From positions 37,184 through 101,183 of the forward strand of contig CACWXP010000010.1 of NCBI GenBank assembly GCA_902764875.1: 64,000 nt of DNA. Reading direction: 5' to 3'. The translations under genes and the position numbers were made by a program. This DNA is from an uncultured Eubacteriales bacterium (GTDB lineage Bacteria > Bacillota > Clostridia > Christensenellales > Aristaeellaceae). Below are positions 1 to 64,000 of this stretch, one piece after another; the first letter of the stretch is position 1, and the number at the start of each line of letters is the position of its first letter. Under the pieces are notes generated by a model, which ran no database searches, was not told where the DNA came from, and saw only the letters and a list, made by a program, of their open reading frames with translations.

Positions 1-497
1 AGGCATCTGTTTTCTACAGTCACATTCGTGTTGGTCAGGACGGAAAGCCGATTCGGATTATCAAATTCAGGACGATGGTGCCTGATGCGGACGAGCAACT
101 GAAAATCTTGCTGCAGAATGATAAATACCGGAAGGAATGGGAAGAATATCAAAAGCTTTCGGATGATCCGCGGATTACCCGGATCGGCAGAATTCTGCGT
201 AAAACATCCCTGGATGAATTCCCGCAGTTTATCAATGTCCTGGTTGGTGATATGTCGCTGGTCGGGCCTCGGCCGTTGGTCGTCGGGGAACTGGAGAAGC
301 ATGATGGTCTGAAGCTGTATCAGCGGGTGAAACCGGGGATTACCGGATGGTGGGGATGCAACGGGCGAAGCAATATTGATTATCGCGAGCGCCTTGAGCT
401 TGAGTATTATTACGTAAAACACTGCAGTTTGTCGCTGGATCTGCTGTGCATTTTCCGGACACTGCTTGCGGTATTGAAGAAGGAAGGGGCCCAGTGA
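1..497 (+). CDS. Undecaprenyl-phosphate sugar phosphotransferase (5' truncated)
   Basis: The reading frame is open from the window edge, so the N-terminal membrane part is missing; an internal ATG at 75 is not the real start because the preceding codons ([13 protein letters not shown] then KFRTM) already match the family. This is the cytosolic catalytic domain of the bacterial sugar transferase family (WbaP/EpsL/PglC-like), which moves a sugar-1-phosphate from a nucleotide sugar to undecaprenyl phosphate. Visible family features are KFRTM, the Asp-Glu-Phe-Pro-Q segment, SLVGPRP, the KPGITGWWG stretch and the terminal [10 protein letters not shown] region. It would start lipid-linked glycan assembly. 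Its TGA overlaps the GTG start of the next glycosyltransferase, so the two are translationally coupled. Confidence 0.93.
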
Positions 498-1372
498 GCG
501 TATCTGTTATCATTCCGACACTGAACGCAGAGAGAGAACTCCCGGAACTGCTACAGATGCTGGCGGCTCAAACGGTTCAGGCGGATGAGATCATTGTGGT
601 GGATTCTGAATCCTCGGACCGGACAGCGGACATTGCGAAGAAAGCAGGAGCCCGTGTATTGAGCGTTCGGCGAGGGGATTTTGATCACGGAAAAACCCGG
701 GATTGGGCGTTACGGGAATCTTCCGGAGATTCTATTGTTTTTCTGACACAGGACGCAATCCCAGCGGATAAGTATTTCTTGGAGAATATGCTCAACGCGA
801 TATCGGAAGATCGGATCGCCGTGGCCAGCGGACATCAGCTGCCAAAAGAGGATGCCTCGCCGATAGAGAGACTGATCCGTGAATACAATTACCCGGCGGT
901 CAGCTGCGTGTGGTCAGAGGCGGATGTAGAACGACGGGGGATCAAAGCCTTTTTCTGTTCAGACGCGTGTGCGGTATATAACCGGGAAATTTATCTGGAA
1001 CTGGGCGGGTTTGACTATCCATTGAAAACAAACGAGGATATGTTCTTTGCTGCCTGGGCGATCCGGAACGGATTCAGGGTGGCCTATACCGCGGATGCCC
1101 GGGTGTATCACTCGCACAATTTTACATTAAAGCAGCAGTATCACAGAAATTATATTCAGGGATATGAGATTGAACGGCACCGGAAAATGATCGGGAATGC
1201 TTCACAGGAAAAGGAAGGAATAAAACTGTTTCGGTTTGTCTCCTCAGGTTTGCTCCGGAAAGGACGGATTCTTTCCTTCTTCCGGTTTGGGCTGGACTGC
1301 TGTGCCCGGCTGCTTGGAAGTCGGGCAGGAAGAAAGCAGGCCCTTTGTGAGGCTCGTGTATGCATAAAGTGA
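494..1372 (+). CDS. Glycosyltransferase family 2 (rhamnosyltransferase-like)
   Basis: The protein has about 292 residues. I chose the GTG at 494 because the previous gene's TGA overlaps it (GTGA), a purine-rich AAGGAAGGGG site lies just upstream, and the protein then begins with the GT2 fold itself ([13 protein letters not shown]). Features are the nucleotide-sugar-binding DSESSDRT segment, a Q-D-A-I-P sequence at the DXD position, and an NEDM acidic motif near residue 180. It resembles inverting GT-A enzymes that add rhamnose or similar sugars during lipid-linked oligosaccharide assembly on the cytoplasmic face of the membrane. The substrate cannot be read from sequence. It overlaps the next gene by 13 bases. 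Confidence 0.9.
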   Translation: MSVSVIIPTLNAERELPELLQMLAAQTVQADEIIVVDSESSDRTADIAKKAGARVLSVRRGDFDHGKTRDWALRESSGDSIVFLTQDAIPADKYFLENMLNAISEDRIAVASGHQLPKEDASPIERLIREYNYPAVSCVWSEADVERRGIKAFFCSDACAVYNREIYLELGGFDYPLKTNEDMFFAAWAIRNGFRVAYTADARVYHSHNFTLKQQYHRNYIQGYEIERHRKMIGNASQEKEGIKLFRFVSSGLLRKGRILSFFRFGLDCCARLLGSRAGRKQALCEARVCIK

Positions 1373-2571
1373 AGAATATCGTGATAGCCTGCGACTATGC
1401 TTATATCGAAGGCGGCGCCGCAAAGGTTGCGATTCAGACGGCTGTGCTTCTGTCCCGAAATACGGACTGCCACGTGTTCTTTATCGGAGGAAGCGGAGAA
1501 GCATGCCGGGAGCTTCGGAACAGTAATGTTACCTGCGTTCTTTTCCGGCTGCCGGATCTGCTGCAAAATCCGAGCAAAACCGATGCATTTATCCATGGAA
1601 TTTACAACAGAACAGTTTATCGGAAAGCAACTGAACTGTACCGAACGCTGAATCCGACAGAAACCGTTCTGCATGTGCATACCTGGACGAAGGTGCTGAC
1701 CAGTGCTGTTTTCAAAGCTGCTTCCGACTGCGGAATTCGAATTTTCCTGACGCTTCATGATTATTTCCTGGCTTGCCCCAACGGCGGGTGTTATAATTAT
1801 GTTCAGCGGAAAATCTGCAAATTGCAGCCTATGTCCATGCAGTGCGTTCTTTGCAACTGCGATTCGCGAAATTATGTGTATAAAATATGGCGTTGCCTGC
1901 GCCAGGCCAGACAGAACCGCGTGCTTCGCAGACTTGATATTCGCTATATTTTCATTTCTGCTTTTCAGCGGGAACAGTTGAAAAGGCGGGGCGTTTCGGG
2001 CACCCGTGAGTATTATGTACGGAATCCTGTTCCTGTCGGAGACCGGTACCGTGTCAAAGCGGAGGAAAATGAACTCTTCCTGTTTGCCGGACGTGTGACA
2101 CAGGAGAAAGGTGCGGATCTTTTCTGCGAGGCGGTTACACGGGCCGGTGTGAAAGCGGCGGTTTTGGGTGACGGGGCGATGCTGGAGGATCTGAAGAAAA
2201 AGAATCCTTCAGTCTTTTTTCCTGGCTGGCAGTCCTCGGAACAGATGCAGGAATGGAAGAAACAGGCTCGTTGCTATATTTTCCCTTCGGTTTGGTATGA
2301 GGGTTCACCACTGACTGTACCGGAAATGCAGGCATTCGGCGTTCCGTGCATTGTGACAGACTGCAGTTCTGCGAAAGATACTGTTACAGACGGCGAAAAC
2401 GGTTTTGTTGTCGGTGCGGAGATTTCGACGCTGGAAGAAACTGTTCGGAAGATGTCGGACGATACGGTTGTCAAGGCGATGTCTGTCGCGACTTATAATC
2501 GCTTTGATGAAGAAGGTTGCTCTTCGGAAACGTATATAAAACAACTGACAAAAGTATATGAGGAAGGGTAA
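1360..2571 (+). CDS. Glycosyltransferase family 4 (GT-B)
   Basis: This is a 403-residue retaining glycosyltransferase of the GT-B fold. The N-terminal half carries the GGAAKVA loop typical of acceptor-binding domains. The C-terminal half has the GT4 donor-binding pattern FAGRVTQEKG, then an E-x7-E motif in EGSPLTVPE, where the glutamates contact the nucleotide sugar. A cysteine-rich stretch lies around residues 150-175 (CPNGGCY...CVLCNCD), unusual for the family and possibly metal-binding. It overlaps the upstream GT2 gene by 13 bases and precedes two polymerase-like genes, so it probably extends the lipid-linked repeat unit. Donor and acceptor are unknown. Confidence 0.9.
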   Translation: MHKVKNIVIACDYAYIEGGAAKVAIQTAVLLSRNTDCHVFFIGGSGEACRELRNSNVTCVLFRLPDLLQNPSKTDAFIHGIYNRTVYRKATELYRTLNPTETVLHVHTWTKVLTSAVFKAASDCGIRIFLTLHDYFLACPNGGCYNYVQRKICKLQPMSMQCVLCNCDSRNYVYKIWRCLRQARQNRVLRRLDIRYIFISAFQREQLKRRGVSGTREYYVRNPVPVGDRYRVKAEENELFLFAGRVTQEKGADLFCEAVTRAGVKAAVLGDGAMLEDLKKKNPSVFFPGWQSSEQMQEWKKQARCYIFPSVWYEGSPLTVPEMQAFGVPCIVTDCSSAKDTVTDGENGFVVGAEISTLEETVRKMSDDTVVKAMSVATYNRFDEEGCSSETYIKQLTKVYEEG

Positions 2572-2580
2572 GAAACAGAT

Positions 2581-3981
2581 ATGATGTCGATTCTGATTCC
2601 CACCGCCGTATTTCTGGCGGTTTACTGGGGTCGTTTTTTTCTGCTGAATTATAAATTCGGAAAGAACCCCCCTCTGATTCTGCCGCTGGCATTCACCTGC
2701 CTGTTTATTCCGAAGATTACGCTGATGCAGATCAATCCGGATCACAGCATGGCGGGAATACGGACGGATGATATCCTGATGCTGGTGATGCTCCTGATTT
2801 CCCTGCGGGATGCTTACACCTGGAAAAACAGAAAGGTTTTGATCGGTGTCGGTTTTCTGTTGGTCCTGTCCGTCTCAAATCTGATTTCTGTATTTGTCGG
2901 GCGGTCTACGGGTTATGATAACGCAATTCCGTTTTCCATCCTGTTCATTCTGCGAAGATATGAATACTTTGCTTTTGTACTGATCGGAATCTATCTGGCG
3001 CGGAAGACAGAGAATGCTGAAAAAGTCGCGCTGGAAGAGTTTACCTGGTTGAGCTGTATCCATGTGGTAATCGCGCTCCTGCAGGTCGCCGGCGTTTGCA
3101 ACTATGCTACAATCGGATTTCTGGATTATTGTCCGGACTACTGGCGGGGACTGGCGATTTCAACCTTCAACGGTCATTATGAATATGGACAGTTCCTGTG
3201 CTTTGCGCTGGCAATCTATCTATGTGCTTTCATTCGGACAAAGAAGATTGCATGGGCGGGGATGATGGCTGTGTCTATGGTGATGCTTTGGCTCACAAAA
3301 TCAAGGTCTTCGGTCATTGTAGGCGCGATTGTAGTTATTTTAATCCTCTTTGTATCTGCGTGGAAGATTCGCAGACGCTGGCTGCGGATTTGCGTGCTTG
3401 TCGGGATGTTGCTGGTGATCGTTGCGGGTGCTTTGGTGTGTACGGGTGTGATTAAGGTCGGACGATTTGCACTGATTGACCTGAACGCATATTACAGAGG
3501 CTGGAATTATTATATGGAGCACGGGGACCTGAAAAAACTGAACGAGCTTGTCCGGATGGATGCGAATACCGGATTTGGAATGGGCTGGGGAGGCAATATC
3601 GACGGTTCCGCTGCTGGGCGGTTCTATAAATGGGGATGTGCCATGGACGGTTTCCGGCAGTCTCCGATCTTCGGCTATGGAACCGGGGTGACGCAGGTTG
3701 CAGACGGAAACTATTTCAAACTGTTGGGTGAGGGTGGACTGATCGGAACTCTGCTGTGGTTGGGTATGTATGGCTATTATATGTTTACGGTATGCTCTTT
3801 GCGGAAGAAGACGGTTATTGCGCGAAGTGTGTTCTATATGATGGTTTCCATTCTTTTTGCTTCACTGTTCTTTGATATGTTTGAAGCTTCCAAACCGATG
3901 GAAATGCTGTGGTTGGCAATTGGTCTGGTGATAGGAATTCCGTCATTAAAATCTGAGGGACTTGCGGGAGAACATGAATGA
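2581..3981 (+). CDS. O-antigen ligase/polymerase-like polytopic membrane protein, copy 1
   Basis: This 466-residue protein is almost entirely hydrophobic, with about ten or more predicted membrane segments, one long extracytoplasmic loop (roughly residues 300-360) and a following GYGTG...DGNYFKLLGEGGLIG segment. The pattern of many helices, a large loop and a Gly-rich stretch before the last helices fits the O-antigen ligase/Wzy polymerase superfamily, which transfers or polymerises undecaprenyl-linked glycans outside the membrane. It is clearly paralogous to the next gene: both share AGIR.DD, VGR..GYDN, TFNG.YEYGQ.LCFA, KSRSS and DMF(E/D)ASKPME. It is followed by a 4-base ATGA overlap with its paralogue. 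Ligase and polymerase cannot be told apart by sequence alone. Confidence 0.82.
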   Translation: MMSILIPTAVFLAVYWGRFFLLNYKFGKNPPLILPLAFTCLFIPKITLMQINPDHSMAGIRTDDILMLVMLLISLRDAYTWKNRKVLIGVGFLLVLSVSNLISVFVGRSTGYDNAIPFSILFILRRYEYFAFVLIGIYLARKTENAEKVALEEFTWLSCIHVVIALLQVAGVCNYATIGFLDYCPDYWRGLAISTFNGHYEYGQFLCFALAIYLCAFIRTKKIAWAGMMAVSMVMLWLTKSRSSVIVGAIVVILILFVSAWKIRRRWLRICVLVGMLLVIVAGALVCTGVIKVGRFALIDLNAYYRGWNYYMEHGDLKKLNELVRMDANTGFGMGWGGNIDGSAAGRFYKWGCAMDGFRQSPIFGYGTGVTQVADGNYFKLLGEGGLIGTLLWLGMYGYYMFTVCSLRKKTVIARSVFYMMVSILFASLFFDMFEASKPMEMLWLAIGLVIGIPSLKSEGLAGEHE

Positions 3982-5414
3982 TTTCGATTATTGACATCAG
4001 CGGGGTTTTACTGGCGCTGTACTGGCTCCGCTTTCTTGTCTGGAAGAGGAAGGAATTGCCTCTGGTGATTCCGATTCTGTTCACCTGCGTTTATCTGCCC
4101 AAGCTGAACCTGATCCAGGTGTCCAGTCTGAGTACCGCCGGGATCCGGATTGACGATTTTTTGGCTTTACTTCTGCTGATTGTTGCCGTAATGGATCCGG
4201 CTACGTATCGGAACCGGGCTGTCAAGTGGGGCTTTCGGATGCTGCTGCTTCTGTCTGTGGTAAATCTGCTGTCTGTGATTGTTGGCAGACTGAAAGGGTA
4301 CGATAATCAGGTTCTGCTTTCTGTTCTGATGGTGATCCGGAAATTTGAATACTGTTCTTTCGCTCTGGCTGGAATCTACACGGCTCGAAAACTGGGGAAT
4401 CCATATAAAGTTTTCTATTCAGAGTTTACTTGGCTGAGTATACTTCTGATGATTCCGGCAGCTTTGCAGGTGATGGGAAAAGTTACCTATGCAGTGAATG
4501 GCACGGATCTGGGAGACTATTTACATGGCACGGCGGCAGCAACCTTCAACGGGTATTATGAATACGGCCAGTACCTGTGCTTTGCCAGCGCAATATATAT
4601 CTGTGATCTGCTGAACGGTCAGGAAAAGGCGAAGATATGGAAGACGTCGATTCCGGTGTCGCTGATTATGCTTCCGTTGACGCTGGGAATTTTGACGGTT
4701 TCCAAATCCCGTTCATCCTTGGTGATCGGTTTTCTGCTGATCCTGACAGCCGTTTATTTTCCGATTCGAAGGACAGTTTTCCGGTCGAGGCTTATTGCCG
4801 GAGGATATGGGGGAATTGTGTTGCTGGGGGCACTTACGGTTTTGCTGACCGGCGTTATTAGTGTGAATATCCTGGGCCGTTTCGGTGAGGCTTTTACCGG
4901 GGATTTATTTGGGAAGGCACGTGTCCTTCTTTCAAAAGGTGACTTCCGACGGTATGTGACCATGATTCGCACCGGGTTGTTTGAATACAACATGATTGAC
5001 CAATGGGGATATCTGGACTATATTTCAGATTGGTCCATGGCGACCCGATTTTTGAAGTGGGGAGCGGCTCTGGATGGCTTTCGGTATAATCCCCTGCTTG
5101 GTTACGGTACCGGTGTTACTCACGTCATGGACGGCAACTATATCCGCCTGCTCGGTGAAACCGGTCTATTGGGCACTTCCGTCTGGCTGGTTTTCTACTT
5201 TGGCATGATGCGCTTTGTCTGGAAGTTCCGCAATCAATCCCTTTTGGGCAAAGCTGTGCTTCTGATGATGCTCTCCATTCTGCTGAATGCTGTCACGATT
5301 GATATGTTTGATGCATCTAAGCCCATGGAGATCCTGTGGTTATTGGTCGGAGGTGTTTTAGCCTCCAATGCCATAGAAAAAAGCTATCAAGGAGTCCTAT
5401 ATGACATTTGTTAA
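3978..5414 (+). CDS. O-antigen ligase/polymerase-like polytopic membrane protein, copy 2
   Basis: This 478-residue membrane protein is a tandem paralogue of the preceding gene and starts within its stop codon (ATGA overlap). It has the same order of features: AGIRIDDF near the N-terminus, VGRLKGYDN, ATFNGYYEYGQYLCFA, SKSRSS, a long loop, then GYGTGVTHVMDGNY and DMFDASKPMEILW at the end. Having two adjacent diverged copies suggests either a polymerase plus ligase division of labour or two acceptor specificities (inference). It overlaps the following membrane-protein gene by 14 bases, so translation of the trio is probably coupled. Confidence 0.82.
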   Translation: MISIIDISGVLLALYWLRFLVWKRKELPLVIPILFTCVYLPKLNLIQVSSLSTAGIRIDDFLALLLLIVAVMDPATYRNRAVKWGFRMLLLLSVVNLLSVIVGRLKGYDNQVLLSVLMVIRKFEYCSFALAGIYTARKLGNPYKVFYSEFTWLSILLMIPAALQVMGKVTYAVNGTDLGDYLHGTAAATFNGYYEYGQYLCFASAIYICDLLNGQEKAKIWKTSIPVSLIMLPLTLGILTVSKSRSSLVIGFLLILTAVYFPIRRTVFRSRLIAGGYGGIVLLGALTVLLTGVISVNILGRFGEAFTGDLFGKARVLLSKGDFRRYVTMIRTGLFEYNMIDQWGYLDYISDWSMATRFLKWGAALDGFRYNPLLGYGTGVTHVMDGNYIRLLGETGLLGTSVWLVFYFGMMRFVWKFRNQSLLGKAVLLMMLSILLNAVTIDMFDASKPMEILWLLVGGVLASNAIEKSYQGVLYDIC

Positions 5415-6690
5415 ACTTTTGAAAAGATCAGGACAATTGCTTCTGGTACCGGTTGTGATCTGCCTGATTGTTTTCAGCCTGATGGCGCTGTCTTATCTGC
5501 TTCCGACAGAGCAGATGAAGGAGCATACAAAAGATTCCTTTCCGATTTTCGGGAAGGAAGGTCCTTATTATCCGACAGACGGACAGAAGGGAACGGTTCG
5601 GGACAATTTCATTGATGCACTGTATATGGATCAGGCGATTGTCAACGTAAATGATGCGGATTTGCTGAAATGCGTCATGAATGGCTATGACTGGTCTTGG
5701 CAGGATCCTTCCAGGCCGATTGAGAATCTGGAAGCGGCGGTAACTGATCCGGAAAGTGTTTCGCTTGTAAATACAGAACATCGGTTTGTGAACGGTCATG
5801 TGATATTTGTTAAGCTGCTGCTGTTTATTCTGAGTTATTCCGGGATACGGATTTTCGGCCTTTGTTTATGTGGAATCCTGATCGTTTTACTGGGCTGGAT
5901 GATGTACAGGCGGGGGTATGGGAGATGTATCCTTCCCGTTATGCTTTCTGTCTGGTTCCTGCGCCCGATAACGATCGGGATGAATATGACGTTTATGGGA
6001 ATCTTTGTCTGCACAATGGTTCCCTGTATCCTGATGCTTGCAGTCAAAAAAGAGACACTGGAAAAGCGGACCTGGCTGTTCTTTGCTGTGACAGGAAGTG
6101 TCACCTTCTGCTTCAACATGAATTATTTCCAGCTGATCAGCTTTGGTATGCTGCTTATGCAGAATCTGATGATTACAGGTGTTCCGGAGAAACCGGGGAA
6201 GATGGCTTTGAAGATATTGGATCTGTTCATTGCCTGGATGGCCGGATATGCTGGTACTATGGTTTTTAAATGGATCTTCTATGCACTGACTATAGATGGA
6301 AATATGTTTGCTGAAATGATGAAGCATATGTCGATGCGCTCAGCAGAGGATGAAAGTTCCCGCCTGGGTGCAGTCTGGTTTAATATGAAGATTGCATTCG
6401 GCAGTTTGTGGTTTGATATTCCGGAAGCGATTTTCCTGATATATTCCCTGATTCATTGGAAAAAAAATAAAATAGGGTTCGCATTTTCTTCTGCTGAGAT
6501 TCTATTTACAGCTGCAATGTTGCTGATTCCTGTCGCCCGTCTTGCCATTTTGGCAAATCATTCATGGGTTCATGCCTGGTTTACCTATCGCGTTCTTATG
6601 CTTCCCGTGTTGGCAGTGAATATGCTGATGGTTTTACATCCCATGCACCCAAAGGATTCAGCGGTTGTTAGGGATTTGAAGCCTGTTTAA
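5401..6690 (+). CDS. Polytopic membrane protein of unknown function, paralogue 1 of 3
   Basis: This 429-residue protein is preceded by AAGGAG. It has an N-terminal membrane helix, an extracytoplasmic region of about 100 residues (LLPTEQM..., VRDNFIDALYMDQ, then IENLEAAVTDP), about eight further hydrophobic segments, and a C-terminal ANHSWVHAWFTYR motif. I do not recognise a named family. Two other proteins in this window (starting at 34767 and 43400) share the same architecture and the motifs LLPT, DN-[FY]-[IT]-[DE]-A-L, I-[EV]-[NK]-L-[EK]-[AS]-A-V-[TE]-D-P, KKETLEKR, GVPEKP and NH-S/V...TYR. The topology, with a luminal loop after helix 1 followed by many helices, resembles GT-C glycosyltransferases, but this is only inference. 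Confidence 0.75.
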   Translation: MTFVKLLKRSGQLLLVPVVICLIVFSLMALSYLLPTEQMKEHTKDSFPIFGKEGPYYPTDGQKGTVRDNFIDALYMDQAIVNVNDADLLKCVMNGYDWSWQDPSRPIENLEAAVTDPESVSLVNTEHRFVNGHVIFVKLLLFILSYSGIRIFGLCLCGILIVLLGWMMYRRGYGRCILPVMLSVWFLRPITIGMNMTFMGIFVCTMVPCILMLAVKKETLEKRTWLFFAVTGSVTFCFNMNYFQLISFGMLLMQNLMITGVPEKPGKMALKILDLFIAWMAGYAGTMVFKWIFYALTIDGNMFAEMMKHMSMRSAEDESSRLGAVWFNMKIAFGSLWFDIPEAIFLIYSLIHWKKNKIGFAFSSAEILFTAAMLLIPVARLAILANHSWVHAWFTYRVLMLPVLAVNMLMVLHPMHPKDSAVVRDLKPV

Positions 6691-6721
6691 TCACACAGAA
6701 CCAGATAAAACAAGGTGATTT

Positions 6722-7654
6722 ATGAATATTCTTTTGTTGGGTGGAGCGGGATTTATCGGAACGAATCTTTTAATTCAGTTGTCGGGAAATCCGTTGAACC
6801 GGATTACGGTTGTTGACCGGGAATCATCTTTTTTTACACATATTGAAGAGCTTGGCCTTTCCAATGTGAAAACTGTAGTATCAAAACTTTCTGCAGATGA
6901 AAACTATGATGCACTTCTTGTAAATCAGGATGTGGTTTATCATCTGATCAGTACCTCCATGCCTACGAATTCCAATCAGCGTATTCCGGAGGAATTGAAA
7001 GCAAATGTGCTGCTGTCTGCCACGATACTGGAAGCTTGCGCTCGGCAGAAAGTCGGTAAAGTTGCTTTTATTTCTTCCGGCGGAACGGTTTATGGCAAAG
7101 AATCCTCCTGTCCGCTGTCTGAAGAAACACCGACGAACCCAATTTCTTCCTATGGTGTTCAGAAAATAACAATCGAAAAGCTGCTCTATTTGTATAATTA
7201 TATGTACGGTTTGGATTATCGGATTATACGCCTTGCGAATCCATACGGACCGTATCAGCGGCCGAACGGTGTTTTGGGTGCGGTGACAACTTTTACGTGG
7301 AAAGCTATTCATGGAGAACAGATTGAAGTCTATGGTGACGGTTCCGTTGTTCGGGATTTCATTTTTATCGATGATGCTATTCGGGGAATTTTGAATATCG
7401 TAGACGGCAATACCCGGGAACATGTTTTTAACCTTGGCAGCGGCCGGGGTACCAGTATCCGGCAGGTACTGGAAACCATAGAAAAAGTGCTGAACGTTAA
7501 ACTGAATGTAAAATACAGCAAAGCGCGCCTTGTTGATGTTCCGGTGAACTACTTGGATATTTCCCGTTATGAAGCTGCCTTCGGACCGCTGCGTCCTGTT
7601 CAGTTGGCCGAGGGCATTCAAAGAACAGCTGCGTTTATGAGGAGTCGAACATGA
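6722..7654 (+). CDS. NAD-dependent sugar epimerase/dehydratase (extended SDR)
   Basis: This 310-residue protein begins with the Rossmann NAD-binding motif GGAGFIGTNL and carries the SSGGTVYG segment and a YGVQK catalytic tyrosine-lysine pair (Y-x3-K), followed by RLANPYGP. This is the standard layout of UDP-glucose 4-epimerase-like extended short-chain dehydrogenases, which interconvert or dehydrate nucleotide sugars in the cytoplasm. Length is normal for the family. The closest role would be a UDP-hexose or UDP-hexosamine 4-epimerase supplying a donor for nearby glycosyltransferases; exact specificity is not readable. It overlaps the acetyltransferase gene downstream by 4 bases. Confidence 0.9.
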   Translation: MNILLLGGAGFIGTNLLIQLSGNPLNRITVVDRESSFFTHIEELGLSNVKTVVSKLSADENYDALLVNQDVVYHLISTSMPTNSNQRIPEELKANVLLSATILEACARQKVGKVAFISSGGTVYGKESSCPLSEETPTNPISSYGVQKITIEKLLYLYNYMYGLDYRIIRLANPYGPYQRPNGVLGAVTTFTWKAIHGEQIEVYGDGSVVRDFIFIDDAIRGILNIVDGNTREHVFNLGSGRGTSIRQVLETIEKVLNVKLNVKYSKARLVDVPVNYLDISRYEAAFGPLRPVQLAEGIQRTAAFMRSRT

Positions 7655-8151
7655 ACATTATCGCGATTCACTGGCTTCTGAAGACAAAAATCAAGACGGT
7701 GTTTTATAAGATGATCTTTGGTCATTCACTTTCACTTGCAAAGGGAATGAACTTTCGGGACAACTTTCATATCTGGATGGAGCCTGGGGCGAAGATCACG
7801 GTAGGGAACAGCTTCTTCAATAACGGTTGCAGTCTCTGCGCCCGAGAAGAGATTTCCATCGGAGACAATTGCCTTTTCGGAGAAAACGTCAAAGTCTATG
7901 ACAATAACCATGTTTTCAAATATGCCGACACCCCGATTTCAGAACAGGGTTTCAAATCCGAAAAGCTGATCGTCGGCAACAACTGCTGGATCGGCACCGG
8001 CTGCATCCTGATTAAAGGCGCCAGGATCGGTGACAACTGCGTCATCGCCGCCGGGCAGGTGATCAACGGCGTCATCCCGCCCAACACCCTTGTCAAGCTC
8101 GACGGCTCCCTCGAGCCGCTGCAGCGGATCACTGGGGTCAGGTTCAACTGA
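7651..8151 (+). CDS. Hexapeptide-repeat O-acetyltransferase (WbbJ/LbetaH family)
   Basis: This 166-residue protein has a good AGGAG site. It contains imperfect hexapeptide repeats (VGNNCWIGTGCILIKGARIGDNCVIAAG, here described by its [LIV]-G-x4 periodicity) that fold as a left-handed beta helix, and the DNNHVF motif with the catalytic-type histidine used by acetyl-CoA:sugar acetyltransferases. It probably O-acetylates a glycan residue. Two oddities are visible: base composition changes from AT-rich to GC-rich within the gene at around 7.9 kb, and the last codons and the stop lie inside a 30-bp palindromic repeat (8126-8155), so the C-terminal tail ITGVRFN is repeat-encoded. Confidence 0.88.
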   Translation: MNIIAIHWLLKTKIKTVFYKMIFGHSLSLAKGMNFRDNFHIWMEPGAKITVGNSFFNNGCSLCAREEISIGDNCLFGENVKVYDNNHVFKYADTPISEQGFKSEKLIVGNNCWIGTGCILIKGARIGDNCVIAAGQVINGVIPPNTLVKLDGSLEPLQRITGVRFN

Positions 8152-8155
8152 TCCA
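8126..8155. repeat. Family A 30-bp palindromic repeat, copy 1
   Basis: The element runs from GGATCA to TGATCCA with a GGGGTCAGGTTC core. It supplies the last codons and the TGA stop (8149-8151) of the acetyltransferase gene. Ten related elements occur in the window, most exactly 30 bp long. Confidence 0.85.
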
Positions 8156-8188
8156 TTTTCCGCTTATTCTTTTTGTTACGAGGACCAT

Positions 8189-8815
8189 ATGGACCAACTC
8201 AAAGACACCATCATCCGCCTGAAATCCCCGCTGGTCCGGGCGGGTCTGAAGAATACGGATTTCTCGATCCTGGCCAACAACTGCTGGGGCGGCATCGTCA
8301 GCCGGGACCGGCACCTGCCGTACAATTCCCCCACCGCCGGGACTTACTTTTTTTCAAAGGACTATCTGAAATTCCTCGCCGATCTCCACGGCTATCTGGC
8401 CGCGGAGATGGAAGAGGTGCCGGTGAAAGCATCGAAATACGCGGAGAAAATCCTGGAGCTCCACGGGCCGGACACGGTCATCGCCCGCCTCAGAGACGTG
8501 GAAATCGTCATGCTCCATTACCCGACCTTCGCGGAAGCCAGGGAAAAATGGCAGCGGCGGACGAAACGCATCCGCTGGGACAATCTCCTGGTGAAATACA
8601 GCGACCAGAACGGCTTTGAGGCGGAAGATTTTGAAACCTTCAAAAGCTTGAATTTCAAAAACAAGCTCTTCCTGACGACGAATCCGGCCTACAAAAGCGA
8701 TTTCACGGTGGTGATCCCGGACCAGTGGCATGAGGGATACGCTGTGGACGACATCAAATCCTCCTTTAAAGTCATGAACGTCAACGAATGGCTGAACCAT
8801 CTGAACCGGGGTTAA
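8189..8815 (+). CDS. DUF1919 family exopolysaccharide biosynthesis protein
   Basis: I place the start at ATG 8189, after an ACGAGGA ribosome site; the frame is open further upstream, but that part reads through the palindromic repeat and is not protein-like. The product has about 208 residues with FSILANNCWGG near residue 20, YNSPTAG, and an H-Y-P segment in the middle. The N-N-C-W-G-G signature is typical of DUF1919 proteins found in polysaccharide clusters, which are thought to be sugar-modifying or glycosyltransferase-like enzymes, but the activity has not been established as far as I know. It is followed after one base by a glycosyltransferase, so it is part of the same operon. Confidence 0.8.
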   Translation: MDQLKDTIIRLKSPLVRAGLKNTDFSILANNCWGGIVSRDRHLPYNSPTAGTYFFSKDYLKFLADLHGYLAAEMEEVPVKASKYAEKILELHGPDTVIARLRDVEIVMLHYPTFAEAREKWQRRTKRIRWDNLLVKYSDQNGFEAEDFETFKSLNFKNKLFLTTNPAYKSDFTVVIPDQWHEGYAVDDIKSSFKVMNVNEWLNHLNRG

Positions 8816-8816
8816 C

Positions 8817-9908
8817 ATGATCAAAGTACTGCAAGTGATGGCTGCACTGCGGGAAGGCGGCGTGGAAACGCTGCTCTATTCCTTCTATGAGTGCGTGGAT
8901 AAGGAAAAATTCCACTTCGACGTGGCCTGCTTTTCCCATGCCGACGGCGTCTACCGGGAGAAGTTTGAGGAACTGGGCTGCAAAATCATTGCCCTGCCGT
9001 CGAAGAAGCAGCTTTTCAAAAGCGCGAAAGCGCTGCGTCAGGCCCTGAAGGAGGGCGGCTACGACATTGTCCACGTCCATCAGGACGACCTCTCCTTCCT
9101 GTCGATTCTGGTGGCGTGGAGGGCAAAGGTCCCCGTGCGGATCGTTCATTCCCATCTTGGGAAGTATCCTCACTCCCTTCCGCGGAAGATCCTCTCAGCC
9201 ATCACGAACCCGATCATGTTCCGCCTGGCGAACGGATATTTCGCCTGCAGCGAGAAGGCGAAAAAGGAGTTTTATCCGAAACACCTGTGGGAAAAGGTCT
9301 TCGTGATGCAGAACGGCATCCCGATGGAAAAGTTCCGGTTTTCGGCAGAAACCCGGCAAGAAATCCGCGATGCATACGGCTTTACCGATGAAAACATCGT
9401 CGTTGGCAGCATCGCCCGCATGACGGACCAGAAAGATCCGCTCTATCTGGTGGAAGTCTTCAGAATGCTCCACGAAGTGAATCCCGATTATCGTTTGCTG
9501 ATGCTGGGCGACGGTGTCTTGCGCGAGGCGGTGGAGCAGCGGATTGCCGAATATGGTCTGCAGGACGTCTGCGTTCTGACCGGCGCCAGGAACGACGCCT
9601 GGCGCTTCTATAACGCCTTGGACGTCTTTGCGCTTCCGTCCTCCTGGGAGGGCCTCGGCATTTCCTTCGTGGAAGCCCAGACCAACGGCCTTCCGACCTA
9701 CGCCAGCCTCGAGGTTCCGGCGGAGACGAAGATCAGCGACCTGATCGAATACCTTCCCAAGGACGAAGGCCCGGAACTCTGGGTCCGCCGCATTCTCCAG
9801 TCCGAGGGCCGCGACCCCAATCCCACCCTTGACAACAAGTATGACATTCGTGCCACTGCCGAAGCTGTCTGCAACACCTACGCAAAGTGGACCTCAGAAG
9901 GAGGCTAA
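8817..9908 (+). CDS. Glycosyltransferase family 4 (EpsF-like)
   Basis: This 363-residue GT-B enzyme opens with MAALREGGVETLL, the acceptor-domain loop typical of EpsF/capsular GT4 proteins, then HVHQDD and HSHLG. The C-terminal donor domain shows GSIARMTDQKDP, MLGDG, and an E-x7-E motif in SSWEGLGISFVEAQ. It probably adds a sugar to an undecaprenyl-linked oligosaccharide in the cytoplasm. It starts one base after the DUF1919 stop and is followed three bases later by a GT2 gene, which indicates one transcript. Donor sugar unknown. Confidence 0.92.
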   Translation: MIKVLQVMAALREGGVETLLYSFYECVDKEKFHFDVACFSHADGVYREKFEELGCKIIALPSKKQLFKSAKALRQALKEGGYDIVHVHQDDLSFLSILVAWRAKVPVRIVHSHLGKYPHSLPRKILSAITNPIMFRLANGYFACSEKAKKEFYPKHLWEKVFVMQNGIPMEKFRFSAETRQEIRDAYGFTDENIVVGSIARMTDQKDPLYLVEVFRMLHEVNPDYRLLMLGDGVLREAVEQRIAEYGLQDVCVLTGARNDAWRFYNALDVFALPSSWEGLGISFVEAQTNGLPTYASLEVPAETKISDLIEYLPKDEGPELWVRRILQSEGRDPNPTLDNKYDIRATAEAVCNTYAKWTSEGG

Positions 9909-9910
9909 CC

Positions 9911-10891
9911 ATGAGCGACCCGATCACTCTTTCCATCATCGTGCCGGTCTATAACATCGAAGCCTTCCTCCCCGAATCCCTGGACTCCCTTGCAAAAATC
10001 AAATTTGACGATCCCTACGAGATCATTGTCATCGATGACGGTTCATCCGACGGCAGCCTCGCAATCCTTCGTGCCTGGGAAGAAACACATAAACAGCTGC
10101 GCGTGATCACCGGCCCGAACGGCGGTGTATCCCGGGCACGTAATGCCGGCCTGGATGCCGCGAAAGGGAAGTACATCACTTTTGTCGACGGTGATGACAC
10201 GGTGGAGCCAGGTTTCTTTCAGATTGCCGTAAAAGAGATGGAGGAAAACGGCTGGGATCTGGTCCAGGGTAACGCCCGCTTCATCAAAGACAACAAGCTT
10301 TTCCGCGTGCAGCCCGGCAGCGACGGGGGTCCGGACGGCCGCCTGGAAACGGATAAACCGGAAGACCTCATGGAATGGTTCTTCGGAAACCGCGAGCTCC
10401 TGATGCTCTGCGTCTGGGGCAAGGTCTACCGGCGGGAGCTCCTGGAGGATGTCCGCTTTATTCCGGATATCCGCATTGCGGAGGACCAGAAGTTTGTTTT
10501 CGACGTGCTCAAAAAAACACCGAAAACCCTGATTCTGGATGTGGATGCCTGCAACTATGCGGTTCGTGAAACCTCGGCTCTGAACTCCAGTTATGACGAG
10601 AAGGGATGGGACGCCATGAAGATCCTGGCCCTTTGCGAAAAAGAAGTCACCGATTCGGTGATTCTGCGCCATATTCAAAAGCGCAAAACCGACGTTCTGA
10701 CAAGAATCTACAATACTGCCCATCTGAAAAACACAGATACAAAAAAGGCCCTGGACGAGATTCGCAAAATCGACCTGAAGCAAATCCGCCCGGACCTTTC
10801 CAAAAAGGAGTATTCCAAGCTGAAACTGCTGCAGCGCACCCCCGACCTCTACAACGCCCTGCTGCGGATCACCGGAACCAGGTCTACCTGA
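9911..10891 (+). CDS. Glycosyltransferase family 2
   Basis: The start is ATG 9911, directly behind an AGAAGGAGG ribosome site; the product has about 326 residues. GT-A features are SIIVPVYN at the N-terminus, VIDDGSSDGS, GPNGGVSRARNAGLD and the DXD-type FVDGDDTVEPG. These place it among inverting GT2 capsular/EPS glycosyltransferases with a C-terminal helical extension. It lies between two GT4 genes. The stop codon (TGA 10889-10891) and the ITGTRST tail come from a 30-bp palindromic repeat at 10866-10895, so the native C-terminus is probably slightly shorter or different in relatives. Confidence 0.92.
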   Translation: MSDPITLSIIVPVYNIEAFLPESLDSLAKIKFDDPYEIIVIDDGSSDGSLAILRAWEETHKQLRVITGPNGGVSRARNAGLDAAKGKYITFVDGDDTVEPGFFQIAVKEMEENGWDLVQGNARFIKDNKLFRVQPGSDGGPDGRLETDKPEDLMEWFFGNRELLMLCVWGKVYRRELLEDVRFIPDIRIAEDQKFVFDVLKKTPKTLILDVDACNYAVRETSALNSSYDEKGWDAMKILALCEKEVTDSVILRHIQKRKTDVLTRIYNTAHLKNTDTKKALDEIRKIDLKQIRPDLSKKEYSKLKLLQRTPDLYNALLRITGTRST

Positions 10892-10895
10892 TCCA
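10866..10895. repeat. Family A 30-bp palindromic repeat, copy 2
   Basis: GGATCA...TGATCCA element of exactly 30 bp with an AACCAGGTC core. It ends the GT2 gene: the TGA in the right arm is the stop codon. Confidence 0.8.
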
Positions 10896-10920
10896 CTCCA
10901 TTTCATACAGGAGCAAATCA

Positions 10921-12192
10921 TTGAAGAAGAAACTGCTGGTTCTCGCTTACGAGTACTACCCGACCGAGAACGCCAACACCCGCATCATCCACAACACATG
11001 CGAGATCCTGGCCGGGCAATTTGACATCGACCTGGTAACGCCGGAAGTGGATCACTCGGACCAGGTCCCGGTGATCCACTTCCGCGTCATTCGCGTCCCG
11101 TCTTATTCCTTCCACAAAGAAAAGTGTACGGCCAACCCATCTCCCGCAACCTATGCGCGGATGCTGAGTGAAAAGTTCCTCGGTAAACTCGACCACGACG
11201 ATACCCGCATGCTGGAACGCCTCTACGAGCGCGAAGTCCGCAAAGCGGTGAACCTCAAAGACTACGACGCGGTCGTCAGCTTCTCGGCCCCGATCCTGGC
11301 CCACGGCTGCGCCTCCCGCATGGTTCGCGGAACGGACGTTCCCTGGATCCCGGTCTGCCTGGATCCCTATTTCTCCCACCGGATCTTCGGTCCGGAAGGA
11401 CTGGAAGCGCGGAAAAAGCGCGAAGAGAAATACATGGAACCGGCGGCGAAAGTCCTGGTGGCCTATCCGACCGACCGGGACTACCTGCGCGCAAAAGTTG
11501 CCTTCTCCGACAAAATCGTCTCCGTCGAAATGCCGGGAGTGGATGCCGGGGCACAGGCGCCGGCGGGTTTGGATCACGGGGACGCAGGTGCCGGTGGCAC
11601 CTGCGTTGACAGGCCAGTCTCCCCGATCCACTGCGCCTTCTTCGGCAGCATGTACCGGGAAATCCGGGACCCCCGCCCAGCCATCACCCTCTTCAACGAG
11701 GTGGTAAAAGATCCGGAAATCGAAGTTCGCTTCGCGGGGCATCTGGAAGATTTATCGGAAGAAGAACTCTTCCCGAAAAGCGGAAAGATCCAATATCTCG
11801 GAAAACTGACCGGTGACGATCTTGCCAAAAACTACGCTGAAACCGATATCCTGATCAACATCGGCAACAGCGTCGACAACCAGATGCCGAGCAAAATCTT
11901 CGAATACATCAGCACCGGCAAGCCGATCATCAACATTTATAAATCCCCGGAATGCCCGACACTGAAATATTTAACCCGCTACCCGCTGGCGCTGAACCTT
12001 TCTGAAGAGGACCTGAAAACAGACCTTCTGAACAAAGCCGCAGAAGTCAGGACCTTCATCAAAACCAACAGCGCCCGCCGGGTTCCGGCGGAGGAAATCC
12101 GGAAAACCTTCGAAGCCAACACCTTCGAATCCTTTGCCGCCTCCATCGCCTCTGCCATAAAATCCCCAACAAAGGAAGACATGCATTCATGA
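10921..12192 (+). CDS. Glycosyltransferase (GT-B, GT4-like) with two in-frame repeat insertions
   Basis: I place the start at TTG 10921, with AGGAG seven bases upstream; the frame is open further upstream but that is out-of-frame shadow of the GT2 gene. The product has about 423 residues, beginning LKKKLLVLAYEYYPTENANT, as in GT4 proteins that act on cell-surface glycans. The C-terminal half contains the conserved DILINIGNSVDNQMPSKIFEY region with the sugar-nucleotide binding acidic residue. Two palindromic elements lie in frame: 30 bp at 11049-11078 (residues about 43-53) and 60 bp at 11571-11630 (residues about 217-236), the second between the two Rossmann domains. Both lengths are multiples of three, so the frame is kept. 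It overlaps the ABC transporter gene by 4 bases. Confidence 0.85.
   Translation: MKKKLLVLAYEYYPTENANTRIIHNTCEILAGQFDIDLVTPEVDHSDQVPVIHFRVIRVPSYSFHKEKCTANPSPATYARMLSEKFLGKLDHDDTRMLERLYEREVRKAVNLKDYDAVVSFSAPILAHGCASRMVRGTDVPWIPVCLDPYFSHRIFGPEGLEARKKREEKYMEPAAKVLVAYPTDRDYLRAKVAFSDKIVSVEMPGVDAGAQAPAGLDHGDAGAGGTCVDRPVSPIHCAFFGSMYREIRDPRPAITLFNEVVKDPEIEVRFAGHLEDLSEEELFPKSGKIQYLGKLTGDDLAKNYAETDILINIGNSVDNQMPSKIFEYISTGKPIINIYKSPECPTLKYLTRYPLALNLSEEDLKTDLLNKAAEVRTFIKTNSARRVPAEEIRKTFEANTFESFAASIASAIKSPTKEDMHS
11049..11078. repeat. Family A 30-bp palindromic repeat, copy 3, inside a CDS
   Basis: GGATCAC...GTGATCCA, 30 bp, with perfect inverted arms extending to 14 bp (11042-11055 against 11071-11084). 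It is read in frame as ten codons near the N-terminus of the glycosyltransferase. Confidence 0.75.
11571..11630. repeat. Family A long (60-bp) palindromic repeat, copy 4, inside a CDS
   Basis: The element begins GGATCACGGGG and ends CCCCGATCCA, with an inner 11-bp perfect inverted repeat (11582-11592 and 11596-11606, loop GGT). It adds twenty in-frame codons to the glycosyltransferase. The right half (CCTGCGTTG...GTCTC...GATCC) resembles the right part of the element at 29919-29999. Confidence 0.78.
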
Positions 12193-13952
12193 AGCAAGTT
12201 CTGCTCCAGATCTGGCATATTCTGACCAAACCCCAGCGGCGCGGCATCTTTCTGCTGATGTTCGCGGCGCTGTTCCTGGCCCTGCTGGACACGGTCACCG
12301 TGGCCCTGATGGCGCCCTTCATGACCCTGATGACCAACATCTCCGGCTATCCGGAAAGCATGTTCGGCAAGGCCATGGCCAGATACTTCGGCGTCACCGA
12401 TCCGAAGCAGGCGATCCTGGTCCTGACGATCGGGTTCATCGTGCTCTACATCGTCCGCGGCGTCTGCAAAGTCCTCTACCAGTACTGGCAGGAGCGGAAA
12501 GTTGCCTCCTACCGGGCTGAGCTGGCGACCCGCCTGTTCAGCAACGTGATGCACAAGCCCTACGCCTGGCACCTGACCCACAACACGGCGGAAACCCAGC
12601 GTTTGGTGAACAACGACGTCTTCCGGGTCTTCATGATCCTCAGCAGCCTGATCTCCTCGGCCTCCTACATCCTGACCGTCATCGGCATCGTCACGGTTCT
12701 CCTTTCGATGAATGTCCTCCTCACGGCTGTGCTCTTCGGCCTCATGGCGGCCTTCCTGCTGTGGGTTCGGATCGGGCTGAAGAAGAAAATCGACAAGTAT
12801 TCCGTCCTGAGCCACCAGGCCAACACCGACACCTTCGCCTGGGTGGCCCAGAGCATCGGCGGGCTGAAAAATATCCTCGTCAAACGCAAACAGGGCTTCT
12901 ATGTGGATCGCTATGAAGACCTTGCCGAAATCTCCGCGGACTGCGAATCCTCCTACCGCGCCATCGATATGATGCCCAAAATCCTCGTCGACACCGGCAT
13001 CATGCTCCTCGTTTTCGGAACGGTGCTGGTGGAGATCCTGCTGGGCCGGGATATCACCGATACTCTCCCGATGTTTGCGGCCTTCGCCATCGCCGCCATG
13101 CGCATGATCCCGATCGTCAGCAACCTGACCTCGGTCATCAACAGCATGAACTACTTCCGGCCCTCCGTTCAGTGCATCTACGAAATCGTCTGCTCCGGTG
13201 AGCTCGACGAAAGTACGCGGAGCGCAGGCGCCTGCGCCTGCGCTGGATCACTGGGGTCAGGTTCGGGTGATCCACCCATCCTTCATGACGGCATCGAACT
13301 CCAACACATCAGCTTCAAATACGACGAAGCCCAGGAATCCCTCTACGAGGACCTGAACCTGACGATCCCGGCGCAGAAATCCGTGGCCTTCGTCGGAACC
13401 ACCGGTTCCGGCAAAACCACCCTGGCGGACATCATCCTGGGCCTGCACAAGCCGACCCGAGGCCGGGTCCTGGCCGACGGCAAGGACATCGCCGAAAACC
13501 CCGAATGGTGGAGCAGCCTCCTGGGCTATATCCCGCAGTTTGTCTACCTCTGCGACGACACGATCCGCGCCAACGTGGCCTTCGGCGAGGAAAAGGAAAC
13601 CGTCGACGACGAATGGGTGTGGCAGTGCCTGGAGCGGGCGCAGATGAAGGAATTCGTCGAAAGCCTGCCGGAGGGCCTGGATACCGTCACCGGCGAAAAC
13701 GGCGTGCGCCTCTCCGGCGGCCAGCGCCAGCGCATCGGCATCGCCCGGGCGCTCTACACCAGGCCCCAGTTCCTGGTGATGGACGAGGCCACTTCCTCCT
13801 TGGACGGCGAAACAGAACACGCCATCGTCGAAGCCATCAACAAGCTCTCCGGCGACATCACGATCCTGATCATCGCCCACCGGCTTTCCACCATCGAAAA
13901 CTGCGACATGGTGTACCGGATCGAGAACGGAACCGCCACCCGCGAGAGATAA
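12189..13952 (+). CDS. ABC transporter, fused permease-ATPase (lipid-linked glycan flippase-like)
   Basis: This 587-residue half-transporter of the MsbA/PglK type has an N-terminal domain of about 330 residues with six membrane helices, then a nucleotide-binding domain with Walker A GTTGSGKTT, signature LSGGQRQR and Walker B followed by DEATSSLD. It would act as a homodimer that flips or exports a lipid-linked oligosaccharide or lipid across the membrane. Position among glycosyltransferases supports a PglK-like flippase role. An inserted double palindrome (13221-13274) encodes 18 extra residues (AGACACAGSLGSGSGDP-like) exactly in the linker between permease and ATPase domains. It overlaps the upstream gene by 4 bases (ATGA). 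Confidence 0.9.
   Translation: MKQVLLQIWHILTKPQRRGIFLLMFAALFLALLDTVTVALMAPFMTLMTNISGYPESMFGKAMARYFGVTDPKQAILVLTIGFIVLYIVRGVCKVLYQYWQERKVASYRAELATRLFSNVMHKPYAWHLTHNTAETQRLVNNDVFRVFMILSSLISSASYILTVIGIVTVLLSMNVLLTAVLFGLMAAFLLWVRIGLKKKIDKYSVLSHQANTDTFAWVAQSIGGLKNILVKRKQGFYVDRYEDLAEISADCESSYRAIDMMPKILVDTGIMLLVFGTVLVEILLGRDITDTLPMFAAFAIAAMRMIPIVSNLTSVINSMNYFRPSVQCIYEIVCSGELDESTRSAGACACAGSLGSGSGDPPILHDGIELQHISFKYDEAQESLYEDLNLTIPAQKSVAFVGTTGSGKTTLADIILGLHKPTRGRVLADGKDIAENPEWWSSLLGYIPQFVYLCDDTIRANVAFGEEKETVDDEWVWQCLERAQMKEFVESLPEGLDTVTGENGVRLSGGQRQRIGIARALYTRPQFLVMDEATSSLDGETEHAIVEAINKLSGDITILIIAHRLSTIENCDMVYRIENGTATRER
13221..13274. repeat. Family A repeat plus adjacent 24-bp palindrome inside the ABC transporter gene
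   Basis: 13221-13244 is a perfect palindrome (10-bp arms AGCGCAGGCG/CGCCTGCGCT, loop CCTG) joined directly to a canonical 30-bp GGATCACTGGGGTCAGG...TGATCCA element at 13245-13274. The 24 and 30 bp are both whole codon numbers and fall in the interdomain linker. Confidence 0.82.
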
Positions 13953-13990
13953 CGGAACCGCTGCGGTTCTGAAAAAATGAGGAAAAGCAG

Positions 13991-14947
13991 ATGGAACAGA
14001 GACTTGCCATTTCGATGTACCACTACGTCCGGGATCTGAAGCATTCCCGCTACCCGGAGATCAAGGGCCTGGACGTGAACCTGTTCCTGGAACAGATCGC
14101 CTTCATGAAGGAGCATTTCCATGTAGTCCGGATGGAACAGGTGATGGACGCCGTGCGCGGCGGAACGCCCCTCCCGGAAAACGCGCTGCTGCTCACCTTT
14201 GACGACGGCTACATCGACAACTATACATTTGTGCTGCCCGTGCTGGAGGAGTTCGGCCTGCAGGGCACCTTCTTCATCCCCGGGAAAACCTTCACGACGC
14301 ATCAGTTGCTGGACGTCAACAAAATCCATTACATCATGGCGTCGGCGGACATCGGTAAACTGCTGCCGGATGTTTTCGAACGGCTGGATTTTTATCGGGG
14401 TAGGGAGTTTGACTACGAATCAAACGATGCACTTTTCGCGAAATACGCCGTTCCAAGCCGCTATGACAGCAGGGAAATCCGCTTTGTGAAGGGCGTGCTG
14501 CAGGCGGCGCTGCCGGAGGAAGCGCGCAACCGGATCAGCAGCGATCTGTTCGAAAAGCACGTGGGCATTTCGGAGGAAAAACTCGCCTGGGAGCTCTACA
14601 TGAATCCGGATCAGCTGATGACCCTGAAGCGCCACGGGATGTTCATCGGGGTGCACGGATATGATCATTACTGGCTGGACGTGCTCCCGGAAGCCGAACT
14701 GCAGGCGGATATTGACAAAGCATTGGAGATCATGGACCCCTTCATCGACCGGAACGCCTGGGCCATGGCCTATCCCTACGGCAGGTACAGTCAGGCGGTG
14801 CTGGATCAGATCGCGTCCCGGGGCGCCTGCGTCGGCGTGACCATCGAGCCGCGAACCGCGGTGATCGGGCGGGACAACCCGCTAACGCTGCCCCGGCTGG
14901 ACTGCAATGATTTCCCGCCGAAGAGTGAGAACTACAAGGAGTACTGA
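13991..14947 (+). CDS. Polysaccharide deacetylase (NodB domain)
   Basis: This 318-residue protein is preceded by GAGGAAAAGCAG. It has the carbohydrate esterase 4 signatures: motif 1 LLTFDDGY with the catalytic-base and metal-binding aspartates, motif 2 HGYDHYW carrying the two metal-ligand histidines, and motif 3-like AMAYPYGRYS. Such enzymes remove N- or O-acetyl groups from hexosamine-containing glycans. No signal peptide is visible, so it is probably cytoplasmic and acts on a lipid-linked or nucleotide-linked intermediate. An insertion of about 100 residues lies between motifs 1 and 2 (from FTTHQLLDVNK onwards), a layout seen in capsule-cluster deacetylases. Confidence 0.9.
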   Translation: MEQRLAISMYHYVRDLKHSRYPEIKGLDVNLFLEQIAFMKEHFHVVRMEQVMDAVRGGTPLPENALLLTFDDGYIDNYTFVLPVLEEFGLQGTFFIPGKTFTTHQLLDVNKIHYIMASADIGKLLPDVFERLDFYRGREFDYESNDALFAKYAVPSRYDSREIRFVKGVLQAALPEEARNRISSDLFEKHVGISEEKLAWELYMNPDQLMTLKRHGMFIGVHGYDHYWLDVLPEAELQADIDKALEIMDPFIDRNAWAMAYPYGRYSQAVLDQIASRGACVGVTIEPRTAVIGRDNPLTLPRLDCNDFPPKSENYKEY

Positions 14948-14951
14948 CCAC

Positions 14952-15965
14952 GTGAACATGTATGACGAGGCCTGCGAAATCCGCCTGGCGAAATGGGAAG
15001 ACATTCCCGACATCATGGATTTCGTGGAAAAGGAATGGCGGCACGGGCATATCCTGGGCCGGGACCGGGCTTTCTTTGAATACGAGCACGCGAGCGGTGG
15101 GGGGGTCAACTTCATCATCGCGCGGAACCGGGAGACGGGCCGACTGGACGGGATGCTGGGATTCCTGCCGGCGTCGGCGAATCCGGACTGCCTGGACCTT
15201 TGGACCGTGATGTGGAAAACGCGGCCGGGATGTGTGCCGCTGCTGGGGCTGGAGCTGATGAACCGGGTCTATGCCCTCACCGGCTGCCGGTATGCTCTGG
15301 GGATCGGGGACAACCCGAAAACCACGGTCCCGCTGCTGCGGCGCACGGATCCGGAGATTAAAGTTTTCCGGCTGGAGCAGTACTATCTCCCGGACGACCG
15401 GGAGAATTTCCGGATCGCGAAAATCGCCTACATGCCGGAGACCGGAGAAATCAGCGGGGAAGAACCCCAGGTCTGCCGGCTGGTGGATGCCGCCCAAACG
15501 GCGGAATACATCGATTTTTCGGACACCTCCGTCGTGCCCTACAAAGACGAAGGATATCTGGATCACCGGTTTTTCCGTCATCCGGTGTATGACTACCGGG
15601 TGTACGGCCTGCGGCAGGGCGCGGCTTCCGCGCTGCTGGTGACGCGGGTGCAGGAGCATGACGGGGCCAAAGCCCTGCGGATCGTGGACTGGCTGGGCGA
15701 CCAGTGCTGCTTTGCCGGCCTGAACGCTTTCTTCCGGGAAGAGATGAAAAACCTGGATTGCGAATACACCGATTTCTTTGTGTCCGGATTTCAGAAAGAT
15801 TTCCTGACCCGGGCCGGATTCGCGAAAATCCGGGAAAACGACGAAAACGTCATCCCGGATTACTTCCATCCCTTTGAACAGAGAAACGTGCAGATCTGGG
15901 CGGACGGGAGACCCGAAAAATGCCTGTTCTGCAAGGCGGACGGCGATCAGGACCGTCCCTGCTGA
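14952..15965 (+). CDS. GNAT-fold acyltransferase
   Basis: I favour the GTG at 14952 because AAGGAG lies ten bases upstream; ATG 14958 is possible. The product has about 337 residues and begins with the GNAT-like EIRLAKWEDIPDIMDFVEKEWR, followed by ILGRDRAFFEYEH and a G-F-L-P core strand. It looks like two GNAT-like halves, the second around residues 200-310. Members transfer acyl or aminoacyl groups from CoA or a carrier protein to amines. The next three genes encode an amino-acid ligase, a carrier protein and a decarboxylase, so this enzyme may be the transferase that moves the carrier-bound acyl group onto a sugar (inference from neighbours). Confidence 0.72.
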   Translation: MNMYDEACEIRLAKWEDIPDIMDFVEKEWRHGHILGRDRAFFEYEHASGGGVNFIIARNRETGRLDGMLGFLPASANPDCLDLWTVMWKTRPGCVPLLGLELMNRVYALTGCRYALGIGDNPKTTVPLLRRTDPEIKVFRLEQYYLPDDRENFRIAKIAYMPETGEISGEEPQVCRLVDAAQTAEYIDFSDTSVVPYKDEGYLDHRFFRHPVYDYRVYGLRQGAASALLVTRVQEHDGAKALRIVDWLGDQCCFAGLNAFFREEMKNLDCEYTDFFVSGFQKDFLTRAGFAKIRENDENVIPDYFHPFEQRNVQIWADGRPEKCLFCKADGDQDRPC

Positions 15966-15999
15966 AAACTTCAGATCGTTTGAAACGGAGTGACAACTT

Positions 16000-17520
16000 A
16001 TTCTGAACGCTGTTTCGTCCTATATTTTTTCCGCGTCCCGCGCTTTCGGGGACAAAGCGGCTTATATTGATCCAACCCGGACGGTCTCCTTTCGGGAGGC
16101 GTATAACCTGTCCCGGCGGGTGGCCGCGCATCTGATCCGCCGGGGATTCCGGGGGAAAAGGATCTTTGTGTTGGGGGAGCGGTCCGCGCTGACGCCGGTG
16201 GTGTATCTCGGCGTGGCCCGGGCAGGCGGATGCTATATCCCGATCGATGCCACGCTGAACCCGGAGCGGATCCGGCAGATCATGGACTTTGTCAAGGACG
16301 CGCCGATGATCGCTTTCCGCTCCCTGACCGGCATCCTGGACGGGGTGCAGTTTGAGGGGGAGCGGATGATCGCGGAAGACCTGCTCGAAAACGCGTGCGG
16401 GGAAGATGTGGAAGCGGCGGAGAACGAAATCATCGTGACGCAGCCGCTGTATATCATCTTCACCTCCGGCTCCACGGGGAAGCCGAAAGGCATCATCACC
16501 TCCCATGCGTCCCTGATGAACTACGTCGAAGCGGTGAACGAAGTCCTGGACCTGAAGGAAGACGACGTGCTGGGCAACCAGTCGCCCCTGGACTACATCG
16601 CGTCGATCCGGGATATCTACCTGCCGCTGCTGACCGGGGCGTCCACGGTGATCATTCCGAAGAATCAGTTCTCCATGATGCCGGAACTGCTGAAAACGCT
16701 GAACGAGCAACGGATCACGGTGCTCTGCTGGAGCGCGTCCGGGATGGAACTGTGCAGCAAGCTGCACCTGTTTGAGGCCGGAAAACCGGAATACGTGCGG
16801 AAGGTGCTGTTTTCCGGATCCGTGCTGCCCGGACGGGTGCTCTCGGAATGGCAGGCGCACCTGCCGCAGGCGGAATTCATCAACCAGTACGGCCCCACGG
16901 AAACGACGGCTTCCTGCACCTACTATGTGGTCCGGGAAAAGGCAAATGAGGATACGGTGCTGCCCATCGGCAGGCCCTACCGGAATTACGGCATCATCCT
17001 CCTGAACGAGGACGGCACGGCCACAGAGCCGGGAGAAACCGGCGAGATCTGCGTTTCCGGCATCGGCGTGACCCTGGGGTACTTCGGCAATCCGGAAATG
17101 ACCGCGAAATGCTACATTCAGAATCCGCTGAACGATAAGTATCCGGAGATTCTCTACAAAACCGGCGACTACGGCCGCTATGATGAAAACGGGGAGCTGC
17201 TCTTCTGCGGTCGGAAGGACCGGCTGATCAAGCTGATGGGCCACCGCGTGGAGCTGGAGGAGATCGAGCGGATCGCCGGCAAAGCCCCGGGCGTCGAGGC
17301 CTGCGCCTGCGCCTTTGACGAAAAGACTGAAACCCTGTTCCTGGTCTACACCGGCGAAGCCGAAACCAAGCAGGTGGTGCTGTACCTGCGCCAGACCCTC
17401 CCGTCCTTCATGGTCCCCCGCAGAGTCAAAAAGCTCGAGGCCCTCCCAACCCTCCCCAACGGCAAGATCGACTACATTTCACTTTGCAACTCAAAAGGAG
17501 AACAAGAATGGAAAAACTGA
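16000..17520 (+). CDS. Amino-acid/acyl adenylating enzyme (DltA-like)
   Basis: Homology to the ANL superfamily clearly extends upstream of the first GTG (16120): the in-frame residues SRAFGDKAAYIDPTRTVSFREAY form the usual N-terminal subdomain. An in-frame TGA at 15991 leaves only ATT 16000 or CTG 16003 as starts near the ACGGAG site, so a non-canonical start is likely. Visible motifs are FTSGSTGKPKG (P-loop-like, residues about 153-163), NQYGPTET, YKTGD, GRKDRLIKLMGHRVELEEIE and a C-terminal NGKIDY with the catalytic lysine. This pattern is closest to D-alanine:carrier ligase and NRPS adenylation domains. It probably loads an amino acid onto the carrier protein encoded next, whose gene it overlaps by 13 bases. 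Confidence 0.85.
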   Translation: MLNAVSSYIFSASRAFGDKAAYIDPTRTVSFREAYNLSRRVAAHLIRRGFRGKRIFVLGERSALTPVVYLGVARAGGCYIPIDATLNPERIRQIMDFVKDAPMIAFRSLTGILDGVQFEGERMIAEDLLENACGEDVEAAENEIIVTQPLYIIFTSGSTGKPKGIITSHASLMNYVEAVNEVLDLKEDDVLGNQSPLDYIASIRDIYLPLLTGASTVIIPKNQFSMMPELLKTLNEQRITVLCWSASGMELCSKLHLFEAGKPEYVRKVLFSGSVLPGRVLSEWQAHLPQAEFINQYGPTETTASCTYYVVREKANEDTVLPIGRPYRNYGIILLNEDGTATEPGETGEICVSGIGVTLGYFGNPEMTAKCYIQNPLNDKYPEILYKTGDYGRYDENGELLFCGRKDRLIKLMGHRVELEEIERIAGKAPGVEACACAFDEKTETLFLVYTGEAETKQVVLYLRQTLPSFMVPRRVKKLEALPTLPNGKIDYISLCNSKGEQEWKN

Positions 17521-17738
17521 CAGGCATTCTGGAAGAGTTACGCCCGGACGTGGACTTCGCGGCGGAGAAGCAGCTGATTTCCGACGGCATTCTGGACTCG
17601 CTGGACATCCTGACGCTGGTGGACGAAATCAACGCGGCCTTCGACATCGACGTGAAGCCGAAATACCTGACGGCGGAAAACTTCAATTCCGTGGAATCCA
17701 TGTGGCAGCTGATCGAGCAGCTGCAGGCAGAGGGCTGA
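17508..17738 (+). CDS. Acyl/peptidyl carrier protein
   Basis: The product has 76 residues from ATG 17508, with AAAGGAG upstream. The 4'-phosphopantetheine site is the serine in SDGILDSLDIL (residue about 31), followed by a helix-rich acidic C-terminus, typical of DltC-like and BtrI-like carrier proteins. It overlaps the ligase gene upstream by 13 bases and is separated from the PLP decarboxylase gene by five bases, so the three are tightly coupled. It should hold an aminoacyl thioester for modification by the neighbouring decarboxylase. Confidence 0.92.
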   Translation: MEKLTGILEELRPDVDFAAEKQLISDGILDSLDILTLVDEINAAFDIDVKPKYLTAENFNSVESMWQLIEQLQAEG

Positions 17739-17743
17739 CGGCC

Positions 17744-18940
17744 ATGACGGTTGACACGCTGAAGGAGATCGCCGGAAAAATCGCCACACCCGCGTATGTC
17801 TTTGACGAAAGCGAGTTCGCGGAGCGGGCGAAAGGCGCGAAGGAACAGCTGGGCCCGGAGATCGGGATATGCTATTCCATGAAGGCGAACCCTTTCCTGA
17901 CCTGCAAAAGCTTCGATCCCTGCGCGCTGTTTGAAAAACTCGAAGTGTGCTCTCCGGGAGAATTGCATATCTGCATGCACCACGGGATTCCGGCGGACCG
18001 GATCCTCTTTTCCGGCCTGAACAAAAACGCCCGGGAGATCGAAGAAGCCTGGAACGCGGGGGTTCGGCTGTTCACGGCGGAAAGCCGGAATCAGCTGAAA
18101 GCCCTGGATGAAACCGGCCGAAAGAAAAACGATCCCCTGCAGGTGCTGATCCGGATCGCGGCGGATTCCCAGTTCGGCATGGACGAGGCGGAGGTGCTGG
18201 ACGCGATCCGGAACCGGAAAGCAACACCCTTCATCCGGATCTGCGGCGTGCATTACTTCACCGGCACCCAGAAGCGAAACAGCAGCATCATTCAGAAGGA
18301 ACTGGCATACCTGAAGGATTTCTGCCACAGAACGGAAGCGGAGCTGGGCTTCCGGATCGAGAACGTGGAATACGGCCCGGGGCTGAACGTCGACTATTTC
18401 GAGGAAAAAGCGAACAGTGCGACAGACCTGGAAGAAATCGTTCCGTCCCTGCAGGAGCTGGCCTCCGTCACAAAGGTGACCGTTGAGATGGGCCGTTGGT
18501 TCGCGGCAACCTGTGGGTTCTACTTCACAAAAGTCGTGGACTGCAAGCAGAACGGCGGAATCAACTACGCCGTGGCCGACGGCGGCATGAACCAGCTGCA
18601 CTACGACGGCCAGATCCGGAGCATGAAAGTGCCGATGCACGCGCATCTTTCCTTCGGAGACTCTGACTGCGGCGAGGAAGCCAAATGGACCGTTTGCGGC
18701 AGCATCTGCTCCACGGCGGATATCATCTGCCGGGATGCTGCTTTCCAAAACCTGAAGGAAAACGACATCCTGGTTTTCCTGAACTGCGGCGCCTATTCCT
18801 TCATGGAATCCAGCTCTACCTTCCTTTCCCGCGAAATGCCCCAGATCTGGGCCCGGCGGAAAGACGGTACCCTGGAGCTCCTCCGGGACTTCATTCTCAC
18901 AGAGAAACTCAACTGGATCACTGGGGTCAGGTACGCCTGA
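17744..18940 (+). CDS. Type III PLP-dependent decarboxylase (BtrK/LysA-like)
   Basis: The start is ATG 17744, five bases after the carrier gene; the longer open frame upstream is shadow. About 398 residues with an alanine-racemase-like barrel: YSMKANPF contains the PLP Schiff-base lysine (about residue 49), HYFTGTQ follows, and the C-terminal beta domain has GSICSTADI with the active-site cysteine and NCGAYSF. Diaminopimelate and ornithine decarboxylases share this layout, but so does BtrK of butirosin biosynthesis, which decarboxylates carrier-bound glutamate. The directly adjacent ligase and carrier protein favour a carrier-bound substrate (inference). The stop codon and ITGVRYA tail lie in a 30-bp palindrome. 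Confidence 0.88.
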   Translation: MTVDTLKEIAGKIATPAYVFDESEFAERAKGAKEQLGPEIGICYSMKANPFLTCKSFDPCALFEKLEVCSPGELHICMHHGIPADRILFSGLNKNAREIEEAWNAGVRLFTAESRNQLKALDETGRKKNDPLQVLIRIAADSQFGMDEAEVLDAIRNRKATPFIRICGVHYFTGTQKRNSSIIQKELAYLKDFCHRTEAELGFRIENVEYGPGLNVDYFEEKANSATDLEEIVPSLQELASVTKVTVEMGRWFAATCGFYFTKVVDCKQNGGINYAVADGGMNQLHYDGQIRSMKVPMHAHLSFGDSDCGEEAKWTVCGSICSTADIICRDAAFQNLKENDILVFLNCGAYSFMESSSTFLSREMPQIWARRKDGTLELLRDFILTEKLNWITGVRYA

Positions 18941-18944
18941 TCCA
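18915..18944. repeat. Family A 30-bp palindromic repeat, copy 6
   Basis: GGATCACTGGGGTCAGGT...TGATCCA, 30 bp. Its TGA (18938-18940) is the stop codon of the PLP decarboxylase gene. Confidence 0.88.
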
Positions 18945-18977
18945 TTTCAAAACCAACATAGAAGGGGAGGCAAACCT

Positions 18978-20036
18978 ATGAGCTTCAACAAAACCATCCA
19001 AATCGGCAGCAAAACCATCGGCCCGGACCATCCGACTTACTTTATCGCCGAAATCGGCGGCAACTTCGACGGCAGCAAGGAGAAGGCCAAGCGCCTGATC
19101 GACGCCGCCAAGGAGGCCGGCGCGGACTGCGCGAAATTCCAGACCTTCACGGCGGAAACCATCGTGTCCGAGGGCGGCTTCAGCAAGATGGAGCTCCACG
19201 GGGTGCACGGCAGCTGGGGCCGGACGGTGTCCGAGGTCTTCAAGGACGTGGAATTCCCCATGGAATGGCACCAGGAGATCGCCGACTATTGCCGGGCCGT
19301 GGGCATCGATTTTTCCACCTCCCCGTATTTTAAGGAGGCCGTGGACCTGTGCGCCGACATGAGGGTGCCCTTCATCAAAATCGGCAGCGGGGAGATCACC
19401 TGGCTGGAAATGCTGGACTACACCGCCCGCAAGGGCATTCCGGTGATGCTGGCCACCGGCGACGCCACCATGAGCGAAATCGACGAAGCCGTGCGGACCA
19501 TCGAAGCAACCGGCAACAAGGACCTGGTGCTGATGCAGTGCATCACGAACTATCCCTCGAAGATCGACAGCGCCAACGTCAACGTGCTGAAAACCTACCA
19601 GAGCGCCTTCGACTGCCTGACCGGCTATTCGGATCACAGCCCGGGCCATGTGGTAGCCCTGGCCTCCGTGGTCCTCGGCGCCCGGGTGATCGAGAAGCAT
19701 TTCACCCTGAACAAGCACGACAGCGGCCCGGATCATCCCCACTCCATGGAGCCGGACGAGTTCAGATTCATGGTGGACAGCATCCGGGAAGCGGAGCGGG
19801 CCATGGGCAGCACCCGGAAAGAGGTCGTGGCGGAGGAAAGCGAGACCGTTTACGTCCAGCGCCGCTGCCTCTACGCGAAGCGGGACCTGAAGAAGGGCCA
19901 GATTCTCACCGCCGAAGACCTGGACGTGCTGCGCCCCGCCCTGGGCATTCCGCCGAAATTCCGGGAAACCATCATCGGCAAAACCGTCAACAAGGACATT
20001 CCGGCCCGGGATCCGATCTTCTGGGAAGACCTGTAA
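18978..20036 (+). CDS. NeuB/PseI-family nonulosonic acid synthase, copy 1
   Basis: This 352-residue protein is preceded by AAGGGGAGG. The N-terminal TIM barrel has YFIAEIGGNFDGS, AKFQTFTAET, DFSTSPYFKEAVD, KIGSGEIT and GYSDHSPGH, and the C-terminal part (from about residue 290) is an SAF/antifreeze-like domain (RRCLYAKRDLKKGQ...). These enzymes condense phosphoenolpyruvate with an N-acyl-mannosamine-type aldose to give a nine-carbon sugar acid. Differences from the second NeuB in the window (22637) indicate a different aldose substrate, for example a di-amino or otherwise altered sugar. It heads the DUF218-unknown-glycosyltransferase group. Confidence 0.9.
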   Translation: MSFNKTIQIGSKTIGPDHPTYFIAEIGGNFDGSKEKAKRLIDAAKEAGADCAKFQTFTAETIVSEGGFSKMELHGVHGSWGRTVSEVFKDVEFPMEWHQEIADYCRAVGIDFSTSPYFKEAVDLCADMRVPFIKIGSGEITWLEMLDYTARKGIPVMLATGDATMSEIDEAVRTIEATGNKDLVLMQCITNYPSKIDSANVNVLKTYQSAFDCLTGYSDHSPGHVVALASVVLGARVIEKHFTLNKHDSGPDHPHSMEPDEFRFMVDSIREAERAMGSTRKEVVAEESETVYVQRRCLYAKRDLKKGQILTAEDLDVLRPALGIPPKFRETIIGKTVNKDIPARDPIFWEDL

Positions 20037-20050
20037 GCGGAGAAAATCAA

Positions 20051-20641
20051 ATGATCACAGACAGAGAAACCATCATGGCGATCGTGGACAACGACTGCCT
20101 GACCAATTCCGATGCGGGAATCCTCTTGGAGGGCGACGGCTTTTTCCGCTTCCAGAAAGCCGTGGAGCTCTACCAGAGGGGACGGATCGCGAGGATCGTC
20201 TTTAGCGGCAACATCGTCGACAAGGACTACGGCAGCTTCCCCTACGAAGAAGTGAGCCCCTACATCCTGAAGGCCGGCGTGCCGGAATGCGACCTGATCC
20301 ACGAGGACGTATCCACCAACACCCGCGAGCAGGCGGTCCAGGTCGTGAAAATGGCCATGGAAAAAGGCTGGAAAAAGCTGGCCCTGATCGCCAGCCACGA
20401 GCACCAGTACCGCGCCTACCTGACCTTCCTGCGCGAAGTGCTGGACACCAAATCCGGCATCATCCTCTACAACGCCCCCGTCCGGAACCTGAACTGGTTC
20501 ATCGACAGCGGCTGGGGCATCCGCTTCGAGCGCCTGTCGGACGAATTCGACCGGATCGAAAAATACTCGGCCATGGGCCACCTGGCCACGGCGCAGGAAG
20601 TCGTCGAATACCAAAAATGGAAGGAATCGCTGCTGGTATGA
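20051..20641 (+). CDS. DUF218/YdcF-SanA-like protein
   Basis: The product has 196 residues from ATG 20051. The sequence starts with a short IMAIVDNDCLTNSDAGILLEGDGFFRFQKAVELY, then RIVFSGN, S-T-N-T-R-E-Q-A in the middle and LALIASHEHQYRAYLTFLRE, which matches the order of conserved residues in the DUF218 (YdcF/ElyC/SanA) fold. Members occur in envelope biogenesis loci; biochemical role is not settled. No signal peptide or membrane helix is visible, so it is cytoplasmic here. It overlaps the next gene by ATGA and sits between the two NeuB genes, implying a role in nonulosonic sugar processing or transfer. Confidence 0.75.
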   Translation: MITDRETIMAIVDNDCLTNSDAGILLEGDGFFRFQKAVELYQRGRIARIVFSGNIVDKDYGSFPYEEVSPYILKAGVPECDLIHEDVSTNTREQAVQVVKMAMEKGWKKLALIASHEHQYRAYLTFLREVLDTKSGIILYNAPVRNLNWFIDSGWGIRFERLSDEFDRIEKYSAMGHLATAQEVVEYQKWKESLLV

Positions 20642-21219
20642 GCATCCAAAAGATCGGCCCGGAGGGACTGAAGAACATCCAGGCCCTGAACCTGAGAATC
20701 CCCGAAAAAATCCCGGAAATCCCCTTCAAGGAAGAAGAATTAAAATCCAAAGAAAACGACTACATCCTGGTCTTCGGAACAAGCGTTTTCAACGACGGCG
20801 CCCCGGTAACCATCCGGAACCTGAAAAAGCGCTTCGGCAAGGACCCGGAAATCTCCGAGCCCTGCTTTTACAACCAGGACTGGTACGACAAGGAACATTT
20901 CATCGATATCCCCATGGAGGACGGCTGGTTTCTGATCCGCAAAGCCGTCTATGAGGACAGCCGCGCCGTCCAGCCGACGGAGCTTCTGCAGACCCACACC
21001 TTCCCGTCTGCCATCAAATGCACCTATGCCTTCTTCACCGCCTGGTACGTGCTGCAAACCCGTCTCTGGGAGCACGACTTCGTCTGGTGCTGCGACACGG
21101 ACCACAACTGCGACCGGATCTACGTCGGCAAATACCATGACATCGACGGCGTAAACAAAAACGGCTTCAGCATCCACCGCCACCTGGCCCTGCGCCCCTG
21201 CTACGGCTGCATCGATTAA
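20638..21219 (+). CDS. Conserved protein of unknown function in the nonulosonate cluster
   Basis: This 193-residue protein starts inside the stop codon of the DUF218 gene. It is soluble, with VFGTSVFNDGAPVTIRNLKKRF in the N-terminal half, an aromatic-rich centre and a cysteine/histidine/aspartate-rich C-terminus (WCCDTDHNCDRIYVGKYHDI, then HRHLALRPCYGCID). The clustered Cys, His and Asp could bind metal. I do not recognise the family. Its position between a DUF218 gene and a putative glycosyltransferase in a sialic-acid-type operon suggests it modifies or handles the sugar acid, but no function can be assigned. Confidence 0.65.
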   Translation: MSIQKIGPEGLKNIQALNLRIPEKIPEIPFKEEELKSKENDYILVFGTSVFNDGAPVTIRNLKKRFGKDPEISEPCFYNQDWYDKEHFIDIPMEDGWFLIRKAVYEDSRAVQPTELLQTHTFPSAIKCTYAFFTAWYVLQTRLWEHDFVWCCDTDHNCDRIYVGKYHDIDGVNKNGFSIHRHLALRPCYGCID

Positions 21220-21232
21220 TAGGAAAGAAATC

Positions 21233-22627
21233 ATGAGAGACGAAACAAGGGCCCTCCTTGCCCTGATCGACTACCGCATGGAAGACGCGGCGGGCAACCT
21301 GCAATACGGCTTGTCCCGGCTGTTCCTGCACGATACCCTGTACGGTAAAAAGGCGGTGACCCGCGCAATTGCCGGGCTCCTTACCCCGGTGCTCTGGCTC
21401 CTTTCAAAAGCGAAAAACCGCGCTGTGAAAAAGGCAGACCCTCGCCTGGCTTTCTCCAACACCTTCCTGCTGAGCTCACGCTACGCAAAAACGCGCGAAG
21501 CGACGGAAAAAGCAACCGGCTGCACCGCGATCCTGACCTTCACAGATCTGCTGAAGCGGGAAAACCCGGACCAGCAGATCAACCTGAAAGTGTCCTTGAA
21601 GCCGGAAAAACAGAACGTCAGACCGATTTATTTCCGGGGCGCGGGGATCATCGGCGGGAAACTGCAGAAAGCCGTGATCCGATACTGCGAGCTGAAATTT
21701 GCCGCAAAGGAAAAGAACGAAGCAGAAACCGAAAAAGCGCTGAAAAACCTGGAAAAAGCCTACACAAAACAGCTCAGCCGCGTGACGGACTGTCTGCGCC
21801 GGGAAGGATGCGCACTGTATCTGACGGTGAATCAGTATAACATGCGGGATCTGCTGATCATTCACGCCTGCCACGAACTCGGAATCAGAACCTTCCAGCA
21901 GGAGCACCACGCCACCCAGTTCAACCGGGAAGTATACGACGAAAACCATCCAGTCACGCGCCTGTCCTTCGTCGGCGAATACGGCTTCTGGAGCAAATCG
22001 GAGCAGCTGTTCCATGAAAAGGTGTACCATTACGAAAGTTTCTTCTACCGGCCGGAGGAGATCCGCTTCCGGGTGACGGGCAATCCCGAAATGAACCGGG
22101 AAGACGCGGAAAAAACGCGCCGTCAGTACCCGCCGGAGCGAAAGCTGACGCTGATGCTGGCCTCGATGCAGGATTACGAGCTGGAAGGGAAAAGGGACGC
22201 CTACGAACAGTGGCGCATGGACATTTTCCGGGGCCTGAAGGAGCTGGCCGAAAATCAACAGATCATCATCAACATCCGATATACGCCGAACAAGGAACTG
22301 GACCTGCGCGAAAAAGAGGCCCCGATCCTGAAAGCATTCGGCTTCCGGATCTCCGAATCCGTTCCGGCTAATCTGATGGAAGATCTGTGCTCCAGTGTAG
22401 CCATCATGAGCTCCACCTCCTCGGTCCTTTCCACCGCCCGCCTCTTCGGAAAAATGGTTTTCCGTGTGGAGGACTGGGAACCCGAATACAGCTATGTCCA
22501 TGTGGACGATGAAGTCCACGAAGTCAAACCGGAAGATATTCCGGACATCCTTATCCCCGAAGGGCTTGAAAAAACCGTCCCCGAAATCGACCCCGAAGGT
22601 ATCTTCGACATCAACCGGATCAAGTGA
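21233..22627 (+). CDS. Putative GT-B glycosyltransferase of the nonulosonate cluster
   Basis: This 464-residue soluble protein is preceded by TAGGAAAG. The centre contains YLTVNQYNMRDLLIIHACHELGIRTFQQEHHATQFN, a pattern of a Rossmann domain followed by a conserved Q-E/H-H loop seen in surface-carbohydrate GT-B enzymes, and the C-terminal domain has RVTGNPEMN, INIRYTPN and SSVAIMSSTSSVLSTARLFGK, where the S-T-S-S stretch occupies the donor-phosphate position. It sits between the two NeuB genes, so a CMP-nonulosonate transferase is the most attractive reading. No catalytic residues can be confirmed. Confidence 0.6.
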   Translation: MRDETRALLALIDYRMEDAAGNLQYGLSRLFLHDTLYGKKAVTRAIAGLLTPVLWLLSKAKNRAVKKADPRLAFSNTFLLSSRYAKTREATEKATGCTAILTFTDLLKRENPDQQINLKVSLKPEKQNVRPIYFRGAGIIGGKLQKAVIRYCELKFAAKEKNEAETEKALKNLEKAYTKQLSRVTDCLRREGCALYLTVNQYNMRDLLIIHACHELGIRTFQQEHHATQFNREVYDENHPVTRLSFVGEYGFWSKSEQLFHEKVYHYESFFYRPEEIRFRVTGNPEMNREDAEKTRRQYPPERKLTLMLASMQDYELEGKRDAYEQWRMDIFRGLKELAENQQIIINIRYTPNKELDLREKEAPILKAFGFRISESVPANLMEDLCSSVAIMSSTSSVLSTARLFGKMVFRVEDWEPEYSYVHVDDEVHEVKPEDIPDILIPEGLEKTVPEIDPEGIFDINRIK

Positions 22628-22636
22628 GGTTAAACC

Positions 22637-23710
22637 ATGTATACAAACTTCGAAATAGGCCCCATCAAAATCGGCGCCGGCGCAGAACCCCTCGTCATTC
22701 CCGAAATGGGCATCAACCACGAAGGTTCCCTGACCACGGCCAAACTGATCGTCGATGCGGCGGCCCGGGCCGGGGCGAAAATCATCAAACACCAGACCCA
22801 CGTCGTCGAAGACGAAATGAGCCACGCGGCGAAAAAGGTCGTCCCCGGCAACACGAATGTCTCCATCTACGAAGTGATGGAGCGCTGCGCCCTGAGCGAA
22901 GAGGAAGAATTCGAGCTCAAAAACTACGTCGAATCCAAAGGCCTTGTCTTCCTGAGCACGCCCTTCAGCCGCGCGGCGGCGGACCGCCTGGAGCGCTTCG
23001 GCGTCCTGGCCTATAAAATCGGCAGCGGCGAGCTGAACAACTACCCCCTCATCAAACACATCGCCTCCTTCGGAAAGCCGATGATCGTCTCCACCGGCAT
23101 GAACGACATCCCGGCGATCCGAAAAACCGTCGACATCCTGGAAGAGGCGAAAGTGCCCTACGCCCTGATGCACACGACCAACCTCTACCCGACGGACCCG
23201 AAGCTGGTCCGCCTCGGCGCCATGCAGGAAATGCTGCAGGCCTTCCCGGGCGTGCCCGTGGGCCTCAGCGACCACACCCTGACCAACACCGCCTGCATCG
23301 CGGCCATGGCCCTGGGCGCCGCGGCGGTAGAGCGCCATTTCATCGACAAAATAGATCGCCCCGGCCCGGACGTGGTCTGCTCCATGGACGAGGCGCAGTG
23401 CGCCGCCCTGATTCAGGCGGCAAAGGATATTCCCCAAATGCTTGGCGGCAAAAAGGAAGCCGCAAAAGAGGAGCAGGTGACCATCGACTTCGCCTTCGCG
23501 ACCGTGGTCACGATCCAGCCTGTCAAAGCCGGCGAACCCTTCACCCGGGAAAATCTCTGGGTGAAACGCCCCGGCAAGGACGGCATTCTGGCAGAGGAAT
23601 ATGAAGGGATTCTCGGGAATACAGCGGCCCGGGATATTGAAAACGATACTCAGCTTACCTGGGATATGATTGCACCAATGGGGACAGACCCCAATGGCAC
23701 AATCCCTTGA
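22637..23710 (+). CDS. neuB: N-acetylneuraminate synthase family protein (NeuB), copy 2
   Basis: This 357-residue protein is preceded by GTGAGGTT. TIM-barrel motifs are [60 protein letters not shown] and GLSDHTLTN, then a C-terminal SAF domain ([19 protein letters not shown]). This closely follows sialic and legionaminic acid synthases, which condense PEP with ManNAc or a 4-amino-6-deoxy analogue. NeuC and NeuA follow immediately, giving a complete NeuC-NeuB-NeuA route from UDP-HexNAc to a CMP-nonulosonate. The last twelve residues ([12 protein letters not shown]) are encoded by a GGGGACAGACCCC repeat and are not part of the native fold. Confidence 0.93.
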
Positions 23711-23746
23711 CCGCGCACCAATAGGGACAGACCCCAATGGGACAAT
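23671..23746. repeat. Family C repeat, tandem pair (GGGGACAGACCCC type)
   Basis: Two near-identical units, CACCAATGGGGACAGACCCCAATGG (23673-23697) and CACCAATAGGGACAGACCCCAATGG (23716-23740), flank the end of neuB; the first lies inside its coding region and the second in the neuB-neuC gap. A third copy is at 51804-51840. Confidence 0.85.
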
Positions 23747-23771
23747 TCTACAACCGGATTGGACGAATCGA

Positions 23772-24902
23772 ATGAAGAAAATTCTTTTTATCACAGGTAC
23801 CCGGGCGGATTACGGGAAGATGAAGCCTCTGATGAAAGCCCTCGAAAAGGATGAAGATTTTGAGGTCTATATCTTCGTCTGCGGGATGCATTTATCCGAG
23901 ACCTTCGGCAGCACGTATATCGAGGTGCAGAAGGACGGATACAGAAACATCTACGTAGCCTACGGCCTGAGCCAGACCCAGAACGCCAGCGTGAACCTGG
24001 GCAACACGATCACCTGCCTTTCCGGCTATGTGGAGAACATCCGGCCGGACCTGATCCTGGTCCACGGCGACCGGATGGACGCCCTCGCCGGGGCGGTGGT
24101 CGGGGCGCTGCACAACATCCTGGTGGGCCACGTGGAAGGCGGCGAGCTCTCCGGGACCATCGACGAATCCATCCGGCACGCGATCTCGAAGTTTGCCCAC
24201 GTGCATTTCGTCTGCACGGAAGAGGCGAAAAACCGGCTGATCCAGCTGGGCGAGGAAGAAAGCCGGATCTTCGTGATCGGCTCGCCGGACATCGACATCA
24301 TGATGAGCGGCTCTTTACCTTCCCTCGAGGAGGCAAGGAAGAAATATGAAATCTCCTTTGAGCATTACGGCTTGCTGATGTATCATCCGGTGACCACGGA
24401 ATACGACAGCATCGGTCAGAAAATCAAAACCGTGGTTGACGCGGCCGTTGAAAGCGGCCGGAATTTCATCACCGTCTACCCGAACAACGACCTGGGCAGC
24501 GAAGTGATCATGAATGAATATCGCCGCATCGAAAACAACCCGCATTTCCGACTGTTCCCCTCCCTGCGCTTTGAGTATTTCCTGACCTTCCTGAAGAACG
24601 CCGACTTCATCCTCGGCAACTCCAGCGCCGGCATCCGCGAATCCGGCATCTACGGCATCCCGGCCATCGACATCGGCACCCGCCAGTCCGGCCGGTACAG
24701 CGCCGCCAAAAACACCAACCTCCAGCACGTGACGGAGGACAAAGCCGAAATCCTGAAAGCCATCGAAAACACCGGGAAATATCGCACCGCCTCCTTCCTC
24801 TTCGGCGACGGAAACAGCACCGAAAAGTTCATGACCATCGTCAAAAACCCCGCCTTCTGGGAAATGGAAATCCAAAAACACTTCATTGACAGGGATATGT
24901 AA
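23772..24902 (+). CDS. neuC: UDP-N-acetylglucosamine 2-epimerase, hydrolysing (NeuC/LegG)
   Basis: The start is ATG 23772; the longer frame runs back through the family C repeat. About 376 residues with TGTRADYGKMKPL at the N-terminus, VHGDRMDALAGA, HVEGGELSGTIDESIRHAISK (catalytic Glu/His region) and LGNSSAGIRES near the end, all standard for the hydrolysing epimerase family. It converts UDP-GlcNAc (or a UDP-diacetamido-trideoxy sugar) to the free mannosamine derivative for NeuB. No LegB/LegC dehydratase-aminotransferase pair is present in the window, so the simplest product is ManNAc and hence Neu5Ac, unless those genes lie elsewhere. Confidence 0.94.
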   Translation: MKKILFITGTRADYGKMKPLMKALEKDEDFEVYIFVCGMHLSETFGSTYIEVQKDGYRNIYVAYGLSQTQNASVNLGNTITCLSGYVENIRPDLILVHGDRMDALAGAVVGALHNILVGHVEGGELSGTIDESIRHAISKFAHVHFVCTEEAKNRLIQLGEEESRIFVIGSPDIDIMMSGSLPSLEEARKKYEISFEHYGLLMYHPVTTEYDSIGQKIKTVVDAAVESGRNFITVYPNNDLGSEVIMNEYRRIENNPHFRLFPSLRFEYFLTFLKNADFILGNSSAGIRESGIYGIPAIDIGTRQSGRYSAAKNTNLQHVTEDKAEILKAIENTGKYRTASFLFGDGNSTEKFMTIVKNPAFWEMEIQKHFIDRDM

Positions 24903-24903
24903 T

Positions 24904-25599
24904 ATGTATAGCAATAAACGAATCCTGGCCCTGATCCCCGCCCGCGGCGGCAGCAAGGGCATTCCCCACAAGAATATCACTCCCTTGGCAGGGGAGCCCC
25001 TGATCAAATATACGATTGATGCGGCGAAGCAAAGCAAATACATCGACTATGTCTTCGTTTCCACAGACGATGCGGAAATAGCGGATGTTTCGAAAAAATT
25101 TGGGGCGAAGGTGCCGTTCCTGAGGCCGGAAGAGCTGGCGAGTGACACCGCCAAAACCATCGACGCAGTGCTGCACGCCATCGAAACCCTTCGGAAAGCC
25201 GGCGAAACCTTCGACAGCCTGGTGCTGCTCCAGCCCACGTCGCCTCTGCGAACAACAGAAGACATCAATCAGGCAATTGAGACCTTCTACAAAACGAGCC
25301 GAAAGCCCGTCGTCTCCGTAAGCGAGGTCAGCGACCATCCGATCCTGATCCGTACGATTGAAGACGGCCGTCTGCACCCCCTCCTGCAAACCGGAAGCAC
25401 CGTCCGCCGCCAGGATATGCCCCCTTTCTACCGTGTCAACGGCAGCATCTACATCAACCCGATCGAAGGAATCAGCCCAACCACCAGCTTCAACGACAAC
25501 CCGATCCCCTTCGTCATGTCCCCATCCCATTCCATCGACATCGACGAACCCCTGGATCTGAAGATCGCCGAGTGGATCACGCAGACCAGGTTCGACTGA
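24904..25599 (+). CDS. neuA: CMP-nonulosonate cytidylyltransferase (NeuA)
   Basis: The start is ATG 24904, two bases after neuC; 231 residues. The N-terminal LIPARGGSKGIPHKNI is the CTP-binding loop, followed by STDDAEI, RPEELASDTA, LLQPTSPLR and NGSIYI, which are the classic CMP-sialate synthetase motifs; DIDEPLDL ends the metal-binding region. The enzyme activates the nine-carbon sugar acid as CMP donor for the neighbouring transferases. The C-terminal WITQTRFD and stop codon fall in a 30-bp palindromic repeat. Confidence 0.95.
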   Translation: MYSNKRILALIPARGGSKGIPHKNITPLAGEPLIKYTIDAAKQSKYIDYVFVSTDDAEIADVSKKFGAKVPFLRPEELASDTAKTIDAVLHAIETLRKAGETFDSLVLLQPTSPLRTTEDINQAIETFYKTSRKPVVSVSEVSDHPILIRTIEDGRLHPLLQTGSTVRRQDMPPFYRVNGSIYINPIEGISPTTSFNDNPIPFVMSPSHSIDIDEPLDLKIAEWITQTRFD

Positions 25600-25603
25600 T
25601 CCA
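25574..25603. repeat. Family A 30-bp palindromic repeat, copy 7
   Basis: GGATCACGCAGACCAGG...TGATCCA, 30 bp, with arms extended outward (GTGGATCA/TGATCCAC). Its TGA (25597-25599) is the neuA stop codon. Confidence 0.83.
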
Positions 25604-25638
25604 CTTTCGGCAACAAGTACAACCAAAGGAGAACCCCC

Positions 25639-28344
25639 ATGGCCATGATCATCCGCGACGTGGATTTCCTCTTCACCTACGAGGTGCGCAACCGCGAACT
25701 CGACAGCATCTGCCTCCTGGGCGCCTACCTCGAAAAGAAAGGCTACCGGGTGGGCTACATCAACACCTGGGACTCCATGTATCACTGGACGCCGGAATAC
25801 CGCGCCAAGGTGATCGTGGTCCCCGCCTGCTACACCAGCGAGACCTACGCTTTCTTCACCGGCCAGCAGGCGCTGAAGTTCGACAAGGTGGTGGACCTGC
25901 AGTGGGAGCAGGTGCTGATCAACATGGTGACCCACAGCAAGGTGCAGACCGGATGGGACTTCCGGGGCGAAGGCCTGGAAATCCGCCACGTCAGCTGGGG
26001 CGAGAACAACCGGGATTACCTGATGGAGCGCTTCGGCTTCTCCCCGGACAAAACCCGCGTCTGCGGCTACCTGCCGCTGGACTTCTACCGGCCGGAATTC
26101 CGGGAAGCCACCATGAGCCGGGAAGAGCTTTTCGCCCGCTATGGTCTGGATCCGGACAAAAAGACCCTGCTGTTCATTTCCTCCTTCTCGGACACGGGGA
26201 AGCCGGAATCGGAAATCGCGCTGATCGAATGCGACCGGGACGTGGTGATGGGCCACATTCACCTGCAGGAAGCCAGCCAGGAGAAAATTCTGGAGTGGTT
26301 TGAAAAGCTGGCCCGGGAGGACGAAAGCATCCAGATTGTGTACCGCCCCCACCCGGCGGAAGCGGCGAAGCCGGAATTCTTCGCCAGCGCCCGGGATATC
26401 CCGAACCTGCACGTGATCGGCGGGGAAAGCATCCGGAACTGGATCATGAACTGCGATATCCTCTGCAACTGGCAGAGCACCAGCATGGTCGAGCTCTACG
26501 CCTCCGGCAAGAAGACGCTGCTGCTTCGCCCGGTGCCGATCCCCTTCGACTACGTGATGCCGATTTTCGAGGAGGGCCATTACAAAGCCGCCCACAGCTA
26601 CGAGGAGCTGGTGGAGCAGATTCACGACGAAAACGCCGGGTTCCCGATCGAAAAGGATGTGCTGATGCGGTTCTACTCCATCACGGATCAGCCGGCCTAC
26701 GAGCGCTTGGGTCAGTACCTGATCGACACCCTGAACGACCCGAACTACCATTCCCGGGATATCGGCGGCCACCTGACCTGGAAGGGCCGGATTCTGACCC
26801 GGTCGAAAAACGAGCTGTCCCTGATCCGGTCCGGACTGACCGGGAAAAAGGACGAGCACGACTCCTATTTTGAACAGAAGATGCGCCAGAACCGGGCAAC
26901 CCACCGGGAGATCCGGGAGCGCCTGGATGCCTACAAGCGGATGATGGGCCCGGCGGATCCCCCTGCCGTGCAGGAGCCGAAGGGCCTGATGATCCGGGAC
27001 GTGGACTTCCTGTTTATCTACGAGGTCCGGAACCGGGAAATCGACAGCATCTGTCTGCTGGGCGCCTATCTGGAATCCAAGGGATTCACGGTGGCCTATC
27101 TGAACACCTGGGACACCATGTTCCACATGAACCCGGAATACCGGGCGAAGGTGGCGGTGCTGTCCGCCTGCTATGACGACGCCACCTATGCCTTCTTCAC
27201 CGGCTATGCCCACAGCTTTGAAAAGGTGGTCAACCTGCAGTGGGAGCAGGTGCTGATGAACGGCGCCATGCAGGAAAACACGAAAACCGACTGGGACTTC
27301 AGCGGCGAAACCCCCAAAAAGGTGCGCCACATCTGCTGGGGCGAACACAACCGTCGGTACCTGATGAACCGGTACGGCTTCAGCGCCAGTAACCTGCGGG
27401 TGTGCGGCTATCTGCCGCTGGACTTCTACCGGCCGGAATTCCGGGAGGCCACAGAGGGCAGGGAGGAGCTGTTCACCCGCTTCGGACTGGATCCAGCGAA
27501 GAAGACCGTTCTCTTCATTTCCTCCTTCGCGGACCTGGGCAAACCCGAAACGGAGCAGGCCGCCATGTCCGACGAAGGCCTGGACGGCCGGGACAACATC
27601 GAGCTCCAGGAGACGGGGCAGCGGATGATTCTCGACTGGTTCCGGCGGCTGGCCAAGGACCACGCAGAACTCCAGATCGTTTACCGGCCCCACCCGGCGG
27701 AGGCGAACAACGAGCTGCTGCTGCAGTGTGAAAAAGAAATACCCTCCTTCCACGTGGTGGGCAAGGAGAGCATCCGGAACTGGATTCTGAACAGCGATAT
27801 CCTGCTGAACTGGAAGAGCACCTCCATGATCGAGGCATATGCCAGCGGCAAGAAGACCCTGGTGCTGCACCCGACGAAAATCCCCTTCAAGCTGACGATG
27901 CCTTTCTTCGAGAAAGGCCATTACAAGGCCGTCACCAGCTATGAGGAGCTGGAGGCCGGCATCCGGGCGGAGGACAATGAATTCCCGATTGAGAAGGATC
28001 TGCTGCTGCAGTTCTACTCCATGACGGACGAGCCCGCCTACAAGCGCACCGGCGATTACCTGATCGAAACGCTGCGGGATCCGGACTATAAGTCGGAAGA
28101 CATCGGCGGGCACCTGTCCATGAAAGGCCGGATCATGACCCGGTTCCGGAATCAGTACATGACCCGCAAGGCCAAAGCCCGCTTCGAATCCATCGGAAGC
28201 GGGGACGATACGCCCCAGGCCCGGAAGATCCGGGAGGACTACGAGCACTACAGTTATTACGAACAGAAGATGGCCCAGAACCGGATCTCCAGGGAGGAGC
28301 TCCGGAACAAGCTGAACACCTACAGAGACATTATCATGAAATGA
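25639..28344 (+). CDS. Tandem-duplicated surface-carbohydrate glycosyltransferase-like protein
   Basis: This 901-residue protein has AAAGGAG upstream and consists of two full-length homologous halves: residues about 4-445 and 451-901 both begin with IRDVDFLF.YEVRNRE.DSICLLGAYLE and proceed through LQWEQVL, CGYLPLDFYRPEFREAT, TLLFISSF, QIVYRPHPAEA, ESIRNWI(M/L)N.DIL and IEK. The RPHPAEA segment and the S-T-S-M donor loop resemble the TagF/poly-glycosyltransferase GT-B fold. Each half would be a complete GT-B enzyme, so the protein might add two residues or alternate between substrates. It follows neuA, so a CMP-sugar transferase is plausible, but this is inference. Confidence 0.78.
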   Translation: MAMIIRDVDFLFTYEVRNRELDSICLLGAYLEKKGYRVGYINTWDSMYHWTPEYRAKVIVVPACYTSETYAFFTGQQALKFDKVVDLQWEQVLINMVTHSKVQTGWDFRGEGLEIRHVSWGENNRDYLMERFGFSPDKTRVCGYLPLDFYRPEFREATMSREELFARYGLDPDKKTLLFISSFSDTGKPESEIALIECDRDVVMGHIHLQEASQEKILEWFEKLAREDESIQIVYRPHPAEAAKPEFFASARDIPNLHVIGGESIRNWIMNCDILCNWQSTSMVELYASGKKTLLLRPVPIPFDYVMPIFEEGHYKAAHSYEELVEQIHDENAGFPIEKDVLMRFYSITDQPAYERLGQYLIDTLNDPNYHSRDIGGHLTWKGRILTRSKNELSLIRSGLTGKKDEHDSYFEQKMRQNRATHREIRERLDAYKRMMGPADPPAVQEPKGLMIRDVDFLFIYEVRNREIDSICLLGAYLESKGFTVAYLNTWDTMFHMNPEYRAKVAVLSACYDDATYAFFTGYAHSFEKVVNLQWEQVLMNGAMQENTKTDWDFSGETPKKVRHICWGEHNRRYLMNRYGFSASNLRVCGYLPLDFYRPEFREATEGREELFTRFGLDPAKKTVLFISSFADLGKPETEQAAMSDEGLDGRDNIELQETGQRMILDWFRRLAKDHAELQIVYRPHPAEANNELLLQCEKEIPSFHVVGKESIRNWILNSDILLNWKSTSMIEAYASGKKTLVLHPTKIPFKLTMPFFEKGHYKAVTSYEELEAGIRAEDNEFPIEKDLLLQFYSMTDEPAYKRTGDYLIETLRDPDYKSEDIGGHLSMKGRIMTRFRNQYMTRKAKARFESIGSGDDTPQARKIREDYEHYSYYEQKMAQNRISREELRNKLNTYRDIIMK

Positions 28345-28368
28345 CCGACGGAAAGGTTTTAGGAAGGC

Positions 28369-28788
28369 ATGGTTGAAAAAATCAGGGGGCTGATCATCCA
28401 ATATCAGGATATGATCCTGTATGTGTTCTTCGGGGCGCTGGCCACGCTGGTGAATACGGTTTCATATTACCTGTGCTATAATGTTTTCGGGGTTTCGAAC
28501 GTGCCGTCGGTCATCATTGCCTGGCTGCTGGCGGTGGTGTTTGCCTTTTTCACCAATAAGCTGTGGGTGTTCAAAAGCAAAAGCTTCGCTCCGGAGGTGC
28601 TGAAGCACGAGATTCCGACCTTCTTCGGCGCCCGGCTGCTCACCGGTCTTCTGGATCTGGGGATCATGTATCTGGCGGTGGACGTGCTCCACGGGAACGG
28701 TACGGTCTGGAAGCTGATCAGCAACGTGATCGTCATCGTGCTGAACTACATTGCCAGCAAGCTGGTGATTTTCAAAAAGAAGGATTAG
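28369..28788 (+). CDS. GtrA family membrane protein
   Basis: This 139-residue protein is preceded by AGGAAGG. It has four predicted membrane helices; the motifs FFGALATLVNTVSYYL near the start, FFTNKLWVFKSK in the middle and NYIASKLVIFKKKD at the C-terminus are the typical GtrA pattern. GtrA proteins are thought to help translocate polyprenyl-phosphate-linked sugars. It is the last gene of the first plus-strand run, and its 3' end overlaps the convergent SGNH gene by 17 bases. Confidence 0.92.
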   Translation: MVEKIRGLIIQYQDMILYVFFGALATLVNTVSYYLCYNVFGVSNVPSVIIAWLLAVVFAFFTNKLWVFKSKSFAPEVLKHEIPTFFGARLLTGLLDLGIMYLAVDVLHGNGTVWKLISNVIVIVLNYIASKLVIFKKKD

Positions 28789-29893
28789 AACTTTCCCAAA
28801 CAGCTTTTACAGCGCTCTTGTCCGGATGGGAATAATCAATGTATTGCTCATCCGTGAGACCGAAATTCCGGGAATCGTATCCGCCGATGAGGCGGAGGCC
28901 GTTCTTCCCGGCAAGATCCCGGAGATAGGCTTCCGCTGCCCGGAATCCGGGATTCAGATCCTGATCAAAGCTGTATCCGCACTGGGTCGGGCTGAAGGGC
29001 GCCAGGAACAGGATCACTTCCGTTCCGTGCTCCTGCAGCTCCCGGATCAGCGCCTCCAGGGCAGCGCTCTCCTTTTCTCCGACCCGGGTCATCCGGTGGG
29101 CATATTCGAAGGTGACGGCCCCGGTTTCGGCCAGGACCTGTGCCAGCCGCCGGGGGTTCGGGTTTTCCTGGCTGGCCGGGTTCCGCACGGACCCGTCCGG
29201 CAGCTCGGCGGCTTCGTCCGGATCGGTGCTGATCCGCGCGGTATTCCCCCTGAAAGCATCCAGTCCCTTCTGTGAAATCACATAGCAGTTATACTGGAAA
29301 TAGGGGAGGGAGAACCAGGGATTCTCCCGGCTGTAAAAAGGCTGGCCATCGCTGTTGAAGGGATCCGTTTCGCCGGCGCTTTCCTTGATGTCCGGCTTCC
29401 GGCCGTTCAGCGCGGCATACAGCTTTTCCAGGGCGCTGCGCCAGGAGAAAACCTCCAGCCACCGGATTTCCGGATTGAATTCATTCAGCACCCAGGGGCT
29501 GATTTCCAGAATGACCCGGCCCGGGTATTTTCCGAACTTTTCCCGGTACAGCTGCGGAACGGCATAGTAATCCTCGATACAGGCCCCGGAAACGCAGTGG
29601 TTGAAAAGCGTATCATAGCCGGTGATTTCCTTTCCCAGGTACATGCCCCGGGAGGCGCCGAGGACAATGGTTTCCGGTATGTCCTTCATGCGCTCCACCA
29701 GCGCCATCTGATACACCCGCTCGTTATAATTCTCCGGCACGGCCACGGTGTGGCCGGCCAGCACGAGCTCGGCCATCTGCTCCTGCCCCCGGGAAGTGAT
29801 CACCTGGGAAGCGTCGACGAAATAGTTCACGCCCACGATGACACCCAGGATCAGCACCGCGGCAACTACAACCCGCAGCACAAGCTTCCACAT
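28772..29893 (-). CDS. SGNH-hydrolase-like O-acetyltransferase partner (AlgJ/AlgX/DltD-like)
   Basis: This 373-residue protein is preceded by an excellent AAAGGAGGTG site. One N-terminal membrane helix (residues about 5-25) anchors an extracytoplasmic domain with LGASRGMYLG (block I, nucleophile serine), LEISPWVLN and YSHPDKSA near the C-terminus, where Asp/His complete a Ser-His-Asp triad. Proteins of this sort work with MBOAT acyltransferases to move acetyl (or D-alanyl) groups onto polymers outside the cell. The MBOAT gene is directly upstream on the same strand. Confidence 0.82.
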   Translation of the reverse strand: MWKLVLRVVVAAVLILGVIVGVNYFVDASQVITSRGQEQMAELVLAGHTVAVPENYNERVYQMALVERMKDIPETIVLGASRGMYLGKEITGYDTLFNHCVSGACIEDYYAVPQLYREKFGKYPGRVILEISPWVLNEFNPEIRWLEVFSWRSALEKLYAALNGRKPDIKESAGETDPFNSDGQPFYSRENPWFSLPYFQYNCYVISQKGLDAFRGNTARISTDPDEAAELPDGSVRNPASQENPNPRRLAQVLAETGAVTFEYAHRMTRVGEKESAALEALIRELQEHGTEVILFLAPFSPTQCGYSFDQDLNPGFRAAEAYLRDLAGKNGLRLIGGYDSRNFGLTDEQYIDYSHPDKSAVKAVWESSNPSF

Positions 29894-29918
29894 CCGTCAA
29901 CACCTCCTTTCTGAATTT

Positions 29919-29999
29919 GGATCACGTTTGGATCACGGGGGTAGAGTCTCATTGATCCACCTTTGGACTACCTGCGTTGGTAGACGGTCTCTCTGATCC
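29919..29999. repeat. Family A compound palindromic repeat in the SGNH-MBOAT gap
   Basis: The gap between the two minus-strand genes contains GGATCACGTTT, a canonical 30-bp GGATCACGGGGGTAGAGTCTC...TGATCCA unit (29930-29959), and a right half (CCTGCGTTGGTAG...GTCTC...TGATCC) like the long copy at 11571-11630. It is the only family A copy not inside or at the end of a gene. Confidence 0.75.
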
Positions 30000-30000
30000 G

Positions 30001-31437
30001 CTAAAACTGGAAATACACAAACGTACTTTGCCCCACATAGCCGTACACCAGAATGACCGCGACCAGCAGCACGATATATCCGTACCGCACCAGCGGCCCG
30101 CGCTGCCCGATCCAGGCCGGCACGTCGGTCTTCAGCGAGCATCCGTCATAAACCGCCAGCGGCAGAATATACAGCGCCAGGTTCTGGAAGAACAGCTCCC
30201 AGTTCAGGAAGATCATGTTCATCCCGTTGTAAAAATAGGCTCCGGGATGCAGGATCTCCAGATCTGTGAACAGGTGGGTCAGCACATACACCGCGTCCGG
30301 AAAGCTTTTGGCCCGGAAGAACACCCAGGCCAGGGTTACAAACACGAACACCACCGGGATGCCGATGATCCGCCGGAGCCGGGATTTTTTCCGGCCCTTC
30401 CGGTCGAGGCCGGTCAGGTTCTCCACAACCTGCCCGGCGCCGTGAATGCCGCCCCAGACCAGATAGGTTACATTGGCCCCGTGCCAGAGGCCGCTGACCA
30501 GGAAAGTGATCAGGTTGTTGAGAATCGTCCGGAATCTGCCCTTCCGGTTGCCGCCCAGGGGAATATACACATAATCCCGGAACCAGGTGGACAGGGAAAT
30601 ATGCCATCGGCTCCAGAATTCCCGGATGCTTGAGGAAAAGTAAGGGCTCCGGAAGTTCTCCATCAGGTCGATGCCCAGAAGCTTTGCGGATCCCCGGGCG
30701 ATATCCGAATACCCGGAGAAATCGCAGTAAATCTGAATGGAAAAGAAGAACGCCGCCAGCACAAATGAATACCCCTGATAATGCTGCACATTCTCAAACA
30801 CCCGGTCCACAAACACGGCCAGGTTGTCGGCGATGACCATCTTCTTATACAGCCCCCAGAGGATCAGCCGGATGCCGTAGGTGGCGGAAGCATAGTCAAA
30901 CCGTTTTTCGGAAGTGATCTGGGGCAGGAGATTGCTGCTGCGCTCGATCGGTCCGGCCACCAGCTGGGGAAAAAACGACACAAACGTCGCATAAACCCCC
31001 AGGTTGCGCTCTGCCCGGGTCCGCCCCCGATAAACGTCGATCACATAGGAAAGCGTCTGGAAGGTGTAGAAGGAAATCCCCACCGGCAGCAGCACATCCA
31101 GCCGCGGGATGCGGATCGCTTCATGGATGCCCTCCAGAAGAGAGGCCGTGAAGTTGTAGTATTTAAAAACAAAGAGGATGCCCAGAGAAAGAAAAAGGGC
31201 GGTTCCGACATACCGTTTTTTCTTCCGGACATTGTCGGTTTTTTCCAGCAGCAGGGCGCAGCCGTAGCTGACCAGCGTCGTGGCGGCGATGAGCACCACA
31301 TAGGCAGCGTTCCAGCTCATGTAGAAATAATAGCTGGCGGCCAGCAGCAAAGGCCAGCGCGCCTTGTGCGGCAGCACCCAGTAAAGGATAAAAACAGCGG
31401 GCAGGAAAACCGCGTAAGCCAGTGAATTGAAAAGCAC
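30001..31437 (-). CDS. MBOAT family membrane-bound O-acyltransferase (AlgI-like)
   Basis: I choose the GTG at 31437 because GGGGAGGG lies seven bases upstream and the protein then begins VLFNSLAYAVFLPAVF, matching the family N-terminus; an ATG at 31458 is in frame but lies before the ribosome site. About 478 residues, ten or more helices, with YCDFSGYSDIA, REFWSRWHISLSTWFRDYVYIPLGG and SGLWHGAN (catalytic histidine). Such proteins draw an acyl group from the cytoplasm and pass it to an SGNH partner for glycan O-acetylation. The partner gene follows directly. Confidence 0.93.
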   Translation of the reverse strand: MLFNSLAYAVFLPAVFILYWVLPHKARWPLLLAASYYFYMSWNAAYVVLIAATTLVSYGCALLLEKTDNVRKKKRYVGTALFLSLGILFVFKYYNFTASLLEGIHEAIRIPRLDVLLPVGISFYTFQTLSYVIDVYRGRTRAERNLGVYATFVSFFPQLVAGPIERSSNLLPQITSEKRFDYASATYGIRLILWGLYKKMVIADNLAVFVDRVFENVQHYQGYSFVLAAFFFSIQIYCDFSGYSDIARGSAKLLGIDLMENFRSPYFSSSIREFWSRWHISLSTWFRDYVYIPLGGNRKGRFRTILNNLITFLVSGLWHGANVTYLVWGGIHGAGQVVENLTGLDRKGRKKSRLRRIIGIPVVFVFVTLAWVFFRAKSFPDAVYVLTHLFTDLEILHPGAYFYNGMNMIFLNWELFFQNLALYILPLAVYDGCSLKTDVPAWIGQRGPLVRYGYIVLLVAVILVYGYVGQSTFVYFQF

Positions 31438-31458
31438 GCCGGTTCCCTCCCCGATCAT

Positions 31459-31573
31459 CTTCTGCAGAGGATTCTACCATATTATATGGAAAAAATCCAC
31501 AAATGGATGAGGTTGGGGCGGAAGGCTGCGGGAACGGGATCACAAAAAATGCTCTGTGAGGCGGAGGCCGGGA
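31459..31573. promoter_or_regulatory. Divergent intergenic region with AT-rich palindrome
   Basis: This gap separates divergent MBOAT (-) and FemAB-like (+) genes. It contains CCATATTATATGG (31477-31489), a perfect 13-nt palindrome that offers a TATAAT-like -10 on the minus strand and TATTAT on the plus strand. No good -35 is visible at the right spacing, so the promoter call is tentative. Confidence 0.35.
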
Positions 31574-32635
31574 ATGTCGGACTTGAAAAAAATCGCGGAA
31601 GCGGTATACGGAAAACTTGAATGCAAACCGATGGCGGAGGACACGGACAGCTGGAACAAATGCCTGGCGGCGATCGGCAGAAACACCTATGTGTCCTGGA
31701 ACTACAAGCCCAGCGTGCTTCGCTATCAGGAGGCGTATTTCAAGGCGGCCTTTGAGGAATGCATGGATATGTCCATGGTGCTTTACCGGGGCGGCCGGCC
31801 GGCGGGAATCTGGCCGGTGATGATCTTCCGGAAGGGCGGAAAGCTGACCTTCGGCACAGCCGGCGAGCCCCTGCGGTGCCCCATGCTGCCGTTTCTTGAA
31901 AAGGCGGAGGGACAGCGGGCCGTGATCGATGCCTGCCTGGAGGCCCTGCAAAGCGTGCCGGAGGTGGAAAGCTTCCTCTGCTGCGAAACGGTGATGGAGA
32001 ACGGCGGAAGCCAGTGGGTCCGCAAGCTGATGGAGCGGGGCGGCACCGCGCTGCCCCCGGTCTGGCAGGTGTTCGCGGATCTTTCCCTCTCCCGGGAGGA
32101 GATCCAGGCTAAAATCCGGCGGACCAACAAATACAGCATCGCCAGGGGTCAGGACGACTATGACATCCGGATTTACGACGAAACCAGCCCGGATCTGGAC
32201 GAGGTCTTTGAAGAATTCCACAAAATGCACAGCGAGGTGGCCGGCCGGGAAACCCGCCCGCAAATCACCTGGGATATCCAGAAGGAGATCATCCGGGAAA
32301 GCTGCCCCGACAAGGGATGGAGCTTTCTGGTTTTCATCCGGGACAAACAGACAGGTCAGCTGGCCGGTTCGGCCCTTTTTAATACTACGCCCCAGAGCGG
32401 TTTCTATTGTGTGGCCGCCTATGACCGCAGCCGCTTCGCCAAACCCGTGGGGCATATCGTCCAGGCGGTCGCCATGGAGCGGATGCGGGAGAAGGGAGTC
32501 CGCTGGTACGAAATCGGGGACCGGTTTTACGACACCGATCCCGGCGCCTATGAGAAACTGATGGCCATCGGGCACTATAAGGAAGGGTTTGCGACCCATT
32601 TCTTCCCGAAGGTTTTGATCCAAATGAAGAAGTAA
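31574..32635 (+). CDS. FemAB/BioF2-like GNAT acyltransferase
   Basis: I choose ATG 31574, six bases after GGAGG; a GTG at 31556 is also in frame. The product has about 353 residues with two GNAT-like halves: SWNYKPSVLRYQEAYF near the N-terminus and, in the second half, RTNKYSIARGQDDYDIRIYD, FEEFHKMHSEV and AGSALFNT. This arrangement fits the FemAB/CelD (BioF2-like) group, which transfers acyl or aminoacyl groups to glycan or peptidoglycan precursors. It starts the second plus-strand run and is followed 14 bases later by the DUF4910 gene. Confidence 0.75.
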   Translation: MSDLKKIAEAVYGKLECKPMAEDTDSWNKCLAAIGRNTYVSWNYKPSVLRYQEAYFKAAFEECMDMSMVLYRGGRPAGIWPVMIFRKGGKLTFGTAGEPLRCPMLPFLEKAEGQRAVIDACLEALQSVPEVESFLCCETVMENGGSQWVRKLMERGGTALPPVWQVFADLSLSREEIQAKIRRTNKYSIARGQDDYDIRIYDETSPDLDEVFEEFHKMHSEVAGRETRPQITWDIQKEIIRESCPDKGWSFLVFIRDKQTGQLAGSALFNTTPQSGFYCVAAYDRSRFAKPVGHIVQAVAMERMREKGVRWYEIGDRFYDTDPGAYEKLMAIGHYKEGFATHFFPKVLIQMKK

Positions 32636-32649
32636 AGGGAGCAGAAAAC

Positions 32650-33945
32650 ATGAACGAAGGCAAAGCCATGTATAACCTGGCGGAGACGCTCTATCCGATC
32701 TACCGCAGCATCACCGGCGAAGGGGTCCGGGAAACCTTTCGGATTCTGAAGGAGTGGCTGGGGGACACCTGTACCTTCAATATCTATGAAGTCCCGACGG
32801 GCACGGAAGTTTTTGACTGGACCGTGCCGAAGGAATGGGTGATCCGGGATGCCTACATCGAGAAGAAGCCCGGCGAAAAAATCCTGAGTTTTCAGGACTG
32901 CCCCCTGTGCGTGGTCGGCTATTCCAAACCGGTGGACGAGTGGGTGACGCTGGAAGAGCTGAAGGAAATCGTCCACACCCAGCCGGATCAGCCGGATTTG
33001 ATTCCCTACGTCACCTCCTATTACAAGGAGCGCTACGGCTTCTGCATGACGGAGAACCAGAAGCAAAACCTGAAGCCGGGACGGTACCACATCGTGGTGG
33101 ACAGCGAGCTGAAGGACGGATCCCTGACCTATGCCGATGTGATCCTGCCCGGGGAAACCGAGGAGGAAATCCTGATTTCCACCTATTCCTGCCACCCGAC
33201 CATGGCGAACGATAACTGTTCCGGCATCGTTCTGGCGGCGCAGATGATCAAATATATCGCGTCCCTCGAAAAGCGAAAATACACCTACCGGTTTGTTTTC
33301 GGGCCGGAAACCATCGGCATCCTGACCTATCTGAGCCAGGGCGGCCGGTGGCGGACGCTGCGGGAAAGGGTGAAGGCCGGGTTTGTGCTTTCCTGCGTCG
33401 GGGACGACCGGGGTTATGCCATCGTTCACAGCCAGACCGGGAACACGCTGAGCGACCGGGTGCTGATGAACGTCCTGAAGGACGGCGAACCGGAAAAGGT
33501 AAAGGAATACTCCTTCCTGGAGCGGGGCAGCGACGAGCGGCAGTACAATTACCCGGGGATCGGCCTGGGGGTCGTGGGTTTCTGCCGGTCCAAATACTGG
33601 GAATTCCCGGAATACCACACCTCCGCGGACGACCTGACGGTCATTTCGGAGGAGGGCCTGCAGGGCAGCTTCAATATCATGAAAGAAGCCGTCGACGCCC
33701 TGGAACACAACGAGATCTATACGGCCAACACCCTGGGCGAACCCCAGATGGGACGCCGGGGGCTTTACCCGACGCTGAGCCAGAAGGGCGTCTGGGACGG
33801 CGTCCGGGTGATGATGGACGTGCTCCTCTACGCCGACGGCCGGCGGGATCTGCTGGAAATCAGCGAAGCCATCCACGTCCCGGTCCGGGAACTGATCCCG
33901 GTGATCCAGACCCTTGAAAACGCCGACCTCATCCGTAAAAAGTGA
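32650..33945 (+). CDS. DUF4910 aminopeptidase-like protein
   Basis: This 431-residue cytoplasmic protein is preceded by AAGGGAG. Near the N-terminus is LYPIYRSITGEGVRET, then VPKEWVIRDAYIE, and a central co-catalytic zinc peptidase-like core STYSCHPTMANDNCSG with the His and Asp metal ligands, then FGPETIG and EYHTSADDL. The C-terminal 80 residues look like a winged helix. This matches the DUF4910/aminopeptidase-like family regularly found in polysaccharide clusters, where the substrate may be an N-acyl group on a sugar rather than a peptide. The function in this setting is not established. Confidence 0.83.
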   Translation: MNEGKAMYNLAETLYPIYRSITGEGVRETFRILKEWLGDTCTFNIYEVPTGTEVFDWTVPKEWVIRDAYIEKKPGEKILSFQDCPLCVVGYSKPVDEWVTLEELKEIVHTQPDQPDLIPYVTSYYKERYGFCMTENQKQNLKPGRYHIVVDSELKDGSLTYADVILPGETEEEILISTYSCHPTMANDNCSGIVLAAQMIKYIASLEKRKYTYRFVFGPETIGILTYLSQGGRWRTLRERVKAGFVLSCVGDDRGYAIVHSQTGNTLSDRVLMNVLKDGEPEKVKEYSFLERGSDERQYNYPGIGLGVVGFCRSKYWEFPEYHTSADDLTVISEEGLQGSFNIMKEAVDALEHNEIYTANTLGEPQMGRRGLYPTLSQKGVWDGVRVMMDVLLYADGRRDLLEISEAIHVPVRELIPVIQTLENADLIRKK

Positions 33946-33963
33946 ATCAGGAGGAAAACCTAT

Positions 33964-34770
33964 ATGAAGCTTGTCATGGTTTCCGGTTCCCATCCCCGCC
34001 ACCTCCACGTGGTCAAAAAAGTCGCCGAAACCGGCTGCCTGGCCGGGGTCGTGCTGATGAAGCGCGAAAACATGATCCTGGACATCCCGGAGGGCATGGA
34101 TCCGGCGCTGACCGATCTCTACAGGCATCATTTTCAGCTGCGCCTGGACATGGAGGAGAAATACTTCGGCGGCTTTGACACCGAAGCCTTTATCAATTCG
34201 CTGGACCGCCTGATCGTGGACGACGACGAGCTGAACGGTCCGAAGGTGGAGGATTATCTGAAACGGATTCAGCCCGACTGGCTGCTGGCCTACGGCCCGG
34301 GCCTGATCCGGCCGAACATCCTTTCCCTGGTGAACGACCGGGCCCTGAACCTCCACGGCGGCCTGTCTCCCTACTACAAGGGCGCCGCCACCATGTTCTG
34401 GCCCTTCTACTTCCTGGAGCCGAACTATGTGGGCACCACCCTCCACTACATCATCCAAAAGATCGACGCCGGCCGCATCGTCCACCAGTCTGTCCCGGTG
34501 CTGGCGCACGGCGACTGCATGCACGAGGTGGCCTGCAAGGCCATCGTCACTGCGGCGGACGACCTGAAAGTCATCCTGAACCGCATGGCGAAGGGCGAAG
34601 TCTTCGAAGGCGAGGAGCAGCGTAAAACCGGCAAGCTCTTCCTGGAACGGGAATGGCGCCCGGAACATCTGCGCCTGATCTATGAAACCTACGGCGACAA
34701 AATCGTCGATCTCTACCTGGACGGCAAAATCAACAAAGGGAACGCGCCCCGGCTGGTGAGAGCGATATGA
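33964..34770 (+). CDS. Formyltransferase-family protein
   Basis: This 268-residue protein starts after AGGAGGAAAACC. The core contains LAYGPGLIRPNIL and ALNLHGGLSPYYKGAATMFWP, corresponding to the N-x-H region of folate-dependent formyltransferases, and a downstream IQKIDAGRIV aspartate, so the Asn-His-Asp triad is present. Sugar N-formyltransferases of this fold (ArnA-, WlaRD- and VioF-like) transfer a formyl group from N10-formyl-tetrahydrofolate to a 3- or 4-amino sugar. Nearby sugar-modifying genes support a glycan role. It overlaps the next gene by ATGA. Confidence 0.82.
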   Translation: MKLVMVSGSHPRHLHVVKKVAETGCLAGVVLMKRENMILDIPEGMDPALTDLYRHHFQLRLDMEEKYFGGFDTEAFINSLDRLIVDDDELNGPKVEDYLKRIQPDWLLAYGPGLIRPNILSLVNDRALNLHGGLSPYYKGAATMFWPFYFLEPNYVGTTLHYIIQKIDAGRIVHQSVPVLAHGDCMHEVACKAIVTAADDLKVILNRMAKGEVFEGEEQRKTGKLFLEREWRPEHLRLIYETYGDKIVDLYLDGKINKGNAPRLVRAI

Positions 34771-36008
34771 AATTCCTGAAAAAAACCGGGATCCTGGTGC
34801 TGGTCCCGATCGTCATCAGCACCGTCGCGTTGCTTCTGATGGCAGGCGCCTATCTGCTGCCCACGGACGGCATGAAAGCCCACGTCCGGAACACCCTGGA
34901 TACTTTCGAAAAGGAGGGCCAGTATCCCTTCATCAACGATGAACAGGGCTCCATGCGGGATAATTTCATCGACGCGCTGAACCTGTGTCAGGATCTGGTG
35001 AACACGGATGACACGGACCTGCTCTCCTGCGTCGTGAAAAACCCCTACTATTCGGCGGGTAACACCGCCGCGCCCATCGAGAACCTGAAAGCCGCGGTGA
35101 CCGATCCGGGAAGCGTTCAGATGGAGAACACGGAATTCCGCTTTTTCAACGCCCACGTGATCTTTCAAAAACCGCTCCTGATGGTCATGGGCTATCCCGG
35201 CATCCGGATGTTCTGCTTCTACCTCTGCCTGCTGGGCACGGCGTGGATGGGATACCTGATGTACAAAAGAAAACTCGGCCGGTTCATCGCGCCGTTCATG
35301 CTGTCGATCCTGTTCCTTCGGCCCTACACGGTGTGGACGAACATGTCCTTCACGCTGATCTACGTTCCGATGCTGCTGTCCTGCCTGGTGATGCTGCTGC
35401 TGAAAAAGGAAACACTGAAGGAAAAGGCCTGGCTGCTTTTCGGCATCACCGGCAGTGTGACCCAGTGCCTGGTGCAGAATTACTTCCAGCTGATGGCCTT
35501 CGGCATGCCGATGCTGATGTATTTCCTGATCATGGGCATTCCGGAAAAACCTCTGGAAATGCTGAAGAACATTCTGAACTTTTTCGCCGCCTGGGCGGTC
35601 GGTTATGCCGGAACCATGGTCTGCAACTGGACAGCCTACTCCCTGGTGACAGGGGAAAACATCTTCAGCGAAATGATCCGGCACGCCCTGTGGCGCACCA
35701 ATGAGGAAAACGGTTCCCGCCTGGAGACGATTGCCTACAATGCGCAGATCGCCTTCGGGAGCATCTGGTGGAACCTGCTGGAGACCGGCTTCATCGGCTG
35801 GACCGTGATCCGGTGGATCAGAAACCGCGCGCGGATCCGGCTTTCCGCTTCGGAAGGCCTGCTTCTGCTGGCCTCCGTCCTCTTCGCCGTCGGCCGTCTG
35901 GCGCTCTTTTCCAACCATTCCATGATCCATGCCCCCTTCACCTACCGCGTCTTCCTGATGCCGGTGCTCTCTTTCAACCTCTGGCTCACCCGTGGATCAC
36001 GGGGGTAG
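34767..36008 (+). CDS. Polytopic membrane protein of unknown function, paralogue 2 of 3
   Basis: This 413-residue protein begins inside the formyltransferase stop codon. It has the same layout as the proteins at 5401 and 43400: helix 1, an extracytoplasmic region with LLPTDGMKAH, MRDNFIDAL and APIENLKAAVTDP, multiple helices with LLKKETLKEKAWLLFGITGS and MGIPEKPLEML, and a C-terminal NHSMIHAPFTYR. Function unknown; GT-C-like topology is inferred. The stop TAG (36006-36008) lies in the core of a 30-bp palindromic repeat. It is followed by the YidC-TagF fusion gene. Confidence 0.75.
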   Translation: MKFLKKTGILVLVPIVISTVALLLMAGAYLLPTDGMKAHVRNTLDTFEKEGQYPFINDEQGSMRDNFIDALNLCQDLVNTDDTDLLSCVVKNPYYSAGNTAAPIENLKAAVTDPGSVQMENTEFRFFNAHVIFQKPLLMVMGYPGIRMFCFYLCLLGTAWMGYLMYKRKLGRFIAPFMLSILFLRPYTVWTNMSFTLIYVPMLLSCLVMLLLKKETLKEKAWLLFGITGSVTQCLVQNYFQLMAFGMPMLMYFLIMGIPEKPLEMLKNILNFFAAWAVGYAGTMVCNWTAYSLVTGENIFSEMIRHALWRTNEENGSRLETIAYNAQIAFGSIWWNLLETGFIGWTVIRWIRNRARIRLSASEGLLLLASVLFAVGRLALFSNHSMIHAPFTYRVFLMPVLSFNLWLTRGSRG

Positions 36009-36023
36009 CGTCTCCCTGATCCA
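35994..36023. repeat. Family A 30-bp palindromic repeat, copy 9
   Basis: GGATCACGGGGGTAGCGTCTC...TGATCCA. Here the TAG of the GGGGGTAG core, not the right-arm TGA, ends the upstream gene. Confidence 0.85.
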
Positions 36024-36080
36024 CTTTGCCCTCCCGGCATCAGTTCTCAGTTTGAATCAAACACGTAAGGTGAAAACAAT

Positions 36081-37994
36081 ATGGAAGCAATTCTGAACGG
36101 TATTGCCTCGGCTCTCGGCGCGGTCATGGACGTATGCTACTCCGTCTGCAAAAACTACGGCCTGGCCATCATCCTTTTTACGCTGATCTCCAAAATCATC
36201 CTGCTCCCGATCAGCATCTGGGTGCATTACAACGGCATCAAAATGGTCCGGATGATGCCGAAAATCAACTGGCTGCACGTAAACCACTACGGCGACCGGG
36301 ACGCCATCGCCGAAGGCCAGGCGAAGCTCTATAAGGAAGAGAAGTACAGCCCCCTGGCCGGCCTGGTGCCGATCGTCATCCAGCTGATCCTTCTCCTGGG
36401 TCTGGTGGAGGTCATCAGAAACCTGATCGCCAAAGGCAATCCGGACGACCTGATGTTCCTGGGGATCAACCTGGGCTGGGTGCCGTCGGAAAAGGGCGGG
36501 ATTTCCCTGATCGTGCCGGTGCTGGCGGCGCTCAGCGCCCTGGTGATGACGGTGACCCAGAACCGGGACCAGGCCCTCCAGGCGGAGCAGAGCAAGCTGA
36601 ACAAATACAGCATGCTGATCATCTCCGTGGGTCTGAGCCTGTACCTGGGCCTCTTCGTTTCTGCGGGCGTTGGACTGTACTGGATCGCCAGCAACCTGTT
36701 CTCCGTGCTGCAGATGTACCTGCTGAACCGGGCGATTCCGCCGGAAAAGCACGTGGACTACGAAGAACTCGAAAAGAGCCGGGCCGCCCTGGCGGAGCTG
36801 GAGGCCCTGGGCGGCGGGAAAAAAAAGAAGCTGTTCGCCCGCGACCCGGACAGCAAACGGGAAAAAGAGGATTACAAGCGCTTCTTTTCCATCCGGAACA
36901 AGCACGTGGTGTTCTATTCCGAAAAGAGTGGCTTCTGGAAATATTTTAAGGACATCGCGGAGGAGCTGCTGAAAAGCAGCAACCTCCGGATCCACTACGT
37001 CACCAACGATCCGAAGGATCAGATCTTCGAAATCGCGAAAACCGAGCCCCGGATCCTGCCGTACTACATCGGGCCCCAGAAGATCATCCCCCTGATGATG
37101 AGAATGGACGCGGATCTGGTCGTCATGACCACCCCGGACCTGGACACCTATCACATCAAGCGCAGCTATGTCCGCAAGGACACGGAATACATCTACACGC
37201 CCCACGACCCCATGAGCGTGCACATGAGTTTCCGCGAAGGCGCCATGGACCACTTTGATACGGTCCTGTGCGTCGGGCCCCAGCAAATTCAGGAAATCCG
37301 CAAGACCGAAGAGGTATACGGCCTTCCGGCGAAAACCCTTGTGGAATGCGGTTACTGCCTGCTGGACGACATGAGGGCTGACTGGGAAAAACGGGAAAAG
37401 CAGCCCGGGGACGCCGTAAAGCGCGTCCTGATCGCCCCCAGCTGGAACGAGGACAATATCCTGGATTCCTGCGCCGATGAGCTGATCCGGAACCTGCTGA
37501 AGGAAGGCCGGAAGATCACGGTCCGCCCCCACCCGGAATATGTAAAGCGATACGCCCAGAAGCTCAATGCCCTGATGGACCGCTGGAAGGAGCAGACCGG
37601 GGTGGGCTTGGTATTTGAAACCGACTTTTCCTCCAACGAATCCCTGTATGAAGCCGATATCCTGATCACCGACTGGAGCGGCATTGCCTACGAATATGCT
37701 TACACCACCGGCAGGCCCGCGCTGTTCATCAATACAAAGATGAAAATGCCGAATCCGAACTGGGAAAAAATCGGCATCACGCCGCTGGAAATCGCCCTGC
37801 GGGATCAGATCGGCCGCTCCCTGAACAAGGACGAGCTGGACAAAGCCGGGGAAGTGATCGCGGAAATGGAATCCCACCCGGAAGCCTGGGCCGAAAAGAT
37901 CGCCAAAGTCCGGGAACAGAATATCTTCCATCCCGGCGAAGCGGGCAGAACCGCTGCGGAATACATCCTGAAATCCCTCATTTCCCGTGAATAG
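36081..37994 (+). CDS. YidC-like membrane domain fused to TagF-like (CDP-glycerol) glycerophosphotransferase
   Basis: This is a 637-residue two-module protein. Residues about 1-225 are a YidC/Oxa1-type region: NYGLAIILFTLISKIILLPISIWVHYNG (read as the first conserved helix and basic linker), a KYSPLAGLVPIVIQL segment and later helices ending at YWIASNLFSVLQMYLL. The groove arginine of true YidC appears to be replaced by lysine (TLISK). Residues about 270-637 are a GT-B poly(glycerophosphate) transferase-like domain with VVFYSEKSGFWKYF, YTPHDPMSVH, LIAPSWNEDN, RPHPEY (about residue 482) and ITDWSGIAYEYA (about 528). It probably polymerises or transfers phospho-alcohol units at the membrane. 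The fusion is unusual. Confidence 0.85.
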   Translation: MEAILNGIASALGAVMDVCYSVCKNYGLAIILFTLISKIILLPISIWVHYNGIKMVRMMPKINWLHVNHYGDRDAIAEGQAKLYKEEKYSPLAGLVPIVIQLILLLGLVEVIRNLIAKGNPDDLMFLGINLGWVPSEKGGISLIVPVLAALSALVMTVTQNRDQALQAEQSKLNKYSMLIISVGLSLYLGLFVSAGVGLYWIASNLFSVLQMYLLNRAIPPEKHVDYEELEKSRAALAELEALGGGKKKKLFARDPDSKREKEDYKRFFSIRNKHVVFYSEKSGFWKYFKDIAEELLKSSNLRIHYVTNDPKDQIFEIAKTEPRILPYYIGPQKIIPLMMRMDADLVVMTTPDLDTYHIKRSYVRKDTEYIYTPHDPMSVHMSFREGAMDHFDTVLCVGPQQIQEIRKTEEVYGLPAKTLVECGYCLLDDMRADWEKREKQPGDAVKRVLIAPSWNEDNILDSCADELIRNLLKEGRKITVRPHPEYVKRYAQKLNALMDRWKEQTGVGLVFETDFSSNESLYEADILITDWSGIAYEYAYTTGRPALFINTKMKMPNPNWEKIGITPLEIALRDQIGRSLNKDELDKAGEVIAEMESHPEAWAEKIAKVREQNIFHPGEAGRTAAEYILKSLISRE

Positions 37995-38027
37995 CGCGGA
38001 AAGAAGATTCCCATGGAGGCAGATCCA

Positions 38028-40436
38028 TTGAATAAACGTCGCTGGAAAAGATACGGCATCCTTTACTTCACAATCATCTTTGCCCTGGTTCCGGCCCTGG
38101 CGTCGGCTTATATCGACCCGTCGGTCACCACCTACGCCATCCAGGCCATCGCCGGCGTGGCGGTGGCGGCCGGCGCTTTCTTCGCTACCTACGGCCGAAG
38201 GATGAAAAAATCCTGGATGAAAACCGTTGGTCTGGATGAAAACGAAACCAAAGAAACCGAGCCGCCGGTGGAAATCACCCGGGAAGACCTGAAGGCGAAG
38301 CTGGCCACGGGGCGCGAAAACCGGTCCGAACCGGCGCCTGCCCCGAAGAAGGCCGGAAAAAACCTCAAAGGCCGGATCATCACCTCCCTGCTCTGCGGTC
38401 TGACCCCGGCCACCGCCCTGATCCTGCGGCCGATTCTCACCTTCTACATTGGCAATGAAGGTGAATTCTGGTTTAAACTGCAGGATCTCCTGCCCGATGT
38501 GCTGATGGTCTTCGTCATTGCCGCTCTCTTCGCGTTCGTGGTTCATCTGCTCCTGCCGGACGGCCGGAAGCTGAGCCTGCGGCTGTGGTTCGCCTCGGCG
38601 GTGACCGCCGGCACCCTCTGTGCCTTTATCCAGGACCACTTTCTCTCCGGCTACCTGCCGGCTCTGACCGGCGAGGAGATTGACTGGAGCGTCTACAGCA
38701 GCTGGAATACCGTGAGCCTGGCCCTCTGGGGCGGGGTTTTCCTGCTGACCCTGCTTCTGCTGATCTTCCGGCCCCGGTTTATGAAAGGAACGGTCTATGC
38801 CCTGCTGGCGCTGCTCCTGGTTTCGGAAGTGGTGGTCGGCACGGTGGATATCGCCTCAGCAAAGCACGAAAATAAGCGCACCGGCACCTATTTCACACAG
38901 GAAGGCATGTATGAAACCTCCGCGGTCGGGAACGTGGTGGTGCTGGTGACGGATACCTTCGAAGCCACGTATATGAACGAAATCCTGGAGAAATATCCGG
39001 ACTGCAAAGACTTCCTGCAGGACGTGACCTACTACGACAACACCTCCGGCATCTCGGTCTTCACCTATTTCAGCTATCCGAAGATTCTGACCGGCCAGGA
39101 CTTCCCCCTGGGCAAAACCTTTGTGGAAGGCGCCGCCTATGCCTTTGAAACGGAAACTCTGATCAGTCAGGTGGCTGAAAAAGGATGGGATATTGGCTAT
39201 TATACCGAATTCGCTCCCACCCCGAACGTAAAGGACAAGATCATCAGCTACGGTGACAGGGAGCTGCATCCCAACCGTCAGGCCCGGATTGACATCACCA
39301 AATACCTGATCAAGGGCGCGCTGTTCCGCAGCATGCCCCAGATGCTCAAGCCCCGGTTCGCCGTGACCACCCTGGACTTTGAATACGCCAAGTTCAACCT
39401 GGAAGGGGCGGAGGCACCCTATATCACCAACGACGGCGTCTACTTCGAAAACCTGAAGGAAAAAGGGCTGACCCGGGTGGAGGGAAAGCCCCGCTTCAAT
39501 GTGACAGAGCTGTTCGGGGTGCACGAACCCTGCACGCCGAATCTGGAAATGTATACCACGGATGAGTGGAACAGCCTCCCCGTTCACGAGCAGCAGCTGG
39601 CCACCGGCTATGTCCAGCTGAAGCTGCTGCGAACCTATCTGGACAAGCTGAAGGAAGCCGGCACCTACGACAGCACCACCGTGATCATGATTGCCGACCA
39701 CGGCAGGGAAAACCGCTTCTTCCCGCTCTGCCTGGTCAAGGAGGCGGGCCGGCAGGCCGACGGCTTCCGCATCGATCACACGGAACTGGCTTTGCAGAAT
39801 GACTATCCGGGTCTGATTACGGCCATGATGGACGGCAAATCCTTCTCGGAGGTCGCTGCGGCCGCCGCGGCTAGCGGACGTCCCCGGACCGGCCTGGACT
39901 TCCGGGCCCCGGCTTTCGGCGAGCGGGTGTTCTCCCGCTCCGAAGTGACGATTCACGGCGTGCCGAACGCCTGGCGGAACTGTGTGATCACCCGGGACGA
40001 ATTTGACCTGGATGACGAGTTCCCCGGACGGGCGAGGCTGAACGAGCCCTTTGTGAAGGGCACGAAGGTCAGCGGAAACAGCGTGGCGGTTTACGGCATA
40101 GAGGACGGGAACATCCCCGGCCACAGCGTGGCTTTCGACACCTTCTTTGAGAAGGCGGAGAAGCGCAGCCTGATTTTCAGGGCGAAGGTGACCAATGTCA
40201 CCGATGCCCCCCAGACCGTGGAGTTTACCCTGAACGGCGAACCCGTCGGCGAACCGGTCTTCCTGGAGGTTGGCTCCGGGGAAACCGACATTGAAATCCC
40301 CCTGCCGGAAACGGATACGGACCGCCTGACCTTCCAGCTCAACTTCCCCGAGGCGGCGAAAGTCTACAACCTGGGCTGGAGCACCTACCACAGCATCGCC
40401 ATCATCGAAGCTGAGTGGATTAGCTCAGCCCGGTAA
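38028..40436 (+). CDS. Membrane-anchored sulfatase/LtaS-fold phosphotransferase with YIDP-type anchor
   Basis: I prefer TTG 38028, eight bases after GGAGG; ATG 38013 is also in frame but would place that ribosome site inside the gene. About 802 residues: a hydrophobic signal-like segment ending ALASA, then YIDPSVTT and a helix, about five more helices (residues 115-290), and an alkaline-phosphatase-superfamily domain from NVVVLVTDTFE (about 302) to MIADHGREN (about 556), with SGISVFTYFSYP near the expected nucleophile. The last 150 residues look like a beta-sandwich. Enzymes of this fold transfer phosphoglycerol or phosphoethanolamine outside the cell. It follows the YidC-TagF gene. Confidence 0.82.
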   Translation: MNKRRWKRYGILYFTIIFALVPALASAYIDPSVTTYAIQAIAGVAVAAGAFFATYGRRMKKSWMKTVGLDENETKETEPPVEITREDLKAKLATGRENRSEPAPAPKKAGKNLKGRIITSLLCGLTPATALILRPILTFYIGNEGEFWFKLQDLLPDVLMVFVIAALFAFVVHLLLPDGRKLSLRLWFASAVTAGTLCAFIQDHFLSGYLPALTGEEIDWSVYSSWNTVSLALWGGVFLLTLLLLIFRPRFMKGTVYALLALLLVSEVVVGTVDIASAKHENKRTGTYFTQEGMYETSAVGNVVVLVTDTFEATYMNEILEKYPDCKDFLQDVTYYDNTSGISVFTYFSYPKILTGQDFPLGKTFVEGAAYAFETETLISQVAEKGWDIGYYTEFAPTPNVKDKIISYGDRELHPNRQARIDITKYLIKGALFRSMPQMLKPRFAVTTLDFEYAKFNLEGAEAPYITNDGVYFENLKEKGLTRVEGKPRFNVTELFGVHEPCTPNLEMYTTDEWNSLPVHEQQLATGYVQLKLLRTYLDKLKEAGTYDSTTVIMIADHGRENRFFPLCLVKEAGRQADGFRIDHTELALQNDYPGLITAMMDGKSFSEVAAAAAASGRPRTGLDFRAPAFGERVFSRSEVTIHGVPNAWRNCVITRDEFDLDDEFPGRARLNEPFVKGTKVSGNSVAVYGIEDGNIPGHSVAFDTFFEKAEKRSLIFRAKVTNVTDAPQTVEFTLNGEPVGEPVFLEVGSGETDIEIPLPETDTDRLTFQLNFPEAAKVYNLGWSTYHSIAIIEAEWISSAR

Positions 40437-40495
40437 TCATTGCAACGCCATCATTGAAGCCGGGTGGACCACCTCACCCCGGTCATTCATCGCAG
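40398..40495. repeat. 49-bp imperfect tandem duplication at a gene 3' end
   Basis: Units 40398-40446 and 40447-40495 align along their length (GCCATCAT-GAAGC..., ...CCCGGT.AT...). The first contains the last codons and TAA of the sulfatase-fold gene; the second is non-coding, so the duplication arose across the stop. Confidence 0.7.
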
Positions 40496-40560
40496 ACTCC
40501 GCCGGAGCCTGCGCCCGCTGATCCGCGAGAGTACGACAGCACTTTCAGGGAGGACAAAGC

Positions 40561-42453
40561 TTGTTCCCGGCTATTCTCTTTTTTGTCATTCTGATCACCC
40601 CGCCGCTGTTTCTGGCTGTATGGCGGAAGCGGCGCTTTGAGGAAACCATCGCGCTGACCTCCGGCGGGATGATCCTGTTCATGTACGTTCTCGGGATCAT
40701 CGGCCTGCTGAAAGTCAGCGTTTACCTGATCCTGGGCATCACCCTGGCGCTGCTGATCCTTTCAGCGGCGCGAATCTTCCGGGAGAAAACCCTGAAGCCG
40801 CTCATGCCCTTTTTCACCCCGGCGTTCCTGGCGTTCTTCCTGCTCTACATTTTCCTGCTTTACATCCACTACGAGCGCCTGCTTCACGAGTACGACGAGT
40901 TCACCCACTGGGGCGACGTGGTCAAGGCCATGTGCCATATCGACGCCTTCGCCACCAGCCCCCTGTCCCATTCAATTTTCCAGAACTATGTGCCCGGCAT
41001 GGCGGTCTTCCAGTATCTTTTTGAAAAGCTCGCCATGATCTTTCCGGGCGGAATCTTCGTGGACTGGAGGCTGTACTTTGCCTACTATCTGCTGACGGTC
41101 GTCTTCCTGCTTCCCTTCCTGACTGTCCGGAAGGGGCGCTGGTTCCTGCCGGCGCTGCTGCTGATGCTTTTCACGGCGGCGGCTCCGGCTTTCTTCGATC
41201 CGGAATCCCTGACGTCCATTTATGTGGACGGCTTCCTCGGCTTGCTGGCCGGGGCCGGTTTTGCGTTGCTGTTCCTGTGGAAGCCCTCCGGCCGGAAAAC
41301 CGCCCACATCCTGGTGATCTGCGCCCTGCTGGTGCTGGTGAAGGACGTGGGCATGCTGTTTGCCGTCACGCTGGCGGCGGCCTTTCTGATCTCGGAGCGG
41401 CCGCGAAACCGCGGGACGGGGCGAAAATTTCTGGGTCTGACAGCCCTGACGGCGGCCGCGGTGGCATTGCCCAAAATCCTCTGGGAAATCAGCATCCGGG
41501 TGAACCGCGCGGCCTCGATGAAATTCCGGCAGGGCATCGATCTGGGCGCCCTGTTCCGGGTGATCACCGGGCAGGAGACGACAGGCTACGCGGCGGAGAT
41601 CGGCGGGGTCACCGTCAACCGGCTGCTGACGGGCGTTGTCGGATTCCACGGGCCCATCGAAGTCAAGCTGAGCTACCCGGTTCTGGCGGCGATTCTGTTT
41701 GCCCTGCTGATCGTCGCGTGGATCCTCTGGAACCGGCAGGATCCGGAAGGAAAGAGCCGGCACAGAGCGGCGGCCGTCGGCGCGCTGGTGACCTTTGTGC
41801 TGTACTGCCTTGGTATGCCGCTGCTCTATATGTTCCTGCTGAGCACAGATGAAACGCTGGTCAGCTTTGACCGCTACATGGGCATCGTGCTGACCTGCCT
41901 GACCGTCATGATTTTCCTGCTGTTCGCTGCCTGGACTCAGGAAAGACCCGGCCGGACGATCGCGGGCGTCGGCGTCTGCGTGCTGATCGGGGCCATGACC
42001 CTGAATCCGGCGATCCTGGGGAAATACCTGAGCCGGGAATCCGTCAGCGACCAGTACTATGTGCAGGGGCGCCTTGACTCTTTCGTCCGGGAGATGAACG
42101 AAATCACGGGCGGGGAGGAGAAGCACGTCTGGATCATCACACAGGAATCGACGGGCTTCGAGTTCTGGCCGCTCCGCTACGGCATCCGCCCCGCCAACGG
42201 GGAAATCAACGTGGGCTTCAGCATTTCCGACCACACGAAATCTCTCTACCCCGGGGATATCTGGACGATTGTGATCCCGGCGGAGGAATGGCGGGAAAAG
42301 CTGAAGGATTATGACTACGTCATGATCTGGCAGGCGGATGACGTCTTCCGGGAAGACTACGCCGCCCTCTTCGAAAACCCATCCGACATCGCGGACCGCA
42401 CCATCTTCTCCGTCAACCACGAAACCGACCTTCTTGAAAGGGTTTATCAATGA
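40561..42453 (+). CDS. GT-C-like polytopic membrane glycosyltransferase
   Basis: This 630-residue protein starts at TTG 40561, with AGGGAGG upstream. It has about twelve or more membrane helices, an early extracytoplasmic loop carrying EYDEFTHWGDVVKAM (about residues 111-125), a second acidic pair in SIYVDGFLG, and a C-terminal soluble domain of about 150 residues (from YVQGRLDSF). The acidic residues on the first external loops followed by many helices and a soluble tail are typical of GT-C enzymes using polyprenyl-phosphate sugars. The specific family is not certain. It overlaps the DPPR synthase-like gene by 4 bases, so the latter may supply its donor. Confidence 0.68.
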   Translation: MFPAILFFVILITPPLFLAVWRKRRFEETIALTSGGMILFMYVLGIIGLLKVSVYLILGITLALLILSAARIFREKTLKPLMPFFTPAFLAFFLLYIFLLYIHYERLLHEYDEFTHWGDVVKAMCHIDAFATSPLSHSIFQNYVPGMAVFQYLFEKLAMIFPGGIFVDWRLYFAYYLLTVVFLLPFLTVRKGRWFLPALLLMLFTAAAPAFFDPESLTSIYVDGFLGLLAGAGFALLFLWKPSGRKTAHILVICALLVLVKDVGMLFAVTLAAAFLISERPRNRGTGRKFLGLTALTAAAVALPKILWEISIRVNRAASMKFRQGIDLGALFRVITGQETTGYAAEIGGVTVNRLLTGVVGFHGPIEVKLSYPVLAAILFALLIVAWILWNRQDPEGKSRHRAAAVGALVTFVLYCLGMPLLYMFLLSTDETLVSFDRYMGIVLTCLTVMIFLLFAAWTQERPGRTIAGVGVCVLIGAMTLNPAILGKYLSRESVSDQYYVQGRLDSFVREMNEITGGEEKHVWIITQESTGFEFWPLRYGIRPANGEINVGFSISDHTKSLYPGDIWTIVIPAEEWREKLKDYDYVMIWQADDVFREDYAALFENPSDIADRTIFSVNHETDLLERVYQ

Positions 42454-43385
42454 AAAAATATATCCGCATCATGCGCCTGGATCACTGGATCAAGCAGCTC
42501 TTCATACTCCCGGGCCTGGTGGCGTCCCTGTTCCTGACGAAAACCGCCTTCTCCGGGGAGCTGATCTGGAAACTCTGCGCCGGGTTCTTCGCCACCTGCC
42601 TGATTGCCTCCGCGAACTACGTCATCAACGAATGGCTGGACGCGGAGTTTGACAAATACCACCCGACAAAGAAATACCGCAGTGTGGTGTCGGAGGGCGT
42701 GAGCGGCCGGGTCGTCTGGGCCCTGTGGGCCTGTCTGTCTCTGGCCGGTTTCGGAATTTCCCTGCTGGTGAATATCCCGTTCCTCTGCATGAGCGGCTGG
42801 CTGTGGCTGATGGGCCTGCTCTACAATGTGAAACCCTTCCGCACAAAGGATGTTCCGTACCTGGACGTGCTGAGCGAATCCGTCAACAATGCGATCCGCC
42901 TGCTGATGGGCTGGTTCATCGCCTCCGGAACCACGGTTCCGCCGAGCAGCCTGCTCCTGGGCTACTGGATGGCCGGAGCCTTCCTGATGGCAACCAAGCG
43001 CTTCGCGGAATACCGGATGATCGGCGACCGGAAGGTGGCCGGCCTGTACCGGAAATCCTTCCGATATTACACGGAACAGTCCCTGCTGGTGTCCGCGTTT
43101 TTCTATGCCATGTGCTCCGTTTTCTTCCTGGGCACCTTCCTGGTCAAATACCGGATTGAGCTGGTGCTGCTCATGCCGTTCCTGATCGGGCTCTTCGGCT
43201 ACTATTTCCATCTGTCCTTTGCCCGGGACTCCGCGGTGCAGAAGCCCGAAAAGCTTTTCCGCGAAAAGGGCCTGATGCTGTATCTGCTGGTGTTCATCGG
43301 GCTGTTCATCCTGTTGATGTCGGTGGACATCCCGGGCCTGAACATCCTGACGGACAGCAAAATACTTTCCATTCCAGGTGCCTGA
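42450..43385 (+). CDS. UbiA-family decaprenyl-phosphate phosphoribosyltransferase-like protein
   Basis: This 311-residue protein has nine or so helices. The polyprenyl/PRPP-binding sequence NYVINEWLDAEFDKYHPTKKYR (asparagine/aspartate-rich motif with H-P-x-K) and the second motif DVLSESVNNAIRLLMG match DPPR synthases, which couple PRPP to polyprenyl phosphate to form polyprenyl-phosphoryl-phosphoribose. In mycobacteria this is the first step towards the arabinose donor for cell-wall arabinan. The genes for the later steps (phosphatase, DprE1/DprE2) are not in the window, so a ribofuranosyl donor may be the end product (inference). It overlaps the GT-C-like gene upstream. Confidence 0.87.
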   Translation: MKKYIRIMRLDHWIKQLFILPGLVASLFLTKTAFSGELIWKLCAGFFATCLIASANYVINEWLDAEFDKYHPTKKYRSVVSEGVSGRVVWALWACLSLAGFGISLLVNIPFLCMSGWLWLMGLLYNVKPFRTKDVPYLDVLSESVNNAIRLLMGWFIASGTTVPPSSLLLGYWMAGAFLMATKRFAEYRMIGDRKVAGLYRKSFRYYTEQSLLVSAFFYAMCSVFFLGTFLVKYRIELVLLMPFLIGLFGYYFHLSFARDSAVQKPEKLFREKGLMLYLLVFIGLFILLMSVDIPGLNILTDSKILSIPGA

Positions 43386-43399
43386 AGGAGGACAGTGCA

Positions 43400-44659
43400 T
43401 TGATACGAAAAGGTCTGATACGGACACTGCAGATCGCCCTGATCCCCGTGGCCTGCGGGAGCCTTGGCCTGATCCTGCTGGCGCTGAGCTTTCTGCTGCC
43501 CACGGGGAGCATCCGGGGACATGTGGAAGCCTCCGTGGATCAGCTCTATGACGAAGGGGTCTATCACTCGGTGACCCCGAAGCTGGCCGGGGCCCAGCTG
43601 GACAACTACACCGAAGCCCTGTATCTGAACCAGGCGCTGGTGGGCGGAAGCGACGCGCCGATCCTGGACTGCGTGCTGGAGGGCTATCAGTTTGAACCGC
43701 CGGCCGCTGACGGATACCGGGATCCCATCGTGAAGCTGAAATCCGCTGTGGAGGACCCGGCATCCGCGTCCCTGATCCCCGAAAACAAGCGTTTCTTCAA
43801 CGGATACACCGTGGTCATGAAGATCCTGCTGGAGCTGACCCACTACTCCGGGATCCGCCAGATCAACCTGTACCTGGGCCTGTTTCTGTTCCTGATCCTG
43901 CTCCGGGGAATGATGAAGCGCGGGCTGCAGCGGTATATCCTTCCGGTGGTCGTCTCCCTGCTGCTGATCCATCCGGTGACCATGGCGCTGAACATGGCCT
44001 CCTTCGGATTCTTCGTCTGCATGATGGTTCCCTGTATCCTGATGCTCTGGCTGAAAAGGGAAACCCTGGAGAAACGGGGCTGGCTGCTCTTCGGAATCAC
44101 CGGCGCGGCCACCTATTACTTCAACATGAACTACATCCAGCTGCTCTGCTTCGGCGTGCCGGTGCTGTTTTACTTTCTCCTGACCGGCGTTCCGGAAAAG
44201 CCGCTGAAACTGCTCGCCCGTCTGGCGGAACTTTTCATTGCCTGGATGGCCGGACTGGTCGGGATGATGGTCTTTAAATGGGCCGCCTACGCGGTGCTGA
44301 AGGATCCCGGCGTCTTCAGGGAAATGCTGGATCAGTTCTTCTTCCGCACGGGCCTGAGTGAAGGCAGCCGCACGGACGCGGTCCTCCATAACATTCAGAT
44401 CGCTTTTGAAAATAACTGGTGGAATCTGCTGGAGCTGCTCTTCATCGCGGGAACGGTGATCCGGCGGATCCGCGGAAAAGAGAAATGCGCCATTTCCCTT
44501 TCCGAAGTCCTGCTGCTTCTGGTGATGATCCTGCTCCCCCTCGGCCGCTATTTCATTCTCTCCAACCACGTGCTGGTGCACGGCTGGACCACCTACCGGC
44601 TGCTGATGATCCCGGTGCTGGCTTTCAACCTTTGGATCACGGGGGTAGAGTCTCGTTGA
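43400..44659 (+). CDS. Polytopic membrane protein of unknown function, paralogue 3 of 3
   Basis: This 419-residue protein starts at TTG 43400, eight bases after AAGGAGGA. It shares the architecture of the proteins at 5401 and 34767: LLPTGSIRGH, DNYTEALYLNQ, IVKLKSAVEDP, LKRETLEKRGWLLFGITG, TGVPEKPLKLL and a C-terminal NHVLVHGWTTYR. It follows the DPPR synthase-like gene, which would fit use of a polyprenyl-phosphate sugar, but no activity is known. Its last codons and TGA (ITGVESR) lie in a family A palindrome, followed by a terminator. Confidence 0.75.
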   Translation: MIRKGLIRTLQIALIPVACGSLGLILLALSFLLPTGSIRGHVEASVDQLYDEGVYHSVTPKLAGAQLDNYTEALYLNQALVGGSDAPILDCVLEGYQFEPPAADGYRDPIVKLKSAVEDPASASLIPENKRFFNGYTVVMKILLELTHYSGIRQINLYLGLFLFLILLRGMMKRGLQRYILPVVVSLLLIHPVTMALNMASFGFFVCMMVPCILMLWLKRETLEKRGWLLFGITGAATYYFNMNYIQLLCFGVPVLFYFLLTGVPEKPLKLLARLAELFIAWMAGLVGMMVFKWAAYAVLKDPGVFREMLDQFFFRTGLSEGSRTDAVLHNIQIAFENNWWNLLELLFIAGTVIRRIRGKEKCAISLSEVLLLLVMILLPLGRYFILSNHVLVHGWTTYRLLMIPVLAFNLWITGVESR

Positions 44660-44663
44660 TCCA
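44634..44663. repeat. Family A 30-bp palindromic repeat, copy 10
   Basis: GGATCACGGGGGTAGAGTCTC...TGATCCA with arms extended to TTTGGATCA/TGATCCAAA. The right-arm TGA (44657-44659) is the stop of paralogue 3. Confidence 0.87.
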
Positions 44664-44699
44664 AACTTGCGCCGAAAATAATTCAGCTCCAAAAGAATC

Positions 44700-44737
44700 A
44701 GGCACCCCGGGGAAATGCCCGGCGGTGCCTTTTTTTA
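44700..44737 (+). terminator. Rho-independent terminator
   Basis: GGCACC-CCGGG / CCCGG-C-GGTGCC stem with a six-base loop, followed by seven T residues (44731-44737). It ends the plus-strand run at the convergent junction with the minus-strand YidC-sulfatase gene. Confidence 0.88.
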
Positions 44738-44764
44738 CCCTTTTTGAAATTTGATCTTTCCTGA

Positions 44765-47362
44765 TCAATCTCCGATTTCCGCAATCTTCCAGTTCTCCGG
44801 ATCGGCCCGGTCATGATGGACAAACGCGTAAAAACCTTCGTCCATGCCTTTGAAAAAGGAATTCCCGGCGGCGTCGAAATCGTTGGTTATGCTGGTATTG
44901 CAAAGAATTTGTGTGTCCTCCTGTTTCATGGAATCCGTCACCGGAACCCCGGTGGCCGGATTCACCGGATCGTTCACCAGTCCGCCGAAGGCCAGCAGCG
45001 GCGTGTCCGCGTTGGTCATGAACTCGCTGCTGTAGGAAAAATCTCCTTCGCTCCCGAAATCCTTCACCAGCAGCAGAGGATAGAAGGCGCAGGTATCCTG
45101 CTGCGCTGTTTCCGACCAGGTCTCCGGATAATCCAGGGCAATGCCGTGATCCGCCGTCAGGATGATCCGGGTGTTGTCATAAACGCCTTCCGCCCGCATA
45201 TAATCCAGCCACTGCCCGATCAGCATCATTGCGGCCATGTTCACCTGATAATGCATTTTCTGTTTGTCGGTGGTCAGCTGGATTTCCCGTCCGTCCGCCG
45301 CGGTCCGGGTCGGATGCTCCAGATCATACCGTTCATTGTCGATGGAGGCCGCCGGCTCATATGCCGGTTCCTGCAGGAATCGCGGCTCGTGGGTCAGATC
45401 GCAGGTTTTCATCAGGAAAGTGTTCACGCCTTCCGCCTGCACCTGCGTCATCGCCGGCAGATTCTTCATCATCAGGTAATCGTCGGTGGTCACGAAATCG
45501 TGCAGCGCCTTGTCCGTCTGGTTGTAATTCCCGCTGTCGTAGAGCTTTGAATGCAGCAGAACCGGGGCGGCCCGGAACACGCTGTAGCAGAACAGGTTCC
45601 GCTCCCGCACGCGGTTCCGGTCCGCGATGCCTTCCTGGCTGTCGTCCGAATCGCTGCCCTCCCAGACGCCTTTGGTGGAATACACGTGAATTTCCGGATG
45701 ATCGTCGTAGATCGTCAGATCCGGGATGATCATGGAGTAGTTGGCATAAGGCGGATCCTGCACGGTCACGTCAAACCCGTTCTCCGAAAAGATCAGCGGC
45801 ATCAGGCGGAGGGCTTCGTTCTGCTTTTCCACCATGGAGGCGTCCCCGCGCTCCAGCAGTTTCAGCGGCGTATACTCATAGCCGCCGAAGAGGCCGGGCG
45901 TGCCGGAATGGGTGCCCTTGCCGTAGGAAATGGTGTTCAGATAGCAGGTGAAGCCTCTGAACTGCTCCTGCAGCTCCGGTTTTTCCGCAAAGATAAACGG
46001 CGTAAAATACCCCAGTGCCCGGTCCAGCATCAGAACGACCACGTTTTTCCCGTTCCGGTCCAGATGAATGGTCTTTTCCCGGGTTTCCTTCCGCTGCTCC
46101 GCCAGGCGCTGAATCTCCGGCATCTTTCCGGCAACGGAAATCATATTCGCCAGCGCCATTCCGCCGATCACCAGGGCGGTCAGCGTGCAGGCTGCCCGGA
46201 GAAGCACCGTCTTTTTCCGCCAGAGGAAATAGACCGCACAGGCCATGCCGCAGAGGATGCCGGCGTTGAGAAGCTTGTCCGACAGGGTGACGGTATCATG
46301 GATATCGTTGTCATAGATCAGGCGGGAGGAGATGTTGCCGTACCCTGTGCCGAAAAACATATAGTCTGCCACCGCCGCCAGGGCCAGGAAGGCAAAAAGG
46401 AGCGCAAAAAGGGGACGGCGGCGCTCTTCCGCCAGCAGATAAAAAAGGACGCTCCAGATCAGGAAAGTACCGGCGGCCAGCAGAAAGCTGTGGAAAATAT
46501 ACACCAGCGGGGACTGCAGCGCGTTCAGTTCCACAAACTCGGCGGGAGAGTCGGCAATCAGGGCGGAGGGAATCAGCAGCCCGGTCAGCGCCGTCAGCAG
46601 CACGCAGGCGGTCAGGAAGATAGCCCGCTGGTGCTTTACAATCCCCACCGGAAGGGTGCGGCCTGCCTTTTCAGCTTCTCCGGAGGGCTTCTTCAGCATA
46701 CCAAGCAGATTCTTCCCCAGGGAGAACAGGTTATTCAGCGTCCAGTACAGCACCAGTCCCGCCGGGGAATCATACAGAAGCACCAGAAAGATCAGCGCCA
46801 TGCCGTAGAGCTGGATCTTGCTCTTCAGGGGCTGGCCCCGGGTATAGATCATGCCGGAGACAATATTGATCCCCGTCATCAGGATCGGCAGCACGTTGAT
46901 CGTGACGGAGCCGAGGGAAAGCATCCCGTCCGGCGCGGCCAGATCCGCGATCGGTCCGAAGGAGACGCCCCGCAGCGCCTGCAGACCGGAAAGGAAATTG
47001 TACGCTGCCATGAAGAACGGAATCTGCAGCAGCAGCGAGAGCGACCCGCGCAGCGCGTACCAGGGCTTGTAGTTGTTTTGCCGATATAGGGTCTGGAGCA
47101 TCATGAACCGCTCGTCCCCGGTGAAAGCCTCTTTAATCTGGTCGATCCGGGGCTTCAGCCGCTTCGAGATTGCCTGCTCCTCTTTCTGCAGATCATCCGC
47201 CTTCTTATATAAAGGCAGCACCAGCAGGTTGATGACAATGCTCAGAACGACGATGGAAAGAACCGGACTGCCCGTGAATTCTTTCGACAGCGAAAACACG
47301 ACGTCGAACAGCAATTCGATTGGTCCGAGAAGCAGCTTGTACAGCATTTCCCAAACAGTCAT
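44765..47362 (-). CDS. YidC-like membrane domain fused to sulfatase/LtaS-fold phosphotransferase
   Basis: I prefer the second ATG (47362), eight bases after GAGGG; a first ATG at 47368 is too close. About 865 residues. Residues 1-225 are YidC-like: SPVLSIVVLSIVINLLVLPLY followed by a charged coiled segment (KEEQAISKRLKPRIDQIK), LYRQNNYKPW, LLLQIPFFMAAYNFLSG and SPAGLVLYWTLNNLFSL; the groove arginine is replaced by asparagine (SIVIN). Four to six further helices follow (230-430). The C-terminal domain has KNVVVLMLDRALGYF (about 438), YGKGTHSGTPGLFGGYEYTP and LTADHGIALDYPE (about 738), consistent with an alkaline-phosphatase-fold transferase with a Thr/Ser nucleophile. It pairs with the TagF-like gene upstream. 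Confidence 0.85.
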   Translation of the reverse strand: MTVWEMLYKLLLGPIELLFDVVFSLSKEFTGSPVLSIVVLSIVINLLVLPLYKKADDLQKEEQAISKRLKPRIDQIKEAFTGDERFMMLQTLYRQNNYKPWYALRGSLSLLLQIPFFMAAYNFLSGLQALRGVSFGPIADLAAPDGMLSLGSVTINVLPILMTGINIVSGMIYTRGQPLKSKIQLYGMALIFLVLLYDSPAGLVLYWTLNNLFSLGKNLLGMLKKPSGEAEKAGRTLPVGIVKHQRAIFLTACVLLTALTGLLIPSALIADSPAEFVELNALQSPLVYIFHSFLLAAGTFLIWSVLFYLLAEERRRPLFALLFAFLALAAVADYMFFGTGYGNISSRLIYDNDIHDTVTLSDKLLNAGILCGMACAVYFLWRKKTVLLRAACTLTALVIGGMALANMISVAGKMPEIQRLAEQRKETREKTIHLDRNGKNVVVLMLDRALGYFTPFIFAEKPELQEQFRGFTCYLNTISYGKGTHSGTPGLFGGYEYTPLKLLERGDASMVEKQNEALRLMPLIFSENGFDVTVQDPPYANYSMIIPDLTIYDDHPEIHVYSTKGVWEGSDSDDSQEGIADRNRVRERNLFCYSVFRAAPVLLHSKLYDSGNYNQTDKALHDFVTTDDYLMMKNLPAMTQVQAEGVNTFLMKTCDLTHEPRFLQEPAYEPAASIDNERYDLEHPTRTAADGREIQLTTDKQKMHYQVNMAAMMLIGQWLDYMRAEGVYDNTRIILTADHGIALDYPETWSETAQQDTCAFYPLLLVKDFGSEGDFSYSSEFMTNADTPLLAFGGLVNDPVNPATGVPVTDSMKQEDTQILCNTSITNDFDAAGNSFFKGMDEGFYAFVHHDRADPENWKIAEIGD

Positions 47363-47392
47363 TTGCATTCCCTCTGCCCCGTTTTTTCTGTA

Positions 47393-48703
47393 TTACATGA
47401 CGCCGGAAAGCTTTGTATCCTGCCGCTGTGCAGGCGTAGGAGCGGCAGCCTTCTGCCCGGCCGTTGCCACGATCTCCTCCAGACAGTCCACGACTTTCAC
47501 GGCGGATTCCCCGATGCAGTGCCAGGAGTCTTCCCGCACCTGCCGGATGTTGGCCTTCAGTTCCGCGGAATCCAGGCACGCCCGGATCACATCCCCGATC
47601 CGGCCCACGTTCTCTTCCGTCAGCTGTACGCCGATCTTCGGCAGCACGGTTTCATGCCACATGGGGCCTTCCACCCAGGAAGCGTCATAGGGTTTGGGAT
47701 CGAAGGACGTGTCCGCGTAAATCACGGGCTTTTCAAACACAAAGGCATAGTCGAACACCACGCCGGAAAAATCGGAAATCAGCACGTCCGCCCGGGACAG
47801 GGAATCGTAGTTGTCGCTCTTCCGGTCCCATTCCAGCCGGTCCGAGTCCGGATACTTCGCCTGCAGCCGCGCCATCAGCTCCGCCTCCGAGGTGAAGGAC
47901 TGGGGATGGGGCCGGAGGATGAGATGGTAATCCGTCTTCAGGAGCGCCTCCAGAAGGGTCTCTCCGTAGCGGCTGAGAAGGGCGCTCGCACCCCAGGAAG
48001 GCGCCAGAAGGACGGTTTGCGGCCCACGGCCGCCTGCGCCGCCCGGAGCATCGTCCGCCCTGCCGGCCCGGTCTGCCTGCGCCCGCTTCAGCATTTCATC
48101 CATATACGGCATACCGACGACCCGGAGCTCTTTCTCCGGCAGCCGCCGGGCCTTTTCCGTCTCCCGCACGGTCTTCCCCTGGAAAGGACCGGCCAGAAGG
48201 ATCGTGTCGTAATAATCCAGGCCGAACATCCGGTAGGTGCCGAAATCGTAAATCCCGTGGGGGATATGCACATACTTCTTCACGTCCCGGGAGCGCTTCC
48301 ACTGATACACGTCCAGCCCCGGCGTGCTGGACAGCACCACGTCCGCCCGGATCATGTTCATCCGCGCGAAGGCCCGGTTGCCGCTTCCGGCGAACTCGGT
48401 TTTCACATATTCATAGGTTTCCGAAAGCGCCGGATCGTCTTCCGATGCGGTCAGGTACAGGGCCTTCTGCTTCCGCTTTTCCAGCTCCTCGCAGATCGGC
48501 CGGAACAGGTTCCAGTACCGCTTGCTGTCCGTGAAGATCACGACCGGAATTTCCGGCCCGTCCGTTTTGGCTTTTTTCCCGCCGGTAAGGGTAAACTTCA
48601 GCTTCATCAGGGCATTCCGGAAAAAATAAACCAGTGCGCCGAGGACGCCGATGAGGATCGTGAACAGCATGCTGCCCGTGCCGGGATCGATATAGAGATT
48701 CAT
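47393..48703 (-). CDS. TagF-like glycerophosphotransferase with N-terminal YIDPGTGS anchor
   Basis: This 436-residue protein is preceded by GGAGAG. It begins MNLYIDPGTGSMLFT and has a single membrane helix (about residues 11-31), followed by a GT-B CDP-glycerol:polyglycerophosphate transferase-like domain with VVIFTDSKRYWNLF, YVHIPHGIYDF, VLLAPSWGASALL, LRPHPQS and LISDFSGVVFDYAFVFEKP. It would transfer phospho-polyol units on the cytoplasmic face. The YIDP anchor is the same type seen on the sulfatase-fold enzyme at 38028, whereas the catalytic domain matches the YidC fusion at 36081. Confidence 0.87.
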   Translation of the reverse strand: MNLYIDPGTGSMLFTILIGVLGALVYFFRNALMKLKFTLTGGKKAKTDGPEIPVVIFTDSKRYWNLFRPICEELEKRKQKALYLTASEDDPALSETYEYVKTEFAGSGNRAFARMNMIRADVVLSSTPGLDVYQWKRSRDVKKYVHIPHGIYDFGTYRMFGLDYYDTILLAGPFQGKTVRETEKARRLPEKELRVVGMPYMDEMLKRAQADRAGRADDAPGGAGGRGPQTVLLAPSWGASALLSRYGETLLEALLKTDYHLILRPHPQSFTSEAELMARLQAKYPDSDRLEWDRKSDNYDSLSRADVLISDFSGVVFDYAFVFEKPVIYADTSFDPKPYDASWVEGPMWHETVLPKIGVQLTEENVGRIGDVIRACLDSAELKANIRQVREDSWHCIGESAVKVVDCLEEIVATAGQKAAAPTPAQRQDTKLSGVM

Positions 48704-48728
48704 TTAATCACTCTCCAAACCGAAAGTT

Positions 48729-49694
48729 TCAATTCAGTGCCTTCAGAATATCTTCTGCAATCTGCTCCGCGGTCAGTCGGCACTGCTCCAGCAGGTATCC
48801 GTAGCTCCCTGCGTGGGGGAAGAAGTCCCGGATGCCCAGCATCAGCTGCGGGGGTTTTTGGGCAACCGGTGCTAAAGTTTCCGCCACGGCACTGCCGAGG
48901 CCGCCGACAATGCTGGCCTCCTCAACCGTAACGATGAGTTTCTTGTCCAGCTGTTCCATCACCGCCTCCGTATCCAGCGGCTTGATCGTATGCATATCCA
49001 GCACGGCGGCGTCAATGCCCTTCCCGGCCAGGAATTCCGCGGCTTTCCGGGCGTAATACACCATGGTTCCCGCCGCGATGATCGAGATATCTTTCCCTTC
49101 TCGGACGGAAATCGCCTTCCCGATCTCAAAGAGGAAATCTTCCTCATAAACGATCGGCAGCCCCGGCCCGCCGGTCAGCCGCAGATACACCGGGCCTTTG
49201 AAATCGCAGAGGGCTTCCACGGTTTTGATGATGGCCGCCCCGTCCGCGGGGTTTACGACGGTCATTCCCGGAATGGCCCGCATCATGGACCCGTCCTCCA
49301 GGCCGAAATGGGAATTACCCAGCTGGGCCATGATCAGCCCGCTGCCCAGGCCTACGGTCTTGATGTTCAGTTGCATATAGCCCATGTTCATCCGCACCTG
49401 CTCGCAGGCCCGCATGGTGACAAAGGGCGAAAAGGACGTGGCAAAAACGTTCGTCCCGTCCTTTGCCAGTCCGGCCGCCACGCCGATCATGTTCTGCTCT
49501 GCGATGCCGGTGTTGATCATCCGCTCCGGAAATTCACTGCGGAACCGGGCAAGGCCGGAGGACTGGGCCAGGTCCGCGGAAAGGACGTAGAAATCGTCCC
49601 GTTCCTTTGCGCATTCGAGAATCGCCTGGCCGAAAACCGCCCGGGCGCCGATGCGGGACCAGAGTTTCGCTTTGGCTTTCGTGATCTCGGTCAC
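48729..49694 (-). CDS. Transketolase C-terminal subunit, set 1
   Basis: This 321-residue protein starts at GTG 49694 after GGAGGTG and overlaps its partner's stop (GTGA). It contains the pyrimidine-binding and C-terminal domains of a split transketolase: TGIAEQNMIGVAAGLA with the catalytic glutamate that activates thiamine diphosphate, then FGLEDGSMMRAIPGMTVVNPADG and TVEEASIVGGLGSAVAE. Together with the N-terminal subunit encoded upstream it would transfer a two-carbon ketol unit between sugars. The next genes on the strand are polymer synthases, so a specialised sugar precursor is likely. Confidence 0.9.
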   Translation of the reverse strand: MTEITKAKAKLWSRIGARAVFGQAILECAKERDDFYVLSADLAQSSGLARFRSEFPERMINTGIAEQNMIGVAAGLAKDGTNVFATSFSPFVTMRACEQVRMNMGYMQLNIKTVGLGSGLIMAQLGNSHFGLEDGSMMRAIPGMTVVNPADGAAIIKTVEALCDFKGPVYLRLTGGPGLPIVYEEDFLFEIGKAISVREGKDISIIAAGTMVYYARKAAEFLAGKGIDAAVLDMHTIKPLDTEAVMEQLDKKLIVTVEEASIVGGLGSAVAETLAPVAQKPPQLMLGIRDFFPHAGSYGYLLEQCRLTAEQIAEDILKALN

Positions 49695-50533
49695 GGAATC
49701 ACCTCCAGCTCGGAAAGCGCCGCCGCCAGCTGTGTGTCCGTCAGGCGGTTATGGTGCCAGTCGTTATTGTTTTCCATAAAGCTGATGCCTTTGCCCTTGA
49801 CCGTGTTGCCGACGATGGCCTTCGGCTTCCCCTCCTCATGGGGCACCATAAACGCGTCATATACCTGCCCGACGTCGTTTCCGTCGATTTCAATCACCTG
49901 GAACCCCAGGGCCTGCAGCATACCGGTGTATTTCCCGGCGATATTCATCACGTCCTCGCTCATGCCGTCGCTCTGCATCCGGTTGTTGTCCAGAAACAGC
50001 GTGAAATTGTCCAGCCGGAAATTCACCGCGGACATGCATGCCTCCCAAACGGAGCCCTCGTTGGCCTCTCCGTTGCCGCACAGCACGTAGGTTTGATACG
50101 TATATCCCTTTTTCTTCGCCGCCAGCGCCAGTCCCACGGCCATGGAAATCCCCTGGCCCAGGCTGCCGGAGGAAGCCTCCAGTCCGATTTCGGGTTTCAT
50201 GACCGGATGGGCAATCAGGTCGGACCCGTCCTGCATGAAGGTGTCCAGAAGTCCCTTGTCCATACGGCCGAAGGCTGCCAGCGCCGTATACAAAGCCAGC
50301 ACCGCGTGTCCCTTGCTGAGGATGAACTTATCCCGCTGTTCGTAGGGCAGTCCCGGATCGTTCATCACCGCGCCGTAAAGCACTGCCATTGCTTCCATGA
50401 TGGACAGGGCCCCGCCCAGGTGGGCGTTCCCGCCGCATTGGTTTGCCATTTTCAGCGCGTCGATCCGCAGCTGCCGCGCGGTAAGTTCCAGGGAAGCAAT
50501 TTTCCCGTTTCTCGTCTCGTCCATCGCAACCAT
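49691..50533 (-). CDS. Transketolase N-terminal subunit, set 1 (GNG variant)
   Basis: This 280-residue ThDP-binding half has GGNAHLGGALSIMEAMAVLY, ILSKGHAVLALYTAL, EASSGSLGQGISMAVGLALA and a region equivalent to GDGE...N that reads CGNGEANEGSVWE followed by LDNNRMQSDG. The Mg-ThDP aspartate of the GDG motif is asparagine here, whereas the second copy in the window keeps GDGE. Start: ATG 50533 or ATG 50524; the ribosome site is weak. A good divergent promoter lies immediately upstream. It is translationally coupled to the C-terminal subunit gene. Confidence 0.9.
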   Translation of the reverse strand: MVAMDETRNGKIASLELTARQLRIDALKMANQCGGNAHLGGALSIMEAMAVLYGAVMNDPGLPYEQRDKFILSKGHAVLALYTALAAFGRMDKGLLDTFMQDGSDLIAHPVMKPEIGLEASSGSLGQGISMAVGLALAAKKKGYTYQTYVLCGNGEANEGSVWEACMSAVNFRLDNFTLFLDNNRMQSDGMSEDVMNIAGKYTGMLQALGFQVIEIDGNDVGQVYDAFMVPHEEGKPKAIVGNTVKGKGISFMENNNDWHHNRLTDTQLAAALSELEVIP

Positions 50534-50556
50534 CCAATTCCCATGTTAATGAAGCA

Positions 50557-50585
50557 ATTTTACCTTATTTAAAGGAAACCGTCAA
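50557..50585 (-). promoter_or_regulatory. Sigma-70-type promoter for the minus-strand transketolase operon
   Basis: On the minus strand: TTGACG (50585-50580), 17-base spacer, TAAAAT (50562-50557). Transcription would start near 50550, leaving a very short leader before ATG 50533. Confidence 0.7.
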
Positions 50586-50642
50586 TGAAACGGCGTCCTG
50601 TTCATTTTAATCTGCAAATTTGAAATAATTGAACAAAAATGC

Positions 50643-50671
50643 TTGCATTTTTCACGGAACTGTTCTATAAT
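50643..50671 (+). promoter_or_regulatory. Sigma-70-type promoter for the ABC transporter operon
   Basis: TTGCAT (50643-50648), 17-base spacer, TATAAT (50666-50671). It faces the solute-binding lipoprotein gene, with a leader of about 60 bases. Confidence 0.75.
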
Positions 50672-50738
50672 GCACAACGTTCCGCGGATTTTTGAACATT
50701 CTCCCGGGAACTAAATGACCAGACAGGAGACCTGTGAA

Positions 50739-51794
50739 ATGAACAAGAAGCTGATTGCCATAATCGCTATTTTGATGAGCGCCCTGCTGCTGCTGACTGC
50801 CTGCGGGAGCAGCGGGAACAACACTCCCGCGGCTAAGGAAGAAAACAAGGAAGCCTCCGGAAAGAAGGAATCCGTCGTGATCTACACCGCGGCGGAGGAC
50901 GAGCGCATCGCCTACCTCCAGGAGGCGCTGGACAAGAAGTTCCCCGACGTTTCCATCGTGATCCAGTCCCTGGGCACCGGCCAGCTGCTTTCCCGCCTCC
51001 AGGCGGAAGGCAAGAACAGCGACTGCGATATCTTCTATGACCTGGAAGTCGTGAACGCCGAAATCATCCTGAACGCTTCCCCGGATCTGTTCGCGGACCT
51101 GAGCGAATACGACTTCTCCGTGTATGACGCGTCCGTCACCGGCTACACCGACCGGCACCACAAGTACGCCGTCAACGGCAAGACTGCCGGCGCCTTCCTG
51201 GTAAACACCAAAATGCTGGAGGAAAAGGGCCTGGCCGTTCCGGAGACCTATGAAGACATGCTGAAGGAAGAATACAAGGGCCTGATCTCCATGCCGAGCC
51301 CGAAATCCTCCGGCACCGGCTACAGCTATTACAACGGCATGATCACGATGCTCGGCGAAGAGGAAGGCATGAAGTACTTCGAAACCCTGAACCCGAACAT
51401 CAAGGAATACACCACCTCCGGCTCCGCCCCGGCGAAGGCCGCCGTCCGCGGCGACGTGGCGATTGCTTACGGCCTGCTGTGGCAGTGCGTGAACTATGCC
51501 AACGAAAACGAGGGCCTGAAGGTCGTCGTACCCTCCCAGGGCCTGGCCTTCGACCTCTTCACCATGGGCATGATCTCCGGCCACGAAACGAAGCAGGCCG
51601 TGAAGGACGTGTTCACCTACCTGTACAACGAGCTGAACAAGCCCCAGTGCGCGAAGTTCAACCCGGACAAAATCTATGCCGACATGCCCGCGGCGGAGAT
51701 CAAAAACTATCCGGCAAGCTATGAGGAAATCACCATGAAGGGCCTCTTCGATTTCCAGTACAAGCAGAACCTGCTGGACCAGTGGAAGTACTGA
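50739..51794 (+). CDS. ABC transporter solute-binding lipoprotein (Fe3+/2-aminoethylphosphonate-type)
   Basis: The start is ATG 50739, after CAGGAGA; 351 residues. The first 22 residues are a lipoprotein signal peptide with lipobox LLTAC (Cys22), followed by a Ser/Gly/Lys-rich linker. The mature protein has ESVVIYTAAEDERI, IQSLGTGQLLSRLQAEG, GYTDRHHKYAV and TSGSAPAKAAVRGDVAIAYG, the pattern of type II binding proteins of the iron/thiamine/2-aminoethylphosphonate class. A small phosphonate or amino-alcohol phosphate fits the downstream LicC-like domains better than iron does (inference). It is exported and tethered to the membrane. Confidence 0.88.
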   Translation: MNKKLIAIIAILMSALLLLTACGSSGNNTPAAKEENKEASGKKESVVIYTAAEDERIAYLQEALDKKFPDVSIVIQSLGTGQLLSRLQAEGKNSDCDIFYDLEVVNAEIILNASPDLFADLSEYDFSVYDASVTGYTDRHHKYAVNGKTAGAFLVNTKMLEEKGLAVPETYEDMLKEEYKGLISMPSPKSSGTGYSYYNGMITMLGEEEGMKYFETLNPNIKEYTTSGSAPAKAAVRGDVAIAYGLLWQCVNYANENEGLKVVVPSQGLAFDLFTMGMISGHETKQAVKDVFTYLYNELNKPQCAKFNPDKIYADMPAAEIKNYPASYEEITMKGLFDFQYKQNLLDQWKY

Positions 51795-51803
51795 TCTGCT
51801 TTT

Positions 51804-51840
51804 GCGCCAATGCGCCAATGGGGACAGACCCCATTGGCGT
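51804..51840. repeat. Family C repeat, copy 3
   Basis: CGCCAATGGGG-ACAGA-CCCCATTGGCG perfect 11-bp inverted repeat, preceded by a partial duplicate TGCGCCAA, in the gap between the binding-protein and ATPase genes. Confidence 0.87.
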
Positions 51841-51869
51841 AGTCCTGTTTCCGACGGGGAGGAACATGA

Positions 51870-52643
51870 ATGCCTGAAACAAAAACCGAAATCATCCAAT
51901 TCGAAAACGTCAGCAAAAAATTTAAATCCCGCACGGTTCTCGAAGATCTGACCTTCTCCGTGAACCGCGGGGAATTTTTGTCTCTGCTGGGACCCTCGGG
52001 CTGCGGAAAGACGACGATCCTCCGGATGCTGATCGGCATCGAGAAGCCCACCGGCGGGCGGATTCTCAAAGACGGCATGGATATTACGAACACCCCGCCG
52101 AAGGAGAGGAACATCGGGATCGTTTTCCAGAACTATTCCCTGTTTCCGAACATGGACGTGTGGCACAACATCGCCTATGCCCTGCAGAGCCGGAAACTGC
52201 CGAAGGATGAAATCGACCGGAAGGTGCGGGAAATCATCGAGACCGTCGGTCTGGAAGAGCACGTGCGCAAAAAGCCGAAACAGCTCTCCGGCGGCCAGCA
52301 GCAGCGCGTGGCTATCGCCAGGACGCTGGTGCTGAATCCGGACATGATCCTTTTCGACGAGCCCATGAGCGCCCTGGACGCGGAGATCAAGCTGGCCCTG
52401 CGCCGGCAGCTGAAGGACATCCAGCGGAAGCTGAAAATCACCATGATCTACGTGACCCACGACCAGGAGGAGGCCTTCGCCCTTTCCGACCGGATTATGG
52501 TAATCAACGACATGCACATCGCGCAGCTGGATACGCCCTACAACCTGTATCACAACCCGGCGGATCCGTTCGTGAAGCGATTCGTCGTGGATCATCTGGA
52601 CCTGAAGGTCCGGTCCATTGAACAGTCGATTCAGGAGAGATGA
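51870..52643 (+). CDS. ABC transporter ATP-binding protein
   Basis: This 257-residue importer ATPase has Walker A GPSGCGKTT, Q-loop VFQNYSL, signature LSGGQQQRVAIA, Walker B ILFDEPMSALDA and the switch histidine in VTHDQEEA. It has no long C-terminal regulatory domain (only about 40 residues), unlike FbpC/PotA with their OB-folds. It would energise uptake through the permease encoded next, with which it shares a 4-base ATGA overlap. Confidence 0.93.
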   Translation: MPETKTEIIQFENVSKKFKSRTVLEDLTFSVNRGEFLSLLGPSGCGKTTILRMLIGIEKPTGGRILKDGMDITNTPPKERNIGIVFQNYSLFPNMDVWHNIAYALQSRKLPKDEIDRKVREIIETVGLEEHVRKKPKQLSGGQQQRVAIARTLVLNPDMILFDEPMSALDAEIKLALRRQLKDIQRKLKITMIYVTHDQEEAFALSDRIMVINDMHIAQLDTPYNLYHNPADPFVKRFVVDHLDLKVRSIEQSIQER

Positions 52644-55264
52644 GCATGATCCGAAAAATACGCCATGAGGGACTGCGCGTGATTGCCGTCGGCTGCATCC
52701 TGCTGTTCGCGATCCTGCCGATGCTGACGCTGGCCTTCCACATGACCGGTGCCGACTGGGACTACATCCTGAAGGATTCCTCCTTCGGGGAATCGGTGCT
52801 GAATTCCCTGCTCTACACGGCGGTGTCGGCGGTGATCACCACCGCGCTGGCGCTGATCGCGGCCTATCTGCTGAACACGGCGTCGGTCCGGCGGAAAAAC
52901 ATCCTGGTGGTGCTGCTGACCCTGGGGATGCTGGTGCCGACGATCTCCGTGGGTTTGGGCCTTCGAATTCTTTTCGGCACCAACGGCTTTCTGGATCTGA
53001 TCTTTGGCTGGAAGATTGAGGTACTGGGTCTGCCCGGGCTGATCCTGGGGTCGGTGATGACTTCCTTCCCGGCGACTTTCCTGATCCTCTACGATGCGCT
53101 GCACTATGAGGACAAAGGCCCCTATGACGCGGCGTCCGTGATGGGGATTCCGCGGCTTTCAACCTTTTTCCGGCTGACGGTTCCGTACCTGCGGATCGCG
53201 CTGATCTCGGCCTTCTGCGCCTGCTTCACGCTGATCTTCTCCGACTACGGCATTCCGATGGAAATCGCCGGCAAGGTGAAAACCCTGCCCATGTACCTGT
53301 ATGACCAGTTCCTGTCCTCCTTCCAGTACGGGCGGGGGAGCATCGCGGGGTTTGTGCTGCTGATTCCGGCCATCGTGTCCTTCGTGTTTGATCTGATTTT
53401 CCGGGACCAGAGCGTCAGCGAGAAGCAGAAGCGCCTGATCCCCTCCGGCAAGGGTTTCAGCCGTGCGGCGGTGGCGGTGATCGCCGTGCTGTGCTTCCTG
53501 CTGTTCCTGCCCCAGCTTGCCTTCGTCAGCCTGAGCTTCACAAAAGCCTTCCCGAACGACCTGAGCTTCACGCTCGACCACGTGGCGAACATTTTCTCCA
53601 ACACCCACGGCGTGGGCCTGGCCCGCTATCTCGGCAACTCGCTGGAGCTTGCCGGCCTGACGGCGTTGCTGGGCACCTGCTTTGCCTATATGCTGGGCTA
53701 CCTCAGCGTGCGTAAAGCCGGGAAAATGGCCAAGGCCGTGGACCTGCTGGCCCTGTCGACCATTGCGATTCCCGGCCTTGTGCTGGGCATCGGCTATATC
53801 TTCCTGTTCAAGGGGACGAACGGCTTTTTCTACGGCACGGTTTTCATTCTGGTGGTGGTGAACGTCTTCCATTTCCTGGGGTCGCCTTACCTGCTGGCCA
53901 AGAACTGCCTTGGGAAAATCAACAGCGAATACGAAGTGATCGGCGAAACCCTCGGTATTTCCCGGGGAAAAATCATCCGCAAGGTGCTGATTCCGAACTC
54001 CGCCTCGACGCTGATCGAGATGTTCTCCTACTTCTTCCTGAACAGCATGATCACCATCTCGGCGGTGGCTTTCCTGTGCAGCTATGACAACCAGCCCCTG
54101 TCGATCCTGATCACCACCTATGAAAAAAACAGCAACTATGAGATGCAGAGCGTGATCTCGCTGATCATCCTGGCGCTGAACATCCTGGCCCGGGTGATCT
54201 TCACCGCCGTTTCCAACGGCCTGAAGAAAGCCGAAAGCAAAGAAGAGGAAGGCGGTTTTGGACTGACAGAGGAAGAGTTCAATGTGCTGACCCGCCTTGC
54301 AGGGCAAAGGGATAGCGCTGCTTCTTCCTCCGTATCTTCCTGCGTCAACGATGGGCCACCGGACACAGGCTTTCCGGCGCCTCAGCATAAAACAGCGCCG
54401 GAAAGCCTGGTGTCCGGCGGCATTACCCCTCGCTTGCTTCACGACTTAGCCGAGCGCAACCTGATCAACGAACTGGCCGACGGCACCGTCGAAATCAGCG
54501 AAAAGGGCCTGCGGATGCTGGAACCCTACCGGGTCCGCAAGGCGATTATCCTGGCGGCAGGCTTCGGCCAGCGCCTGGCGCCGGTGACGCTGGACACGCC
54601 GAAACCCCTGGTCAAAGTAAAAGGCGTCCGCATCCTCGACACCCTGCTGGACGCCCTGATGGCCAAAGGCATCACGAACATCACGATCGTCCGGGGCTAC
54701 AAGAAGGAACAGTTTGACGAACTGCTGGAAAAATACCCGACGGTCCGCTTCGTCGACAACCCGGAATTCAACCTGGCCAATAACATTTCCTCCCTGGTTC
54801 ACGCCATCGACCGGATCGACCGCTGCTACATCTGCGAGGCGGACCTGATCATCAACAACCCGGACGTCATCCGTACGTATGAATACCGTTCCGTTTATTA
54901 CGGTACAAAGGTCGCGGAGACCGACGACTGGTGTTTCAGCCTGAAAAACGGCGCCCCGGACGACTACCGCCGCGGCGGCACCGACTGCTATCAGGGCATC
55001 GGCATCTCCTACTGGGACGCGGAGGACTGCGAAAAGCTGAAAACCGACCTGCTGAAGGTCTACAACAGCCGAGGCGGCCGCGAAAACCTATGGGAAATGG
55101 TTCCCCTGAAGATCATGCGCAGGAACTACAAACCGGAAATCCGCGAATGCAGTCCCGCTGACGTAACGGAGATCGACACCTTCCCGGAACTGATCGCTGT
55201 CGATCCGAATTATGCGACTTACCCCGGCCGGGAAAAGTGGATTGCCGGAACCGGGTCCGAATGA
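52640..55264 (+). CDS. ABC transporter permease (two units) fused to HTH and LicC-like cytidylyltransferase
   Basis: This 874-residue protein has three parts. Residues 1 to about 530 form a double permease with about twelve helices and two EAA-type loops (YDAASVMGIPRLSTFF and YEVIGETLGISRGKII), as in FbpB/PhnU-type importers. Residues about 540-630 look like a winged helix similar to that of the next gene but interrupted by a family B palindrome (54359-54417). Residues about 632-874 are a LicC-like nucleotidyltransferase with ILAAGFGQRLAPVT, TPKPLVKV, IVRGYKKEQF, CEADLIINNPD, DDWCF and GIGISYWDAEDCE. The fusion would couple import of a phospho-alcohol or phosphonate to CTP activation. I see no frameshift, and the reading frame is continuous. 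Confidence 0.85.
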   Translation: MSMIRKIRHEGLRVIAVGCILLFAILPMLTLAFHMTGADWDYILKDSSFGESVLNSLLYTAVSAVITTALALIAAYLLNTASVRRKNILVVLLTLGMLVPTISVGLGLRILFGTNGFLDLIFGWKIEVLGLPGLILGSVMTSFPATFLILYDALHYEDKGPYDAASVMGIPRLSTFFRLTVPYLRIALISAFCACFTLIFSDYGIPMEIAGKVKTLPMYLYDQFLSSFQYGRGSIAGFVLLIPAIVSFVFDLIFRDQSVSEKQKRLIPSGKGFSRAAVAVIAVLCFLLFLPQLAFVSLSFTKAFPNDLSFTLDHVANIFSNTHGVGLARYLGNSLELAGLTALLGTCFAYMLGYLSVRKAGKMAKAVDLLALSTIAIPGLVLGIGYIFLFKGTNGFFYGTVFILVVVNVFHFLGSPYLLAKNCLGKINSEYEVIGETLGISRGKIIRKVLIPNSASTLIEMFSYFFLNSMITISAVAFLCSYDNQPLSILITTYEKNSNYEMQSVISLIILALNILARVIFTAVSNGLKKAESKEEEGGFGLTEEEFNVLTRLAGQRDSAASSSVSSCVNDGPPDTGFPAPQHKTAPESLVSGGITPRLLHDLAERNLINELADGTVEISEKGLRMLEPYRVRKAIILAAGFGQRLAPVTLDTPKPLVKVKGVRILDTLLDALMAKGITNITIVRGYKKEQFDELLEKYPTVRFVDNPEFNLANNISSLVHAIDRIDRCYICEADLIINNPDVIRTYEYRSVYYGTKVAETDDWCFSLKNGAPDDYRRGGTDCYQGIGISYWDAEDCEKLKTDLLKVYNSRGGRENLWEMVPLKIMRRNYKPEIRECSPADVTEIDTFPELIAVDPNYATYPGREKWIAGTGSE
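54359..54417. repeat. Family B palindromic repeat, copy 1, inside a CDS
   Basis: CCGGACACAGGCTTTCCGGCGC and GCGCCGGAAAGCCTGGTGTCCGG arms around the loop CTCAGCATAAAACA. It lies in frame in the HTH region of the permease-cytidylyltransferase fusion. Confidence 0.88.
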
Positions 55265-55330
55265 TCCGTTTCGCTTTGCACCCCCTGTGTCCGGAGCAAA
55301 TAACGACCAAGTTTGAAGAGGTACAAAAAA

Positions 55331-56227
55331 ATGAGCCTGACAAGAAAGCAATTTGACGTCCTGGAAGCTATGGCGACGGCGTCATCCCCCCTGACCCAGC
55401 GCGGTCTTGCCGACGCGGCCGGCTGTTCCCTGGGCACGGTGAACAAAACCCTTAAAGAACTGACGGAGCTTGGCTTTATCGGCGCCGGTACCATAACTCC
55501 TGCCGGTCAGGGTGCCCTGGAACCCTATCGCGTGAAGCGCGCCGTTTTCATCGCGGCGGGCTTCGGCACCCGCCTTGTGCCGATTACCTTCAACACGCCC
55601 AAGCCCCTGGTTCGTGTCCACGGCGTACGGATCATCGACCGGCTGATTGACGCGTGCCTGGCGGCCGGAATCAACGAAATCTACGTGGTCCGGGGCTATC
55701 TTTCGGAGCTGTTTGACCAGTTGCTCTACAAGTATCCGATGATCAAATTTCTGGAAAATCCTCTGTTCAACGAGGCCAACAACATTTCGTCCGCCCTGGT
55801 AGCCCGGTATCTGCTTTCCAACTCCTACGTGTTCGAGGCGGACCTGCTGCTTTCCAACCCCGGGATCATCCGACCCTATCACTACTGCTCCAATTTCCTG
55901 GGCATCAAAAAACAGCGTTCCGATGACTGGATTCTTCGGGTGAAGGATGGAGTGGTCGTGGAGGAAACCGTCGGCGGCGAGGGAAGCGATATCTACCAGA
56001 TGGTCGGCATCTCCTATTGGGACGAGGAAGCCGGGCACAAACTGAGCCAGGACATCCAGGACGTTTATCAGTCCCCCGGCGGGAAAGAGCGTTACTGGGA
56101 GCAGGTGCCCATGGTGTACCGGAAGGACCATTACCGGGTTGAAATCCGGGAATGCCGGGACGAGGACATCGTTGAGATCGACACCTTCAACGAACTCAAA
56201 GCCATTGATAAAACTTACGACGTCTGA
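55331..56227 (+). CDS. HTH-LicC-like phospho-alcohol/phosphonate cytidylyltransferase
   Basis: I choose ATG 55331, nine bases after AGAGG (TTG 55313 is in frame). About 298 residues: an N-terminal winged helix (residues 1-60; LTRKQFDVLEAM, RGLADAAGCSLGTVNKTLKEL) and a LicC-type domain with VFIAAGFGTRLVPITFNTPKPLVRV, YVVRGYLSELF, EADLLLSN, DDWILRV, GISYWDEEAG and EIDTFNEL. LicC forms CDP-choline from CTP and phosphocholine; PntC-type relatives activate phosphonates. This stand-alone version lacks a permease and is the closest relative in the window of the fused domain upstream. It is followed by a terminator. Confidence 0.87.
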   Translation: MSLTRKQFDVLEAMATASSPLTQRGLADAAGCSLGTVNKTLKELTELGFIGAGTITPAGQGALEPYRVKRAVFIAAGFGTRLVPITFNTPKPLVRVHGVRIIDRLIDACLAAGINEIYVVRGYLSELFDQLLYKYPMIKFLENPLFNEANNISSALVARYLLSNSYVFEADLLLSNPGIIRPYHYCSNFLGIKKQRSDDWILRVKDGVVVEETVGGEGSDIYQMVGISYWDEEAGHKLSQDIQDVYQSPGGKERYWEQVPMVYRKDHYRVEIRECRDEDIVEIDTFNELKAIDKTYDV

Positions 56228-56266
56228 CTTGACCGGTCCCGACCGGTTTATCCGGCTGTACTTTCC

Positions 56267-56300
56267 AAACGGCAGGCTCCGACCGGAGCCTGCCGTTTGA
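56267..56300 (+). terminator. Probable Rho-independent terminator
   Basis: Perfect 14-bp stem AAACGGCAGGCTCC/GGAGCCTGCCGTTT with loop GACC (56267-56298), ending in TTTGATTT. It separates the transporter operon from the following promoter. Confidence 0.75.
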
Positions 56301-56301
56301 T

Positions 56302-56330
56302 TTGCCTTTCCTGCGCCGATTTGGTATAAT
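56302..56330 (+). promoter_or_regulatory. Sigma-70-type promoter
   Basis: TTGCCT (56302-56307), 17-base spacer, TATAAT (56325-56330). The predicted transcript has an ~135-base leader containing a GGCGC/GCGCC hairpin (around 56421-56433) before the acetyltransferase gene. It would drive the NeuD-transketolase-LuxCE operon. Confidence 0.75.
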
Positions 56331-56471
56331 CTATTCTGTATAGCTATGCGCAGGTGCACGGCTGTACGGAGCAGGGGTTTGCGGTGGTTTGCCGGAACCT
56401 GAAAAGCTTTTCCCGCAAGGCGCGAAGCGCCCTGCGCGGCGGAGCATACCCTTTTTTTGAGGAGCTATTAC

Positions 56472-57131
56472 ATGAACATTGCAATTTACGGGTCCGGCGG
56501 CGCCGGCAAGGAAGTTTACGATCTTTTGCAGGAAACTCCGGAAGAGCGGACCAAATGGGAGGAAATCGTCTTTATTGACGATACGGCGCCCAGCGGCGAA
56601 TACTGGGGCTGCCGTCGCTTCACCTTCGAGGATTTTCAGAAGGTATTCATCCCGGGGCAGGTCCGGATCGTTATCGCAGTGGGTGAACCCAAGGCCCGCC
56701 AGGATCTTTACGAACGCGTGCAGGCGGCGGGATATGCCCTGACGCCCCCGATTCTGCACCGCCTGGCCTTCGTTTCCGACAGCGCCCGGCTGGAGGACGG
56801 CGTGGTGCTGCAGGACGGCGTGCGGGTTTCCCCGGAAACGGTGCTGGGAGCGAACACTTTTGTGAATCACCGGTCGATGATCGGGCACAACTGCGTGATC
56901 GGCAAAAACTGCCAGATTTCCGCCAACGTGATGATCGCCGGGTGTGTGACCGTCGGTGACACAGTGTTCGCCGGCGTTTCCAGCTGTATCCGGGACCACA
57001 CGACGGTCGGGGAGCACACGATCCTTTCCATGGGCTCGGTGGTGCTGAAGGACGTGCGGCCCTGGAAGATCGTGCTGGGAAACCCCGCCCGGGAGATCGC
57101 GGAAAACAAAGACGAAAGGGTATTCGACTGA
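56472..57131 (+). CDS. NeuD/PglD-like sugar acetyltransferase
   Basis: The start is ATG 56472, after GAGGAG; 219 residues. The N-terminal Rossmann-like domain begins MNIAIYGSGGAGKEVYDLL; the C-terminal left-handed beta helix has hexapeptide repeats (NCVIGKNCQISANVMIAG, then VTVGDTVFAGV) and HRSMIGHN with the catalytic histidine. The two-domain layout matches PglD/NeuD acetyltransferases, which acetylate nucleotide amino sugars or sialic acids. It opens the last operon of the window and could serve the nonulosonate pathway upstream. Confidence 0.9.
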   Translation: MNIAIYGSGGAGKEVYDLLQETPEERTKWEEIVFIDDTAPSGEYWGCRRFTFEDFQKVFIPGQVRIVIAVGEPKARQDLYERVQAAGYALTPPILHRLAFVSDSARLEDGVVLQDGVRVSPETVLGANTFVNHRSMIGHNCVIGKNCQISANVMIAGCVTVGDTVFAGVSSCIRDHTTVGEHTILSMGSVVLKDVRPWKIVLGNPAREIAENKDERVFD

Positions 57132-57135
57132 GAAC

Positions 57136-57954
57136 ATGAAAAGCAGGGAAGAACTGGAAGCCCTGGCCCGGAGAATCCGGCTGAACATCGCGCAGATGAC
57201 CTGGCAGAGCGGGCTGAAGGGCGCGCACCTGGGCGGCAGCATGTCCGTGACGGACATTCTGGCCGTGCTGTACGGCGATGTGCTGAAATACGACTCGAAA
57301 AATCCGCTGGATCCAGAGCGGGACCGGCTGATTCTGAGCAAGGCCCACGCGGCGGTGGCGCTTTACGCCGCACTGCATGAGGCGGGCTATCTGACAAAGG
57401 ACGACATCGACAGCGCGCTGCAGGGCGATTCTCCCTTCTTCGAGCATCCGATGATGGATCCGGTGCACGGCATCGAATTTTCCGGGGGGAGCCTCGGCCA
57501 GGGGCTGTCACTGGGCATGGGCACGGCGCTGGGCCTGAAGAAGAAAGGCCTGCTTTCCCCGAGGATCTACGTGATCGTCGGGGACGGCGAATGCGACGAA
57601 GGCCAGGTGTGGGAGGCCGCCGCGGCGGTGACGCACTTCGGCTTGAACAACGTAACCGTGATCGTGGACGACAACGGCCTGCAGTTCGACGGCCGGAAGG
57701 AGGATATCCTGAAGAGCGGCGACGCGGCGGGACGATGGAAAAGCCTGGGCTTCGACGTGGTGACGGTGGACGGCCACGACGTCGAAGCGCTCAGAAACGC
57801 GCTGCGGCGGGAAGTGCCGAACCGGCCGAAGGTGATCATCGCCAAAACCGTCAAGGGCAAGGGCGTTCACTTCGCGGAGAACGACGTGACGTGGCACACC
57901 GGGAGACTGACGGACGAACTGTATCAGGAGGCCATCAGGGATATCAATGATTGA
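57136..57954 (+). CDS. Transketolase N-terminal subunit, set 2
   Basis: This 272-residue protein starts four bases after the acetyltransferase stop. It has GAHLGGSMSVTDILAVLY, LSKAHAAVALYAAL, SGGSLGQGLSLGMG and an intact ThDP-Mg motif VGDGECDEGQVWEA with VDDNGLQFDG. Together with the next gene it forms a heteromeric split transketolase. It is a diverged paralogue of the minus-strand subunit at 49691, which carries GNG instead of GDG. An 8-base overlap couples it to the C-terminal subunit. Confidence 0.92.
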   Translation: MKSREELEALARRIRLNIAQMTWQSGLKGAHLGGSMSVTDILAVLYGDVLKYDSKNPLDPERDRLILSKAHAAVALYAALHEAGYLTKDDIDSALQGDSPFFEHPMMDPVHGIEFSGGSLGQGLSLGMGTALGLKKKGLLSPRIYVIVGDGECDEGQVWEAAAAVTHFGLNNVTVIVDDNGLQFDGRKEDILKSGDAAGRWKSLGFDVVTVDGHDVEALRNALRREVPNRPKVIIAKTVKGKGVHFAENDVTWHTGRLTDELYQEAIRDIND

Positions 57955-58909
57955 AATCACGAAGAAAAACATCCGCGTCTGGTCCATGCTGGGCATGCGG
58001 CGGATTCTCGGTCCCGCGATGAAGGACATCATCGAACAGGACCGGAAGGTGCTGTTCGCCACGGCGGACACCGGCCGCTACTATGCCTATGACGACCTGC
58101 TGCGGACGTATCCGGAGAACGTTGTGGACGTGGGCATCGCGGAACAGAACCTGATCGGCGCCAGCGCGGGCCTGCAGAACGAGGGCTTCAACGTCTACGC
58201 CGTGACTTACGCCACGTTCCTGACCAGCAGGGCGCTGGACCAGATCCGCGTGAACCTGGGCTATATGGGCCTGGGGGTCAAGCTGATCGGCGAAGCCGGG
58301 GGCATGTGCGACGGCAACTTCAGCGCGACCCACATGGCCCTGGAGGATATTTCCAACACCCGGAACATTCCGAATATGCGGGTGATTACCCCTGCGGACG
58401 GGATGGAGCTGGTGAAAACCCTGATCGCCCTGAAGGATGCGGCCTATCCGGCCTACGTCCGGATGACCGGCCGGTTCCCGATCCCCGTGATCTACCGGGA
58501 GGACTACAATTTTGAAATCGGAAAAGCCGTGACCCTGCGGGAAGGGAAGGACGTCGCGATCCTCTCCAACGGGACGTTGCTGGGCGATGTGCTGAAAACG
58601 GCGGAGATGCTGGCGGAAAAGGGCGTAGACTGCAAAGTGATCAACCTGCACACTGTGAAGCCCCTGGACGAAGAAGCCCTGCGGGCCGTTGCCGGCTGTA
58701 AGCTCGTCGTGACGGCGGAGGAACACCTGCTCTACGGCGGCATTGGCAGCGCCGTCGCTGAATTCTACGCCCAGGAACCCATCCGGCCCCGGATGCTGAT
58801 GCTCTCCGTCGGCACCCAATACCCCAAAGCCCAGGAATACGACGATCTGCTGAAAACCTGCGGGCTTACTGCCCCGCAAATGGCGGAAAGCATCCTGACC
58901 GCCCTCTGA
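57947..58909 (+). CDS. Transketolase C-terminal subunit, set 2
   Basis: This 320-residue partner contains VGIAEQNLIGASAGLQ with the catalytic glutamate, the GEAGGMCDGNFSATHMALEDI loop, VITPADGMELV and TAEEHLLYGGIGSAVAE. It completes the ThDP active site with the subunit encoded directly before. A two-carbon acceptor aldehyde could come from the LuxC reductase at the end of the operon (inference). It is followed by a 119-base gap containing a family B palindrome. Confidence 0.92.
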   Translation: MIEITKKNIRVWSMLGMRRILGPAMKDIIEQDRKVLFATADTGRYYAYDDLLRTYPENVVDVGIAEQNLIGASAGLQNEGFNVYAVTYATFLTSRALDQIRVNLGYMGLGVKLIGEAGGMCDGNFSATHMALEDISNTRNIPNMRVITPADGMELVKTLIALKDAAYPAYVRMTGRFPIPVIYREDYNFEIGKAVTLREGKDVAILSNGTLLGDVLKTAEMLAEKGVDCKVINLHTVKPLDEEALRAVAGCKLVVTAEEHLLYGGIGSAVAEFYAQEPIRPRMLMLSVGTQYPKAQEYDDLLKTCGLTAPQMAESILTAL

Positions 58910-58928
58910 AAACACACCCCGCCGGGAG

Positions 58929-58994
58929 CCGCGGAACACGGGCTTTCCCAGCGTTTCAGCATAAAATGACGCCGGAAAGCCTTGTGTTCCGCGG
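58929..58994. repeat. Family B palindromic repeat, copy 2
   Basis: CCGCGGAACAC...GGCTTTCC and GGAAAGCC...GTGTTCCGCGG arms with the conserved loop TTCAGCATAAAATGA, in the gap between the transketolase and carrier-protein genes. Confidence 0.88.
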
Positions 58995-59028
58995 CTGATC
59001 CGGACTACATAGCAAAGGACCTTTAAAA

Positions 59029-59274
59029 ATGACCAACCTTGAAAAGTATAACCAGGCCTTTATCGAAAACTTCGAAGTCACCGAGGATCAGCTTCCCGGG
59101 CTGAAATACCAGGACGTGGAAGCCTGGGACTCCGTGGGTCACATGGGCCTGATCGCTTCCCTGGAGGAAGCCTTCGATATCATGATGGACACCGACGACA
59201 TCATCGATTTCGGCTCCTACGAAATCGGCAAACAGATCCTGGCCAAGGACGCCTACGGAGTAGTTGTCGAATGA
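59029..59274 (+). CDS. Acyl carrier protein
   Basis: This 81-residue acidic protein is preceded by AAAGGACC. The phosphopantetheine serine is in EAWDSVGHMGL (residue about 35), and the rest forms the usual four-helix carrier fold. Its stop overlaps the AMP-ligase start (ATGA), so the ligase very probably loads it. It is not closely similar to the carrier protein at 17508, which has the DSLDIL version of the motif, indicating separate carrier systems. Confidence 0.92.
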   Translation: MTNLEKYNQAFIENFEVTEDQLPGLKYQDVEAWDSVGHMGLIASLEEAFDIMMDTDDIIDFGSYEIGKQILAKDAYGVVVE

Positions 59275-60686
59275 ACAGGATCTGGGACCTGTCGGCCTTT
59301 GCGGACCGCACCGCCCTGCTGGACGAAGCCAGCGAAAGCATGACTTACGGCCAGCTGCAGGCGGAAGGCGACGAGCTTGCGAAGGCCGTCGGCGGCCGCT
59401 GCCTGGCTTTCATTCTCTGCCGGAACAGCATCGGCTCGGTGCTGGGCTACACTGCCTTTCTGAACCACGGCATCGTGCCGGTGATGGTGAACAGCCATCT
59501 GGAGGAAACGCTGCTTGTCAACCTGCTGGAGGCTTATGCGCCCGAATACCTGTGGCTGCCGGCGGATCAGGCGGCGCAGTTCCCGGGAATGGAAAAAACA
59601 TACGAAGCCCGCGGCTATATCCTCCTGAAAACCGGTTTTGCGAAACGTTACCTGCTGTATGAGGATCTGGCCCTGCTGATCACGACTTCCGGCTCCACCG
59701 GATCCCCGAAGCTGGTGCGCCAGTCGTATGAAAACATTCTCGATAACGCCCGGTCCATCGCGGCATATCTGCGGCTGGACGAAACCGAGCGCCCGATCAC
59801 GACGCTGCCGATGAATTATGTCTATGGCCTGTCGATCATCAACAGCCACTTCCTCGTCGGGGCGACGGTGTTGCTGACGGAGAAGGGACTGATGCAGAAG
59901 GAATTCTGGCAGTTCTTCCGGGAAGCTGGGGCCACCTCCTTCGGCGGCGTACCCTATACTTACGAGATGCTTTTCAAGCTGCGTTTTTTCCGGATGGATC
60001 TGCCGAGCCTGCGTACGGTGACCCAGGCCGGCGGTAAGATCACGCCGGAGCTGCACGAAAAATTTGCGGCCTGGGCCGCCGATACCGGGCGGAACTTCGT
60101 CGTGATGTACGGCGCGGCGGAGGCCACCAGCCGCATGGGCTATCTGCCGCCGGAGAAGGCCGTTGAAAAGAAAGGCTCCATGGGAATTCCGATCCCGGGC
60201 GGGACATTCGAACTTCTCGACGCCGAAGGCAACAGGATTACGGAACCCCATACGACAGGAGAACTCGTCTACACCGGCAAAAATGTGACCCTGGGCTATG
60301 CGGAATCCGGCGAAGACCTGATCCGCGGGGACGAACGTCGCGGGCGCCTGGAGACCGGCGACATGGCGCAGTTTGACGAAGACGGATACTACTATATCGT
60401 CGGCCGCAAGAAGCGGTTCCTCAAGATCTACGGCAACCGGGTGAATCTGGACGAGATCGACCGGATGGTCAAGGCTGAATTTCAGATTGAAATGGCCAGT
60501 GCCGGAAAGGACGATCACCTTTATCTCTTTGTGACGAACGAAAAAACGGCCGAGTCGGTCCGGGAGTTCGTGATTGGGAAAACGAAGCTGAACCCCGCGG
60601 CGTTCAAAGCTGTCGTTCTGGACGAAATTCCCAAAAACGACGCCGGGAAGACGCTGTACAGCGAGCTGACGAAATACTATGAATAA
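59271..60686 (+). CDS. AMP-dependent acyl-carrier ligase
   Basis: This 471-residue ANL enzyme has LLITTSGSTGSPKLV (phosphate loop), MYGAAEATSRMGY, LETGD, GRKKRFLKIYGNRVNLDEID and a C-terminal NDAGKTLY lysine. It is shorter than acyl-CoA synthetases and lacks a fused carrier, so it should form an acyl adenylate and load it on the carrier protein encoded just upstream. The acyl substrate is unknown; context with LuxE/LuxC suggests a fatty or hydroxy acid. Confidence 0.9.
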   Translation: MNRIWDLSAFADRTALLDEASESMTYGQLQAEGDELAKAVGGRCLAFILCRNSIGSVLGYTAFLNHGIVPVMVNSHLEETLLVNLLEAYAPEYLWLPADQAAQFPGMEKTYEARGYILLKTGFAKRYLLYEDLALLITTSGSTGSPKLVRQSYENILDNARSIAAYLRLDETERPITTLPMNYVYGLSIINSHFLVGATVLLTEKGLMQKEFWQFFREAGATSFGGVPYTYEMLFKLRFFRMDLPSLRTVTQAGGKITPELHEKFAAWAADTGRNFVVMYGAAEATSRMGYLPPEKAVEKKGSMGIPIPGGTFELLDAEGNRITEPHTTGELVYTGKNVTLGYAESGEDLIRGDERRGRLETGDMAQFDEDGYYYIVGRKKRFLKIYGNRVNLDEIDRMVKAEFQIEMASAGKDDHLYLFVTNEKTAESVREFVIGKTKLNPAAFKAVVLDEIPKNDAGKTLYSELTKYYE

Positions 60687-60695
60687 GGTGCGGCG

Positions 60696-61430
60696 ATGGT
60701 GCCGCTGGATGTCAGGCCGATGATGAAACCGCAGCTGTTCTGCTATACCTGCGCTGGGGGAACCGGCGCCTTCTTCGACACGATCGAAAAGGATCTGCCG
60801 GAAATGCAGCTGGTCAAACCGGATTACCCGGGCCACGGCAGCCGCAGGAAGGAACCCTTCTGCCGGAATTTCACGGAACTGGCGGATGATCTTTTTGCCC
60901 GATTCCGGAAAGAATATGCCGGCGGACCCTACGCCCTCTTCGGCTACAGCATGGGCTCCATCACCGCGGCGGAGATCCTGCGGCGGATCCTGGCGGACGA
61001 AGACCTGCCGAATCCGGCCTGTGTTTTCCTGGCGGCTCACGAGCCCCACACCAAGGCCGAACTGACCGGTTATACCCCGGAGGAACTGGACGACTGGGTC
61101 AAAGACCGGACGGTCCGCTTCGGCGGCGTGCCCGACAGGCTGTTGGAGAACCAGAGCTTCTGGCGGATCTACCTTCCCCTGTACAGGGCGGACTACACCC
61201 TGATAGGCACCTATGATTTCAAAGCGCTGGACCTGTCAACCGATATTCCCCTCACGGTTTTCTACTCCGAAACCGACACACCCCTCAAAGACATGCAAAT
61301 GTGGACCCGCTACTTCACAGGCCCCTGCGAATTCATCCATTATCCGGGTACTCACTTCTTCATCCAAAACCACCACACTGAAATGGCGAAAAAAATCGCT
61401 GTCAACATAAGAGCCGGAAAAGCACTGTGA
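60696..61430 (+). CDS. Type II thioesterase (alpha/beta hydrolase)
   Basis: This 244-residue protein starts at ATG 60696, seven bases after AAGGTG; MMKPQ a few codons on is an alternative start. The core has FCYTCAGGTGAFF, PGHGSRRKEP, the nucleophile elbow FGYSMGSITAAEIL (catalytic serine) and the histidine in YPGTHFFI. Type II thioesterases release stalled or wrong acyl groups from carrier proteins. It follows the carrier protein and ligase, so this carrier is likely to be proof-read by it. Confidence 0.88.
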   Translation: MVPLDVRPMMKPQLFCYTCAGGTGAFFDTIEKDLPEMQLVKPDYPGHGSRRKEPFCRNFTELADDLFARFRKEYAGGPYALFGYSMGSITAAEILRRILADEDLPNPACVFLAAHEPHTKAELTGYTPEELDDWVKDRTVRFGGVPDRLLENQSFWRIYLPLYRADYTLIGTYDFKALDLSTDIPLTVFYSETDTPLKDMQMWTRYFTGPCEFIHYPGTHFFIQNHHTEMAKKIAVNIRAGKAL

Positions 61431-61434
61431 GACA

Positions 61435-61494
61435 CGGGACACGGGCTTTCCCGGCGCCTCAGCATAAAACAGCGCCGGAAAGCCCGATGTCCCG
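61435..61494. repeat. Family B palindromic repeat, copy 3
   Basis: CGGGACAC-GGGCTTTCC...GGCGC and GCGCCGGAAAGCCC...GTCCCG arms around CTCAGCATAAAACA, in the 144-base gap between thioesterase and luxE. Confidence 0.88.
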
Positions 61495-61574
61495 CGGCTC
61501 ACTCATACTTCGTTCAATCAACCTTCGAAAGGACAAAATATTCTCGCCGCAACAACTTCCAAAGGACGTATCAA

Positions 61575-62663
61575 ATGACATTCGAAGATTTCTTAAATAT
61601 CCCACCGTTCTCTCTGCCCCGGCAGGAAAAGGAAAAAGCCCTCACAGAGCGCCTGCTGGACCTGACAAAACTCCATCAAGCCAACTGCCCGGCCTACGCG
61701 AACATGCTGGAAGCTGTCGGCTTCAACTCCGACGAAGCGGAGAGCTACCGGGACCTGCCGTTTCTGCCGGTGCGGCTGTTCAAGGAAATGACCCTCAAAT
61801 CCGTTCCGGACGACGAGGTCGTCAAAACCATGACCTCCTCCGGCACTACCGGCCAGGCAGTCAGCAAAATCTACCTGGACCGCACCACATCCGCAAACCA
61901 GCAGAAAACCATGGTGAAGATCGTCTCGGAATTCACCGGTTCCGGCCGGATGCCGATGATCATCATCGACTGCCCCGGCGTGGTGAAGGATCGGGCCATG
62001 TTCAGCGCCCGGGGCGCCGGCATCCTGGGCTTTTCCATCTTCGGGGCGAAAAAGATCTACGCCCTGGACGACGACATGAAGCTGGACGTCGGGGCGCTGA
62101 AAGAATTTCTTGAAGTCCATAAAGACCGGAAGATCCTGCTGTTCGGATTCACCTTCATGGTCTGGCAGCACTTCTATAAGGAACTGGTGCGCCTGAAGGA
62201 CGAAGGGATCACCTTCGATCTTTCAAACGGTATCCTGATCCACGGCGGTGGCTGGAAAAAACTGATTTCCGAAGCCGTGAGCCGGGATGAGTTCCACCGC
62301 CGGATGCAGGAAGTCTGCGGTCTGGCAGACATTCACGATTATTACGGCATGGTGGAGCAGACCGGCTGCATCTACATGGAATGTGAATGCGGCCGCCTGC
62401 ACGCCAGCAATTTTTCCGACGTCATCATCCGCCGGCCCCTCGATTTCAGCGAGGCGGACGTCGGCGAGACCGGCGTGATCCAGGTGGTTTCCACGATTCC
62501 GGAATCCTATCCGGGCCACAGCCTGCTGACCGAGGACGAGGGCAGTATCATCGGCATCGACGATTGTCCCTGCGGCCGAAAAGGGAAGACCTTCAAAATC
62601 AACGGGCGCCTGAAAAACGCCGAGATCAGGGGGTGCAGCGATACCTATGCCGCAAAATTTTAA
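61575..62663 (+). CDS. luxE: LuxE-type acyl-protein synthetase
   Basis: This 362-residue protein is preceded by AAAGGACG. It has the adenylate-forming KTMTSSGTTGQ motif, FGFTFMVWQHF, LIHGGGWKK and YGMVEQTG, then CECGRLH and NGRLKNAEIRGC, the pattern of LuxE acyl-protein synthetases. LuxE activates a fatty acid as acyl-AMP and hands the acyl group to its own C-terminal cysteine and then to LuxC. The C-terminal cysteine in GCSDTY is a candidate acyl-accepting residue. Its 3' end overlaps luxC by 17 bases. Confidence 0.92.
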   Translation: MTFEDFLNIPPFSLPRQEKEKALTERLLDLTKLHQANCPAYANMLEAVGFNSDEAESYRDLPFLPVRLFKEMTLKSVPDDEVVKTMTSSGTTGQAVSKIYLDRTTSANQQKTMVKIVSEFTGSGRMPMIIIDCPGVVKDRAMFSARGAGILGFSIFGAKKIYALDDDMKLDVGALKEFLEVHKDRKILLFGFTFMVWQHFYKELVRLKDEGITFDLSNGILIHGGGWKKLISEAVSRDEFHRRMQEVCGLADIHDYYGMVEQTGCIYMECECGRLHASNFSDVIIRRPLDFSEADVGETGVIQVVSTIPESYPGHSLLTEDEGSIIGIDDCPCGRKGKTFKINGRLKNAEIRGCSDTYAAKF

Positions 62664-63834
62664 CGAATTGCAGTACGTCGTCGGCACGCCCGAAATCACC
62701 GAGGGTATGCGCGCCGTGAAACCCCTGCGCCCCTTCGATGATGACGTGATTGCCTTCCTGAATGACCTTTCTGCCGAGCTTCGGAAGGTGCGGGAATATC
62801 CGGACGTGGCGACCTTCGGCTTCTGGTGCCGGCGGGCGGCGCTTTTGAAGGAAAAAGCGAAAATCGACGATGTGAATGATCGCTTCGGAAAAGGTGTCGT
62901 TTTCCATTCGACGCCTTCCAACGTTCCGGTAAACTTCGCCTTCAGCTTCGCGGCGGGCCTGCTGGCCGGCAACGCGAACATTGTACGCCTGCCCGGAAAA
63001 CCCTTTGAGCAGGTGGAGATTATTTCCGCAGCGGTGCGCGGACTCCTGGCGGAGGTGCATCAAAATCTGGCTCCCTATATCGTTTTCGTGAAATTCCCGC
63101 CGGTGAAAGCCATTGCGGACTTTTTCTCCGGGATGTGCAACGTGAGGGTGATCTGGGGCGGGGACAGGACGGTGGCGGAACTGCGCCAGTCCCCGATTCC
63201 GGCCCGGACGACGGAAATCACCTTTGCAGACCGGCACTCCATTGCCGTGATCCGCGCCGACGCCTATCTGGCCGCGGAGCGGAAGGACACGGTGATCCGG
63301 AACTTCTGGAACGATACCTACTATTCGGATCAGAACGCCTGCACCTCCCCGCGGATCGTCTTCTGGATCGGGGAGAAAAAGGAAGAGGCGAAGGAAGACT
63401 TCTGGCGACGGGTGCACGACATGGCGGCGAAGGAATACACCCTGGCTCCGGTCCAGTCCGTGGGCAAACTGAACGCTCTGTATGCCGTGGCGGCGGCGCG
63501 GAAGGTGAAGCAGGTGAAAACCGGTGATATGCTGGTGACCCGCGTGGTTCCCGAAGAAACCGACGCCGCTCTGATGGATTTCAAATACAACAGCGGGTTT
63601 TTCTTCGAAAAGGACATCGATGACCTTTCGGAAATCGCCGGCGTCTGCGATCTCCGGTGTCAGACGCTGACTTATTTCGGCGTCGAACAGGCGGATTTCC
63701 GAAAGTTCCTGGAAGAAACCCGCCCTGCCGGGATTGACCGCATCGTCCCCATGGGCAAATCCATGGACTTTTCACTGATCTGGGACGGTTATGATCTGAT
63801 CCGGCAGATGTCGCGGCGGGTTTCAATGCTGTGA
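62647..63834 (+). CDS. luxC: LuxC-type acyl-CoA/acyl-protein reductase
   Basis: This 395-residue protein has the aldehyde-dehydrogenase fold of LuxC: VVFHSTPSNVPVNFAFSFAAGLLAGN, VRLPGKPFEQ, VIWGGDRTV (NADPH-binding side) and the catalytic cysteine in SDQNACTSPRIV. It reduces the LuxE-bound acyl group to an aldehyde. No luciferase or transferase genes (luxA, B, D) are present, so bioluminescence is not implied; in polysaccharide loci such pairs probably make an aldehyde precursor. It is the last gene of the window. Confidence 0.92.
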   Translation: MPQNFNELQYVVGTPEITEGMRAVKPLRPFDDDVIAFLNDLSAELRKVREYPDVATFGFWCRRAALLKEKAKIDDVNDRFGKGVVFHSTPSNVPVNFAFSFAAGLLAGNANIVRLPGKPFEQVEIISAAVRGLLAEVHQNLAPYIVFVKFPPVKAIADFFSGMCNVRVIWGGDRTVAELRQSPIPARTTEITFADRHSIAVIRADAYLAAERKDTVIRNFWNDTYYSDQNACTSPRIVFWIGEKKEEAKEDFWRRVHDMAAKEYTLAPVQSVGKLNALYAVAAARKVKQVKTGDMLVTRVVPEETDAALMDFKYNSGFFFEKDIDDLSEIAGVCDLRCQTLTYFGVEQADFRKFLEETRPAGIDRIVPMGKSMDFSLIWDGYDLIRQMSRRVSML

Positions 63835-64000
63835 AATTGCATCGGTCTTCGCTGCACTCGCTTTCCGGACTTTTTAGCATCCGATCTGATTCAAAACTTC
63901 CAACGGAGCTTCCTGTATGATTCAAAGTGACCGCTGAGAAGCGGAACAGATTGCGAAACGAAAGTACCCCACAGTAGAATAGAACGCCTAATTAAGTAGC

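Follow-up and report, generated by a model that had tools for sequence, protein, structure and literature searches.

The window, that is, the whole stretch of 64,000 nucleotides analysed, carries two loci in which a YidC-type or a YIDP-type membrane part is joined to enzymes of the TagF and LtaS kind. In the first locus, on the forward strand, a 637-aa YidC-TagF fusion (36081-37994) begins with a YidC module (residues 1-230, 36081..36770), which matches the 60KD_IMP/YidC profile PF02096 with 108 bits at residues 26-217 and has Lys38 (codon 36192-36194) as its groove residue. The second half (residues 270-637, 36888..37994) is a TagF-like GT-B domain, predicted to be cytoplasmic, with 45.3 bits to Glyphos_transf (PF04464) at residues 269-549. 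The next gene on the same strand (38013-40436) encodes an 807-aa YIDP-sulfatase protein. Its N-terminus (38013..38362) is a signal-peptide-like start ending in A-S-A, followed directly by the YIDP helix at residue 33 (YIDP codons from 38109). The remainder (38364..40436), judged by a motif scan and crude hydropathy, comprises predicted spans and a sulfatase-fold phosphotransferase domain predicted to lie outside (PF00884, 22.8 bits), where the motif scan found Thr at the nucleophile place (VFTYFSYPKILTG) and an ADHG metal motif.

The second locus lies on the reverse strand. The 867-aa YidC-sulfatase fusion (44765-47368) includes a YidC module (residues 1-230, 46679..47368; 93.2 bits to PF02096 at residues 37-221) with Asn47 (codon 47228-47230) in the groove. 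AlphaFold2 and Foldseek place a five-span membrane domain (residues 247-427) and an LtaS/MCR-type catalytic domain (residues 434-867) in the rest of the protein (44765..46630), with 18.4 bits to Sulfatase at residues 685-749. The separate 436-aa YIDP-GT-B protein (47393-48703, reverse strand; N-terminus MNLYIDPGTGSMLFTILIG) consists of an N-terminal YIDPGTGSMLFTILIG helix, predicted N-out (48584..48694), and a TagF-like GT-B domain (47393..48570; 49.8 bits to PF04464). A sequence-only reading of this DNA had described these four proteins in the same terms, placing the second gene at 38028, which is a TTG five codons inside the gene starting at 38013. Its central observation, that each locus has one YidC and one YIDP anchor on opposite catalytic domains, is confirmed and extends to the relatives. 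The same genome has a third pair on another contig (C1), where an 898-aa YidC-sulfatase adjoins a 452-aa YIDP-GT-B, and its ordinary yidC is found on contig C15, in an apparent rnpA-yidD-yidC-jag order judged by eye.

A 2-aminoethylphosphonate-type ABC transporter is encoded near the second locus (50715..55264, forward strand) and includes a binding protein, an ATPase and a permease fused to a nucleotidyltransferase. The PhnS2/PhnT2/PhnU2 models score below their equivalog cut-offs and the NTP_transferase domain scores over its cut-off; an activated substituent of the phosphono or phospho kind may come from this transporter. A cluster of ABC ATPases, some of which may be unrelated to one another, has members near 8 loci of the TagF type and 11 of the sulfatase type. 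Some fusion loci also have phosphonate genes, or genes resembling choline kinases/nucleotidyltransferases or AEP transporters, in their vicinity.

YidC modules and catalytic domains

Both N-terminal halves match YidC, as the sequence-only reading had supposed. Their scores against the profile of the five-span core are well over the Pfam cut-off of 35 bits, and PDB sequence profiles relate the sulfatase type to YidC 5mg3 (E 7e-12) and the TagF-type family to YidC 3wvf (E 2.7e-20). For the sulfatase type, the fold agrees as well: Foldseek aligned the model with E. coli YidC 6al2 with an rmsd of 3.7 over 215 columns and 26% identity. The cytoplasmic C1 hairpin is present in both window modules and lost in the decayed relatives L161-L166. 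Thus, the modules share the core and the hairpin with YidC/Oxa1/Alb3 insertases (PF02096), but they are fused to enzymes, stand outside the ordinary yidC operon and, in the sulfatase type, carry Asn where the groove normally has Arg/Lys.

The groove residue had been read as changed from Arg to Lys and Asn, which is correct, and the modules had been considered probably not insertases for this reason, which is only partly so. The aligned YidC-TagF genes have Lys in 34/37 cases and Arg in 3/37, and 16 of the 31 true YidC sequences of the same alignment also possess Lys. Judged by these alignments, a Lys in the groove of the TagF type is nothing unusual for YidC, and its use as proof of a non-insertase is ruled out. 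The sulfatase type has Asn in 23/27 modules of a first aligned set (the remainder being Ser, Thr, His or a gap) and in 54/54 modules of a second; on this comparison, Asn is the striking feature and the real departure from YidC. According to PMC8920935, the positive charge of the groove is strictly conserved in YidC, Lys in place of Arg left E. coli YidC active in an Arg-essential background, and the charge is dispensable where neighbouring residues keep the groove hydrophilic. The predicted spans of the YidC-sulfatase proteins contain invariant polar residues (N47, T165, N168, N212, N213 and S216), the invariant columns being taken from 53 of the 106 long genes from 78 named loci and the window.

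Both GT-B proteins exceed the PF04464 cut-off of 22.1 bits, and Foldseek ranked TagF 3l7m first for the YIDP-GT-B model (E 1.3e-9, TM 0.59 by target). They resemble the wall teichoic acid polymerase TagF in profile and fold, but have their own YidC or YIDP membrane part. They also differ in genomic setting: in the 93%-complete window assembly, the search for CDP-glycerol synthesis found no glycerol-3-phosphate cytidylyltransferase over the cut-off and one IspD-like gene over the cut-off. To the extent that this gene content can tell, CDP-glycerol and CDP-ribitol are doubtful as donors.

Neither sulfatase-type protein of the window reaches the Pfam Sulfatase cut-off of 25 bits, and the assignment of the 44765 protein was later backed by its predicted fold. 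Its AlphaFold2 model (pLDDT 87.7, pTM 0.85) comprises five spans and a sulfatase fold, and Foldseek matched it to MCR-1, PbgA and LtaS, with TM-scores low for so large a model. Thr486, Asp449, His660, Asp740 and His741 are invariant among the aligned YidC-sulfatase relatives, and all of these except His660 are invariant in two separate alignments; by comparison with LtaS, Thr is presumably the nucleophile and the others metal ligands. The protein thus shares with LtaS, MCR-1/EptA and PbgA-type enzymes the five helices, the sulfatase fold, the Thr at the nucleophile place and the metal-ligand residues, but it has a whole YidC module added in front, as the 38013 protein has a YIDP helix. The LtaS-like features of the latter come from hydropathy and motifs only, and a sequence search of solved structures with it returned nothing useful.

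The YIDP helix, distribution and ancestry

The neighbourhood search for the same fusions, in the window genome and others, found 37 YidC-TagF and 127 distinct YidC-sulfatase genes, some of them cut by contig ends; two YidC-TagF genes cut in this way (in G215 and G281) are outside the 37. The named loci are mostly from Clostridia, and many, going by the titles of the records, are from rumen or gut genomes. A search of the phylum with the YidC-TagF profile yielded, beyond the window genome, two GT-B matches in one genome (G553) and single YidC-like matches, which were taken as plain YidC by their frames of 306-434 aa. No description of a YidC fusion was apparent in the literature, judged by titles and abstract starts.

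The YIDP helix goes together with the YidC module, and this association is new here. A stand-alone small YIDP protein is encoded near 31/37 YidC-TagF genes, and beside four more, YIDP is fused to the neighbouring sulfatase; it was not found near the remaining two, one of which (L122) ends at a contig end, while the other (L103) does not. When loci lacking YidC-TagF were scanned in the same way as a control, within a total of 2.38 Mb scanned, three stand-alone matches came up, two of them (L185, L188) read as YIDP-GT-B heads cut by a contig end and one (L201) as chance. In 30 of the 31 stand-alone proteins, the residues just before the Tyr look like a signal-peptidase site (A-x-A in 29 of them, GKA in the other). 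Predicted topology puts the N-terminus of the helix outside, where its tail is very short, and positive charges follow the span.

On the sulfatase side, a YIDP-headed GT-B occurs in 71/97 YidC-sulfatase locus groups; for 23 groups, there is no GT-B in the stretch read, which in 12 of them extends more than 2 kb on both sides. By genome, the YIDP-headed GT-B is present in 16 of the 19 with an intact YidC-sulfatase (a 17th has a GT-B whose start is outside the stretch read, and G201 and G282 have no YIDP-GT-B at all) and in none of the seven with only a decayed YidC module, a contrast with a probability of C(10,7)/C(26,7) = 1.8e-4, uncorrected for kinship. One genome (G206) encodes a YIDP-GT-B and gave no YidC-sulfatase match. 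YIDP-like small proteins were also found in 4/299 genomes of the phylum sample besides the window's own; these four had no YidC-TagF match and no YidC module within the 18-19 kb read. YIDP also stands beside other sulfatases, which rules it out as a unique mark of YidC fusions. Co-folding of YIDP-GT-B with YidC-sulfatase, based on read-through of adjacent genes, gave good domains, and the YIDP helix had a block-mean pLDDT of only about 45-74. One set of rows used in the analysis comprised 10 read-through pairs (the window and 9 of 11 in-frame pairs; L200 and L227 have two stops) with 28 GT-B and 32 YidC-sulfatase rows, out of more.

The phylogenetic analysis placed the YidC modules of each fusion type in one clade (SH-aLRT 99); the tree was built from every second row per group of the groove alignment, every eighth named-locus gene and six outgroup rows. 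The two fused clades may or may not have one common ancestor; the AU test, from which two long-branch rows were omitted, gave p 0.597. Identity between the two GT-B types is only 27-32%, and with the 38013 protein as query the third-locus YidC-sulfatase matched along just 123 residues (28%), while the 44765 protein was not reported. The proposal of a recombined paralogous pair is not supported: a recent domain swap between the two loci was discarded as an explanation, since each YidC module type forms one clade. As the sequences indicate, the two fusion types are old, stably inherited arrangements.

Possible role of the YidC groove

Four parts, variously joined, recur in these loci: a TagF-like transferase on the cytoplasmic side, an LtaS/MCR/EptA-like phosphotransferase at the outer face, the YidC groove and the YIDP helix. 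The analysis shows which parts there are, how they are fused, how they co-occur and where they are predicted to lie. Predicted topology puts the GT-B inside and the sulfatase fold outside; it fits a two-sided reading, because the YidC core ends inside and directly precedes the GT-B, whereas the sulfatase is preceded by five more helices. The earlier proposal of inside and outside steps of a phospho-polymer agrees with this placement, while its phospho-polyol is made doubtful by the cytidylyltransferase search. LtaS/EptA/MCR enzymes draw their group from an outer-leaflet lipid, and on this analogy a lipid would have to cross the membrane.

The leading idea, that the YidC groove links the inside and outside steps, is put forward tentatively and with somewhat less than even confidence: we infer two-sided surface-modification systems of a make-flip-transfer type, in which the groove moves a lipid-linked donor between the enzymes. 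In the cytoplasm, one enzyme would use a CMP/CDP donor to charge a lipid carrier with a phospho- or phosphono-compound. The hydrophilic groove of the YidC module would take the head of this lipid through the membrane, and on the outside the second enzyme would hand over the substituent to a growing polymer or a surface glycan. The YIDP helix, whose conserved N-terminus would face outwards, may pack on the YidC module and hold both enzymes together. The module, at least of the Asn type, would then serve its own system as a lipid flippase or scramblase rather than act as a general insertase. According to PMC10491306, lipid scrambling was seen for E. coli YidC in vitro and, in simulation, for every Oxa1 member tested. 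This reading draws on the YidC identity of the modules, the recurrence of the fusions and of the YIDP element, the topology and the invariant catalytic and polar residues. Against it stand the YidC fusions near which no YIDP element was found, the YIDP proteins in genomes or stretches with no YidC fusion found, the low pLDDT of the YIDP helix in the co-fold and the relatives with a decayed YidC module.

It is rather unlikely, though worth serious attention, that the YidC module instead inserts and holds its partner YIDP helix, so that the enzymes assemble together and no lipid passes. A typical YidC client has a short N-tail, an N-out orientation and a single span; the short-tailed, predicted N-out YIDP helix with positive charges after it, its co-occurrence with the YidC module and the hairpin kept in intact modules speak for this explanation. 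However, the stand-alone YIDP has a signal-peptide-like start and could use Sec, and a normal YidC is encoded in the same genome. The loss of the groove charge to Asn throughout the second aligned set also argues against it, but not decisively, because the charge can be spared in a hydrophilic groove, according to PMC8920935. A little less probable is the use of the YidC fold only as a multi-span anchor for the inner and outer enzymes, its groove having no transport role. In eight relatives (L104, L111, L161-L166), the sulfatase half is retained beside a YidC module that has decayed or of which just the first span is left, and seven of the eight have the Thr motif of the catalytic domain by pattern scan; YidC is therefore dispensable for at least some relatives. 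Against a mere anchor, single spans would be enough for that purpose, and the invariant polar residues in the predicted spans, together with the kept C1 hairpin, point to selection beyond anchoring.

It seems very improbable that the modules have remained general insertases whose fusion is accidental and has no special meaning for a surface pathway. A Lys in the groove of the TagF type would permit insertion, but each fusion type is one long-lived clade with a specific partner, and the sulfatase type has Asn in place of the charge. The genome is a draft of 67 contigs, in which an assembly or frame artefact might be suspected; this is refuted, with a negligible residual chance, by the same fusions in open frames in many genomes, including the isolates Butyrivibrio sp. 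INlla21 and Schwartzia succinivorans DSM 10502.

The make-flip-transfer reading recalls LtaA and LtaS, where a lipid is made inside, flipped and used outside, as may be the case in the window systems; LtaA has another transporter fold and is a separate protein. Another parallel is the Lic/Pnt system, which tailors surface glycans with phosphocholine or 2-aminoethylphosphonate, since kindred genes lie near some loci. It differs in that the enzymes which PMC6697681 names beside the phosphonate genes are LicD-like phosphotransferases and glycosyltransferases, and the main text of that paper does not contain the word YidC. With still more reserve than the mechanism itself, we consider that a branch of the Oxa1/YidC superfamily may act as a lipid-intermediate flippase inside surface transferases, with YIDP as a micro-subunit completing the groove, unlike Wzx, ABC, LtaA-type or synthase-type export.

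Surface phosphoglycans of rumen and gut bacteria matter for colonisation and immune recognition. In many gut bacteria, a YidC copy built into surface-making enzymes, usually with a YIDP (Tyr-Ile-Asp-Pro) helix, suggests a second use of the groove. If this is true, the annotation 'membrane protein insertase YidC' can mislead for such genes, and YIDP would be a new small-protein partner. In-vitro scrambling by YidC would gain a physiological function, testable since the enzyme and the groove are on one chain, and an ancient membrane machine would have been reused to move lipid-linked building blocks of the cell surface.

Fusion proteins and their distribution

The sequence-only reading had proposed that YidC-like anchors and a small helix starting Tyr-Ile-Asp-Pro (YIDP) are exchanged between TagF-like and LtaS-like catalytic domains, and the analysis confirmed all four domain assignments on which this was based. 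YidC is fused to a TagF-like GT-B domain in the product of 36081-37994 (+) (YidC-TagF; YidC domain 108 bits) and to a sulfatase fold in that of 44765-47368 (-) (YidC-sulfatase; 93 bits, cut-off 35), and the NCBIfam yidC_oxa1_cterm domain is above its cut-off in both. The YIDP helix is combined with a sulfatase fold at 38013-40436 (+) and with a TagF-like GT-B domain at 47393-48703 (-) (YIDP-GT-B). The GT-B domains of both GT-B proteins score above cut-off, and the Sulfatase scores of both sulfatase-fold proteins are slightly below it. The same genome carries an ordinary yidC on a separate contig, in the order rnpA-yidD-yidC-jag apparent by eye. Its contig C1 holds a third pair, of YidC-sulfatase and YIDP-GT-B. 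Two membrane proteins that are alike by eye, 34767-36008 and 43400-44659 (+), adjoin one YidC locus each, and show no Pfam matches up to E 0.1.

With the YidC-TagF query at E 1e-30, 49 of 308 genomes of the bacterial family match, some via the GT-B half alone; the YidC-sulfatase query matches 27 of the 308. Including that of the window, 37 YidC-TagF genes from 34 genomes were read in the regions fetched from matching genomes. Proteins of about 700 aa (L107, L108 and most of L117-L137) carry several tens of extra, inserted residues past the second conserved span. A pattern scan of named genomes for YidC-sulfatase gave at least 593 stretches and at least 580 relatives, of which the best 80 were taken; these correspond to 78 loci with 106 long YidC-sulfatase genes, overlapping loci counted. 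By NCBI ranks, Bacillota account for 74 of these 78 loci, Actinomycetota for two, and two are unassigned; the sources include Butyrivibrio, Schwartzia succinivorans DSM 10502 and an Eggerthellaceae genome. Several YidC-sulfatase genes occur in tandem arrays with one or two GT-B genes in L222, L227 and L229. Among 391 genomes sampled evenly from the class, 12, including the window's own, have a YidC-sulfatase match at 1e-80. The distribution of the YidC fusions is patchy, yet the fusions are real.

YIDP partners of the two fusion types

A stand-alone YIDP ORF of 52-100 aa adjoins 31 of the 37 YidC-TagF genes on the same strand, at a distance of at most 540 bases in 30 cases and 2,035 bases in one. 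This gene was invisible to the sequence-only reading because it is fused to the sulfatase in the window; the neighbouring sulfatase carries the element in four loci (the window, L109, L133 and L137). The scan of the 37 loci found no YIDP at L103 and at L122, where the stretch stops at the contig edge. In an alignment of 20, the stand-alone proteins usually show a signal-peptide-like start, the pattern AYIDPSxTTYxIQAxAGxxVAVGA and a basic tail; a variant in L134 has the shorter YLDPGFGSM form and lacks the signal-peptide-like start. Since a signal-peptidase-like end directly precedes the Tyr in 30 of 31 proteins (A-x-A in 29, GKA in one), the mature protein is predicted to begin with Tyr-Ile-Asp-Pro on the outside. 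None of the stand-alone forms in L117, L270 and L272 passed any curated Pfam or NCBIfam cut-off. The same scan on control loci without YidC-TagF returned three stand-alone matches: two (L185, L188) appear to be YIDP-GT-B genes of which the contig end leaves just the head, and the third (L201) looks like chance. Small YIDP/YLDPG proteins outside YidC fusions were seen in L270-L273, immediately before a protein with an SFRDPSG-like start; in L270 the latter has a weak methyltransferase likeness and is followed by a sulfatase, and in L272 a sulfatase lies upstream.

YidC-sulfatase is adjoined by a YIDP-headed GT-B in 71 of 97 distinct locus groups, an association that the search could not have imposed, because the GT-B was not in the query that retrieved the loci. 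Three groups have a GT-B match but no readable YIDP, and no GT-B was found in 23, of which 11 lie within 800 bases of the stretch end and 12 have more than 2 kb on either side. One genome, G206, has YIDP-GT-B and no YidC-sulfatase match.

In eight relatives the YidC module is decayed. Before the sulfatase it is eroded in L104 (15304-17982), lacks the hairpin and the final spans in L161-L166, and in L111 (8984-11473) apparently keeps, by eye, the first span alone, with complete YidC-TagF and YIDP genes alongside; together they look like a series ending in about one span. Where the module is intact, 16 of 19 genomes have a YIDP-headed GT-B, versus none of seven with a decayed module alone, a split with a chance of 1.8e-4 (C(10,7)/C(26,7)) if the kinship of the genomes is ignored. 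A 17th intact-module genome (G220) has a GT-B with its start outside the fetched stretch, and in G201 and G282 no YIDP-headed GT-B was found. The decayed-module genome G215 has a contig-end GT-B fragment resembling a truncated YidC-TagF.

Origin and predicted folds

In a tree of 69 YidC modules, built by a quick method, the TagF and sulfatase types each form one clade (SH-aLRT 99), which does not support a recent exchange between the two loci in the window. The AU test (p 0.597) does not decide on a shared fused ancestor.

Sequence profiles of both fusion families reach solved YidC structures (E 7e-12 for the sulfatase type, 2.7e-20 for the TagF type). Modelled at full length from 54 rows (mean pLDDT 87.7, pTM 0.85), YidC-sulfatase matched MCR-1 (E 1.1e-7), PbgA, LtaS and E. 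coli YidC in Foldseek, the last (6al2) with 26% identity and rmsd 3.7. TM-scores were low (0.19-0.28 by query), as expected because a multi-domain model was superposed on single domains. Thr486, Asp449, His660, Asp740 and His741 are invariant in the alignment of relatives, and we take their roles to be catalytic by comparison with LtaS. Sulfatases and phosphonate monoester hydrolases match equally well, so the predicted fold of this outer enzyme is firm and its exact kind is not. YIDP-GT-B joined by read-through to the YidC-sulfatase membrane part (70 rows, pLDDT 85.3) best matched TagF 3l7m (E 1.3e-9, TM 0.59 by target), followed by many further GT-B enzymes.

Possible substrate and role of the YidC module

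The window lies in a large surface-glycan cluster with glycosyltransferases, two NeuB genes, UbiA and a weak O-antigen-ligase match. The UbiA-family gene, 42450-43385 (+), is located between the two YidC loci, its top NCBIfam match being decaprenyl-phosphate phosphoribosyltransferase, below cut-off. Two split transketolase-like pairs, 48729-50533 (-) and 57136-58909 (+), lie near each other. A nearby ABC transporter resembles 2-aminoethylphosphonate (AEP) importers, with NCBIfam scores below equivalog cut-offs; at 52640-55264 (+), an 874-aa protein joins an AEP-type permease to a nucleotidyltransferase domain, possibly combining import and activation on a single chain. The commonest neighbour cluster (58 genes, near eight TagF-type and 30 sulfatase-type loci) has an HTH/nucleotidyltransferase/choline-kinase protein as its one annotated representative, and such clusters can mix families. 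The pair in L275 adjoins 2-aminoethylphosphonate transaminase, a PEP mutase/cytidylyltransferase-like fusion and phosphonopyruvate decarboxylase. The window's genome encodes a PEP-mutase/cytidylyltransferase-like protein that resembles this fusion by eye, two LicD matches and one IspD-like gene over cut-off; no glycerol-3-phosphate cytidylyltransferase passed its cut-off in this 93% complete assembly. Given these neighbours and gene counts, a phosphono- or phospho-amine donor seems more likely than glycerol or ribitol phosphate, but LicD could use the donor as well.

Open-access PMC literature, judged by listings alone, revealed no apparent description of YidC fused to surface enzymes. The component families are already known; their joining and the YIDP partner seem to be undescribed.

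The groove residue bears on whether the module is a private insertase serving the pair. It had been argued that the groove Arg seems changed to Lys and Asn, and that the module is hence probably not an insertase; the residues are Lys38 in the 36081 protein and Asn47 in the 44765 protein. Of 31 true YidC proteins of the bacterial family (L012-L041 and L006), 16 have Lys and 15 Arg at this position; the YidC-TagF counts are 34 Lys and three Arg among 37. An excerpt of PMC8920935 describes the positive groove charge as strictly conserved, and also Lys as functional and the charge as dispensable if the groove remains hydrophilic; the TagF type could therefore still insert proteins, and for this type the argument fails. 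It holds better for the sulfatase type, where the Asn change is conserved and not random (23 of 27, and 54 of 54 distinct rows in a second set); further polar residues inside the predicted spans are also invariant in the alignment. A private insertase is less likely than the explanation that follows but far from improbable, and a module acting as a scaffold slightly less likely again.

Enzymes of the LtaS/EptA/MCR type draw their group from an outer-leaflet lipid. Loading of the group at the inner side would fall to the TagF-like enzyme in the cytoplasm, and the lipid would then need flipping across the membrane. PMC10491306 reports phospholipid scrambling by E. coli YidC in vitro and by all tested Oxa1 members in simulation. 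The leading explanation, tentative and somewhat short of an even chance, is that the YidC module, on either enzyme, is a lipid flipper between the inner and the outer enzyme, and that the partner helix would tie the pair together.
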